Source: Clostridium sp.
GTDB lineage: Bacteria; Bacillota; Clostridia; Lachnospirales; Lachnospiraceae
NCBI GenBank assembly: GCA_023664605.1
Contig: JAMPFF010000022.1
Span: 1 to 43,207, forward strand
Direction: 5' to 3'
Length of the DNA: 43,207 bases
Shown here: piece after piece, positions 1 through 43,207 of the stretch
Layout: each line of letters starts with the position of its first letter
Numbering within the stretch: the stretch's first letter is position 1
Position numbers and translations under genes: made by a program
Notes under the pieces: model-generated
Databases searched by the model: none
The model's input: only the letters and a program-made list of their open reading frames with translations
What the model was told of the DNA's origin: nothing

Positions 1-1341
1 GCAGTCGGAAAAGATATGGTCTATATGTTTTCCGCAAGTTATATCCTGTATTATTATCAGGATATTCTGGGCGTCAGCGCGATTGCGATGGGTATTATCC
101 TGATGGCGGCGCGTGTGTTTGACGCGTTTAACGACCCTATCATGGGGGTATTAGTGGCAAAGACCAAGACAAAATGGGGGAAATTCCGCCCGTGGCTTTT
201 GATTGGAACGATACTAAATGCAGTTGTACTGGTGCTTATGTTTGCCGCGCCGCCCTCGCTGGACGGAAAAGGGCTTGTAGCCTATGCGGCAGTCAGCTAT
301 ATTGTATGGGGCGTTACTTATACGATGATGGACATTCCGTACTGGTCGATGATACCGGCATTTACCGAGGATGGAAAAGAGCGTGAAAGTTTATCCACGC
401 TGGCGCGTTCCTGTGCGGGCGTCGGTTCGGCGATTATTACGATTATTACCGTAAAATGCGTGTCTTTGCTGGGACAGGGAAATGAACGCACAGGTTTTCG
501 GCTGTTTGCAATTATCATTGCCGTTATTTTTGTCGTATTTATTTTATGCACCTGTATTAATATTAAGGAAAAGTCCACCGTCGATGTGGATTCCCCGTCG
601 GTTGGACAGATGTTTCGCGCCTTGATTGAAAACGACCAGGCGATGGCGGTTGTCATTGCGATTGTATTGATTAACTGTTCCGTTTATACGACTTCCAACC
701 TTGTCATCTATTTTTTTAAATATGATTTTGGCGGCGCGGACTGGGAGAACGCCTATACTTTATTTAATACGTTCGGCGGGGCAATTCAGATTCTTTCCAT
801 GATGCTTTTCTTCCCGCTGTTACGAAAAGTATTCAGCGCGATAAAAGTATTTTATATCAGCTTTGGCATGGCGATTGCGGGTTATATCGTTTTGCTCGTC
901 CTCGCTTTCGTCAATATGTCGAATGTATTTTTATTGTTTATTCCGGGCTTCTTTATCTTCGCAGCCAACGGAATGCTGACGGTCTTGGTAACGGTATTTC
1001 TGGCAAACACGGTGGATTACGGCGAATTAAAAAATAACAGACGAGATGAGAGCGTTATTTTCTCCATGCAGACTTTTGTTGTCAAGCTGGCGTCCGGTGT
1101 GGCGGCGCTGATTGCCTCCATCTGTCTTGCCGTCTGTAACTTAAGCGACGATACTACCGCCGTAGTGTCGGCAACGGGCGCGTCGGTAATCGGGCTGCGC
1201 ATGACGATGACGGTGCTTCCGATTATCGGGCTTTTGATTGCAGTGGTTGTCTTTCGCAGGAAATTTATTCTCACGGAGGAAAAAGTAGAGGAAATTGCGG
1301 CGCAGGTCAAAGCGAAGCGCGGCTCTGGCATGGAGGCTTAA
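1..1341 (+). CDS. GPH-family sugar:cation symporter, 5' end missing
   Basis: Membrane carrier of the glycoside-pentoside-hexuronide (MelB-like) family, expected to import a galactoside with a cation. The reading frame is open from base 1; residues AVGKDM precede the first internal Met at 16, and FGKDMVY-type sequence is the usual N-terminal end of helix I in this family, so only a short N-terminal piece is outside the window. Multiple hydrophobic helices run through the 441+ residues, and the family's loop with DP-(I/M)-G followed by KTKTKWGKFRPW (about residues 35-60) is clear. The stop at 1339-1341 lies one base before the alpha-galactosidase start, so the two are one operon: uptake followed by hydrolysis. 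The substrate (melibiose, raffinose or similar) is inferred from that neighbour. Confidence 0.9.
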   Translation, partial: AVGKDMVYMFSASYILYYYQDILGVSAIAMGIILMAARVFDAFNDPIMGVLVAKTKTKWGKFRPWLLIGTILNAVVLVLMFAAPPSLDGKGLVAYAAVSYIVWGVTYTMMDIPYWSMIPAFTEDGKERESLSTLARSCAGVGSAIITIITVKCVSLLGQGNERTGFRLFAIIIAVIFVVFILCTCINIKEKSTVDVDSPSVGQMFRALIENDQAMAVVIAIVLINCSVYTTSNLVIYFFKYDFGGADWENAYTLFNTFGGAIQILSMMLFFPLLRKVFSAIKVFYISFGMAIAGYIVLLVLAFVNMSNVFLLFIPGFFIFAANGMLTVLVTVFLANTVDYGELKNNRRDESVIFSMQTFVVKLASGVAALIASICLAVCNLSDDTTAVVSATGASVIGLRMTMTVLPIIGLLIAVVVFRRKFILTEEKVEEIAAQVKAKRGSGMEA

Positions 1342-1342
1342 A

Positions 1343-3808
1343 ATGATTCAAAAATTGGGACAGTTTTTTATACTGCAAACAAAACATACGTCGTACTGCT
1401 TCCGGGTGATGCCGACCGGACATTTGGAGCATCTTTATTATGGAAGAAAGATTAGCGTGCCGGGAGAAGAATGTGCGGAAGCGTTAGTGGAAAAACACGC
1501 TTTCCTGCCGGGAAATACCAACGTCTATACAGGTACGGACACGGATGGCAGCACACAGGCGGACACGGCTTTTTCTCTCGAAGATATCAGACTGGAAGTG
1601 TCCTCCTATGGCAAAGGGGATATCAGGGAACCGTTTGTGGAAATTATTCATGGCGACGGCAGTTACACCTCAGATTTTCTGTTTGAGAAAGCCGAAATAA
1701 GCCAGGGGAAAGAGGAATATCAGACTTTGCCGGGGTCTTACGACGAACACGGTGAGGTTTCCCATCTTTGCGTTTTTTTACAGGATAAACAGTACCGGCT
1801 TACGCTGGAACTGCATTATTATGTATATGAGAACTGCGACGTGATAACGAGAAGCGCGAAGCTGATAAACGGAAGCGGAGAAGAAATAAAACTGACAAGG
1901 CTTATGAGCGCGCAGATGGATTTTGATACGCCGGAATATGTATTTACCACATTTACCGGAGCGTGGGCAAGGGAGATGAAGCGCACAGACGTGAGGATGC
2001 TTTCCGGCAAGTATGTGAACGCATCCTATACGGGAACTTCTTCCAGCCGCGCCAATCCTTTTGTGATGTTAAGTAAGGAAAATACTTCCGAGGACTTTGG
2101 CGACTGCTATGGGTTCAATCTGATTTACAGCGGCAACCATTACGAGGCGGTGGAAGTGAGCGGCTACGGGAAAACCAGAATAACGCTCGGAATCAATCCG
2201 CAGTCTTTTAGCTATGTGGTAGGAGCGGGCGAAAGCTTTGAAGCGCCGGAAGCGGTGATGACATATTCCCATCAGGGCTTTAACGGCATGAGCCAGCATA
2301 TGCACCGATTTGTCAGAGAGCATATCGTGCGTGGAACGTGGAAATATAAGACAAGACCGGTTTTGTTAAACAGCTGGGAGGCGTCCTATTTTCGTATTAA
2401 TGAGCGAAAACTGCTTGCCCTTGCGAAAGCGGGAAAAGAGGTTGGAATTGAACTTTTTGTGATGGACGACGGCTGGTTTGGAACGAGAAACGACGATACG
2501 CAGGCGCTTGGCGATTGGGAAGTCAACCGGGAAAAGCTGCCGGGCGGGCTGCGCGGACTGGCGGAAAAGATAAAGGCGATGGGGCTTTCTTTTGGCATCT
2601 GGGTGGAACCGGAGATGGTAAATGTCAACAGCAGATTGTATGAAAAGCATTCGGACTGGACGCTTGCCATACCGGGGAAACCGCATTCGGAGGGAAGGAA
2701 CCAGAGGGTTCTGGATTTGACGAGAATAGAAGTGCAGGACTATATTATTGAGCAGATGAGCCGCGTTTTTTCCGAAGCTGATATTTCCTATGTGAAATGG
2801 GATATGAACCGTACGTTTACGGATTATTTTTCGGCGGCTCTGCCCCCGGAGCGTCAGGGGGAAGTGGCGCACCGCTATGTTATGGGACTGTACCGCTGCA
2901 TGAAAGAACTGACGGCGCGTTTCCCGCAGATTTTATTTGAGGGCTGCGCGGCGGGCGGAAACCGTTTTGACCTTGGCATTTTATGCTATTTTCCGCAGAT
3001 ATGGGCAAGCGATAATACGGACGCGCTCTGCCGCAGTGAGATTCAAAACGGCTACAGTTACGGCTATCCGATGTCAACGGTCAGCGCGCACGTTTCCGCC
3101 TGTCCGAATCATCAGACCTTGCGCAGTACACCGCTGGAAACACGTTTCAATGTGGCGGCGTTCGGAATCTGCGGCTATGAATGTAATTTCTGCGATATGA
3201 AAAAAGAGGAACTGGAAGCGGTAAAGGCACAGATTGCATTGTATAAAGAATGGCGGGAAGTATTGCAAAGCGGTTCTTTCTACCGCGGCAGGACGTTTGC
3301 GGACGGTGCGGGCGCGGCGGAGAGCGGCATTCGTCAGTGTGCGGGCAATGTGATGGAATGGACGTGCGTATCGCAGGATAAAAAGAAAGCCGTAGGGTTT
3401 GTGATGCAGAAATTGGTGATACCGAATACGCAGTTTGAATATTACAGGGCGAAAGGTCTTGCCCCTGAGTTAAAATATCATTTTTATAACCGCAGTTTAA
3501 AATACAATGTCAAGGAATTTGGCGACCTCGTCAATACGGTTTCACCGGTGCATATTAAGAAAGATTCCCTTGTGCATGGCGTAGTGGCGAAGTTTGTGAA
3601 GATGGACGGCGAAACAGAGGACTGCTATGCGTACGGGGATACGCTTATGTACGGCGGCGTAAGGCTGAAACAGGCGTTTGGAGCGACCGGCTACAGTGAT
3701 GAAGTCAGACATTTCCCCGATTTTGCTTCAAGACTGTATTTTATGGAAGCGGAGCAGACAGAAATTCTGATTGCAGATGATGTAAAAGCCGTTCCGCAAT
3801 CGGTGTGA
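1343..3808 (+). CDS. Alpha-galactosidase, glycoside hydrolase family 36
   Basis: Cytoplasmic enzyme releasing terminal alpha-1,6-galactose from melibiose/raffinose-type sugars. ATG at 1343 has GGAGG at 1332-1336 and follows the symporter stop directly. The 821-residue product has the GH36 layout: N-terminal beta-sandwich domain, then the (beta/alpha)8 barrel with MDDGWFGTRNDD, the nucleophile motif KWDMNR (Asp487) and WASDNTDA with the acid/base Asp557. The 70-residue spacing between the two matches characterised GH36 enzymes. The C-terminal GATGYSDEVRHFPDFASRLY is also family-like. It is longer than the usual ~730-750 residues. Its last 68 bases overlap the convergent LysR gene. The reader of specificity is not visible, so galactosidase rather than another GH36 activity is from family knowledge. 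Confidence 0.92.
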   Translation: MIQKLGQFFILQTKHTSYCFRVMPTGHLEHLYYGRKISVPGEECAEALVEKHAFLPGNTNVYTGTDTDGSTQADTAFSLEDIRLEVSSYGKGDIREPFVEIIHGDGSYTSDFLFEKAEISQGKEEYQTLPGSYDEHGEVSHLCVFLQDKQYRLTLELHYYVYENCDVITRSAKLINGSGEEIKLTRLMSAQMDFDTPEYVFTTFTGAWAREMKRTDVRMLSGKYVNASYTGTSSSRANPFVMLSKENTSEDFGDCYGFNLIYSGNHYEAVEVSGYGKTRITLGINPQSFSYVVGAGESFEAPEAVMTYSHQGFNGMSQHMHRFVREHIVRGTWKYKTRPVLLNSWEASYFRINERKLLALAKAGKEVGIELFVMDDGWFGTRNDDTQALGDWEVNREKLPGGLRGLAEKIKAMGLSFGIWVEPEMVNVNSRLYEKHSDWTLAIPGKPHSEGRNQRVLDLTRIEVQDYIIEQMSRVFSEADISYVKWDMNRTFTDYFSAALPPERQGEVAHRYVMGLYRCMKELTARFPQILFEGCAAGGNRFDLGILCYFPQIWASDNTDALCRSEIQNGYSYGYPMSTVSAHVSACPNHQTLRSTPLETRFNVAAFGICGYECNFCDMKKEELEAVKAQIALYKEWREVLQSGSFYRGRTFADGAGAAESGIRQCAGNVMEWTCVSQDKKKAVGFVMQKLVIPNTQFEYYRAKGLAPELKYHFYNRSLKYNVKEFGDLVNTVSPVHIKKDSLVHGVVAKFVKMDGETEDCYAYGDTLMYGGVRLKQAFGATGYSDEVRHFPDFASRLYFMEAEQTEILIADDVKAVPQSV

Positions 3809-4631
3809 AAGCTTGTTGTTTTTTCCATATCAGATACAATCCGGTGTCCAGTCCGGGAGACAGCGGGCGGAATACGAGACCGCTGCCGGGGCGGGTATCA
3901 ATCAGATGTTGAAAAGTCAGAAGATACCCCAGCCCCTCTTTTACGAAAAGGGAGGCATTGTAGGAAAGCCGGAAAGAACCCTCCAGATGCAGTTTATCCA
4001 TCAGGCTGCCGCACCAGCGGGGAATGTCCTTGTGCCAGCCCTGTTCGGAGCAGAACAGAGGCAGACCCATCAAATCTTCCGCGCAGATCACTTCTTTGCG
4101 GGCGAGCGGACAGTTTTTTGGCATAACGACGCCCCAGACGTCCGCTTCCGGGAAAGTCAGATAATTGTATTTGGCGGCGTCCGGTTCCTCGACGAGAACC
4201 GCAAAGTCGATAACGCCTTTATTAAGCCTTTCTATTACCTGTTCGGTATCGCCGCTGGTGATATGGTAGCGCAGACCGGGATATGCTTTTTTAAATGAGT
4301 TGATGGCGGCGGCAAGATAACGAATCTGGTATGATTCCGCAAGACCGAAATACACATCGCCTCCGGTGACGTCGTCGAGAGAAATAAATTCATTGGCGAT
4401 TTTATCCGCCATATTCACCAAATCCTGCGCCCGTTTACGCAGCAAAATCCCTTCTTCGGTCAACTGAATACTGAAACTGCGGCGCAGAAACAGCTTTTTG
4501 CCAAGCTCCTCTTCCAAGGCGCGAAGCTGTTTGGAAAGCGTAGGCTGCGTGACATGAAGCATTTCCGCCGCACGGGTCATATTTTCCTCTCTGGCGACCG
4601 CCAGAAAATATCGCAGTGTTTTTATCTCCAT
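3741..4631 (-). CDS. LysR-family transcriptional regulator (copy 1)
   Basis: DNA-binding regulator of 296 residues. N-terminal winged HTH (about 1-60: TRAAEMLHVTQPTLSKQLRALEEELG) followed by the two-lobed effector domain (about 90-290). An in-frame upstream Met at 4706 is possible, but the start at 4631 gives the canonical LysR beginning MEIKTLRYF and has GGAGGG six bases upstream. Divergent from the hydrolase at 4745, with a T-N11-A palindrome between them, so it probably activates that gene and represses itself. The 3' end runs 68 bases into the alpha-galactosidase gene on the other strand. Inducer unknown. Confidence 0.93.
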   Translation of the reverse strand: MEIKTLRYFLAVAREENMTRAAEMLHVTQPTLSKQLRALEEELGKKLFLRRSFSIQLTEEGILLRKRAQDLVNMADKIANEFISLDDVTGGDVYFGLAESYQIRYLAAAINSFKKAYPGLRYHITSGDTEQVIERLNKGVIDFAVLVEEPDAAKYNYLTFPEADVWGVVMPKNCPLARKEVICAEDLMGLPLFCSEQGWHKDIPRWCGSLMDKLHLEGSFRLSYNASLFVKEGLGYLLTFQHLIDTRPGSGLVFRPLSPGLDTGLYLIWKKQQAFTPIAERLLHHLQSEFLSAPLP

Positions 4632-4645
4632 CCAAATCCCTCCAT

Positions 4646-4670
4646 ATGATATGCCATAAAGGAATATCAT
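4646..4670. promoter_or_regulatory. LysR-type operator, perfect T-N11-A palindrome
   Basis: ATGATAT at 4646-4652 and ATATCAT at 4664-4670 form a perfect 7-bp inverted repeat with an 11-bp spacer, i.e. the T-N11-A LysR box with GATAT/ATATC half-sites. It is centred about 66 bases upstream of the predicted hydrolase transcription start (~4724), the standard recognition-site position for LysR activators, and just downstream of the predicted LysR start, which would allow autorepression. Binding itself is inferred. Confidence 0.8.
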
Positions 4671-4677
4671 GATATAA

Positions 4678-4706
4678 ATTATAACCATTAGCGCATAAAA
4701 GGTCAA
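4678..4706 (-). promoter_or_regulatory. Promoter of LysR copy 1
   Basis: Reading the minus strand, TTGACC (4706-4701) and a perfect TATAAT (4683-4678) are separated by 17 bases. The predicted start near 4671 falls at the edge of the T-N11-A operator, consistent with autoregulation. Confidence 0.75.
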
Positions 4707-4717
4707 TGCAATATAAT
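4688..4717 (+). promoter_or_regulatory. Promoter of the alpha/beta hydrolase, weak -35
   Basis: A perfect -10 TATAAT at 4712-4717 lacks a good -35 (TTAGCG at 4688-4693, 18-base spacer). That is what is expected for an activator-dependent LysR target. The region overlaps the LysR promoter on the other strand. A further imperfect dyad, GCAT-N9-ATGC at 4693-4709, lies where a LysR activation site would be. Confidence 0.55.
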
Positions 4718-4744
4718 GGATAGCAATAACAGAGAAAGGATGGT

Positions 4745-5743
4745 ATGATAGTTATGAAGCTGGAATTAACAAACGAATGGGATAAAACATTCCCGAAAAG
4801 CGGGAAAGTAAATCACAAAAAGGTAACTTTTCATAATCGCTACGGCATTACGCTTGCCGCTGATATGTACGAACCCGAAAATGCCTCCGGTAAACTGGCG
4901 GCGATTGCGGTATGCGGACCGTTTGGCGCGGTGAAAGAGCAGGCGGCGGGACTGTATGCGCAGACGATGGCGGAGCGCGGATTTTTAACGATTGCTTTCG
5001 ACCCCTCCTATACGGGGGAGAGCGGCGGTGAACCCCGTTACATGGCTTCCCCTGATATTAATACGGAGGACTTTCAGGCGGCGGTGGACTTTCTTTCCGT
5101 GCAGGAGAATGTTGACCCGGAAAGAATCGGCATTATCGGTATCTGCGGGTGGGGCGGTCTGGCGTTAAATGCGGCGGCGCTGGATACCCGTATTAAAGCG
5201 ACAGTGGCGTCTACGATGTACGATATGACGCGCGTCAATGCAAATGGATATTTTGACTCCGAAAATTCCGCCGATGCAAGATACGCAAAGAAACAGGCGA
5301 TGAACGCACAGAGAATCGTCGATTATAAAAATGGCAGCTATGCGCTGGGCGGCGGTGTGGTTGACCCGCTTCCGGAGGATGCGCCGTTTTTTGTAGCGGA
5401 TTATTATGACTATTATAAAACGAAACGCGGCTATCATAAACGTTCCTTAAATTCCAACGGCGGCTGGAACGTTACCGGCTGTATGTCCTTTATGAATCAG
5501 CCGATTTTAAAATACAGCAACGAGATTCGCAGCGCGGTTTTGGTAATGCACGGCGAAAAAGCGCACTCCTGCTATTTTAGCCGCGACGCATACGCCGATA
5601 TGATAAAAGATAATCCATACGCGGACAATAAGGAGCTGCTCATCATTCCGGACGCCGTTCATACCGACTTATACGACGGCGGCGGGAAAAATGCGATTCC
5701 GTTTGATAAGCTGGAAGAGTTTTTTAAGGAATATTTAAAGTAG
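4745..5743 (+). CDS. Alpha/beta hydrolase with cysteine nucleophile motif
   Basis: Cytoplasmic alpha/beta-hydrolase of 332 residues, in the YcjY/dienelactone-hydrolase-like group. The nucleophile elbow reads GICGWGG (about residue 137) instead of G-x-S-x-G, so the nucleophile would be Cys, as in dienelactone hydrolase. The catalytic His is probably in PDAVHTDLYDG near residue 315. No signal peptide. AAAGGA at 4735-4740 precedes two possible ATGs, 4745 (spacing 4) and 4754 (spacing 13), so the first few residues are uncertain. Divergent from LysR copy 1 with a shared operator; probably its target. Natural substrate cannot be told from sequence. Confidence 0.85.
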   Translation: MIVMKLELTNEWDKTFPKSGKVNHKKVTFHNRYGITLAADMYEPENASGKLAAIAVCGPFGAVKEQAAGLYAQTMAERGFLTIAFDPSYTGESGGEPRYMASPDINTEDFQAAVDFLSVQENVDPERIGIIGICGWGGLALNAAALDTRIKATVASTMYDMTRVNANGYFDSENSADARYAKKQAMNAQRIVDYKNGSYALGGGVVDPLPEDAPFFVADYYDYYKTKRGYHKRSLNSNGGWNVTGCMSFMNQPILKYSNEIRSAVLVMHGEKAHSCYFSRDAYADMIKDNPYADNKELLIIPDAVHTDLYDGGGKNAIPFDKLEEFFKEYLK

Positions 5744-5790
5744 CGGGTATGGGTGATTGAGCGGCATAAGCATCTGAAAGGAGCTTTTCC

Positions 5791-6675
5791 ATGGAAATCA
5801 GGGTTCTTCGTTATTTTTTGACTGTTGTAAGAGAGGAAAGTATTACAAAGGCGGCAGAAGTTCTGCATATTACCCAGCCGACTTTGAGCAGGCAGTTATC
5901 CCAGATGGAGGAAGAAGTCGGCGTTAAATTATTCGACAGAGGTTCCCGTAAAATTACATTGACTAACGAAGGGATTTTACTCCGCCGCCGGGCGGAAGAA
6001 ATTTTACTGCTTGTAGACAAAATGGAAAAGGAACTGGCAGAGCAGGAAGAACTGGTAGAAGGCAGAGTTTCGATTGGATGCGGTGAAATAGCGTCTGTGC
6101 AGATGCTTCCGCAGCTTTTCAAAAGTTTCCGGCAGAAATATCCTCATGTTACTTTCGATATTTTTACGGCAACTGCAGATTTGGTAAAAGAGCAGATGGA
6201 TAAAGGGCTGTTGGATATCGGTCTTTTACTGGAACCGATTGATATAGGAAAGTATGACTTTGTGCGATTAGACAGGAAAGAAAGATGGGTGGTTCTAATG
6301 CCGCCGGACGACCCGCTTGCCGAAAAGGAATTTGTTACTGCGAAAGATTTGTCTGCATTGCCGCTGATTCTTCCGCGGCGTATGCAGGTGCAGAGCGAAC
6401 TGGCAAGCTGGTTCGGCGATTACTATAAAAATCTGAATGTGCTGTTTACCAGCAATCTCAGTACAAACGGAGCAATCATGGTAAGTCAGGGATTGGCATA
6501 TTCCGTAGTAATTGAAGGCGCAGTTCCTTTTTGGGATTCTGCTAGAATATCTTATCGCCCATTGGCGCCGGAGCTGACGGCAACCAGCGTTTTAGCGTGG
6601 AAACGGGGAGAGCCGTTCAGCCTGGCGGCAACAAAATTTATTGAACATATAAAATGCTTTTTAGGAAATGTTTAA
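5791..6675 (+). CDS. LysR-family transcriptional regulator (copy 2)
   Basis: 294-residue LysR regulator, paralogous to copy 1: both begin MEI(K/R)xLRYF and have near-identical recognition helices (QPTLS(K/R)QL). The HTH covers about 1-60 and the effector domain about 88-290. ATG 5791 has AAAGGAG at 5777-5783. It lies 47 bases after the hydrolase and before the flavodoxin operon, whose promoter region contains the same GATAT/ATATC half-sites as the copy 1 operator. It is therefore the likely regulator of the downstream operon, though either paralogue could act on either site. Confidence 0.93.
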   Translation: MEIRVLRYFLTVVREESITKAAEVLHITQPTLSRQLSQMEEEVGVKLFDRGSRKITLTNEGILLRRRAEEILLLVDKMEKELAEQEELVEGRVSIGCGEIASVQMLPQLFKSFRQKYPHVTFDIFTATADLVKEQMDKGLLDIGLLLEPIDIGKYDFVRLDRKERWVVLMPPDDPLAEKEFVTAKDLSALPLILPRRMQVQSELASWFGDYYKNLNVLFTSNLSTNGAIMVSQGLAYSVVIEGAVPFWDSARISYRPLAPELTATSVLAWKRGEPFSLAATKFIEHIKCFLGNV

Positions 6676-6717
6676 ACCATGCTTTTTGAGCATTGATAAG
6701 GCATAAGAACTAAGTAT

Positions 6718-6746
6718 TTGATATATATCTACCATATCATTATAAT
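6718..6746 (+). promoter_or_regulatory. Strong promoter of the flavodoxin operon
   Basis: TTGATA (6718-6723), 17-base spacer, perfect TATAAT (6741-6746); start expected near 6753. The spacer contains TGATAT (6719-6724) and ATATCA (6734-6739), an inverted repeat with a 9-base gap using the same half-site as the LysR box at 4646-4670. A regulator bound here would cover the promoter. Confidence 0.75.
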
Positions 6747-6763
6747 GTAAGTGCAGTGATGGG

Positions 6764-6797
6764 GTAAGCGCTCCTGAAACAGCGCTTATATTTTTTT
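6764..6797 (+). terminator. Intrinsic terminator-like hairpin in the flavodoxin leader
   Basis: AAGCGCT (6766-6772) and AGCGCTT (6781-6787) pair perfectly around an 8-base loop, extended by T6765-A6788 and a G-U pair, and are followed by seven T at 6791-6797. Because a strong promoter lies just upstream, this is either the end signal of LysR copy 2 or an attenuator of the flavodoxin operon. CTTATATT (6785-6792) can instead pair with AATATAAG (6813-6820), which would break this hairpin. Confidence 0.75.
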
Positions 6798-6837
6798 AGA
6801 AGTAAAATGCAGAATATAAGTTTGGAGGTTAAACATT

Positions 6838-7602
6838 ATGAAAAGAATGATAACAATTTTAATTTCGGGATTTATGGTTTTAGGGCTTACAGCATGTGGA
6901 AGCCAAACGGCGCAGACCGGACAAGGCGTAAGGGAAGAAGCGCCCGTGGAAAATGCAGAGAGTGAAGCCGTGGAAAGAGATGCAGAAACAAATGATATGG
7001 CACAAAGCAGTACGGACAGCGCAGTAGAAGCAGAGGAAAGCACAGCAGAAAATATAAGCGGTGCTGACGCGGATATTCAGGATGATGCAAATGTACAGAA
7101 TGATACAGATGTACAGGAAGTAAAAGTGCTGGTAGCTTATTTTTCCGCGACTAACACAACGAAAGGCGTAGCACAGCATATTGCAGACGGGCTGAATGCA
7201 GATATTTACGAAATTGTTCCCGAAGAACCGTATACGGATGCAGACCTGAATTATCATGACAATAACAGCCGCACTACGATTGAAATGAATGACCCATCTT
7301 TCCGACCGGCAATATCCGGTTCCGTGGAAGATATGGAGCAATATGATATTATATTCCTTGGTTACCCCATCTGGTGGAGTGAGGCGCCGAGGATTCTCAG
7401 CACTTTCGTGGAGAGCTATGATTTTTCCGGGAAAACTATCGTACCGTTTTGCACTTCCGGCGGCAGCGGCGTGGGTTCGAGCGCAACGAATCTGGAACAG
7501 CTTACGAGCGGTGCAAATTGGCTTGCAGGAAAGCGTCTAAGCGGCAGTGATTCGCAGGACATGGTTATGGAATGGGTAAATAGTCTGGGGTCGGATGTAT
7601 GA
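6838..7602 (+). CDS. Surface lipoprotein with flavodoxin domain
   Basis: 254 residues: lipoprotein signal peptide with lipobox LTAC (Cys20), an acidic low-complexity linker (about 21-94) rich in Glu, Asp, Ala and Ser, then a flavodoxin-like domain (about 95-254). FMN-phosphate loop is YFSATNTT and the later loops GYPIWW and TSGGSG are those of the Flavodoxin_4 group. GGAGG at 6824-6828 supports ATG 6838. It should be anchored on the outer face of the membrane, unusual for a flavin electron carrier. First gene of an operon with a MATE exporter and a CMD-cupin protein; the domain is paralogous to the soluble flavodoxin at 20583-21062. Redox partner unknown. Confidence 0.9.
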   Translation: MKRMITILISGFMVLGLTACGSQTAQTGQGVREEAPVENAESEAVERDAETNDMAQSSTDSAVEAEESTAENISGADADIQDDANVQNDTDVQEVKVLVAYFSATNTTKGVAQHIADGLNADIYEIVPEEPYTDADLNYHDNNSRTTIEMNDPSFRPAISGSVEDMEQYDIIFLGYPIWWSEAPRILSTFVESYDFSGKTIVPFCTSGGSGVGSSATNLEQLTSGANWLAGKRLSGSDSQDMVMEWVNSLGSDV

Positions 7603-7623
7603 GAATGAAAAAGGAAAAGTATA

Positions 7624-8967
7624 ATGGGGAAAGATTTATTTTCTAATCGGGAACTAAAAAAGATGATTGCGCCCCTGTTTCTGGAGCAGCTTTTGGTGAT
7701 GTTTGTAGGACTTGCGGATACGCTGGTTATTAGTTATGTCGGAGAATCGGCAGTATCGGGAGTGTCGCTGGTAAATCAGTTTAATACCATTTTTATTTAC
7801 CTGTTTACAGCGCTTGCTTCCGGAGGGGCTGTTGTAATCAGCCAGTATATCGGCAGACAGGATGTGGATCATGCGGGAGAGTCCGCAAGCCAGCTTTTGA
7901 TGTTTTCCACTGTTTTTTCTATACTGCTTGGAGCGGCGGTTCTGCTTGGAAATGAAGCGATGCTTCGCCTGTTGTTTGGAAAAGTGGAGCAGCCGGTTAT
8001 GGAGGCTTGCATTACCTACTTGAGAATTTCGGCATATTCCTATCCGGCGATTGCCATTTATAATGCAGGAGCAGCCGTTTACCGCAGCCTTGGCAAAACA
8101 AATGTGACGATGTATATATCGGTAGTGTCTAATGTAATCAATGTTATCGGTAACGTAATTGGTGTTTTTGTTTTTCATGCCGGAGTAGCAGGCGTCGCAT
8201 GGCCGTCCTTTATTGCCCGTGTTTTTTCGGCAGTGGTTATCACTTATCTCTGCTTTCGGGAAAAGAACGGCGTGGTGTATCGGGGGAAATGGATATTTGG
8301 CTGGCAGGGCAGTCTGATGAAAAGTATTTTAAATGTCGCCGTACCAAACGGGATAGAAAACGGTATCTTTCAGCTTGTTAAGGTGGCGCTTAGCAGTATC
8401 GTGGCATTGTTTGGCACTTACCAGATTGCCGCGAACGGTGTGGCACAGAGTATCTGGTCGCTGGCAGCTTTAGCCGGTGTCGCTATGGGTCCTGTATTCA
8501 TTACTGTAATTGGGCAGTGTATGGGAACCGGAAATACGGAAGCGGCGGAATATTATTTTAAAAAACTTATAAAGCTGACGCTTTTGATATCAACCGTATG
8601 GAATCTTTTCATATTTATTCTGACACCGGTGTTTTTACATTTTTATTCCCTGTCGCCGGAAACAAAACGGCTGGTAATATGGCTTGTGCTGATTCATAAT
8701 GTATTTAATGCCGCGGCGTATCCTTTTTCCGGAGCGTTAAGCAATGGACTCCGCGCGGCGGGAGATGTGAAATTTACCATGTATGTGTCAGTTATTTCTA
8801 CGGTTGCGGTGCGATTGCTTTTGTCGTATCTGCTGGGAATTACCCTGCGGATGGGCGTGATTGGGACTGCCCTTGCCATGGTGTGCGACTGGACGGTTCG
8901 CGCCGGTCTGTTTATCTGGAGGGAAAGAATCGGGAAGTGGAAAACGTTTCAGGTAATTCAATCATAA
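7624..8967 (+). CDS. MATE-family multidrug/metabolite exporter
   Basis: 447-residue integral membrane protein with about 12 hydrophobic helices in two related halves and MATE-family signatures (LVISYVGESAVSGVSLVNQ near residue 35-50, ASGGAVVISQYIG near 60-75). It exports organic cations or other small molecules with Na+ or H+. It starts 21 bases after the flavodoxin lipoprotein and is followed after 16 bases by the CMD-cupin gene, so it is mid-operon. Substrate not visible. Confidence 0.92.
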   Translation: MGKDLFSNRELKKMIAPLFLEQLLVMFVGLADTLVISYVGESAVSGVSLVNQFNTIFIYLFTALASGGAVVISQYIGRQDVDHAGESASQLLMFSTVFSILLGAAVLLGNEAMLRLLFGKVEQPVMEACITYLRISAYSYPAIAIYNAGAAVYRSLGKTNVTMYISVVSNVINVIGNVIGVFVFHAGVAGVAWPSFIARVFSAVVITYLCFREKNGVVYRGKWIFGWQGSLMKSILNVAVPNGIENGIFQLVKVALSSIVALFGTYQIAANGVAQSIWSLAALAGVAMGPVFITVIGQCMGTGNTEAAEYYFKKLIKLTLLISTVWNLFIFILTPVFLHFYSLSPETKRLVIWLVLIHNVFNAAAYPFSGALSNGLRAAGDVKFTMYVSVISTVAVRLLLSYLLGITLRMGVIGTALAMVCDWTVRAGLFIWRERIGKWKTFQVIQS

Positions 8968-8983
8968 AAAGGAGGACAAGAAA

Positions 8984-9742
8984 ATGGAAAAAATTGTACA
9001 GACAGCAGGAAAGATGCAGCTTGGCGACTTTGCGCCGGAATTTGCACATTATAATGATGATGTGTTGTTCGGAGAGAATTGGAACAATCAGGATATTGAC
9101 CTGAAAACCCGCTGCATTGTAACGATGGTTGCGCTGATGGCTTCGGGTATTACGGACTCTTCACTGATTTATCATCTGGAGAATGCGAAAGCACATGGCG
9201 TAACGAAAGCGGAAGCTGCAGCTATCATTACCCATGCGGCATTCTATGTGGGATGGCCGAAAGGCTGGGCGGTATTTCGTCTGGCAAAGGATGTGTGGAA
9301 AGAGGAAACGGCGGGCAAAGATGCGAAAGCTGCCCATGCGGCACAGATGGTATTTCCGATTGGTGCGCCCAATGATGGGTTCGCACAGTATTTTATCGGT
9401 CAAAGTTATCTTGCGCCGCTTTCTACATCACAGGTTGGGATTTTCAACGTGACATTTGAGCCGGGATGCCGTAATAACTGGCATATCCATCATGCGGATA
9501 AAGGCGGCGGACAGATTTTGGTCTGTGTCGCGGGGCGCGGGTATTATCAGGAAGAGGGAAAAGAGGCGCAGGAGCTTCGTCCGGGAGATGTTGTCAATAT
9601 TCCGGTCGGTGTAAAGCATTGGCACGGCGCGGCGAAAGATAGTTGGTTTTCCCATCTGGCGGTTGAAGTTCCCGGTGAGAACGCTTCCAATGAATGGCTG
9701 GAAGCGGTAGACGATGGAACATATAACAGTGCAGAGCAATAA
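8984..9742 (+). CDS. Carboxymuconolactone decarboxylase-cupin fusion protein
   Basis: 252-residue cytoplasmic protein. The N-terminal CMD/AhpD-like domain (about 15-110) has the family's helices (TMVALMASG, YHLENAKAHGVTKAE, AFYVGWP). The C-terminal cupin (about 140-240) has the metal motif with WHIHHADKGGGQ, where Gln stands where many cupins have Glu, and PVGVKHWHGA supplying the last His. AAAGGAGG precedes ATG 8984. Such fusions are common next to LysR regulators and flavodoxins in anaerobes and are usually annotated as redox or aromatic/quinone-related enzymes; the reaction is not established. Its stop is two bases from the restored stop of the convergent J-domain gene. Confidence 0.88.
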   Translation: MEKIVQTAGKMQLGDFAPEFAHYNDDVLFGENWNNQDIDLKTRCIVTMVALMASGITDSSLIYHLENAKAHGVTKAEAAAIITHAAFYVGWPKGWAVFRLAKDVWKEETAGKDAKAAHAAQMVFPIGAPNDGFAQYFIGQSYLAPLSTSQVGIFNVTFEPGCRNNWHIHHADKGGGQILVCVAGRGYYQEEGKEAQELRPGDVVNIPVGVKHWHGAAKDSWFSHLAVEVPGENASNEWLEAVDDGTYNSAEQ

Positions 9743-9744
9743 TA

Positions 9745-9999
9745 TTACCGCCTATATTTTTCCAATAACCGTTCAATCTCTATATTCAGATTTTCCGGCA
9801 TTTTTTGGCACGCACTGTCGGATAACTTTATCCAGAGGTGGAGATTGCGGTAGTTTGTGGAAGTCCTTTTCTTTCTTTCAGGTTGTTTTTCAGACGCCTG
9901 TATTTTAACTTGGGCAGCCTTTTGTTCAAAGAGCGGAACGACAATATAGTACAGGCGGTCATCCGGGAAAGAGAGATAGCCGGTTTCCTCCAGAGTCGG
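9745..9999 (-). pseudogene. Out-of-frame 3' part of the J-domain gene
   Basis: This frame continues the J-domain protein with a plausible 84-residue C-terminus (LSFPDDRLYYIVVPLFEQK, a Lys/Arg-rich stretch, then a helix ending EIERLLEKYRR) and stops at 9745-9747, exactly two bases from the convergent CMD-cupin stop. It is separated from the upstream frame by one extra A in the A6 tract at 10000-10005 (minus strand). Removing one A gives one frame of 271 codons. Either a real frameshift mutation or a sequence error in the homopolymer. Confidence 0.75.
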
Positions 10000-10561
10000 T
10001 TTTTTCTTCTTTGGCGATTTCCTGCAACAGTGCAGTCTGGGATATAAATTGCTGTGTCAGCAGATAAGTAAGTTCCGCTTGAAATTGCGCTCTGTCTGCC
10101 GGCGGCTCATCTCGGTTGAGCAGTGTGTCTGCTTCATTTAATATTTGTTTGCTGCATTGATACAGACTGCGCAGAAAAAGAGAAAAATCTTCATCAGTAG
10201 TCCACATATATTTTCCCCGCGCAATACAAAAGTTTCCTAAAATAGTTCCGTCGTAATCTTCGACATATTGCAGGACGTCGCGTTCCGTATAGGCGTGTCG
10301 ATTGATGGGCGTATTCCAGATAATATCTGCTTTTTTCTCCGAATTTCCATCTTTATCATACCGTTTTTCTGTAGTGGGAAATATTTTTCCTTTCAGGACG
10401 GAGTATGCAGCATTGATTTCCTGTACAGTATAGGGATATTGGTTTTGGTCATTCACATCCGGATGTACCTGCATCATAAGTTCTCTGTATTTCTTTTTAA
10501 TTTCCTGAAGTGTAGCTCCCGGGGTAAGCCCAAGGACCCGGTATGCTTCTTTTACAGTCAT
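9959..10561 (-). CDS. J-domain (DnaJ-like) protein, frameshifted near its end
   Basis: The N-terminal J domain (about 1-60: YRVLGLTPGATLQEIKKKYRELMMQVHPDV) carries the HPD motif that stimulates Hsp70 ATPase; the rest is not a DnaJ zinc-finger or substrate domain, so this is a class C-type J protein with an unrecognised partner domain. As read it is 200 residues, ending in a short unlikely tail (DSGGNRLSLFPG) after an A6 tract at 10000-10005. The true C-terminus is in the neighbouring frame down to 9745 (see that entry), giving 271 residues. The J domain is intact, so a truncated protein could keep co-chaperone activity. Confidence 0.8.
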   Translation of the reverse strand: MTVKEAYRVLGLTPGATLQEIKKKYRELMMQVHPDVNDQNQYPYTVQEINAAYSVLKGKIFPTTEKRYDKDGNSEKKADIIWNTPINRHAYTERDVLQYVEDYDGTILGNFCIARGKYMWTTDEDFSLFLRSLYQCSKQILNEADTLLNRDEPPADRAQFQAELTYLLTQQFISQTALLQEIAKEEKTDSGGNRLSLFPG

Positions 10562-10668
10562 ATGGCGGATTGTCCTTTACATTATTATCTGCAATTTAGT
10601 ATAGCCTATGAAAGGGGTATCGTCCAGTTGGAATGGGTGGGTACTAATGTCGGGAATTAACATTTCAG

Positions 10669-10695
10669 AAACAATTCTCAAACACAACGCAAACA
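10669..10695 (+). promoter_or_regulatory. Response-regulator box: three AAACA repeats in 11-bp phase
   Basis: AAACA occurs at 10669-10673, 10680-10684 and 10691-10695, each 11 bases after the last. Direct repeats with a helical-turn period are the usual site for OmpR/PhoB-type regulators, and one is encoded by the operon just downstream. A candidate -10, TATCAT at 10713-10718, follows, so the repeats occupy the -35 area. A matching two-repeat site is at 14044-14059. Confidence 0.65.
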
Positions 10696-10747
10696 AAACG
10701 CCGCTATGCTCTTATCATCAAATGAAAACATCTTATACAGGAGATAA

Positions 10748-11677
10748 ATGGTGAAATTACAGGGCATTAAAAAAGCGTTTAAAAAAATATTCTGCCTGCC
10801 GCCGATTCCGACTGTACTGATTGCGCTTCCGTCTTATGGAATGGTAATATATACGCTCACAAAACAGGATATGCATCCGGCGGTAATGTATGCTTCTTAT
10901 ATTTTGTCTGCTTACGCGCTGGTTATCAGCGTTACGGGAATAACAGGTGTTGTGCATTTCATTCGTCAGGGCATAGAGAGTCATCCGCTGATTAAAAAAG
11001 CGCTGGACGTGCCGCTCATTAACAAATATTTGAAAGAAGATACATTTCGGGCAGAGACTTCTTTATATCAGGGCTTTTTCATCAATTTTCTCTATGCGGG
11101 CATCAAAATGTTTTCAGGGATTTACTATAAATCCATATGGTTCGTGACACTAGCGATTTACTATATACTGCTTGCCGTGATGCGGTTCTCTCTGCTGCAT
11201 TATGTGAGACGCGAAAGCGAAAAAAATAATATTTCCGAATGGCAAAGATATCGGCTGTGTGGAATGATTCTGCTGTTTATGAATGTGGCATTGTCCGGTA
11301 TTATTACTTTGGCAGTACGGCATAACAGCGGCTTTGAATATCCGGGTATGTTGATTTATGCTATGGCATTGTATACGTTTTATACAACTATCATGGCGGT
11401 CAGAAATGTGATAAAATTCAGAAGATACGGCAGTCCGGTTTTGTCGGCGGCAAAGGTAATCAGCCTGACTGCGGCGTTAGTATCTATGCTTTCTCTGGAA
11501 ACGGCTATGCTGACACAGTTTGGAGCGGCAGATGACGCGGATTTCCGCCGGATGATGACGGCGTCCACCGGGGCGGGTGTAGGTATCATTGTACTGGGAA
11601 TGGCGGTTTTTATGATAATACATTCTACGAGGCAGATAAGGAAACAGCCGCTTTATAAGGGAGAGAACGAGTTGTAA
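10748..11677 (+). CDS. Polytopic membrane protein of a two-component operon
   Basis: 309 residues with about eight hydrophobic helices and a positively charged N-terminus; no catalytic motif recognised and I cannot name a family with confidence. AGGAG at 10739-10743 precedes ATG 10748, with GTG 10751 also possible. It is the first gene of an operon with the OmpR-type regulator and histidine kinase, 20 bases before the regulator. The short, nearly all-membrane kinase input domain suggests that this protein could supply or modulate the signal, but it might equally be an effector co-regulated with the pair. Confidence 0.75.
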   Translation: MVKLQGIKKAFKKIFCLPPIPTVLIALPSYGMVIYTLTKQDMHPAVMYASYILSAYALVISVTGITGVVHFIRQGIESHPLIKKALDVPLINKYLKEDTFRAETSLYQGFFINFLYAGIKMFSGIYYKSIWFVTLAIYYILLAVMRFSLLHYVRRESEKNNISEWQRYRLCGMILLFMNVALSGIITLAVRHNSGFEYPGMLIYAMALYTFYTTIMAVRNVIKFRRYGSPVLSAAKVISLTAALVSMLSLETAMLTQFGAADDADFRRMMTASTGAGVGIIVLGMAVFMIIHSTRQIRKQPLYKGENEL

Positions 11678-11697
11678 AATGGTACGGGAGGATGAAC

Positions 11698-12369
11698 ATG
11701 GTACGCATTCTTGTTATTGATGATGATAAAAAACTAAATCAGGTGGTATGCAATTATCTGAATGACTGTGGTTTTGAAACGAAAGGCGTGTCAAATGCAA
11801 AAGAAGCTTATGAGGAAATGTACAATAACTTGTATGAATTGATTGTGTCGGATATTATGATGCCGGAGATTGACGGATTCGAGTTTGCAGAGACGGTGCG
11901 AAAAGTGAACAAGCGGATTCCGATTTTGTTTATGTCGGCAAAAGATGACCTCTCGGCGAAGCAGAAAGGATTTCAGATTGGCATAGACGATTATATGGTA
12001 AAACCTGTAGAACTTGCCGAATTGGAAATGCGGGTTCGGGCGCTTCTGCGGCGGGCTAATATTGAAATGGAACGCAGACTGACCGTAGGCAATCTCTGCC
12101 TTGATGCGGACGCCATGACCGCCGCCATAGACGGCGAGGAAATTCCGGCTACTACACGGGAGTTTAATATTATGTATAAACTGCTTTCTTATCCGAATAA
12201 GACATTTACAAGGGCGCAGCTTATGGACGAGTTCTGGGAAATGGACACGGACACCGGTCTGCGGGCGGTCGATGTATATATTACCAAACTGCGGGATAAA
12301 TTTTCAGATTGTAACGGGTTTGAGATTAAGACGGTCAGAGGGCTTGGATATAAGGCGGTGTTATTATGA
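11698..12369 (+). CDS. OmpR/PhoB-family response regulator
   Basis: 223-residue regulator: receiver domain (about 1-118) with acidic pocket DDD at the start, phospho-acceptor Asp52 in SDIMMPEIDG and Lys in VKPVE; C-terminal winged-helix domain (about 128-222) with TREFNIMYKLLSYPNKTFTR and RAVDVYITKLRDK. ATG 11692 is in frame, but GGGAGG at 11686-11691 touches it, whereas ATG 11698 is at the normal distance, so I use 11698. Its stop overlaps the kinase start (ATGA at 12366-12369). It probably binds the AAACA phased repeats at 10669-10695 and 14044-14059. Confidence 0.95.
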   Translation: MVRILVIDDDKKLNQVVCNYLNDCGFETKGVSNAKEAYEEMYNNLYELIVSDIMMPEIDGFEFAETVRKVNKRIPILFMSAKDDLSAKQKGFQIGIDDYMVKPVELAELEMRVRALLRRANIEMERRLTVGNLCLDADAMTAAIDGEEIPATTREFNIMYKLLSYPNKTFTRAQLMDEFWEMDTDTGLRAVDVYITKLRDKFSDCNGFEIKTVRGLGYKAVLL

Positions 12370-13433
12370 AAAAAAGCGTTTTTTATCCGGGTAAATCTAA
12401 TTTTCCCTATTCCGTATTTTTGGTGTATTGGGTGGTTACGTTGTTGATGTCCGGGGTACATATAGGCGTAGTTGTTCTGAGTGTAAGAGTGGATTTGCCG
12501 GATTTTTGGAAAGTCAATATTCCATTAATTTACTGGGCGTTGGTTGCGCTTGGCTTAACATGGTTTACCAGAAAAAGGATGCAGCAGGTCTATGAAATTC
12601 CGCTGCAAAAATTAGCGGAGGCGGCAAGAAAGGTGGCAAACGGGGATTTTTCCGTATATGTGCCGCCGGTTCATACGGCGGATAGGACAGATTATCTGGA
12701 TTTGATGATATTGGACTTTAATAAGATGGTAGAAGAACTTGGAAGCATAGAAACATTAAAGACGGATTTTTTCGCCAATGTGTCGCATGAAATAAAAACG
12801 CCCCTTTCTATTATCCAGAACAATGCGGAATTGTTGTGCAAAGAAAAACTGCCCGAAAAGCAGAAAATGTGTGCAGACACCATTCATTTGACGACCAAGA
12901 GACTGTCGGACTTGATAAGCAATATTTTGAAGCTGAATAAACTGGAAAAACAGTCCATTTTGCCCGATGCAAAGGTTTATAATCTCTGTGCGCAGTTGGC
13001 GGAGTGTGCCGTCAGTTTTGAAGATATCTGGGAACGGCGGGGGCTTTCCTTTGAGGCGGATTTGGAGGACAGTGCGCTGATAAATGCGGATAGCGATTTA
13101 ATGGAGCTGGTGTGGAATAATCTTTTATCCAATGCCGTTAAATTTACGGAAAAAGGGGGAAGTATTTTTTTGGAGGAAAAATCCGACGAAAATTATGTGC
13201 GGGTTTCTATACGGGATACGGGCTGCGGAATGTCGAAAGAAACCAAAGAGCATATATTCGAGAAATTTTATCAGGGCGACACTTCGCATTCCATGGCGGG
13301 GAATGGACTCGGGCTTGCACTTGCGGCAAGAGTGCTGCAATTACATCATTTTCAAATCGAGGTTTCCAGTGAAATTGGGAAAGGAAGTATTTTTACCGTC
13401 ATCATACCCAAAAGCATAGCAGGAGGAGCATAA
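12366..13433 (+). CDS. Sensor histidine kinase
   Basis: 355 residues: two N-terminal TM helices (about 18-40 and 55-70) with only a short external loop, a HAMP-like linker (about 75-128), HisKA with phospho-acceptor His141 in SHEIKTPLS, and HATPase_c with the N box (WNNLLSNAVKF), G1 (DTGCGMS) and GNGLGLALA. Partner of the regulator it overlaps. The tiny extracytoplasmic loop is typical of intramembrane-sensing kinases that rely on a partner membrane protein, here possibly the protein at 10748-11677. Ligand unknown. Confidence 0.94.
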   Translation: MKKSVFYPGKSNFPYSVFLVYWVVTLLMSGVHIGVVVLSVRVDLPDFWKVNIPLIYWALVALGLTWFTRKRMQQVYEIPLQKLAEAARKVANGDFSVYVPPVHTADRTDYLDLMILDFNKMVEELGSIETLKTDFFANVSHEIKTPLSIIQNNAELLCKEKLPEKQKMCADTIHLTTKRLSDLISNILKLNKLEKQSILPDAKVYNLCAQLAECAVSFEDIWERRGLSFEADLEDSALINADSDLMELVWNNLLSNAVKFTEKGGSIFLEEKSDENYVRVSIRDTGCGMSKETKEHIFEKFYQGDTSHSMAGNGLGLALAARVLQLHHFQIEVSSEIGKGSIFTVIIPKSIAGGA

Positions 13434-13467
13434 ATATTGCAAGTTGAGAGAAAGGCGTGGGATTAGA

Positions 13468-13980
13468 GTGAAAGATTTCAATGTTTATGATTATTTGAAA
13501 ATAGTCGTTCCGGAGGATAAAATGTCAATTTATATGGATGGATATGAGAGCTTCGGATGGAAAGTGGATGAAAATGTACCTCCTGCAAAAAGTATGGGGA
13601 AAACCGCGCTCCATTTCAAGCGGAGCAGACAGATTATTAATAAGATAGAACTGACGAGGCTGCAAAGACATTTTGAGTCGTGCATGGATGAAATTGCCGC
13701 GCTGGAGGACTCCATACAGTCCGCGGCGGCTGCCGTGAGCATATCCTGCGGGCTTTTCGGCTGCGTATGTATGGCTGGTTCCGTATTTGCCGTAACGGCG
13801 TTTCCGCCGCGCATTCTGCTATGCGCCGTTCTTGCCGTTCCGGGTTTCCTTTTATGGTTTTTATCCTGGTACGGATATCGGGCTGCGAAAGCAAAACGAA
13901 AAGAAAAAGTTACGCCATTGATTGAGGCTAAGTATGATGAGGTGGGAGAGGTGCTTGAGAAAGCGCACAGGCTTTTGTAG
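13468..13980 (+). CDS. Hypothetical protein with two central TM helices
   Basis: About 170 residues. A soluble N-terminal part (beginning VKDFNVYDYLKIVVPED), a coiled-coil-like segment (about 50-85), two adjacent hydrophobic helices (about 88-130) and a charged C-terminal helix. No family recognised. Start uncertain: GTG 13468 has GGGA five bases upstream, while TTG 13444 would add eight residues and lies nearer to the kinase AGGAGG. Last gene of the two-component operon, ending ten bases before a strong terminator. Confidence 0.7.
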   Translation: MKDFNVYDYLKIVVPEDKMSIYMDGYESFGWKVDENVPPAKSMGKTALHFKRSRQIINKIELTRLQRHFESCMDEIAALEDSIQSAAAAVSISCGLFGCVCMAGSVFAVTAFPPRILLCAVLAVPGFLLWFLSWYGYRAAKAKRKEKVTPLIEAKYDEVGEVLEKAHRLL

Positions 13981-13989
13981 AATTTAATC

Positions 13990-14033
13990 AAAGCGATACA
14001 TTCTATAAAATTTTATAGAAGTATCGCTTTTTT
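13990..14033 (+). terminator. Terminator of the two-component operon
   Basis: AAAGCGATAC (13990-13999) pairs with GTATCGCTTT (14021-14030); inside, TTCTATAA/TTATAGAA extends the stem past a single unpaired A, and six T follow at 14028-14033. Long perfect hairpin, preceded by A residues, so it could also work on the other strand. Confidence 0.9.
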
Positions 14034-14043
14034 AATAATTCCG

Positions 14044-14059
14044 AAACAGAACGCAAACA
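14044..14059 (+). promoter_or_regulatory. Second response-regulator box: AAACA repeats in 11-bp phase
   Basis: AAACA at 14044-14048 and 14055-14059, again exactly 11 bases apart; the bases between them and into the second repeat (GAACGCAAACA) match the upstream box at 10684-10695 except for one base. A weak third repeat (TAATA, 14033-14037) is in phase. It sits between the operon terminator and the small membrane protein at 14119, so that gene is likely a target of the same regulator. Confidence 0.6.
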
Positions 14060-14118
14060 ATTCAGAAGCATTCGCGGGTTAGGATGATTGCAGAAAGCGG
14101 GAAAGGCAGGTAAATATC

Positions 14119-14487
14119 ATGAAAAAGAGTAATTTTACAGCATTGATTTTAGGAACAATCGGAGGCGTGTGCTTTGCGCTTGGTATGTGCATGGCGTTGG
14201 TGCCTGAGTGGGCTATGCGTTCGGAGGGAATCGTGTGCGGCGTAATCGGTTTGATAATTATATTGGCAACCGTTGTTATCTGGAGAAAGATGGAGGGCAA
14301 AGAACCTGTCAAACCCAGCAAAAAAGTTATCGGTGCGACATTAATCAGTGTCATCGGCGCGCTTTTATTTGGCGTTGGAATGTGCCTGTGTATGGTATTT
14401 AACCAGATGATAATCGGGATTGTTGTAGGAGTTATCGGCATTGTCGTTTTACTGATGCTGATTCCTTTATTAAAGGGGCTGAAGTAG
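14119..14487 (+). CDS. Small four-TM membrane protein with internal duplication
   Basis: 122 residues, four TM helices in two similar halves: a G-G/A-x2-F-x2-GMC-x-C/M stretch then G-I-V-x-GVIG-x-I near residues 10-60 recurs at about 73-120, separated by a basic loop (RKMEGKEPVKPSKK). AAAGGCAGG at 14102-14110 supports ATG 14119. Function not recognised. A phased AAACA site upstream and terminators on both sides indicate a single-gene unit controlled by the adjacent two-component system, so it may be the main output of that system, for example a membrane stress protein. Confidence 0.75.
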   Translation: MKKSNFTALILGTIGGVCFALGMCMALVPEWAMRSEGIVCGVIGLIIILATVVIWRKMEGKEPVKPSKKVIGATLISVIGALLFGVGMCLCMVFNQMIIGIVVGVIGIVVLLMLIPLLKGLK

Positions 14488-14520
14488 GAATGAGTTATAA
14501 TCTACAGAAATTAGTAAACA

Positions 14521-14550
14521 AAATGGGGCTTCGTAAGGAGTCTCATTTTT
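14521..14550 (+). terminator. Terminator after the small membrane protein
   Basis: ATGGGGCT (14523-14530) pairs with AGTCTCAT (14539-14546) using two G-U pairs, flanked by A and T runs that lengthen the stem, with five T at 14546-14550. The rest of the 115-base gap to the next gene shows nothing else. Confidence 0.7.
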
Positions 14551-14602
14551 ACTGGATAAGAAATTGCTATTGGTTAGAGAATGGAATACAATAAAAACAC
14601 CC

Positions 14603-15061
14603 CTACTCCCTATACCCAATAACAGCAATGACATTTTTGTCTTTTAAAATATAGGCAACGCTTTTTCCCTCTTCCAGCAATTTGTTTTTGCAGTTTAAAA
14701 CATTTTCGGTTATATTATCGGGCTGCTCGAATGAAACATCATATTCATTGCTGTAAGAGCCGAATTTATAATTCATGAAAATTTGTTCTAACTGCTCTAA
14801 ACTAATTTCTTTGGCGGGCAGCCAAGAAAAAATATCCAATACCTTACACGGGCTGCATTCTTTATCGGGAATATATTCTATAATATCAAAAATCTGGCAG
14901 TCCAGTGCTTTACACAGATTATTAAGCGTATAGGTGGTAATGCTTTTTCCCTTTTTAATGCAGTTTATCGTGTTGGCGTTAATGCCTTTTTTCTGGACTA
15001 ATGTATAAATGGATATATTTTTTTCTTTTAATGTGCGAAAAAAAGGGGCATAGGAAACCAT
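14603..15061 (-). CDS. XRE/Cro-type helix-turn-helix regulator
   Basis: 152 residues. The N-terminal ~65 residues form a Cro/CI-type HTH (FFRTLKEKNISIYTLVQKKGINANTI, then LNNLCKALDCQIFDIIEYIPD), followed by a C-terminal part of about 80 residues I do not recognise, which ends AYILKDKNVIAVIGYRE. GGAGGTGA just upstream on the minus strand fixes the start at 15061. Divergent from an LRR lipoprotein with a 12-bp palindrome in the shared upstream region, so probably a repressor of itself and perhaps of that gene. Confidence 0.88.
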   Translation of the reverse strand: MVSYAPFFRTLKEKNISIYTLVQKKGINANTINCIKKGKSITTYTLNNLCKALDCQIFDIIEYIPDKECSPCKVLDIFSWLPAKEISLEQLEQIFMNYKFGSYSNEYDVSFEQPDNITENVLNCKNKLLEEGKSVAYILKDKNVIAVIGYRE

Positions 15062-15084
15062 AGAGTCACCTCCTTTACCGTTTT

Positions 15085-15113
15085 ATTATAGGCATATAGA
15101 TAAAGATTTACCA
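15085..15113 (-). promoter_or_regulatory. Promoter of the XRE regulator
   Basis: On the minus strand a perfect -10 TATAAT (15090-15085) with a weak -35 TGGTAA (15113-15108) at 17 bases. The -35 lies inside the left arm of the palindrome at 15109-15136, so bound repressor would block it. Confidence 0.6.
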
Positions 15114-15136
15114 TAGATAATAATTTATCTATGGTA
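15096..15136. promoter_or_regulatory. Operator: 12-bp palindrome plus extra half-site
   Basis: TACCATAGATAA (15109-15120) and TTATCTATGGTA (15125-15136) are a perfect 12-bp inverted repeat around TAAT. The core ATAGATAA occurs once more as a direct copy at 15096-15103, 17 bases from the copy in the left arm. No T tract follows, so it is not a terminator. It lies between two divergent promoters, as expected for the XRE regulator's operator. Confidence 0.75.
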
Positions 15137-15139
15137 TGC

Positions 15140-15169
15140 TTGATAGTAGCAAGAGAGATATGCTATAAT
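15140..15169 (+). promoter_or_regulatory. Promoter of the LRR lipoprotein gene
   Basis: TTGATA (15140-15145), 18-base spacer and an extended -10, TGCTATAAT (15161-15169). Starts four bases after the palindrome, so repressor on the operator could hinder polymerase here as well. Confidence 0.75.
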
Positions 15170-15205
15170 AAACCGATACTTTACACAGGAAAAGAAGAAC
15201 ATATT

Positions 15206-16549
15206 ATGACAAAGAACAGATTGATTATCATATTATTATTGTCTGCAGCCTTGTATGGTTGTTCTACAGATGAGGAGAGCGCAGATGAGGGAATCATAGA
15301 ACAGCCAACAGAACTTACAGAAGCGTCTGTTCCAACGCAAGAGGCGTATCTCTTTACAGACAACGTAATAAAAGAAAAAATCAATGAAGTATGTAATGGA
15401 AAACTGGACAGGGAACATCTGGAAGCAGTTACCGTTTTACATCTTTTACTGACAAAAGAGGATGAAGAGATTGCTGTTTTGAATGATTTGGCTCTTTTAC
15501 CCAATCTGCAGCAGCTTTATATTGAGGTGCAGCCGGAGTGTGAAAGGCAGATGGTGCTTGATTATGGATATCTGGAGAATATGACAGAATTAACTGACCT
15601 GATTATTCATGATGAACACTTGACAGATATTTCTTTTGTAAAACAAATGACGGTCTTGCATAATCTGGATGTTTCCGATTGCAATATCAAGGATATAAAG
15701 CCTCTTTTAGAGTGCGGCAGCTTGACGAATGTAGATTTGCGGAATAATAAAATAGAAGATTATACGGGCATAGAATATCTTCCGGAATTAGATAAGTTAA
15801 GCATTGGTGGGAATCCGGGTGATTTTTTACAGGTGTTGCGGAAAAGAGGAGCGGAGGTGTTGACAGCTTCCGATAAAGACAAAGAAATATGGAAAGCTGA
15901 ATTGGAAAAAGCGTTTGTTGTTTATAATCCTCTGTTGGAAAAAGGCGATGAATTTAATTGTGAAGTGGAAGATTGGTGTGTTGAAGATTTTAATGGGGAT
16001 GGGATTGACGATTTGGGAGTTGTCATAGGAAAAATTGATGATAGTATAGCGGAAGTTCCTATACAGCGTCGTCTTTATCTGTATTTGGGAAATAAAGAGG
16101 GATATGAAGAACCACTGAAGCCATTACCTATTCGCAGCGACTATGGATGGGAAAATCCTCTATGGGGATTTACCATGAGAGACGGAAAAGTTTTTGTCAA
16201 GAACTGCTTCGAGAGCGAAGATATTTTGTTGACGGATATGGAGATATACGAATATCGGGATGAAAAGTGGCAGTATGTATTATATACATCAGACCAGAAG
16301 CAGGATGCGGAAGAAGAAAGCCAAGAGGCGGCCAACTGTTACGGTGTGTATGATTTTGAGAATGATAGTTTTGCGGTTTATACATGGAGATATGCGGTTG
16401 ATGATAAGGGCGAGTATGTAAAACGGTGGGGAAATTCCTTGTCAGATGTTTTTGTGTATTATGACAGAATCCCCTATGATGAGGGTGAGGACGGTTACAA
16501 ATGGATTAGCATTGTAAATCCTTATTTCTTTATCCGGATGTGCCTTTAG
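15206..16549 (+). CDS. Leucine-rich-repeat lipoprotein, C-terminus frameshifted
   Basis: Start taken at ATG 15206 because it gives a lipoprotein signal peptide with lipobox LYGC (Cys19); the 25-codon extension upstream would hide it. The exported part has about five leucine-rich repeats (roughly residues 75-205: LTDLIIHDEHLTDISF, LHNLDVSDCNIKDI, LTNVDLRNNKIEDY, LDKLSIGGNPGDF), then a beta-propeller-like calcium motif DFNGDGIDDLGVVIG near 245. The last residues (FIRMCL) look wrong. Reading one base back at about 16531 joins the next frame and extends the protein by about 120 residues to 566. Surface-exposed binding protein; ligand unknown. Confidence 0.8.
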   Translation: MTKNRLIIILLLSAALYGCSTDEESADEGIIEQPTELTEASVPTQEAYLFTDNVIKEKINEVCNGKLDREHLEAVTVLHLLLTKEDEEIAVLNDLALLPNLQQLYIEVQPECERQMVLDYGYLENMTELTDLIIHDEHLTDISFVKQMTVLHNLDVSDCNIKDIKPLLECGSLTNVDLRNNKIEDYTGIEYLPELDKLSIGGNPGDFLQVLRKRGAEVLTASDKDKEIWKAELEKAFVVYNPLLEKGDEFNCEVEDWCVEDFNGDGIDDLGVVIGKIDDSIAEVPIQRRLYLYLGNKEGYEEPLKPLPIRSDYGWENPLWGFTMRDGKVFVKNCFESEDILLTDMEIYEYRDEKWQYVLYTSDQKQDAEEESQEAANCYGVYDFENDSFAVYTWRYAVDDKGEYVKRWGNSLSDVFVYYDRIPYDEGEDGYKWISIVNPYFFIRMCL

Positions 16550-16905
16550 AGGCTGTTAAAAGTGAACGCAGGGAACCGTCGGAAAATGAAAATGCCATTT
16601 CCGCCGGACAGGCGTTGGATATGATTTATGAGCAATATTACAATATGTATCATTGTGACAAGATATTGTTTGATGAAGATGTGCTGACGGTTTATAAGGA
16701 AATTTTGGGATGCGAGATGCCGGAATATGCCTGTCGGATTGAAATAGACGGGATACCTTATTTTTTACAGCTATCGCAAGTTGATGGAACAGTATATGAA
16801 TTTTATACTTACGGGTATGATTATGAGAAAAAAGAGAGAGTCGGAATGGATGCTTTTCAAGTTGATTCTTTAACCGGCGAGATAGATGCTTACTTGGATA
16901 TATAA
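16531..16905 (+). pseudogene. Out-of-frame C-terminal part of the LRR lipoprotein
   Basis: About 124 codons, starting YPDVPLEAVKSERREPSE and continuing AGQALDMIYEQYYNMYHCDK to a stop at 16903-16905. It has a GTG at 16540 but no ribosome binding site, and its first residues continue the lipoprotein naturally if one T is added in the T-rich stretch near 16526-16531. I read it as the displaced end of that protein, not as an independent gene; it could still be translated by coupling because the frames overlap. Confidence 0.7.
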
Positions 16906-16971
16906 GAAAGCGTAGGAGAAGAATTGAATTTGTGATATACTACTATTATTTAGTAGAAAAGGAGAATGCAG

Positions 16972-17589
16972 ATGAAAGTTTTAATGCTTAACGGAAGCCC
17001 TCAGGCAAAGGGCAACACTTATATTGCCTTACATGAAATGGAAAAAGTTTTTGAGAAAGAGGGAATTGAAACAGAAATTTTACATATCGGAAATCAGGAC
17101 ATACGGGGTTGTATCGGATGCGGCGCGTGTGCGAAGAATGGGAAGTGTGTATTCGATGATATGGTAAACGAAACGGCGGCTAAGTTTGAAGCGTGCGACG
17201 GACTGGTGGTAGGAAGTCCTGTTTACTATGCTTCCGCAAACGCAACGCTGGTAGCGTTTCTTACCCGTCTGTTTTACAGTACAAGTTTTGATAAAACCAT
17301 GAAAGTCGGCGCAAGCGTAGTAGCGGCAAGACGGGGCGGTTTGTCCGCCACCTTTGATGAATTAAATAAATTCTTCACCATTTCAGGAATGCCGGTGGCG
17401 TCCGGTCAATACTGGAACAGCATCCACGGCATGGAACACGGGGAAGCGCAGCAGGATGTCGAGGGTCTGCAGAGTATGCGCACGCTGGCGCGGAACATGG
17501 CGTTTTTGATGAAGAGTATTGCGCTTGGCAAAGAAGCGTACGGACTTCCGGAAAAAGAACCGTTCCAGCGGATGAATTTTATCAGATAA
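16972..17589 (+). CDS. NAD(P)H-dependent FMN reductase-like flavoprotein
   Basis: 205-residue flavodoxin-fold protein of the iron-sulfur-flavoprotein/FMN-reductase group: N-terminal MKVLMLNGSPQAKGNT FMN-phosphate loop, CIGCGACAKNGKC cysteine cluster at about residues 47-60, and VVGSPVYYASA. The cysteine spacing resembles iron-sulfur flavoproteins, so a 4Fe-4S cluster is possible. ATG 16966 is in frame but only one base from AAAAGGAG (16957-16964); ATG 16972 has the right spacing and gives the normal N-terminus. Single gene between the broken lipoprotein and the Fic module. Confidence 0.88.
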   Translation: MKVLMLNGSPQAKGNTYIALHEMEKVFEKEGIETEILHIGNQDIRGCIGCGACAKNGKCVFDDMVNETAAKFEACDGLVVGSPVYYASANATLVAFLTRLFYSTSFDKTMKVGASVVAARRGGLSATFDELNKFFTISGMPVASGQYWNSIHGMEHGEAQQDVEGLQSMRTLARNMAFLMKSIALGKEAYGLPEKEPFQRMNFIR

Positions 17590-17642
17590 AGCTGTTTGCC
17601 GTGGATTGCTTCGGCAGCAGCATGGCTAAATTCCCTTATTTG

Positions 17643-17664
17643 TGCTATACTGTTACTAATATAG
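17643..17664 (+). promoter_or_regulatory. Promoter and possible operator of the Fic module
   Basis: Extended -10 TGCTATACT (17643-17651) with no good -35. It overlaps a short inverted repeat CTATA-N10-TATAG (17645-17664), a possible autoregulatory site. AAAGGAG for the antitoxin follows at 17666-17672. Confidence 0.5.
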
Positions 17665-17680
17665 GAAAGGAGAATTTCAG

Positions 17681-17851
17681 ATGCTTGTTAGAGAAGATAA
17701 GGCATGGGATTATGCTGTTGGAATGATAAAGGTAGATGGTCTTGAACCTACGCCGGAGATGGAGCGACTGATAGAAAGGGAAAAACGCGGTGAAATTACG
17801 ATGGAACAGGTGCGGGAGGCTTTAGACCAGAGATATAAAATGAAGCAATAG
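17681..17851 (+). CDS. Fic antitoxin, VbhA-like
   Basis: 56-residue helical protein (starts MLVREDKAWDYAVGM, later GLEPTPEMERLIEREKRGEI and MEQVREALDQRYK), matching the VbhA-type antitoxin layout: a first helix, a xxG-x-EPTPE turn, then a helix with a RGEIT motif. GGAAAGGAG eight to nine bases upstream; the Fic gene starts 12 bases after its stop. Class I Fic antitoxins block ATP binding with a (S/T)xxxE(G/N) helix. Here the aligned residues read MIKVDG (residues 15-20), so the Ser/Thr is Met and the inhibitory Glu is Asp. Whether it still inhibits is not shown by sequence. Confidence 0.8.
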   Translation: MLVREDKAWDYAVGMIKVDGLEPTPEMERLIEREKRGEITMEQVREALDQRYKMKQ

Positions 17852-17863
17852 AGCGGAGGGATT

Positions 17864-18646
17864 ATGCGCGACCCTTATTTTTATCCGGGTACAGAAATTC
17901 TGAAAAACTGTCTTGGGATTATGGATGATATTGGATTGCGAAAAGCGGAGGCTGATTATGTTTCTTTAAATCTTGCTGAATTAGCAAGAGATGATGAAGT
18001 AAAAGTATTTAATTTCAGTTCGCTTTGCCAGATGCACTATAGAATTTTCCGGGATATATTTGAATGGGCGGGAAAACCGCGTGTCATAAATATCGAAAAA
18101 GCAGAAGTTGTGCTTAACGGTATTTCTATAGAGTATTCGGATGTATTTGACATAGAAAGAGATGCAGGAACTATTCTGGCAGATATGCAGCTTTATAAAT
18201 GGAGACAGGTATCTTTTGATGAAATAGTTAAAAATTTTTCAGCTTATATGGCAAAACTATGGAAAGTACATCCTTTCCGGGAGGGAAATACAAGAACCAT
18301 TGTTACATTTTGCGCTATGTTTATAGAGGCGCAGGGTATTTATATTAATAGTGAGTTATTTAAGGATAATGCGCAATATATGAGAGATGCGCTGGTGGCG
18401 GCAAGCGCTGTTTTTCCAGACCTTGGCGATAGAAGAAAGCCCGAATATCTTTATCGGATTGTTGGGGATGCACTCATAGAGGGGCGAGAGATAAAAGAAG
18501 ATACAATTTGCAGAATAAAGGCAGCTGGATATCGAACAGAGGAGGAACAGGTGCGCAGGGTTATCTTCTGGGATAGAAAAGAGAGAAAAATCCATAACAA
18601 AGAGGAGATACAAGGGTTTTTAAAAGAGATGGAGGAACCAAAATGA
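17864..18646 (+). CDS. fic: Fic-domain protein (AMPylase toxin)
   Basis: 260-residue Fic protein. The Fic domain (about 50-205) contains the active-site motif HPFREGNTRT beginning at His136, i.e. HPFx(D/E)GN with Thr in place of the second Gly, a variant common in Firmicute Fic toxins. Fic proteins transfer AMP or another phosphate-containing group from a nucleotide to a target hydroxyl. A C-terminal tail (about 225-260) rich in charged residues is outside the domain. It pairs with the small antitoxin upstream (class I arrangement) and its stop overlaps the next start (ATGA at 18643-18646). Target unknown. Confidence 0.92.
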   Translation: MRDPYFYPGTEILKNCLGIMDDIGLRKAEADYVSLNLAELARDDEVKVFNFSSLCQMHYRIFRDIFEWAGKPRVINIEKAEVVLNGISIEYSDVFDIERDAGTILADMQLYKWRQVSFDEIVKNFSAYMAKLWKVHPFREGNTRTIVTFCAMFIEAQGIYINSELFKDNAQYMRDALVAASAVFPDLGDRRKPEYLYRIVGDALIEGREIKEDTICRIKAAGYRTEEEQVRRVIFWDRKERKIHNKEEIQGFLKEMEEPK

Positions 18647-19293
18647 ATCTGAATCATATTACAGTCAACACGCAGAGCAGTATCCGTATCGCGGGCAGCA
18701 AAGTATTATACTTTGACCCGTTTAAGGTGGAAGCATCCCCGCACGATGCAGACATTATTTTTATTACGCATGAGCATTACGACCATTTTGAGCCGGAATC
18801 TATTGCGAAAGTGAAAAAAGAAAACACGCTTTTGGTAACGCCGGAATCCATGAAAAAGAAAGCCCTTTCCGAGTCCGGCATCCCATCCGAAAACTGTGTT
18901 TTTTACAATCCCGGTGAGACGCATGAACTGGACAATATCGTGATAGAAACCATCCCGGCATATAATAAAATGAAGCCGTTTCATCCGAAAGGGAAGAAAT
19001 GGCAGGGATATGTTGTAAAAATGGATGACGTCCGCTATTATGTGGCAGGCGATACGGATGTGAATGAAGATATACAAAAAGTAGAATGCGATGTTGCAAT
19101 GATTCCCATCGGCGGTCATTATACAATGGATAAAAAACAGGCGGCGGAATATATTGTTGGTTTGCAGCATAAACCGGCGGCAGTCATACCGACGCATTAC
19201 GGCAGCATTATCGGCAAACCGGATGACGGCAGCGATTTTCGGAAAGCTCTGGAGGCAATGGATACAAGCATTCAGGTGGAACTGAAACTTTAA
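18643..19293 (+). CDS. Metallo-beta-lactamase-fold hydrolase
   Basis: 216-residue protein of the UPF0173/UlaG-like group. Metal-binding THEHYDHF (about residues 43-50), the later GDTDVNE Asp near 128, GGHYTMD and PTHYGSI His residues. No signal peptide, so cytoplasmic. It starts inside the fic stop codon, so translation is coupled to the toxin gene. Substrate of this group is often undefined. Confidence 0.88.
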   Translation: MNLNHITVNTQSSIRIAGSKVLYFDPFKVEASPHDADIIFITHEHYDHFEPESIAKVKKENTLLVTPESMKKKALSESGIPSENCVFYNPGETHELDNIVIETIPAYNKMKPFHPKGKKWQGYVVKMDDVRYYVAGDTDVNEDIQKVECDVAMIPIGGHYTMDKKQAAEYIVGLQHKPAAVIPTHYGSIIGKPDDGSDFRKALEAMDTSIQVELKL

Positions 19294-19345
19294 TGACAGG
19301 TAAGTGCTAACAAGACGGCAGACAGGCATATGGAAAGGCGAAGCA

Positions 19346-20557
19346 ATGAAAAACGCACAAGACTTTTTTCCTGACGGCACAGCCATTGACGAATGGTTTT
19401 ATCGGACGGAGATTCCCGTGCTTGCAGAGCTAGGGAAGCAGTATGTATTGACCGATTACCAGATTTATGATGATGGAAAAGTCTATACGGAAAAAATACA
19501 AAACCTGATAAATGATGCGGCTAAAAACGGCGGCGGTGTTATTGTCGTACCGTCAGGAACTTATATGACCGGAGCGCTTCATTTTGCACAGGGCGTCCAC
19601 CTGTATGTGTCCGAGGGAGGCGTTTTAAAAGGAAGCGATGACATTTCCGATTATCCCGTATGCGAGACGCGCATTGAAGGAGAGACGTGCCGGTATTTTC
19701 CCGCCCTGATAAACGTGGATAATGTTGACGGATTTATTATGACGGGAGAGGGGATCATTGACGGAAACGGGTTAAAAGCGTGGAAAGCGTTCTGGCTCAG
19801 ACGCGCATGGAATCCGCAATGTACAAATAAGGACGAGCAGAGACCGCGCCTTATCTATATTTCAAATTGTGCGAATGTATTGGTGGCGGGGCTTCATCTG
19901 CAAAATTCTCATTTCTGGACAAATCATATTTATAAATCGCATCATGTAAAATACATAAACTGCACGATTTATTCTCCTGCAGAACCGGTGAAAGCGCCGA
20001 GTACGGATGCGATTGACATTGACGCCTGTACGGATATCCTTGTGAAAAACTGTTATATGGAAGTCAATGACGACGCAGTTGTATTAAAAGGCGGCAAAGG
20101 TCCATGGGCGGACGAAGCGGCGGAAAACGGAGCAAACGAAAGAGTTCTTATTGAGGACTGCCGATACGGTTTCTGCCACGGCTGTCTGACGCTGGGCTCC
20201 GAGTCTGTCCATAATAAAAATATTATCATGCGGCGCATTAAAGTATCCAATGCCATGAACCTGCTTTGGCTTAAATTGCGTCCGGATACGCCCCAGCATT
20301 ATGAATATATTTTAGTAGAGGATATTGAAGGTTCCGTGACAAACTTCCTGAATATCAATCCGTGGAAGCAGTTTTTTGATTTAAAAGGGCGTACGGATAT
20401 GCCGATTTCCCGTGTGGAGTATGTGACAATGCGAAACTGTAATTGTAAGTGTCAAACGCAGTATTGCGTAACACCGAAAGACGACCAATATCTGCTTTCG
20501 GATTTTGTATTTGAAAACAATCATGTGGATGCGAAGCAGACAGGGTATTCATTATGA
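19346..20557 (+). CDS. Glycoside hydrolase family 28 (polygalacturonase-like)
   Basis: 403-residue right-handed beta-helix enzyme. Catalytic landmarks of GH28: STDAIDID (about 218-225), VNDDAVV (about 240-246) and CHGCLTLGSE (about 277-286), giving the three Asp and the His; the usual RIK is replaced by LKLRP. ATG 19346 has GGAAAGG at 19332-19338; the longer frame from 19304 has no comparable site. No signal peptide, so it should act on imported oligogalacturonides rather than on pectin outside the cell. No pectin-uptake genes are next to it. Confidence 0.88.
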   Translation: MKNAQDFFPDGTAIDEWFYRTEIPVLAELGKQYVLTDYQIYDDGKVYTEKIQNLINDAAKNGGGVIVVPSGTYMTGALHFAQGVHLYVSEGGVLKGSDDISDYPVCETRIEGETCRYFPALINVDNVDGFIMTGEGIIDGNGLKAWKAFWLRRAWNPQCTNKDEQRPRLIYISNCANVLVAGLHLQNSHFWTNHIYKSHHVKYINCTIYSPAEPVKAPSTDAIDIDACTDILVKNCYMEVNDDAVVLKGGKGPWADEAAENGANERVLIEDCRYGFCHGCLTLGSESVHNKNIIMRRIKVSNAMNLLWLKLRPDTPQHYEYILVEDIEGSVTNFLNINPWKQFFDLKGRTDMPISRVEYVTMRNCNCKCQTQYCVTPKDDQYLLSDFVFENNHVDAKQTGYSL

Positions 20558-20582
20558 AAATAAAATTTTGGAGGGACATATA

Positions 20583-21062
20583 ATGAGTAAAATATTAGTA
20601 GCATATTTCAGTGCAAGCGGGGTTACAAAAAAAGCAGCCGAAAATCTGGCACAGGCAGCGGGCGCTGACCTTTATGAGATTAAGCCCGCCGTGCCGTATA
20701 CAAAGAATGATTTAAACTGGATGGATAAGAAATCCCGCAGCAGCGTGGAAATGAACGATAAGTCCAGCCGTCCGGCTATTGCGGACAGCAATGCCGAAAT
20801 CGCACAGTATGATACCATCTTTTTAGGATTCCCAATCTGGTGGTATGTGGCGCCGACCATTGTGAATAGTTTTCTGGAAAGTTATGATTTTTCCGGAAAG
20901 AAGATTGTATTATTTGCCACTTCCGGCGGCAGCGGATTTGGGGAAACGGTGACCGGATTGAAAAGCTCTGTCGCGGCGGATACGACCATTATTGAAGGAA
21001 AAATTTTGAATGGAGCAAATAGTGCAGACAGCTTACGGACATGGGTAGAAACGATATTGTAA
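20583..21062 (+). CDS. Flavodoxin (soluble)
   Basis: 159-residue flavodoxin of the same group as the lipoprotein domain at 6838-7602: ILVAYFSASG FMN loop, FLGFPIWWYVAP, SYDFSGKKIVLFATSGGSG. GGAGGG about eight bases before ATG 20583 excludes the longer upstream frame. Electron carrier or FMN-dependent oxidoreductase in the cytoplasm. Starts 25 bases after the GH28 gene. Confidence 0.92.
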   Translation: MSKILVAYFSASGVTKKAAENLAQAAGADLYEIKPAVPYTKNDLNWMDKKSRSSVEMNDKSSRPAIADSNAEIAQYDTIFLGFPIWWYVAPTIVNSFLESYDFSGKKIVLFATSGGSGFGETVTGLKSSVAADTTIIEGKILNGANSADSLRTWVETIL

Positions 21063-21142
21063 GAAAGATGTGAAAAATGCAATACGCAAATTATGGATTC
21101 CTATTTTTCCTGCCTATACTCTGTTTCAGAAAGGAGACCAAA

Positions 21143-21838
21143 ATGTCAGCTTTTTTCCCGGATGTACTGGACGAATTTTTATCGCCGGATTTTCTGGCGA
21201 ATATGTGTGAAAAATTTCATTATGAAGAAACGCAGATACCCGAATTGCGGGAGGTGGCGGGGGAGATGCTGCCCCTGATGCGCGGGGAGGCTTTCTGGGA
21301 GCGCGGCAAAATCCGTCCGGACAAACAGGAAGAATACCAGGACGGGGCGTCGGTATATGAGAACGTTGTCATGTCTTTGGGAGCCGGACTGGACGATTTA
21401 CAAGACAGTTACAGCGGGAAAGGACTGCTGTCACAAAGTTATATGTTAGAGGTTCTGGCAAGCGAGTTGTTGTTAAAGGGATATGACGCTTATAACCGTT
21501 ACATCAAGGAAAATACGGATTGGCATGTGGCAAGATATCATTTTCCAGGAGGCGAGGAAAAATTCCCACTGGATATGCTTCCGCGTTTGTTAGAGGAAGC
21601 TGGCGGAAAGGTCAGCTGCAATACCGCTTTTTGTATGCTGCCCAAAAAGAGCGTCGCCTTTGTCGCCGAGTTGACGCAGGATGAAAAAGTGCAGTGCGGG
21701 GCTGTCTGCATCGGGTGCCAGAATACCCGCTGTCAGAACAGAATAGAGGACGGCAGCCCGGAACACAGGCGGATAGCATCCATGACGGATATGCCGCTGC
21801 CGTACGGCTACAGCCGGATTTTCGGGAAATATCATTAA
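21143..21838 (+). CDS. B12-dependent methionine synthase reactivation-domain-like protein
   Basis: 231 residues. The middle (about 55-185) resembles the activation domain of cobalamin-dependent methionine synthase: VVMSLGAGLDDL, LEVLASELLLKGYDAY, ARYHFPGGEEKFPLDMLPRL and LPKKSVAFVAELT. It ends with a cysteine cluster (CGAVCIGCQNTRCQNR) seen in corrinoid-associated versions. AAGGAG supports ATG 21143. In anaerobes such proteins accompany methyltransferases whose split MetH lacks this domain, re-methylating oxidised corrinoid. Its place immediately before the cobalamin riboswitch fits a corrinoid role, but it is upstream of that promoter and not obviously under riboswitch control. Confidence 0.72.
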   Translation: MSAFFPDVLDEFLSPDFLANMCEKFHYEETQIPELREVAGEMLPLMRGEAFWERGKIRPDKQEEYQDGASVYENVVMSLGAGLDDLQDSYSGKGLLSQSYMLEVLASELLLKGYDAYNRYIKENTDWHVARYHFPGGEEKFPLDMLPRLLEEAGGKVSCNTAFCMLPKKSVAFVAELTQDEKVQCGAVCIGCQNTRCQNRIEDGSPEHRRIASMTDMPLPYGYSRIFGKYH

Positions 21839-21871
21839 GCATACAGCTTATGGAATTTGCATCTTGGCTTA

Positions 21872-21899
21872 TTGACATTTAGAAAAAATATGATATACT
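21872..21899 (+). promoter_or_regulatory. Promoter of the cobalamin operon
   Basis: Perfect -35 TTGACA (21872-21877), 16-base spacer, TATACT (21894-21899). The start expected near 21906 lies 15 bases before the first riboswitch stem. Confidence 0.8.
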
Positions 21900-21920
21900 T
21901 TGGACAATTACATAGATAAC

Positions 21921-22106
21921 ATACAGGTGTCAAAACAATGCGTAAAAAAGCATTGGTTTTGGTGAAAAGGGAAACAGGTGGAAATCCTGTACGAACTCGT
22001 CACCGTAATTAGGGAGTAGAGGCCGATATATCACTGGGAAACTGGGAAGATGGCGGATGCGCTGGTTAATAAACCACGAACTTTAAGCCGGGAGACCTGC
22101 CTGTAT
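21921..22106 (+). promoter_or_regulatory. Cobalamin riboswitch aptamer
   Basis: P1 is a perfect 7-bp stem, ATACAGG (21921-21927) with CCTGTAT (22100-22106). GGTGA (21961-21965) pairs with TCACC (22000-22004), enclosing the conserved GGGAAACAGGTGG and AAATCCTGTACG segments (21969-21993). GGCC and CACTGGGAA follow at about 22021-22040, and the B12-box AAGCCGGGAGACCTGCC is at 22085-22101. It binds adenosyl- or methylcobalamin. With the downstream terminator at 22231-22275 it should shut off the whole biosynthesis/uptake operon when cobalamin is plentiful. Confidence 0.93.
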
Positions 22107-22161
22107 GTTGTACGGAAACATTTGTTTCAGACCACGAGTAACTGGTTGTACGTTTTACTTT

Positions 22162-22212
22162 GCCGGAGCAGAATCATGGCTGCACGTTTTGTTGCTGTAT
22201 CTTGTGTCCGGC
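22162..22212 (+). promoter_or_regulatory. Intermediate hairpin of the riboswitch expression platform
   Basis: GCCGGA (22162-22167) pairs with TCCGGC (22207-22212), extended by three T-G wobbles, with an inner GCAG/CTGC hairpin. Lies between the aptamer and the terminator; could be part of the switch or a spacer. Bases 22107-22161 also contain a small GAAACA/TGTTTC hairpin that might carry the loop that contacts the aptamer. Confidence 0.45.
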
Positions 22213-22230
22213 GGGTTTCTTTGTATTGCA

Positions 22231-22275
22231 ATCCTTTACCGTAGTTGTGTTTTCGTTGCGGTGGGGGATTTTTTT
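22231..22275 (+). terminator. Riboswitch-controlled intrinsic terminator
   Basis: ATCCTTTACCG (22231-22241) pairs with CGGTGGGGGAT (22259-22269) in an 11-bp stem with three G-U pairs and is followed by seven T (22269-22275). It lies 90 bases before the first gene, which makes transcriptional control the likely mode. The 22276-22365 remainder holds only the ribosome binding site GGAGGAG at 22357-22363. Confidence 0.82.
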
Positions 22276-22365
22276 ATGCCTTTTTATGACGTAAAATATC
22301 TGCGCCGATATCTGGTAAATAATCAAGATGAAATAACGGCGCGGCAGACGCCGGAAGGAGGAGAC

Positions 22366-24375
22366 ATGAAGAAACGGGTAACGGCAGTATTGATGGCAGC
22401 TATGGTGGGAGCATTTTGTCTGGCGGGCTGCGGCAGTGGAAAAGAGGCGGAAACGGCGGTTTCCCAATCAACAGACAACGTCGGAGAGACAGCGGATAAT
22501 GCAGGACAGGCAGATACAGCAGGAGAAGCGGCGGATAATAACGGAGAGTCCGGCGCGGAAAGCGACCAGGCGGCGGCTGACGAGGTTGCGGCGTTGATTG
22601 ACGCTATTTATGTACAGGAGAGAACGGATGATACGGACGAACAGTGCGCACAGGCAAAGGCGGCATGGGACGCTTTAACGGATGCGCAGAAAGAATTGGT
22701 AGAAGGTGAGGATGCAGACCCGGATTATTTCGGAAGAGATACCGGAGACGCCTCCAAAGACGACCCCAGAAATCAGGATGATATCGGCGAAAACGAGATT
22801 TTGGTAGTGAGTTTCGGAACTTCTTTTAATGACAGCCGCGTAGCCGATATCAAGGGAATTGAGGACGCGATACAAGAGGCGAATCCCGACTGGTCGGTAA
22901 GACGGGCTTTTACCGCACAGATTATTATTAATCATGTGCAGGCAAGAGACGGGGAAAAAATTGATAATGTGCAGCAGGCATTGGAGCGCGCGGTGGCAAA
23001 CGGCGTTAAAAATCTGGTGATACAGCCTACGCATCTGATGCATGGCGCGGAGTATGATGAGTTGATGGAATCCGTCGAAGCATATCGGAATAAATTTGAA
23101 ACCGTGCAGGTTGCAGAGCCGCTTCTTGGCGAAGTTGGCGCGGACGCATCGGTTGTCAATGCGGATAAGGCGGCTGTAGCGGAAGCGGTTCTGGCGGCGG
23201 CTGTAGCGGACGCCGGATATGAAAGTCTTGCAGACGCACAGGAGGATGGCACGGCATTTGTCTTTTTAGGACATGGCACTTCCCATACGGCAAAGGTAAG
23301 CTATAGCCAGATGCAGACACAGATGACAGACATCGGCTGTGGCAACGCTTTTATCGGAACCGTGGAGGGAGAGCCGGAAGAGACAGCCTGCGAAGAAGTA
23401 ATAGAGGCGGTTTCCCGGATGGGATATACGAAAGTTATCCTGCGTCCGTTGATGGTAGTTGCGGGCGACCATGCCAACAACGATATGGCGGGCGAGGACG
23501 AAGATTCCTGGCTTAGTATGTTTATCGCTTCCGGGAAGTTTGAAAGTGTGGAGACGCAGATAACGGGGCTTGGTTCGATAGAGGATATCCGCAAGCTTTA
23601 TGTGGCGCATACGGCGGCGGTTCTCGGAAGAAGCCGGATGCAAAGCAAGGCGTCGGCGCTGCCGGACGGCGTTTACACGGCGGAGTTTACAACGGACAGC
23701 AGTATGTTCCATGTCAATGAGGCTTATGATAATAAAGGAACTTTAACAGTAGAAAACGGGGAAATGGTAATACACATTTCCCTGGGTTCCAAGAAAATTT
23801 TAAACCTGTATCCCGGACTTGCCGAGGACGCCGCAAAAGAGGGCGCGCAGTTGCTTTTGCCGACAAAAGATACGGTTACATACAGCGACGGCATGACAGA
23901 GGAAGTCTATGGATTCGATGTGCCTGTTCCTGTGCTGGAACAAGAATTTGATTTAGCGTTAATCGGAACGAAAGGAAAATGGTACGACCACAAAGTCCGC
24001 GTTTCCAATCCCGTTCCGGCAGAGGAAGATGCGCAGGCGAAAAAAACAAGTGCGCCGGAAGATGGCGTATACAATATCGAGATTACCTTTGAGGGCGGAA
24101 GCGGAAAGGCGGAGATTTTATCTCCCGCGGAAATTACGGTGACGAATGGAGAAGCAGTAGCGACAGTAACATGGAGCAGTCCGAATTATGATTATATGAT
24201 AGTGAATGGGAAAAAGTATTTCCCGGTCAATACGGGAGGAAACAGTGTCTTTGAGATTCCGGTTCTGGTATTTGGCGAGCCGATGGATATTATCGGCGAT
24301 ACCGTGGCGATGAGTAAGCCGCATGAAATAGAATATACAATAACATTTCAGTTAGACACCATACAGAAGAAATGA
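22366..24375 (+). CDS. cbiK: CbiK-type cobaltochelatase as a lipoprotein with extra C-terminal domains
   Basis: 669 residues. Signal peptide with lipobox LAGC (Cys22), an acidic linker, a small helical segment (about 75-115), then a complete CbiK domain (about 143-415): VVSFGTSFNDSR, QPTHLMHGAEY, FLGHGTSH, TVEGEPEE and VAGDHANNDMAGEDEDSW, which carry the metal and catalytic histidines and Glu. Two beta-rich domains follow (about 430-548 and 562-669), both opening (P/E)DGVY, the second with SSPNYDYMIVNGKKY; these look like NEAT/iron-transport-associated modules, tentatively. CbiK inserts cobalt into sirohydrochlorin, normally in the cytoplasm, so a surface anchor is odd. Start 22366 chosen for GGAGGAG and the signal peptide; the longer open frame upstream is riboswitch RNA. 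Confidence 0.87.
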   Translation: MKKRVTAVLMAAMVGAFCLAGCGSGKEAETAVSQSTDNVGETADNAGQADTAGEAADNNGESGAESDQAAADEVAALIDAIYVQERTDDTDEQCAQAKAAWDALTDAQKELVEGEDADPDYFGRDTGDASKDDPRNQDDIGENEILVVSFGTSFNDSRVADIKGIEDAIQEANPDWSVRRAFTAQIIINHVQARDGEKIDNVQQALERAVANGVKNLVIQPTHLMHGAEYDELMESVEAYRNKFETVQVAEPLLGEVGADASVVNADKAAVAEAVLAAAVADAGYESLADAQEDGTAFVFLGHGTSHTAKVSYSQMQTQMTDIGCGNAFIGTVEGEPEETACEEVIEAVSRMGYTKVILRPLMVVAGDHANNDMAGEDEDSWLSMFIASGKFESVETQITGLGSIEDIRKLYVAHTAAVLGRSRMQSKASALPDGVYTAEFTTDSSMFHVNEAYDNKGTLTVENGEMVIHISLGSKKILNLYPGLAEDAAKEGAQLLLPTKDTVTYSDGMTEEVYGFDVPVPVLEQEFDLALIGTKGKWYDHKVRVSNPVPAEEDAQAKKTSAPEDGVYNIEITFEGGSGKAEILSPAEITVTNGEAVATVTWSSPNYDYMIVNGKKYFPVNTGGNSVFEIPVLVFGEPMDIIGDTVAMSKPHEIEYTITFQLDTIQKK

Positions 24376-25607
24376 AAAAAGCAATAAAGACAGAAATAAT
24401 GAAAAAAAAGACAGCGAAAAGAACAATAGTATTTTGCTTTCTGGCATGGGCAGGACTGTTTGGACTATGCAGCTGTGGAAAGGCTTCATATGCTGCGCCG
24501 CCGATATCCAATGCTGAGATAGACACTAATACCATACCGAAGGTGGAAACGAACACGGACTGGGAGCTGGCAGAGGAAAGTCTGGTTTACGAAAGCAGCA
24601 TGGAATTACAGTATGCCGAGAATTTTACGGTCGATTATTATGAGGGCGGATATACCATGCTGACGACGACTATGGACGGCGGGCGGTTTTTGATTGTGCC
24701 AGAGGATAAAGAAGCGCCGCAGGATGTAGACGCCGTAGTATTACAGAGACCGATAAAAGATATCTATCTGGTGGCGTCTGCGGCAATGGATATGTTCAGT
24801 GGATTGGACGGGTTAGACGCTATTACTTTTTCGGGGCAGAAAGAGGACGGATGGTATATCGAAACGGCACGGGAAGCCATGGCGGACGGAGATATTCTTT
24901 ATGCGGGAAAATACAACAAGCCGGACTACGAATTGATTGTTTCCCAAAACTGTAAGCTGGCGATAGAAAATATGATGATTTCCCATTCCCCCGAAGTGGT
25001 GGAGAAACTGGAGGATTTTGGGATTCCGGTGATGATAGAGTATTCCAGCTATGAGCCGCATCCGCTCGGTAGGGTGGAATGGGTTAAATTTTATGGCGCG
25101 CTGCTTGGAAAAGAAGAGGAAGCGGAAAGGATATTTAAAGAACAGACGGATATCCTTGACAAAGTAAAAGCAGAAGAAAAAACGGATAAAACCGTCGCTT
25201 TCTTTTTTGTGACGTCTAACGGTCTGATACAGGTGCGCCAATCGTCGGATTATGTACCGAAGATGATAGAACTTGCGGGCGGAAACTATATCTTTGAGAA
25301 TCTGGGCGACGAAGAAACGAAGCGTTCCACGATAAATATGCAGGTGGAAGAGTTTTATAACGGCGCAAAGGAAGCGGACTTTTTGATTTATAACAGCTCC
25401 ATTGACGGAGGCGTTTCCAGTGTGGAGGAGCTTTTGGATAAATGTGAACTGTTAGCGGATTTTAAGGCGCTAAAAGAGGGAAATGTCTGGTGTACGACCA
25501 ACGATATGTACCAGCAGTCTCTTTCCATCGGTTATTTAATCGAAGATATTCACAAGATGATTGCGGGAGAAAATGATGGTATGCACTATCTTTTTCATTT
25601 AAATTAA
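24372..25607 (+). CDS. btuF: Corrinoid ABC transporter substrate-binding lipoprotein (BtuF-like)
   Basis: Up to 411 residues. Lipobox LCSC (Cys35 counted from 24372), then a periplasmic-binding-protein fold of the iron-siderophore/B12 class (about 90-400, e.g. AAMDMFSGLDGLDAI, FGIPVMIEYSSYEPHPLGRVEWVKFYGALLGKE shape, YVPKMIELAGGNYIF). ATG 24372 overlaps the cbiK stop (ATGA). ATG 24399 would give a more usual 26-residue signal peptide, so the start is open. With the permease and ATPase downstream and the riboswitch upstream, corrinoid is the likely ligand, although heme or siderophore cannot be excluded from sequence alone. Confidence 0.85.
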   Translation: MKKAIKTEIMKKKTAKRTIVFCFLAWAGLFGLCSCGKASYAAPPISNAEIDTNTIPKVETNTDWELAEESLVYESSMELQYAENFTVDYYEGGYTMLTTTMDGGRFLIVPEDKEAPQDVDAVVLQRPIKDIYLVASAAMDMFSGLDGLDAITFSGQKEDGWYIETAREAMADGDILYAGKYNKPDYELIVSQNCKLAIENMMISHSPEVVEKLEDFGIPVMIEYSSYEPHPLGRVEWVKFYGALLGKEEEAERIFKEQTDILDKVKAEEKTDKTVAFFFVTSNGLIQVRQSSDYVPKMIELAGGNYIFENLGDEETKRSTINMQVEEFYNGAKEADFLIYNSSIDGGVSSVEELLDKCELLADFKALKEGNVWCTTNDMYQQSLSIGYLIEDIHKMIAGENDGMHYLFHLN

Positions 25608-25678
25608 TGTGAAAAATGGATTTTCATACATAAATTTGCGCCGTCAAATGTCGCAGGTTAAGAGAAAGGTATCTTTAT

Positions 25679-26695
25679 ATGAACAAAATTAGAAACCATA
25701 GATATGTGGGGGCTTTTGTTTTACTTATATTTGGAACAATGCTTTTCTTTATATTAAATATCTGCATCGGCAGCGTTAAGATTACGCTGCCGGATATGAT
25801 GGCAGTCTTTGCCGGAGAAAAAAGCGCTGAAACGGCGGAAAGAATCTTATATGATATCCGACTGCCAAGAGCGGCGGCGGTTTTTATACTTGGCGGGGCG
25901 CTTTCTCTTGCGGGATATCTTTTACAGACTTTTTTTCATAATCCGATTGCAGGCCCGTTTGTTTTGGGAATCTCTTCCGGAGCCAAAATGGTTGTGTCAC
26001 TGGTGATGGTTTTTCTGATGGGAAAAGCCGTCAGGGTAACCTCGGCGTTGTTGATTCTTGCGGCATTTGCCGGGGCCATGCTATCTATGGGATTTGTGCT
26101 GATATTGTCACGTAAAATTAACAGTATGCCGATGTTAATCGTCAGCGGCGTTATGATTGGATATATTTGTTCGGCGGTAACGGAACTGGTGGTAACATTT
26201 GCGGATGATGCCGATATTGTCAATCTTCATAACTGGTCGCGCGGTAGTTTTTCCGGGATGACGTGGGAAAACGTAAAGGTGATGACAATAGTGGTGGCGG
26301 TAACGTTTATGGCGGTTTTTTTGATATCAAAACCGCTCGGCGCGTATCAGGCGGGAGAGACATATGCACAGAATCTGGGAGTAAATATCCGTTTACTGCG
26401 AATGGGCATTGTCATTTTTTCCAGTATTTTATCGGCGTGCATCGTCGCCTTTGCGGGACCGATTTCTTTTGTGGGAATTGCAGTGCCGCATCTTGTGAAA
26501 AAGCTTTTACATACGACGGAGCCGCTTTGGATGATACCTGCCTGCTATCTGGGGGGAAGCGCGTTTTGCCTTTTTTGTGATTTGCTTGCCAGAACGATGC
26601 TTGCGCCCACGGAACTAAGCATCAGCACGGTGACAGCTGTTTTTGGCGCGCCGGTAGTGCTTTGGATTATGATAAGAAAACAAAAAGAGAAATAG
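25679..26695 (+). CDS. btuC: Corrinoid ABC transporter permease (BtuC/FecCD family)
   Basis: 338 residues with about ten TM helices and FecCD signatures: LPRAAAVFILGGALSLAGYLLQTFF in the N-terminal third, RGSFSG, GISFVGIAVPHLVKKL-like segment near residue 265 (GPISFVGIAVPHLVKK) that contacts the ATPase. AAAGG precedes ATG 25679. A 71-base gap separates it from btuF; no terminator is seen there. Confidence 0.92.
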   Translation: MNKIRNHRYVGAFVLLIFGTMLFFILNICIGSVKITLPDMMAVFAGEKSAETAERILYDIRLPRAAAVFILGGALSLAGYLLQTFFHNPIAGPFVLGISSGAKMVVSLVMVFLMGKAVRVTSALLILAAFAGAMLSMGFVLILSRKINSMPMLIVSGVMIGYICSAVTELVVTFADDADIVNLHNWSRGSFSGMTWENVKVMTIVVAVTFMAVFLISKPLGAYQAGETYAQNLGVNIRLLRMGIVIFSSILSACIVAFAGPISFVGIAVPHLVKKLLHTTEPLWMIPACYLGGSAFCLFCDLLARTMLAPTELSISTVTAVFGAPVVLWIMIRKQKEK

Positions 26696-26704
26696 GGATT
26701 GGGC

Positions 26705-27496
26705 ATGAATGATTATTACTTTTCTACGAAAAAAATGTGCGTAGGATATGACGATAAGCCATTGATAAAAGAAATCGAAATGGCATTACCTAAAGGAGAG
26801 ATTCTAACAATAATAGGCCCCAACGGCGCAGGAAAATCCACGGTGTTAAAAAGTATCGCCGGGCAGCTTCGCCTGCTTGGCGGAACGGTCTATCTGGGAG
26901 AAGAAGCCGTAGGAGCAATGAAAAGAGAAGAACTGGCAAAAAAAATGTCCGTATTGTTTACGGAAAAATTAAGAACAGAAATGCAAAGCTGCCGGGATGT
27001 GGTGGCGACGGGAAGATATCCGTATACGGGATGGTTTGGCGTGTTATCAAAAGCGGATAAATACATTGTGGAAGAAGCAATGGAACTGGTGCATATTACG
27101 GATATCGGCGGACAGGATTTTCATAAAATCAGCGACGGGCAGAGGCAGCGGGTGATGCTGGCAAGGGCAATCTGCCAGGAGCCGGAAATTATCATACTGG
27201 ACGAGCCGACATCCTATCTGGACATCAGGTATAAATTGGAGTTTTTATCCGTATTACAGGAAATGAGGGAAAAGAAAAACCTTACCGTGGTTATGTCTTT
27301 ACACGAACTGGAACTGGCAAAGATAGTTTCCGATAAGATACTCTGCTTAAAAGGAGAGTATGTCGAACGCTGCGGCACGCCGGAGGAAGTTTTTGAAACG
27401 GATTTTATAGAAAGACTTTTTGATATAGATAAGAATAACTTTGCGGGGAGCGAAAAATTCCTGGCGTATATCAGACAGGTGGAAATGTATCGTTAA
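26705..27496 (+). CDS. btuD: Corrinoid ABC transporter ATPase (BtuD/FepC family)
   Basis: 263-residue ABC ATPase: Walker A GPNGAGKST, Q-loop region, signature ISDGQRQRVMLAR (Ser-Asp-Gly in place of the common LSGGQ), Walker B EIIILDEPTSYLD and the switch His in SLHELE. ATG 26705 preferred over TTG 26699 because AGGG at 26694-26697 is at the right distance. It follows the permease after nine bases and completes the BtuFCD transporter. Confidence 0.93.
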   Translation: MNDYYFSTKKMCVGYDDKPLIKEIEMALPKGEILTIIGPNGAGKSTVLKSIAGQLRLLGGTVYLGEEAVGAMKREELAKKMSVLFTEKLRTEMQSCRDVVATGRYPYTGWFGVLSKADKYIVEEAMELVHITDIGGQDFHKISDGQRQRVMLARAICQEPEIIILDEPTSYLDIRYKLEFLSVLQEMREKKNLTVVMSLHELELAKIVSDKILCLKGEYVERCGTPEEVFETDFIERLFDIDKNNFAGSEKFLAYIRQVEMYR

Positions 27497-27561
27497 AGCG
27501 TCAATAAAAGTATCAGTACAAGTATAAATTGGCGGGTTACAGAAAGGGAACGGTTATCAAT

Positions 27562-29043
27562 GTGGCAAAGGTTATTATGATTCAGGGAACGATGTCCGGC
27601 GCGGGCAAAAGCCTTTTGACGGCAGGGCTGTGCAGGATTATGAAGCGGAACGGGTACCGTGTCGCGCCTTTTAAATCACAGAATATGTCGCTCAATTCCT
27701 TTATCACAAAGGAGGGGCTTGAAATGGGCAGGGCGCAGGTGATGCAGGCGGAGGCGGCGGGCGTGGAACCGCTTGTCTGTATGAATCCGATTTTGTTAAA
27801 GCCGACAGACCATACCGGTTCACAGGTAATCGTGAACGGACAGGTTCTTGGGAATATGAGCGCAAGAGAGTATTTTTCCTATAAAAAGAATTTAATTCCC
27901 GAGATAAAGAAAGCGTTTCGGAAACTGGAAGAGACGGCGGACATTATCGTTATTGAGGGAGCGGGCAGCCCGGCAGAAATCAATCTGCGTGAAAATGATA
28001 TTGTCAATATGGGTCTGGCGCAGATGGTTGACGCACCGGTTTTGCTTGTGGGAGATATTGACAGGGGCGGCGTGTTTGCGCAGCTTTTGGGAACGTTAAT
28101 GCTTCTGTCAAGAGAGGAAAAAGAAAGAGTAAAAGGTCTGGTTATCAATAAATTCCGGGGCGATAGTTCGCTGTTGGATTCCGGAATTGAGATATTGGAG
28201 CAAAAGGGAGGCATTCCGGTATACGGCGTCATCCCTTATATGGAAATAGCGTTGGAGGACGAGGATAGTCTGACGACCCGTTTCGATAAAAAGGAAAAAG
28301 GAAAAATCGATATAGCGGTTATCAGATATCCCAGAATTTCAAATTTCACGGATTTTAATGTATTTGAACAAATAGAAGATGTATCGGTGCGTTATGTTAC
28401 ATCACCGTCACAGTTAGGGCGGCCGGATATTATTTTTTTGCCCGGCAGTAAAAATACCATGAGCGATTTAGAATGGATGCGTGGGAACGGATTGGAAAAC
28501 GCCGTGAAAAAGCTGGCAGAGGAGATAGCGGTTTGTGGTATCTGCGGCGGATATCAGATGCTGGGCAGCCGGATTTTAGACCCGGATAATCTGGAGGCGG
28601 GCGGAGCGATACAAGGCATGGAACTGCTTTCCGTAACAACGAAATTACAGCATGAAAAGGTGCGCCGTCAGGTACATGGAACAGTGAATAAGCTGGAGGG
28701 CGTCTTTGCCGCGCTTTCCGGGCTTGACTATGAGGGGTATGAGATACATATGGGGCAGAGCATGGAACATACGGATGGAGCATTCATAACAGGGCAAACC
28801 CCTAATGTATACGGAACTTATATACACGGCATTTTCGATAAGGGAGCGGTCGCGTCTGCGCTTGTGGGAACGCTGGCAGAAAAAAAGGGAATCGTCACGG
28901 ATAAAGGCACGGAAACGGCCAAAGAACCTTATATGGACTATCAGGAATATAAAGAAAAGCAGTATGATAAGTTGGCGGATATTTTATCAGCATATTTGAA
29001 CATGGAGGAAATCTATGGAATGCTTAGAGAGGCGCGTGTATGA
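27562..29043 (+). CDS. cobQ: Cobyric acid synthase
   Basis: CobQ/CbiP, glutamine-dependent amidation of adenosylcobyrinic acid a,c-diamide at four side chains. 493 residues: N-terminal synthetase domain with P-loop-like [31 protein letters not shown]-terminal class I glutaminase domain with nucleophile Cys328 in [10 protein letters not shown] and a late His in [13 protein letters not shown] 27562 chosen because it gives the family's usual beginning (M)AKVIMIQGT and has GGAACGG eight bases upstream; TTG 27529 is the alternative. Its last 29 bases overlap cobT. Confidence 0.95.
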
Positions 29044-30109
29044 TAGCGATATGGAAGAGGATTTATTAAAATTATCAGTGGACGCGCCGGACAGGGAGAT
29101 ATACAAAAAGATATTGCAAAACTGGGATGCCATAGCGAAACCGCTTGACGGCATGGGAAAATTTGAACCGCTGACGGCACAGATAGGAGCGGTTTTAGGT
29201 ACGGAGGAAATTGATATTTCTAAAAAGGCGGTCGTTATCATGTGTGCGGATAACGGCATTGTAAAAGAGGGCGTCAGCCAGTCCGGACAGGAAGTGACGC
29301 TGGCTGTCGTTAAGCAGATGGCAAAAGGAGCGTCCTCGGTAGGAAAAATGGCGGCGGCAGTAGGGGCGGACACGATTCCTATCGATATCGGAATTGGCAG
29401 TGCGGAGAAAATACCGGGCGTGCTGGATAAGAAAATCCGCCGGGGAACCGGAAATTTCAAAATAGAAGCGGCTATGACAAGACAAGAGGCTGTCAGGGCG
29501 ATTTATACAGGCATGGAAACCGCGGCTGACTGTAAGAAAAAAGGCTATCGTATTCTGGCGGCGGGCGAAATGGGCATCGGCAATACGACAACAAGCAGCG
29601 CTGTGGCGGCAGCTCTTTTAAAGTGCGAAGCGGAGGCGGTAACCGGACGGGGCGCGGGTCTTTGCGATGAGAAATTACAGCGGAAAAAGCAAGTGATTCA
29701 AGAAGCGATTGCCAAATACAAACTCTATGAGGCAGAGCCGCTTCGTGTGTTGGAAACCGTCGGCGGACTGGATATTGCAGGGCTTACCGGCCTTTGTATC
29801 GGCGGCGCGCTTTCCCGTATACCGATAGTGTTGGACGGCGTTATCAGTATGACGGCGGCGCTTCTTGCCGAGAGACTTGTGCCGGGCGTCATACAATATT
29901 TGATACCATCGCATAAAGGGAAAGAACCGGCGGTGGAAAAATTAATGAAAGAGCTGAAATTAGAGCCTGTTATTGACGCTCGGATGGCGTTGGGAGAGGG
30001 AACGGGCGCGGTCATGATGTTGTTGCTTTTAGAGACGGCCTTATGCGTTTATCACGAAAAAAACACTTTTGAAAATATACAAATAGAGCAGTACAAAAGA
30101 TATCAATAA
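29015..30109 (+). CDS. cobT: Nicotinate-nucleotide-dimethylbenzimidazole phosphoribosyltransferase
   Basis: CobT activates the lower-ligand base to its alpha-ribotide. 364 residues with the family motifs [36 protein letters not shown] and GEGTGAVM, which includes the catalytic Glu near residue 328. ATG 29015 lies inside the end of cobQ with GGAGG at 29004-29008, so the 29-base overlap is supported. No benzimidazole synthesis genes (bza, bluB) are in the window, so the base would come from elsewhere or from the environment. Confidence 0.95.
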
Positions 30110-30135
30110 CAGGAAAGGCAAGGCGGCGCATAAAG

Positions 30136-30663
30136 ATGATGATATTGATTGTTGGCGGGAGCGGAAGCGGGAAGTCCGCTTATGCGGAAAAGACAGCCGG
30201 AGAGTTTCCCGGAAAAAAATATTATCTGGCGACGATGCAGATTTTGGATGAAGAAAGCCGCCGCAAAGCGGACAGACATAGGGAACTTAGAAAAGACAAA
30301 GATTTTATTACGATAGAACAGCCGGTGGAAATTCAGAAAGCGTTAGCACAAATGGCGGCGGGAGAGAAGACTGTTTTGTTGGAGTGCATGTCAAATCTTA
30401 CGGCAAATGAAATGTTCTCCGGGGAAGAGCCACGGACGAAAGAGCAGGTAGTTGAAAGTGTGATAGCAGGGATAAAAATATTGCAAAAAGAGATAACTCA
30501 TCTTGTTATCGTGAGCAACAATGTGTTTGAAGACGGCATTATTTATGAAGAGACAACGATGGAATATATCGAGGCAATGGGGGCGGTTAATGAAAAAATT
30601 GCCGCTATGGCCGAACAGGTTGTGGAAGTTACGACAGGGATTCCTATTATGCTGAAACGCTGA
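30136..30663 (+). CDS. cobU: Adenosylcobinamide kinase/guanylyltransferase
   Basis: CobU phosphorylates adenosylcobinamide and transfers GMP to it. 175 residues: P-loop GGSGSGKS (7-14), guanylylation motif RHRELR with His48, then ECMSNLTANEMF, IVSNNVFEDGI and the terminal VTTGIPIMLK. The usual Glu of the SNE(V/T)G motif is Asn here (SNNVF). A second, shorter CobU-like gene follows cobS. Confidence 0.92.
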   Translation: MMILIVGGSGSGKSAYAEKTAGEFPGKKYYLATMQILDEESRRKADRHRELRKDKDFITIEQPVEIQKALAQMAAGEKTVLLECMSNLTANEMFSGEEPRTKEQVVESVIAGIKILQKEITHLVIVSNNVFEDGIIYEETTMEYIEAMGAVNEKIAAMAEQVVEVTTGIPIMLKR

Positions 30664-30687
30664 TAGGATGTTTGGGAGGCGTAAAAT

Positions 30688-31470
30688 ATGCGGGTTATAA
30701 AATCTTTTTTAATAGCGGTTTCCATGTATTCCACAATTCCGGTTCCCCAGTTTGCGTGGAAGGAAGAGGATATGCGCTATATTTTCTGCTTTTTTCCATG
30801 GATAGGAGCCTTGATTGGCGCAGGCATTTATCTGGGGAATTATTTGTGTGACAGATATCATATCGGGGTTTTGTGCCGGGTGGCAATGGATGCACTCATA
30901 CCGCTTCTGGTAACGGGGGGTATTCATATGGACGGATTCATGGACACGATGGATGCCATACATTCCTATAGAGACAGAGAGAGAAAACTGGAAATTATGA
31001 AAGATTCCCATACCGGCGCGTTTGCGGTTATTATGCTGGCTGTCTACGGGCTTATTTATGCGGGAGCATTTTCGGAAATAGAGCGTCAGGCGTCGTTAAA
31101 AATCGTATGCAGCGGCTTTTTTTTGTCACGTTGTCTTTGCGGTATCAGCGCAATTTCTTTTCCGACTGCGAAAAAAGACGGTACGCTTTATCTTTTCGCA
31201 GACAGTTCCGGGAAAAATATCGTGAAAGTCATCTTATATATGGAAAGCGCTGTCTGTATCGGTTTGATGCTCTTTTTTTCCGTTTCTGCGGGATTATTTA
31301 CGGCAGCAGCGGCTTTCGTGATGTTTGGATATTATTACTATCGCGCCAGGAAGGAGTTTGGAGGTGTTACCGGCGATACGTCGGGCTGTTTTATATTGAT
31401 TTGCGAAGTTTTTATGATAGCGGCAGCGGCTTTATCGGATATCTGGATTCGCGCGGCAGGCGGCGTTTGA
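30688..31470 (+). CDS. cobS: Adenosylcobinamide-GDP ribazoletransferase
   Basis: CobS, the membrane enzyme joining AdoCbi-GDP and the alpha-ribotide. 260 residues, several TM helices, the metal-binding signature GGIHMDGFMDTMDAIHSY (about 74-91) and the KDSHTGAFAV motif (about 108-117). GGGAGG precedes ATG 30688. Confidence 0.94.
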   Translation: MRVIKSFLIAVSMYSTIPVPQFAWKEEDMRYIFCFFPWIGALIGAGIYLGNYLCDRYHIGVLCRVAMDALIPLLVTGGIHMDGFMDTMDAIHSYRDRERKLEIMKDSHTGAFAVIMLAVYGLIYAGAFSEIERQASLKIVCSGFFLSRCLCGISAISFPTAKKDGTLYLFADSSGKNIVKVILYMESAVCIGLMLFFSVSAGLFTAAAAFVMFGYYYYRARKEFGGVTGDTSGCFILICEVFMIAAAALSDIWIRAAGGV

Positions 31471-31510
31471 TAAGCGGATGCGCAGGCCGGGAAAGGGCAT
31501 GGAGGAACAG

Positions 31511-31894
31511 ATGAAATTGATTATAGGCGGATATGCACAGGGGAAACTGCACTATGTACTGCAAAAGTATCAGTTGGCGGAAGATGTGGTATGGGATGCC
31601 AGGCTGCTGGAGAGCAGCGTTTCATCAGAACAGACAATCGTTATCAATCATTTTCATAAATGGATAAAGGAACGTCTCATAACCGGAAACTCTCCGGAAG
31701 AGGAAATACTGTCTTTTTTGGAGAATCATGAAAACTGCATCATCATCAGTGATGAGATTGGAAACGGTATTGTGCCGGTGGACGCGTTCGAGAGAGAATA
31801 TCGGGAGCGTACGGGCAGGATTCTGGTAACGCTTGCCGAAAGAGCAGAGGAGGTAGAACGCGTCCTATGCGGAATCGGACAGAAAATCAAGTGA
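31511..31894 (+). CDS. Short CobU-like protein lacking a normal P-loop Ser
   Basis: 127 residues. N-terminus MKLIIGGYAQGKLHYV is P-loop-like (GGxxxGK) but has Leu instead of Ser/Thr; the C-terminal half, IISDEIGNGIVPVDAF through GRILVTLAERAEEVERVLCGIGQKIK, aligns with the end of CobU, including the Glu missing from the main cobU product. It lacks RHRxxR but has NHFHKW near 46. GGAGG at 31501-31505 selects ATG 31511. It is either a CobU paralogue with a different nucleotide or corrinoid role or a regulatory partner of CobU. Such short versions are usually just labelled cobU in related genomes. Confidence 0.75.
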   Translation: MKLIIGGYAQGKLHYVLQKYQLAEDVVWDARLLESSVSSEQTIVINHFHKWIKERLITGNSPEEEILSFLENHENCIIISDEIGNGIVPVDAFEREYRERTGRILVTLAERAEEVERVLCGIGQKIK

Positions 31895-32535
31895 TATTGG
31901 CGTTTATCCGACACGGCGAAACACAGGCGAATAAAGAGCATAGATATTTAGGAACAACGAATGAGTCTCTTTCTAAGGAGGGAGTCCGGCAGCTATTGTC
32001 ATATAGAAAGCAAGGCATATATCCGGACGTACAATATCTATTCACCAGCCCTATGAAAAGATGTCTGGAAAGCGCACGGATTCTTTATCCGGAGATTACG
32101 CCGGTCATCATTCCGGAGTGGAGGGAAATAGACTTCGGACGCTTTGAATATAAAAATTATGACGAGTTAAAAGATGACAGGCAGTATCAGGCATGGATTG
32201 ACAGCGGCGGAACGCTGGCTTTTCCGGATGGGGAAAGCAGGGAAAATTTTCATTTGCGTTGTGAAAAAGGTTTTAGGCGGATGTGCAGTATGCTTTGCCA
32301 AAGCGTGGATGACGGTGTGGAGGCGCCGCTTCGGACGGCGTTGATTGTCCATGGCGGCACGATGATGTCATTACTGAGCGCGTATGGCATTTATCATTCC
32401 CCTAAAGAGAAGAAGAGTTATTTTGACTATCAGACCATAAACGGCAGAGGTTATCTATGTACCATGAAAAAGTGGTATGACGGGAGTGCATTAGAAAAAA
32501 TGGAGATACAAATAGAGATAGAGGCAGACATATGA
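31867..32535 (+). CDS. cobC: Histidine phosphatase, CobC-like
   Basis: 222-residue phosphoglycerate-mutase-fold phosphatase: catalytic FIRHGETQAN (His16), SPMKRCLESA, EIDFGRFE and the second His in VHGGTMMSLL. By context it dephosphorylates the last intermediates (adenosylcobalamin 5'-phosphate or alpha-ribazole phosphate). Starts within the preceding gene (28-base overlap); GAGGAGG at 31847-31853 is 13 bases upstream. GTG 31891 (4-base overlap) is an alternative start. Confidence 0.9.
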   Translation: MRNRTENQVILAFIRHGETQANKEHRYLGTTNESLSKEGVRQLLSYRKQGIYPDVQYLFTSPMKRCLESARILYPEITPVIIPEWREIDFGRFEYKNYDELKDDRQYQAWIDSGGTLAFPDGESRENFHLRCEKGFRRMCSMLCQSVDDGVEAPLRTALIVHGGTMMSLLSAYGIYHSPKEKKSYFDYQTINGRGYLCTMKKWYDGSALEKMEIQIEIEADI

Positions 32536-33515
32536 GATATCATATTATAGCATTTTTTACCGGATTTTTACTGGATTTGGTTTTCGGAGACCCACATTGG
32601 CTGCCGCATCCAATCCGGCTGATAGGAAAGTTGATAACAAAAACGGAAAAAGCGTTGCGAAAATCGGAAACAGATAACGCTAAGGCACAAATCCGGCAGG
32701 GAGCGGCGTTAGTAATGATTGTACTGGCGGGCGTTACGGCGGCAGCATTTTTGCTTTTGCTGGCAGCATACCGGATATATCCTTATCTGGGGATGGCGGC
32801 GGAATGTCTTATGACCTATCAGATTTTGGCGGTGAAGAGCCTGAAAGACGAGAGTATGAAAGTGTACCGATGTTTGCAAAATGGCGATTTGGATAAGTCC
32901 AGAAGAGCCGTTTCCATGATTGTGGGCAGGGATACGGACTGTCTGGATGAAGAGGGAGTTGCGAAAGCGGCGGTGGAAACGGTGGCGGAGAATACTTCTG
33001 ACGGAGTCATTGCTCCGATGCTGTATCTGGCGGTTGGCGGACCGACGCTTGGCTTTTTTTATAAGGCGGTAAACACCATGGATTCCATGATTGGCTATCG
33101 GAATGATAAATATTTATATTTTGGCAGGACGGCCGCAAAGTTGGACGATATTGTCAATTTCATTCCGGCAAGAATCAGCGCATATCTGATGATTGCAGCG
33201 GCTTTTCTCGCAGGGGGAGAGTTTTCAGGAAAACATGCGGCGGCCGTCTATAAAAGAGACCGAAAAAAACATGCGAGTCCTAATTCTGCACAGACGGAGT
33301 CGGTGTGCGCTGGTGCGCTTGGCATAAGACTGGCAGGAGATGCCAGCTATTTTGGCAAAATGGTAAAAAAGCCATATATAGGCGATGCGCTGCGGAATGT
33401 GGAATACGAGGATATCAAACGCGCCAACCGCCTTATGTATGTTACGGCATGGATGTGTGAAGCAATATGCCTGATAGTATTGCTTGGCGTACAAATAATG
33501 ATAGGAAAGGGATGA
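32532..33515 (+). CDS. cbiB: Adenosylcobinamide-phosphate synthase
   Basis: CbiB attaches (R)-1-amino-2-propanol phosphate to adenosylcobyric acid. 327 residues, several TM helices, family motifs GDPHWLPHPIRLIGKLI (about 17-33), RDTDCLDEEGVAKAAVETVAEN-type segment near 137-158, NTMDSMIGYRNDKY. ATGA overlap with the phosphatase. Its substrate aminopropanol phosphate comes from the next gene. Confidence 0.94.
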   Translation: MRYHIIAFFTGFLLDLVFGDPHWLPHPIRLIGKLITKTEKALRKSETDNAKAQIRQGAALVMIVLAGVTAAAFLLLLAAYRIYPYLGMAAECLMTYQILAVKSLKDESMKVYRCLQNGDLDKSRRAVSMIVGRDTDCLDEEGVAKAAVETVAENTSDGVIAPMLYLAVGGPTLGFFYKAVNTMDSMIGYRNDKYLYFGRTAAKLDDIVNFIPARISAYLMIAAAFLAGGEFSGKHAAAVYKRDRKKHASPNSAQTESVCAGALGIRLAGDASYFGKMVKKPYIGDALRNVEYEDIKRANRLMYVTAWMCEAICLIVLLGVQIMIGKG

Positions 33516-33519
33516 GTGG

Positions 33520-34569
33520 ATGAGTATTCACGGCGGCGATATCTATAGAAATCATGTCGATATTGATTTTTCGATAAATATCAATCCGCTTGGCACGCCA
33601 AAGGCTGTAAAGGCGGCGATGTATGAAGCCGTCGAAATGTGCGGCGGGTATCCGGATATGGAAGCGGAAAAACTAAAAAAAGCGGTCAGCAGAATGTTGG
33701 CAGTACCGGAACAATATCTGCTTTTCGGGAATGGGGCTTCGGAACTTTTTATGGCGGTTACGCATGGATTAAAACCGCAAAAAACCGTAATACCGGTTCC
33801 CTCTTTCTATGGATATGAATATGCGGCCGAAGCGGCGGAAAGTGAAATTATTTATTATGAGATGAAAGAGAAAAATCATTTTTGTATCACAAGCGATTTT
33901 TGCGAAACGCTGACAAAGGATACAGACCTTGTTTTTCTTGCTAATCCCAATAATCCTACGGGAATGCTTATTGAAAAAGACGAGCTTTTAAAGCTGCTTT
34001 ATCATTGCCGGGAAAAAGAAATTTATGTGGTGTTGGATGAGAGTTTCATTGAATTTACAGGCAGCGGTTTTTCCATGCTTTCGGAAATAAACGAATTTGA
34101 CAATTTGATACTTGTTAGAAGTTTTACGAAAATTTTTTCGATTCCTGGTGCGCGGTTAGGATATCTGGTCTGTAAAAATCCTGCGCTTCTGGCAAGGATA
34201 GCCGGACAGCTTCCGGAATGGAATTTATCTTGTTTTGCACAAGCGGCAGGCTGTGCCTGTGTCATACAGAATGAATTTATATTACATACGAAACGCTTTG
34301 TGGAACAGGAGAAGAAGTTATTAGCGGACGGATTAAGAAAACAGGGATTTACGGTGTTTTCTTCTGCGGCGAATTTTCTTCTCATATATGGGGAAGAGGG
34401 GTTATATGATAAACTGTTACAAAAAGGCGTTTTAATCAGGAATTGCGAAAATTTCAGGGGGCTGCGGAAAGGATTTTATCGGATTGCAGTGAAAAGCAGA
34501 GGAGAGAATGAGATTTTACTGAAAGCAATCGAAAGCCTGAAACATGAAAACCGAGCGGGTGAGAATTGA
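33520..34569 (+). CDS. cobD: Threonine-phosphate decarboxylase
   Basis: PLP aminotransferase-fold enzyme making (R)-1-amino-2-propanol phosphate from L-threonine phosphate. 349 residues, HGGDIYRN and FSININPLG at the N-terminus, NPNNPTG (about 145-151), and the PLP-binding Lys204 in SFTKIFSIPGARLGY. AAAGGG at 33506-33511 supports ATG 33520, four bases after cbiB. Confidence 0.93.
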   Translation: MSIHGGDIYRNHVDIDFSININPLGTPKAVKAAMYEAVEMCGGYPDMEAEKLKKAVSRMLAVPEQYLLFGNGASELFMAVTHGLKPQKTVIPVPSFYGYEYAAEAAESEIIYYEMKEKNHFCITSDFCETLTKDTDLVFLANPNNPTGMLIEKDELLKLLYHCREKEIYVVLDESFIEFTGSGFSMLSEINEFDNLILVRSFTKIFSIPGARLGYLVCKNPALLARIAGQLPEWNLSCFAQAAGCACVIQNEFILHTKRFVEQEKKLLADGLRKQGFTVFSSAANFLLIYGEEGLYDKLLQKGVLIRNCENFRGLRKGFYRIAVKSRGENEILLKAIESLKHENRAGEN

Positions 34570-34590
34570 GGGAAAGGAACGGATATAAAA

Positions 34591-35241
34591 GTGGAACATC
34601 GTAAAATAGAATATGTACTGCCGGAGGAAATTGAAAAACGCAGTTTTGAGATAATTGACGACGAACTTGCACAGAGGGAAATTGTACTTGGAAAAGAGGA
34701 AGAAGCGATTATAAAACGAGTCATACATACCAGCGCGGATTTTGACTATGCGAAGACTCTCCGCTTTTCAAAAGGGGCGGTCACGCAGATGCGGGAATTG
34801 ATAAAAAACGGTGCGGATATTGTAACGGATACCAATATGGCTTTAGCCGGAATCAATAAAAATGTGCTTGCAAGATTTGGCGGAGAGGCACATTGTTTTA
34901 TGGCGGATGAAGAGGCTGCGCGTCTGGCAAAGGAAAGAAAAACAACGCGGGCAGCAGTCAGCATGGAGATGGCGGCGGCGATAGAAAAACCGATTATTTT
35001 TGTAATCGGCAATGCGCCGACGGCATTGATAAAATTATATGAAATGATAAAAGAAAGCGGCTGGAAGCCTGCCTTTATTATCGGTGTGCCGGTAGGATTC
35101 GTCAATGTGGAGGCGGCCAAGGAACTGATATTGCAAACGGATATTCCCTACATTGTCAATGTAGGAAGAAAAGGCGGTAGCACGATTGCGGCGGCAATCT
35201 GTAACGCCGTATTGTATCAACTGCGGGATGCAGAAAAATAA
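34591..35241 (+). CDS. cbiC: Cobalt-precorrin-8 methylmutase
   Basis: CbiC moves the C11 methyl to C12, giving cobyrinate. 216 residues; catalytic His46 in RVIHTSADFDY, plus VTDTNMALAGIN and NAPTAL. GTG start at 34591 with a GGAAAGGAACGG stretch upstream; no ATG in a better position. Confidence 0.94.
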   Translation: MEHRKIEYVLPEEIEKRSFEIIDDELAQREIVLGKEEEAIIKRVIHTSADFDYAKTLRFSKGAVTQMRELIKNGADIVTDTNMALAGINKNVLARFGGEAHCFMADEEAARLAKERKTTRAAVSMEMAAAIEKPIIFVIGNAPTALIKLYEMIKESGWKPAFIIGVPVGFVNVEAAKELILQTDIPYIVNVGRKGGSTIAAAICNAVLYQLRDAEK

Positions 35242-35262
35242 AAAGCAGAAAGGAACATCGGA

Positions 35263-36408
35263 ATGCGATACGGTTTTACGACCGGAAGCTGCGCGGCGGC
35301 AGCGGCAAAAGCGGCTTCCTATATGCTATTGACAGGGCGGCTTAAAACAGAAATCACAATCGAAACGCCGAAAGGGATTTTATATACGGCCGGGATTTTG
35401 GATATCAGACGCAGTGAAAACGAGGTAAGCTGCGCGGTAAAAAAAGACGGCGGCGATGACCCGGATATTACAAGCGGTACGCTGATTTATGCCAGCGTGT
35501 CCTATCCGGAGGCTGCCAAGCAGGAAGAAACAAAAAACGACAAGGAAAAGGAAATCATAATAGAAGGCGGAATCGGTATCGGAAGAGTGACAAGACCCGG
35601 ACTTGACCAGCCGATAGGGAATGCAGCTATCAATCATGTGCCAAGAAAAATGATAGAAAAAGAAGTGCTGGAAGTGTGCAGGGCCGCGGATTACAGGGGC
35701 GGTTTATATATTGAAATTTCCGCGCCGGAGGGAGAAAAGCTTGGCGTCCGTACCTTTAATCCAAGGCTGGGCATTGTCGGCGGCATTTCAATATTGGGAA
35801 CAAGCGGTATCGTGGAACCAATGAGCAGTCAGGCGATTTTGGATACGATTCGGGTGGAATTGCGGCAAAGAAGAGCGGAAGGGTTCGATTATGCTACAGT
35901 CTCACCGGGAAACTATGGTTTGGATTTTATGAAAAAGACATATGGATATGATTTGGACAGAAGCGTCAAATGCAGCAATTTTATCGGAGAGACCATTGAT
36001 ATGATGGTGGAACTGGGTTTTCAGAAAATGCTTTTGACCGGTCATATCGGTAAGTTAATTAAAGTGGCAGGAGGCATTATGAATACGCATTCCAAAGAGG
36101 CGGATTGTCGAATGGAACTTCTGGCGGCATTTTCCATAAGAGAGGGGATAACGGCTAAGCAGGCATATGCCATACTCGAATGTGCAACGACGGAGGAAGC
36201 AATACCGATTTTGGAGCGCGGTGGAAAATTACAGCCGGTAATGGATAATATTGCAGAGCGGATTTGTTTTTATATGGAAAACCGCGCCGGAGGGAAACTG
36301 AAAACAGACTGTATTTTATATGCGAATGCGTATGGAGAGCTGGCAAAAAGCAGGGGGGCAGAAGAATGGTTTACTTTGTTGGAGCAGGAACAGGCGCAGC
36401 AGATTTGA
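35263..36408 (+). CDS. cbiD: Cobalt-precorrin-5B C1-methyltransferase
   Basis: CbiD, 381 residues: RYGFTTGSCAAAAAKAA at the N-terminus, KKDGGDDPDIT (about 58-68), IGRVTRPGL and NPRLGIVGGISILGTSGIVEPMS-type core near 164-188. Overlaps the following fusion gene by 43 bases. It acts on the product of the CbiG half of that fusion. Confidence 0.95.
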   Translation: MRYGFTTGSCAAAAAKAASYMLLTGRLKTEITIETPKGILYTAGILDIRRSENEVSCAVKKDGGDDPDITSGTLIYASVSYPEAAKQEETKNDKEKEIIIEGGIGIGRVTRPGLDQPIGNAAINHVPRKMIEKEVLEVCRAADYRGGLYIEISAPEGEKLGVRTFNPRLGIVGGISILGTSGIVEPMSSQAILDTIRVELRQRRAEGFDYATVSPGNYGLDFMKKTYGYDLDRSVKCSNFIGETIDMMVELGFQKMLLTGHIGKLIKVAGGIMNTHSKEADCRMELLAAFSIREGITAKQAYAILECATTEEAIPILERGGKLQPVMDNIAERICFYMENRAGGKLKTDCILYANAYGELAKSRGAEEWFTLLEQEQAQQI

Positions 36409-38342
36409 TAACGGTTAGGGGAATGCGGCTGTTGGAGCGGGCGGATGTGATTATTTATGCGGGTTCTTTGGTAAATCCTGACTTGCTTACTTATGCAGGG
36501 AAAGACTGTGCGATATATAACAGCGCAAAATTAACTCTGGGGGAAGTAATTCAGATAATGAAAAATGCGGAAGCGGATGGGAAAATGACTGTCAGATTAC
36601 ATACGGGCGACCCCAGCGTTTACGGAGCGGTCAGAGAGCAGATGGACGAACTGGACCGCCTTGGCATTTCTTACGAAAGCTGTCCGGGAGTCAGCGCATG
36701 TTTCGGAGCGGCCGCTTCCCTGAATTTAGAATATACCCTGCCGGGAATTTCACAGTCCTTAATCATTACGAGGATGGAGGGAAAAACAAAGGTTCCAGAG
36801 AAAGAAAGCATTGAACGGTTTGCGGCGCATCAGGCATCCATGGCAGTTTATTTAAGCGTGGGAATGACGGAGGAGTTAAGCAGGCGTTTGATTGCGGGAG
36901 GATATCGGGAAACGACTCCGGCGGCGATTGTGTATAAAGCAACATGGGATGAGGAAGAGGCGTATATCTGCACAGTGAAAACATTGCATGAGACTGCGGT
37001 TGTACATGGCATTACGAAGACTGCGCTGGTGTTGGTCGGCGATGCGATTGCACATCAAAATTATCGTAAATCGCGGTTGTATGCGCCTGATTTTGCAACG
37101 GCGTTTCGCCCCGCACGAATCGAAAAGGAAACAATGCACTCCTTGCCGCAAAATGAGAAAATAAGCATTATCAGTTTTACGGAAAAAGGATTAAAGCTTG
37201 CGGAAAAAATTCGTTCGCGGCTGAAAGGCGAAACAGAGCGCGACGGCAGAGACAGTTATATCGCAGATGACGGCAAAGACGGTCATATCGAAAGTGGAAC
37301 GGAGGTTGTTTTGTATACCAAATGGAAAGCTTATCCGCAAGGCGATAGGCCGCACTCTGTCTTGTATGTGGACATATCTGTCAGTGATTGGGCAAAAATG
37401 CAGATGCAGGAGCAAAATGCGCTGCTTTTTATCGGCGCGTGCGGGATTGCGGTTAGGGCAGCCGCACCGCATATTAGCGATAAGCTGCATGACGTTCCGG
37501 TGTTGGTCATGGATGAAATGGGAAGATATGTGATTCCCATTTTATCAGGGCATATGGGCGGGGCAAATGAACTTGCCCTCTGTCTGGCAAAAGAGACGGG
37601 AGCGGAACCGGTTATTACGACGGCAACGGATATTCATGGAAAATTTGCGGTGGATTTGTTTGCAAAAAGGAATCATCTTTTCATTGAAAATAAAAATGGT
37701 ATCGCGGCGGTTTCGGCGAAAGTTTTAGCGGGAGAAGAGATTACAATCTCCATAGAACCGAGGTATGAAAAGGACAGTAAAAAACGGGGCAGCAGTGTAT
37801 CGGAAGAAAGCCGTCTGACGGATAGAGATTGTCCGCCGCAGGGAGTACGGCTTGTGCCATATCCGCCGACGGAAGCGGTTGACGTTGTTGTGACATCTGG
37901 CGGGGATGATTTTGGAGCAGCCGTTTTGTTAAGGCCAAAGGAGTATGTTATCGGGATAGGATGTAAAAAGGGAAAAAACGCAGAAGAAATAGAAAGCCTG
38001 ATTGAAAAGAAAATGACAGAGGCGGGCATATCCGTAACGCAGATTTTTGCGCTTTCCTCTATTTCACAAAAACAGGATGAAAAGGGAATACTGGACTACG
38101 CCCATAAAGAGGGGATTTTATTTTTGACTTATAGTGCGGAGGAATTACAGAAAGTTGAAGGAGATTTTGCGCATTCAGATTTTGTGGAAAGTAAAGTAGG
38201 CGTTGACAACGTGTGCGAGCGGGCGGCGTTAAAGGCCTGCGGAGAAGACGGAAAACTGATTCTTGTAAAATATGCGGAAAACGGTATGACGATTGCGATA
38301 GCGAAACGCGGCTGGACGTTAGATTGGGAAAGGCAGGACTAA
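36366..38342 (+). CDS. cbiFG: CbiF-CbiG fusion: precorrin-4 methyltransferase and precorrin-5A hydrolase
   Basis: 658 residues. CbiF part (about 1-255): SAM tetrapyrrole methylase with VYFVGAGTGAADLITVRG, IYAGSLVN and the DPSVYGA loop; methylates C11. CbiG part (about 260-658): LLFIGACGIAVRAAAP, VIPILSGHMGGANELA and the C-terminal YVIGIGCKKGKN, FVESKVGVDNVCERAA; opens the delta-lactone and releases acetaldehyde. These are consecutive steps, so the fusion may channel the intermediate. Two charged stretches inside CbiG look like variable insertions. AGGGGGG at 36352-36358 selects ATG 36366, within cbiD. Confidence 0.93.
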   Translation: MVYFVGAGTGAADLITVRGMRLLERADVIIYAGSLVNPDLLTYAGKDCAIYNSAKLTLGEVIQIMKNAEADGKMTVRLHTGDPSVYGAVREQMDELDRLGISYESCPGVSACFGAAASLNLEYTLPGISQSLIITRMEGKTKVPEKESIERFAAHQASMAVYLSVGMTEELSRRLIAGGYRETTPAAIVYKATWDEEEAYICTVKTLHETAVVHGITKTALVLVGDAIAHQNYRKSRLYAPDFATAFRPARIEKETMHSLPQNEKISIISFTEKGLKLAEKIRSRLKGETERDGRDSYIADDGKDGHIESGTEVVLYTKWKAYPQGDRPHSVLYVDISVSDWAKMQMQEQNALLFIGACGIAVRAAAPHISDKLHDVPVLVMDEMGRYVIPILSGHMGGANELALCLAKETGAEPVITTATDIHGKFAVDLFAKRNHLFIENKNGIAAVSAKVLAGEEITISIEPRYEKDSKKRGSSVSEESRLTDRDCPPQGVRLVPYPPTEAVDVVVTSGGDDFGAAVLLRPKEYVIGIGCKKGKNAEEIESLIEKKMTEAGISVTQIFALSSISQKQDEKGILDYAHKEGILFLTYSAEELQKVEGDFAHSDFVESKVGVDNVCERAALKACGEDGKLILVKYAENGMTIAIAKRGWTLDWERQD

Positions 38343-38345
38343 TTG

Positions 38346-39089
38346 GTGGCAAATAAAATTTATATCGTAGGAATGGGTCCGGGAAGAGAAGATATGATGA
38401 CGTCGGAGGCGTTAGACGTATTGGAGAACGCTGATGTGATTGTCGGTTATCCATTGTATTTACAGCTTTTGGGAGAACGCTTTCAAAAAAAAGAATTATT
38501 ATCTACGCCGATGCGGCAGGAAAAAGAACGGTGCAGGCTTTGCTTTAAGGAGGCCAAAAAAGGAAAGAAAGTAGCTTTACTGTGCAGTGGGGATGCGGGA
38601 ATCTATGGACTTGCCTCTTTGATGTATGAAACCGGGAAAGACTATCCGGAAACGGAGTTATGCGTTATTGCAGGCATTACCGCGGCAAGCAGCGGGGCGG
38701 CGGTTCTGGGCGCGCCTCTTAACCACGACTTTTGTATTATCAGTTTAAGTGATTTGCTGACGCCGTGGGAAGAGATTGCAAAGAAGCTGCGGGCGGCAGC
38801 GGAAGGAGATTTTGTGATCGTACTTTATAATCCGTCCAGCCATAGGCGAAAAGATTATCTGGAAAAAGCCTGCGGTATTTTATTACATAGCATAGAAAAG
38901 GAACGGGTCTGCGGTTATGTCGAAAACATAGGGAGAGAGGGAACGAAAGCGGAGACCTGTACTTTGGAAGAATTAAAAGGCCGGGAGGTCAATATGTTTA
39001 CAACGGTATTTATCGGAAATTCCCGTTCGGAAATCATAAATGGGAAACTTGTTACCGGACGGGGCTATCACGTTGAGGGAAAGGCATGA
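38346..39089 (+). CDS. cbiH: Cobalt-precorrin-3 C17-methyltransferase
   Basis: CbiH/CobJ, ring-contracting methyltransferase. 247 residues: IYIVGMGPGREDMMTSEAL, VIVGYPLY, CSGDAGIYGLA and VLYNPSS. TTG 38343 and GTG 38346 are both possible; AGGCAGGA at 38331-38338 favours GTG 38346, which gives MANKIYIVG. Ends in an ATGA overlap with the next gene. No extra iron-sulfur C-terminal domain is present. Confidence 0.93.
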   Translation: MANKIYIVGMGPGREDMMTSEALDVLENADVIVGYPLYLQLLGERFQKKELLSTPMRQEKERCRLCFKEAKKGKKVALLCSGDAGIYGLASLMYETGKDYPETELCVIAGITAASSGAAVLGAPLNHDFCIISLSDLLTPWEEIAKKLRAAAEGDFVIVLYNPSSHRRKDYLEKACGILLHSIEKERVCGYVENIGREGTKAETCTLEELKGREVNMFTTVFIGNSRSEIINGKLVTGRGYHVEGKA

Positions 39090-41149
39090 ACAAGATGAAA
39101 AAAATCGTCATATTCGCGGGAACGACAGAAGGGCGGAAACTATCGGAATATCTGGCAGAGGCGGGTATTGTAAACACAGTCTGCGTGGCGACGGAGTACG
39201 GAGAAATTGTGCTGCAAAAACATCCTCTTGTCACAGTGCGTCAGGGAAGAATGAACCGGGAGGAAATCGAAAGCTTTCTTACGGAAAAAAATTTTTCGGT
39301 TGTTATCGATGCGACACATCCTTTTGCCGAAGAGGTTACGCATAACATCAAAGCGGCGGTAGAAAATTTGAGTGTGCATGAAATAGATATTTGCTATTTG
39401 CGGCTGAATAGAGAGGGCATTGAACAAAAAGAAAAAAGTGCAGAAGACAATATCCGATACTTTGAGACGAACGAGGCATGTGCCAAAGCTTTGGAGAATA
39501 CGGAGGGAAATATTCTTTTAACGACCGGCAGCAAGGAACTGGCTGTATACTGCATTTCCGAAAAGATAAAACACAGGCTGCATGTAAGACTGCTGCCCGA
39601 CGCAGATAATATTGCGCTTTGTACGAAACAGGGAATTTGCGGAAAGCAGATAATCGCCATGCAGGGTCCGTTCACTGCAAAAATGAATGAAGCAATCATT
39701 CAGCAATATCAGATAGCGCATTTTGTGACGAAAGAAAGCGGAATGTCAGGCGGTTATCAGGAAAAGCTGGAAGCGATACAAAGAATGGGAATACAGGGAT
39801 ATGTGATAAGACAGCCGCAAAAAGAGGATGGTTATTCGTTTCCGGAGTTATGTGCCGAGCTGGAAAAAATCTGTGGAAAAAAGATTTTGATGGAAAGCCG
39901 AATGGAAATTACATTGGCGGGCGTCGGTATGGGAAATGAAAACTGCCTGACAAAAGAAGTAAAGAGGGCAATCAGTGAAGCGGATATTTTATTGGGAGCA
40001 GAAAGGCTGCTGGAAAATGTATCTTCCACGCCCACACGAAAACAGGAAAAATATCCCTTTTACCGGGCGGAACAGATTATTCCCTATTTGAAAGAAGTGC
40101 AGAATCCGTTTATGGAAAGCAAAAAAGCGGTCGTTCTTTTTTCCGGCGACAGCGGATTTTACAGCGGCTGCCGCTCATTATATGAAGCGTTGGAAAAGGA
40201 AATTTGTAATGGGCAGCTAAAAGCGTCCATGCGCATTTTACCCGGGATTTCTTCCGTCTCATATCTGGCTTCGTGTATTGGAGTAAGTTATCAGGATGCG
40301 GCAGTTTACAGTATGCACGGGAAAGAGGTGTTAAACCTTGTCGGCAGAATTAAAAGTCATGCGAAAACATTTTTTTTGATGTCCGGAGTAAAGGATGTAA
40401 ATAGGCTGGGAAAACTTTTAACAGAGGCGGGCATGACGGAATGTGAGATTACGATAGGGTATCAGCTTTCTTATAAAGAGCAGCGGATAGAAGAACTGAC
40501 GCCTGCACAGTGCGGCGAGTTAAAAGAAGAGGGATTGTATACCTGTTTTGTGAACAATCCTTGTGCGGTAAAGAAAAAACCGCTCCCGTACATTGCCGAT
40601 AAAGATTTGATAAGAGATAAAGTTCCCATGACGAAAGAGGAAGTACGTTTCGTCAGTATCACCAAATTACAGTTACGGGAAGATTCGATAGTTTATGATA
40701 TCGGCAGCGGCACAGGTTCCGTTGCGGTGCAGATTGCCTCCCTTGCGGATGGAATACAGGTGTATGCGCTGGAAAAGAAAAAGGAAGCAGTTTCGCTCAT
40801 CCAAAAAAACAAAAATAAATTCGGACTGGAAAATATAACGGTGGTGGAAACGGATGCGCCGGAGGGATTATCCGCGCTTCCTGCGGCAACACACGCGTTT
40901 ATAGGGGGAAGCGGCGGCAGATTAAAAGAAATACTGGACGCGCTTAAAAAGATAAACCCCGCCATGCGGATTGTGATTAACGCCATCAGTATGGAAACGA
41001 TTTGCGAAATAAAAGAAGTGTTGTCCGGCTATTCCATAAAAGAGAAAGAAGTCATTCAGATGCAGATAAGCAGGGCAAAAGAAGCGGGCGGCTATCATTT
41101 GATGCGGGCGGAAAATCCGGTCTGGATTTGTTCGTTTTGTTTTGCATGA
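39086..41149 (+). CDS. cbiJET: CbiJ-CbiE-CbiT triple fusion
   Basis: 687 residues combining three enzymes. CbiJ (about 1-268): precorrin-6A reductase, IVIFAGTTEGRKLSEYLAE, DATHPFAEEVT, MQGPF and THFVTKESG-like AHFVTKESG. CbiE (about 273-490): methylase with ITLAGVGMGNENCLT, FSGDSGFYSG, LPGISSVSYLAS; methylates C5. CbiT (about 495-687): Rossmann methyltransferase with YDIGSGTGSVAVQIA and FIGGSGGRLKEILD; methylates C15 and decarboxylates the C12 acetate. CbiE-CbiT fusions are well known (CobL); adding CbiJ is less common. The last codons lie in the first copy of a 33-bp tandem repeat. Confidence 0.92.
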   Translation: MNKMKKIVIFAGTTEGRKLSEYLAEAGIVNTVCVATEYGEIVLQKHPLVTVRQGRMNREEIESFLTEKNFSVVIDATHPFAEEVTHNIKAAVENLSVHEIDICYLRLNREGIEQKEKSAEDNIRYFETNEACAKALENTEGNILLTTGSKELAVYCISEKIKHRLHVRLLPDADNIALCTKQGICGKQIIAMQGPFTAKMNEAIIQQYQIAHFVTKESGMSGGYQEKLEAIQRMGIQGYVIRQPQKEDGYSFPELCAELEKICGKKILMESRMEITLAGVGMGNENCLTKEVKRAISEADILLGAERLLENVSSTPTRKQEKYPFYRAEQIIPYLKEVQNPFMESKKAVVLFSGDSGFYSGCRSLYEALEKEICNGQLKASMRILPGISSVSYLASCIGVSYQDAAVYSMHGKEVLNLVGRIKSHAKTFFLMSGVKDVNRLGKLLTEAGMTECEITIGYQLSYKEQRIEELTPAQCGELKEEGLYTCFVNNPCAVKKKPLPYIADKDLIRDKVPMTKEEVRFVSITKLQLREDSIVYDIGSGTGSVAVQIASLADGIQVYALEKKKEAVSLIQKNKNKFGLENITVVETDAPEGLSALPAATHAFIGGSGGRLKEILDALKKINPAMRIVINAISMETICEIKEVLSGYSIKEKEVIQMQISRAKEAGGYHLMRAENPVWICSFCFA

Positions 41150-41230
41150 GAGGCAAGGTATTTCTGTTTTGCTTTGTATGAGAGACAAGGTATTTCTCGT
41201 TTTACTTTGTATGAAAGGCAGGATTTTCCT
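41134..41230 (+). repeat. Three tandem copies of a 32-33-bp unit between cbiT and cbiA
   Basis: Copies at 41134-41165, 41166-41198 and 41199-41230. Copies 1 and 2 agree at 29 of 32 positions; copy 3 is more diverged (about 25 of 32). Each has the order GTTTT-x-TTTG-x-ATGA-(A/G)AGRCA(A/G)G then a T-rich end. Copy 1 includes the end of the cbiT frame and its TGA; copy 3 supplies the ribosome binding site (AAAGGCAGGA) of cbiA. After the stop the frame stays open through the repeats into cbiA. Confidence 0.85.
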
Positions 41231-42736
41231 ATGAAAAAATTTTCTACGAAAATTAGAAGAATTATGATTGCCGCGCCAAAGAGCGGAAGCGGAAAAACCA
41301 TAGCGACGTGCGCGCTGATTCAGGCATTAAAAAATAGCGGCTATACCGTAACTTCCTATAAATGCGGACCAGATTATATCGACCCGATGTTCCATGAAAA
41401 AATACTCGGCGTTCCGGCGGGCAATCTGGATACCTTTTTTACGGAAGAGGAAGAAACGAAAGCGCTTTTTTTAAAGCGGCTGGAAAATGCAATAGACAAC
41501 GGAATAGAAAACAGGGTAGACGACAACAGGATAGACGATAATCGTTTTGCGGTGTTAGAGGGCGTGATGGGATTATACGACGGTCTGGGCGGCGTCAGGG
41601 AGGAGGGTTCTTCTTATCATCTGGCGAAAGTGACAAAGACGCCGATTGTGCTTGTCATAGATGTAAAAGGAATGGGGCGTTCCGTTATCTCCATGACGGC
41701 GGGATTTCTTGCTTACGATAAGGAGCATTTGATTCGGGGCGTGATACTGAACAGGATGTCGGAAGCCTCTTATAAAATCTTAAAGCCGTTGATGGAACAG
41801 GAACTAAAGATTCCGGTGTTGGGATTTTTGCCGGAGCGGGAAGCGTTACATATCGAAAGCAGACATTTGGGGCTTGTGATGCCGGATGAATTGCAGGATA
41901 TAAAAGAGCGGATGGAAATAGCTTCGCAGGAATTGGTAAGGACGGTTTCCATGGAGAACATCGTGGAAATTGCAGAGCAGGCGGAGGAATTAGCGGGGAG
42001 TGAAAGGATAGATACGCTGGGAAACAGTATGACAGTAAGCGGTGCGGCGGCAGACGGCACTCTTTGCAGACCCGTTATCGCGGTGGCAAAGGATGAAGCA
42101 TTTTGTTTTTATTATGCGGAAAACATCCGTCTACTGGAAGAAAACGGGGCGGACATCCGTTATTTTTCCCCTTTGCATGATAAAAAACTGCCGGACGGCT
42201 CTCATGCGCTTCTTATCGGCGGTGGATATCCGGAACTGTATGCCGAGGCATTAAGCGAAAACCGCGCCATGCGGGCAGCAGTGAAAAAAGCATCGGAGAG
42301 CGGAATGCCTATTGTGGCGGAGTGCGGTGGTTTTATGTACTTACATTCTTCCATCACGGATAAAGAGGGAAACTGCCATGAGATGGCGGGCGTGATTGAG
42401 GCGGCGTGTTTTGACAGCGGAAAGCTGGTGCGTTTCGGTTATATTGAATTGCGGGAAAAGCAAAGTTATTTTTTGCCGGAGGGTGAGACAATAAAAGGAC
42501 ATGAATTTCACTATTATGACAGCAGCAACAACGGAGAAGACGCAGTGGCCTTAAAGCCGGTGACAGGAAAGGAGTATTCCTGTATGATAGAAGATGAGAC
42601 GCACTGGATGGGATTTCCACATTTATATTATCCGTCGAATCCGGCTTTCGCTAAAGCGTTTGTCGAGAAAGCCAGGAACTATCAAAATAAGGAAAGGCAT
42701 GGTTATAAATATGAAAAATTCATCTCGTTACTTTGA
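41231..42736 (+). CDS. cbiA: Cobyrinic acid a,c-diamide synthase
   Basis: CbiA, ATP- and glutamine-dependent amidation of cobyrinate. 501 residues: P-loop-like APKSGSGKTIATCALIQ, YKCGPDYIDPMFH, EGVMGLYDG; C-terminal glutaminase domain with LLIGGGYPELYA and nucleophile Cys365 in AECGGFMYL, late GHEFHYY. ATG 41231 follows AAAGGCAGGA; the longer TTG start at 41174 would only translate the tandem repeats. A short Asn/Asp-rich insertion (NRVDDNRIDDNR, about 96-107) is imperfectly repeated. Confidence 0.94.
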   Translation: MKKFSTKIRRIMIAAPKSGSGKTIATCALIQALKNSGYTVTSYKCGPDYIDPMFHEKILGVPAGNLDTFFTEEEETKALFLKRLENAIDNGIENRVDDNRIDDNRFAVLEGVMGLYDGLGGVREEGSSYHLAKVTKTPIVLVIDVKGMGRSVISMTAGFLAYDKEHLIRGVILNRMSEASYKILKPLMEQELKIPVLGFLPEREALHIESRHLGLVMPDELQDIKERMEIASQELVRTVSMENIVEIAEQAEELAGSERIDTLGNSMTVSGAAADGTLCRPVIAVAKDEAFCFYYAENIRLLEENGADIRYFSPLHDKKLPDGSHALLIGGGYPELYAEALSENRAMRAAVKKASESGMPIVAECGGFMYLHSSITDKEGNCHEMAGVIEAACFDSGKLVRFGYIELREKQSYFLPEGETIKGHEFHYYDSSNNGEDAVALKPVTGKEYSCMIEDETHWMGFPHLYYPSNPAFAKAFVEKARNYQNKERHGYKYEKFISLL

Positions 42737-42947
42737 AAATAAAGAATGCGAATATTTTCCCTGTCATGACAAGGCGGGAGATTTTAATTGTTTATTTTGC
42801 TATTGTCCGCTGTATAAAAAAGAAAACTGTCCGGGCAATCCCCGCTATCTGGAAAAAGGCGGCAGGCGCATTAAGGACTGCACCGCCTGCACCTTTCCCC
42901 ACCAACCGGAAAATTATGATGCGGTGATTGGGATTTTGAAGGGTTGA
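42711..42947 (+). CDS. Small cysteine-rich protein at the end of the B12 operon
   Basis: 78 residues with eight Cys (13, 18, 27, 30, 32, 40, 57, 60) plus His19 and His64 in the order CEYFPCH, CLFCYC, C-P-G-N, DCTACTFPH. This matches the cysteine-rich small domain found at the ends of cobalamin clusters in anaerobes; a metal site (Zn, Fe-S or Co) is likely but its job is unknown. It overlaps cbiA by 26 bases. GGAAAGG at 42691-42697 lies 13 bases upstream; ATG 42699 would add four residues. Confidence 0.85.
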   Translation: MKNSSRYFENKECEYFPCHDKAGDFNCLFCYCPLYKKENCPGNPRYLEKGGRRIKDCTACTFPHQPENYDAVIGILKG

Positions 42948-43042
42948 AAAATTTTTTTCATATGGTCTCTAAAGAATAGAGTAAATAATAGGAATGATGG
43001 ATTTGCCGAATAATGAATAATAGACCTTTATATGAATGAAAA

Positions 43043-43066
43043 AAATCTTTGATAAAATAAAGATTT
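43043..43066. repeat. AT-rich inverted repeat after the B12 operon
   Basis: AAATCTTT (43043-43050) and AAAGATTT (43059-43066) pair perfectly around eight bases. No T tract follows on the plus strand, so it is a poor terminator for the operon; on the minus strand a T run does follow. It lies just upstream of the promoter for the next regulator gene and may be an operator. Nothing else is seen in 42948-43088. Confidence 0.4.
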
Positions 43067-43088
43067 GATAGATTATTTGTCCTTTAAG

Positions 43089-43097
43089 TGCTATAAT
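43089..43097 (+). promoter_or_regulatory. Extended -10 promoter of the terminal regulator gene
   Basis: TGCTATAAT is a perfect extended -10 (TGnTATAAT). No -35 at the normal distance; TTGATA at 43065-43070 is too far (21 bases). Confidence 0.55.
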
Positions 43098-43147
43098 TGA
43101 AAACGGAATTTTATAATGTTTCACAAATAAAAGTGAGGTATGCATAA

Positions 43148-43207
43148 ATGACAGTATCATATATAGGATTATGGAAAATATTGTTAGAAAAAGGATTGCA
43201 AAAGCAG
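43148..43207 (+). CDS. XRE/Cro-type regulator, 3' end outside window
   Basis: Twenty codons open to the window end, MTVSYIGLWKILLEKGLQKQ, the usual first helix of Cro/CI-type (HTH_26) regulators. GTGAGG at 43132-43137 is ten bases upstream and an extended -10 promoter precedes it. Only the first ~20 residues can be judged. Confidence 0.6.
   Translation, partial: MTVSYIGLWKILLEKGLQKQ

Follow-up and report, generated by a model that had tools for sequence, protein, structure and literature searches.

The question raised by this locus is what a CbiK-type chelatase would do outside the cytoplasm, at the head of a B12 operon and joined to two further domains. The window analysed is the whole of contig C14 (43,207 nucleotides) of a Clostridium sp. 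genome of 3.59 Mb that is 95.5% complete. A sequence-only reading had described a surface chelatase chimera here and listed several possible roles for it, among them cobalt capture, cobalt loading into an external tetrapyrrole with hand-over to BtuF, and heme-type scavenging; the observation itself was confirmed and the interpretation was partly supported. We would give an even chance to the reading that the module captures a corrin-precursor tetrapyrrole from the surroundings, loads it with cobalt outside the cell and imports the product, with both ligand and activity predicted.

An acidic linker separates the lipoprotein signal, ending at Cys22, from the CbiK domain, which is followed by the C-terminal pair of beta-domains. 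As it carries this signal, the protein should sit outside the membrane, in support of the surface location proposed earlier. The chelatase domain is complete, as had been claimed; it matches the Pfam profile PF06180 (CbiK class II cobaltochelatase) at E 3.4e-66, and its fold is two-lobed with PDB entry 1qgo as the best match (TM 0.90 on the target). Both catalytic histidines are kept in the C-terminal half, His303 in GHG and His369 in AGDH, and by alignment they are the counterparts of H145 and H207 of Salmonella CbiK, as given in the available part of PMC7689651. The NCBIfam equivalog SiroCoChCbiK has a cut-off of 400 bits and the protein scores 180.4, so it is not an equivalog under the NCBIfam rule.

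The two fused domains, previously described as beta-rich and uptake-like, are divergent NEAT domains, which have a heme-binding fold and are of a tetrapyrrole-binding type. Fold comparison alone revealed this likeness, finding the NEAT fold in the tandem with coverage mainly of domain B; a profile of the NEAT pair had no match among PDB sequences at E 10, and PF05031 gave 18.8 bits on this protein, under its gathering score of 32.8. Among 43 such tandems, 41 had a NEAT Pfam match at E up to 0.01 (best 7.4e-10). The usual heme-ligand motif of NEAT domains is YxxxY. Here the ligand-motif strand reads PHExxY and is nearly invariant, in a register taken from the alignment ends alone, and from the range ends and alignments the position of the usual heme-ligand tyrosine seems not to be Tyr and not to be conserved.

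The position at the head of a B12 operon was also upheld. The gene sits behind a cobalamin riboswitch and heads a module of CbiK, NEAT-NEAT, BtuF, BtuC and BtuD (Table 1); the genes after it all point the same way and lie no more than 71 bases apart, from the substrate-binding protein, permease and ATPase, in BtuFCD order under the riboswitch, through cbiP and the genes for the corrin ring and the nucleotide loop, as far as cbiA. At E 0.1 the only NCBIfam match of the BtuF-type protein is the heme substrate-binding protein IsdE, far under cut-off, and the permease scores 215 bits against the BtuC equivalog cut-off of 334. The corrin genes (34591-42736) include two fusions, cbiF-cbiG and cbiJ-cbiE-cbiT, and no cbiL. 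A promoter scan of 21700-28000 gave 17 sites where 10.4 were expected, for which reason the promoter in Table 1 is suggestive only.

Table 1. Features of the operon in the window, with the basis of each assignment.
Feature	Position	Strand	Basis or remark
Sigma-70-like promoter, TTGACA-16-TATACT with TG	21872..21899	+	11/12 consensus matches; suggestive only
Cobalamin riboswitch RF00174, leads operon	21908..22118	+	96.1 bits, E 7.5e-23
cbiK-NEAT-NEAT, predicted surface lipoprotein	22366..24375	+	669 aa ORF
Lipoprotein signal peptide, lipobox LAGC, Cys22	22366..22431	+	by eye
CbiK chelatase domain, residues 145-418, His303 and His369	22798..23619	+	
NEAT-like domain A, about residues 434-549	23665..24012	+	Pfam NEAT below cut-off; model and tandem match to IsdH N2N3
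NEAT-like domain B, residues 561-667	24046..24366	+	PHExxY strand nearly invariant (His653, Tyr657)
BtuF-type substrate-binding lipoprotein	24372..25607	+	Peripla_BP_2, E 4.9e-26
BtuC-type FecCD permease	25679..26695	+	E 2.3e-78; best NCBIfam model BtuC, below cut-off
BtuD-type ATPase	26699..27496	+	best NCBIfam models FecE and others, below cut-off
cbiP	27529..29043	+	GATase_3 and CbiA domains; named by sequence
cobT, cobU, cobS, second short CobU-like ORF, cobC, cbiB, cobD	29015..34569	+	names from sequence and order; profile scan only for short CobU-like ORF
cbiC, cbiD	34591..36408	+	CbiD by PF01888; CbiC by sequence and order
cbiF-cbiG fusion	36384..38342	+	profile matches
cbiH	38343..39089	+	TP_methylase; named by order
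cbiJ-cbiE-cbiT fusion	39086..41149	+	profile matches
cbiA	41174..42736	+	CbiA and GATase_3 domains; named by sequence

A search of the window's genome found one CbiK only, the exported one, and no separate CbiX, which extends the earlier statement that the operon holds no other chelatase. Searches for HemB, HemC and CobA (over cut-off) found none of them in this 95.5% complete genome, and likewise no strong NAD_binding_7 match (SirC/CysG) and no CbiL over cut-off. Its four TP-methylase matches read as CbiF, CbiH, CbiE and, by sequence, one RsmI-like protein (C33:14472), and therefore neither CbiL nor CobA is seen among them. The corrin pathway is kept from CbiH on. The genome was compared within a set of 61 (its own and 60 relatives), 37 of which belong to its genus. 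Among the 23 CbiD+ genomes of the genus, HemB, HemC, CobA and a strong SirC match are jointly missing in 15 and CbiL over cut-off is missing in 22; HemB was detected in eight, one of which (G026, about 290 contigs) is without HemC, CobA and strong SirC. TP-methylase matches in ten genomes numbered four (G000, G005, G028, G034, G035, G053), five (G012, G017, G021) or six (G036).

As the early part of B12 synthesis seems to be missing from the genome, the likeliest reading is salvage of a half-built ring. The simplest account is precursor salvage with surface cobalt insertion and import, since the substrate of the chelatase is not makeable by the enzymes searched and the sole chelatase lies outside, beside the NEAT domains and the importer. 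In this scheme the protein would be the receptor-enzyme of a salvage importer controlled by the B12 riboswitch. Judging by its fold, the NEAT pair would bind an environmental isobacteriochlorin at the sirohydrochlorin or factor-III level, and the surface CbiK domain, with its active site intact, would insert Co2+ into the bound tetrapyrrole. It should be able to work outside the cell because its class, CbiK/X, is ATP-independent, as stated in the available part of PMC8123684. Gene order and fusions suggest that the NEAT pair would hand the cobalt-tetrapyrrole to the BtuF-like protein for import by BtuCD, and gene content suggests that the product would feed CbiH onward, so that under this proposal the cell would make cobamides without HemB, HemC, CobA and CbiL. 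Cobalt loading of an external ring for BtuF, formerly one option among several and given without the missing substrate-making enzymes as a reason, is now the best supported of them. A possible source of metal-free sirohydrochlorin is the desulfoviridin of gut sulfate reducers. If the scheme is true, a step of B12 biosynthesis takes place outside the cell, and some gut 'B12 producers' depend on their neighbours for the ring.

This bears on a class of organisms already recognised. In the portion of PMC6461909 available, 180 species, mostly Firmicutes, are designated tetrapyrrole precursor salvagers, with uptake or a novel synthesis route left open; PMC8123684, in the part available, cites a precorrin-2 class of salvagers, and the corresponding part of PMC6593275 treats the transporters of B12 precursors as an open problem. 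According to an extract of PMC7360928, none of 15 butyrate producers, Roseburia and Faecalibacterium strains included, has all B12 genes. Like the salvagers of Shelton et al. (PMC6461909, as excerpted), the window's genome seems to have a corrin pathway without its early steps, as far as HemB, HemC and CobA show: CbiD is present (PF01888), and these three are absent as searched. Unlike them it is also without CbiL, a corrin step, and the excerpt presents the salvagers as a gene-content class and names no uptake system. The module is a candidate for their uptake route, and a concrete and testable one for the open question, present in well-known gut genera. Among the open-licence papers listed, none described a CbiK-NEAT-BtuFCD system in its title or the opening of its abstract.

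The lack of CbiL constrains the imported compound. Sirohydrochlorin alone would not suffice without CbiL, barring a C20-methylation route or import of a trimethylated compound; the lack could mean that the imported compound already carries the C20 methyl (factor III level), that an unrecognised methyltransferase adds it, or that the pathway does without it. In one relative, G105, which has no CobA over cut-off, locus L164 reads CbiK-NEAT-BtuFCD-CbiL-CbiA, and this points to an input at the sirohydrochlorin level there.

CbiD is present in 28 of the 61 genomes, and CbiK matches at E 1e-30 or better occur in exactly these 28 (weakest 1.2e-30, G056); weak CbiK matches without CbiD occur in G040, G043 and G059. 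In the genus, CbiK with the NEAT pair is present in 23 of 23 CbiD+ genomes versus 0 of 14 CbiD- genomes, counts that are not independent because the genomes are related. In 16 of these 23 the NEAT pair and CbiK form one protein, in four (G006, G016, G020, G036) the pair is joined to the BtuF-like protein instead, and in three (G027, G028, G035) it is free. An assembly artefact or simple chimera was rejected given the same CbiK-NEAT fusion in 16 of the 23 unit-bearing genomes; the term chimera thus describes a real fusion, but only one of three arrangements. BtuF adjoins the unit in 16 of the 23 and was not found within about 1.5 kb of flank in the other seven (G005, G009, G011, G013, G018, G019, G028), so the supposition that CbiK-NEAT is always beside btuFCD did not hold.

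When named genomes were scanned for the NEAT pair, at least 587 related stretches came up, and the best 80 of these were analysed. Their matches fall in Lachnospiraceae, Blautia, Roseburia, Sellimonas, Faecalibacterium and others; the five-part module itself occurs in many members of the Lachnospiraceae and in some of the Oscillospiraceae (Blautia, Roseburia, Faecalibacterium). CbiK is present at 78 of these best 80 of at least 587 loci, BtuF at 75, BtuC at 75 and BtuD at 72. All 65 unfused CbiK ORFs, one being the signal-less copy of L146, are followed by a NEAT ORF, and NEAT-BtuF fusions occur at eight loci. The survey therefore describes a conserved module whose NEAT pair may be joined to CbiK, joined to BtuF or encoded on its own, and the coupling to BtuFCD noted earlier is widespread but not universal. 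The seven genus genomes without an adjacent BtuF left the odds unmoved, because BtuF is at 75 of the 80 wider loci and the btuFCD of those seven may lie elsewhere in the genome. A cobalamin riboswitch was detected at 11 of 12 relative loci scanned, the miss (L039) having only 171 bases of contig ahead of the gene, and at seven of seven named loci.

For gene content, a wider set of 50 module genomes, chosen for spread, was drawn from the best 80 loci. CobA is over cut-off in 30 of these and not in the other 20, and a CbiF-level match was found in all except G072 (49/50). The strict form of the idea, in which the module marks salvagers only, was rejected on these 30 genomes and on the eight HemB+ genomes among the 23 of the genus; both counts speak against the salvage reading, as do the missing CbiL, the non-adjacent BtuF (7/23), the transporter models below cut-off and the heme-ligand tyrosine of NEAT domains, which seems not to be kept here. 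In CobA+ genomes the module could be an additional salvage route.

N-terminal signals are also present in relatives of the exported clade. Across all sets, 88 of 98 CbiK ORFs tested have a hydrophobic N-terminal stretch; the ten without are nine signal-less CbiKs and L044, which gains the stretch when read from an upstream start. The hydrophobicity threshold was 1.6, and L181 (1.39) and L191 (1.59), whose starts are uncertain, lie near it. A loose lipobox pattern is found in the first 160 residues of 62 of 79 CbiK ORFs of the best 80 loci; among the 17 that fail, L137 and L144 have lost their N-terminus at a contig end, L146 is signal-less (265 aa) and several of Blautia have an ordinary signal peptide. 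In a tree of 37 rows, with a quarter of the exported rows kept besides the named ones, identical or short rows dropped, and L201 and four ORFs without a start pattern (L038, L103, L137, L144) left out, the exported CbiKs form one group apart from the signal-less ones with 100/100 support. A strict histidine pattern missed 13 of 102 CbiK ORFs; with a looser one GHG is found in 102 of 102 and GDH in 99, the three without being signal-less, so no exported CbiK ORF among those checked has lost either motif.

This conservation bears on the alternative that survives best, an accessory corrinoid receptor in which CbiK and the NEAT domains just bind finished cobamides or cobinamide for an ordinary BtuFCD and the chelatase activity is unused. 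The riboswitch at the head of the operon and the BtuC model as best NCBIfam match of the permease would suit such a receptor, and B12 producers often import too, importers being abundant according to the available part of PMC6461909. Cobamide users without a corrin pathway should need such a unit most, yet it is in none of the 14 CbiD- genomes of the genus but in all 23 CbiD+ ones, and the conserved histidine motifs also stand against it; we regard this alternative as unlikely.

Signal-less CbiKs adjoin or lie near CbiL or hem genes (G070, G094, G096, G098, G107, G109). They were found in six of 13 CobA+ and none of four CobA- module genomes, a floor and not a rate, since it comes from chosen stretches around matches of CobA or CbiL type and includes L181 and L191. 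Within the order they also occur in G037, G046, G049 and G056, and in the 61-genome set in four of five CbiL+ genomes (all but G036), versus no second CbiK in any of the 23 CbiD+ genomes without CbiL. Of 18 genomes in which CbiL was read, seven (G083, G087, G094, G100, G103, G108, G109) have a cassette of CbiL, ABC2 ATPase, ABC2 permease and a single NEAT-like protein (L176, L178, L182, L189, L190, L146/L192, L156), which in G083 is directly behind the module (L123/L189). It looks like a cassette of exporter type linked to an enzyme of B12 precursor synthesis, and it suggests the bold but testable idea that the CbiL product is exported and shared. We put forward only tentatively that gut bacteria trade the half-made ring: some species would make the CbiL product and release it through this ABC-2 exporter with its NEAT-like anchor, and species like this one, without HemB, HemC, CobA and CbiL, would catch it with surface NEAT domains, add cobalt outside and import cobalt-factor III through BtuFCD in order to complete the cofactor. 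The same cassette, which in one case adjoins the module, would also fit a cycle within one cell, in which a ring synthesised internally leaves the cell, receives cobalt at the surface and is imported again. Such a cycle could not run in the window's genome, where ring synthesis seems to be lacking, and of the seven genomes with the cassette two (G094, G109) carried a signal-less CbiK in the stretches that were read; we think it quite improbable.

In Gram-positive Isd heme uptake, NEAT proteins at the surface pass a tetrapyrrole on to IsdEF, an importer of the FecCD type; the system is iron-regulated and its ligand is heme. The module shares this plan of surface NEAT and FecCD-type importer, whereas Isd has no chelatase and the NEAT metal-ligand strand here is apparently different. 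Scavenging of heme or porphyrin, by a heme receptor or a de-chelatase outside the cell that resembles FetB or HmuS and feeds iron or porphyrin, could draw on the NEAT fold, on the weak match of the BtuF-like protein to IsdE and on FetB as second-best PDB match of the CbiK domain. This option of the earlier reading is not favoured because of the B12 riboswitch and the tracking of CbiD, and the operon of cbi genes and the apparent absence of the ligand tyrosine also stand against it; it seems very unlikely. Porphyromonas gingivalis FetB (PDB 9b86), also named IhtB, is likewise an extracytoplasmic chelatase of CbiK type (domain identity 32%), but its 293-aa chain is too short for NEAT domains. 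In the available part of PMC13402209 it is linked to Mn-porphyrin and not, as here, to the importer of a B12 operon, and is said to insert Mn into protoporphyrin, a precedent for extracytoplasmic metal insertion by a CbiK-type enzyme; according to that of PMC6461909, P. gingivalis is without the steps that lead to precorrin-2. The periplasmic CbiK of Desulfovibrio vulgaris (PDB 2xvx) is also exported (31% identity over the domain), but has a single domain.

NEAT domains bind heme-type rings and FecCD-type importers carry large chelates, which argues against cobalt capture, in which CbiK and the NEAT pair would collect Co2+ and the ABC transporter would import the ion or a chelate for a cytoplasmic pathway. 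Cobamide synthesis needs cobalt, and CbiK binds Co2+ according to the available part of PMC7689651, but cobalt capture leaves the missing HemB, HemC and CobA and the lack of a cytoplasmic chelatase unexplained, and is as improbable as heme scavenging. A cytoplasmic isoform from an internal start, which the sequence-only reading had named as evidence against itself and which would serve an ordinary de novo pathway with the lipoprotein form secondary, is hardly credible: the protein is the sole chelatase found, and the TTG of residue 77 is preceded by the four bases GAGG, as it is in the nearest relative, but no internal start with a full Shine-Dalgarno was found in the ORF, the exported-clade ORFs tested have signals, and no HemB, HemC or CobA was found here for making sirohydrochlorin.

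Several other genes of the window were recorded. A 253-aa protein (21077-21838) lies just upstream of the riboswitch, where it is kept in several relatives, and has no Pfam match at E 0.1. The second short CobU-like ORF (31478-31894, 138 aa) matches the C-terminal part of the CobU model only, at 48 of 161 bits, and has the same position in relatives with the full operon. A gene for a cysteine-rich small domain (PF04071, E 9e-23; 42594-42947) closes the operon, and a homologue lies just upstream of CbiK in L042, L043, L045, L151, L157 and L165. Finally, the ORF at 6838-7602 has, by eye, a lipoprotein-type signal before an apparent flavodoxin-like domain, and would thus be a redox protein apparently outside the membrane.
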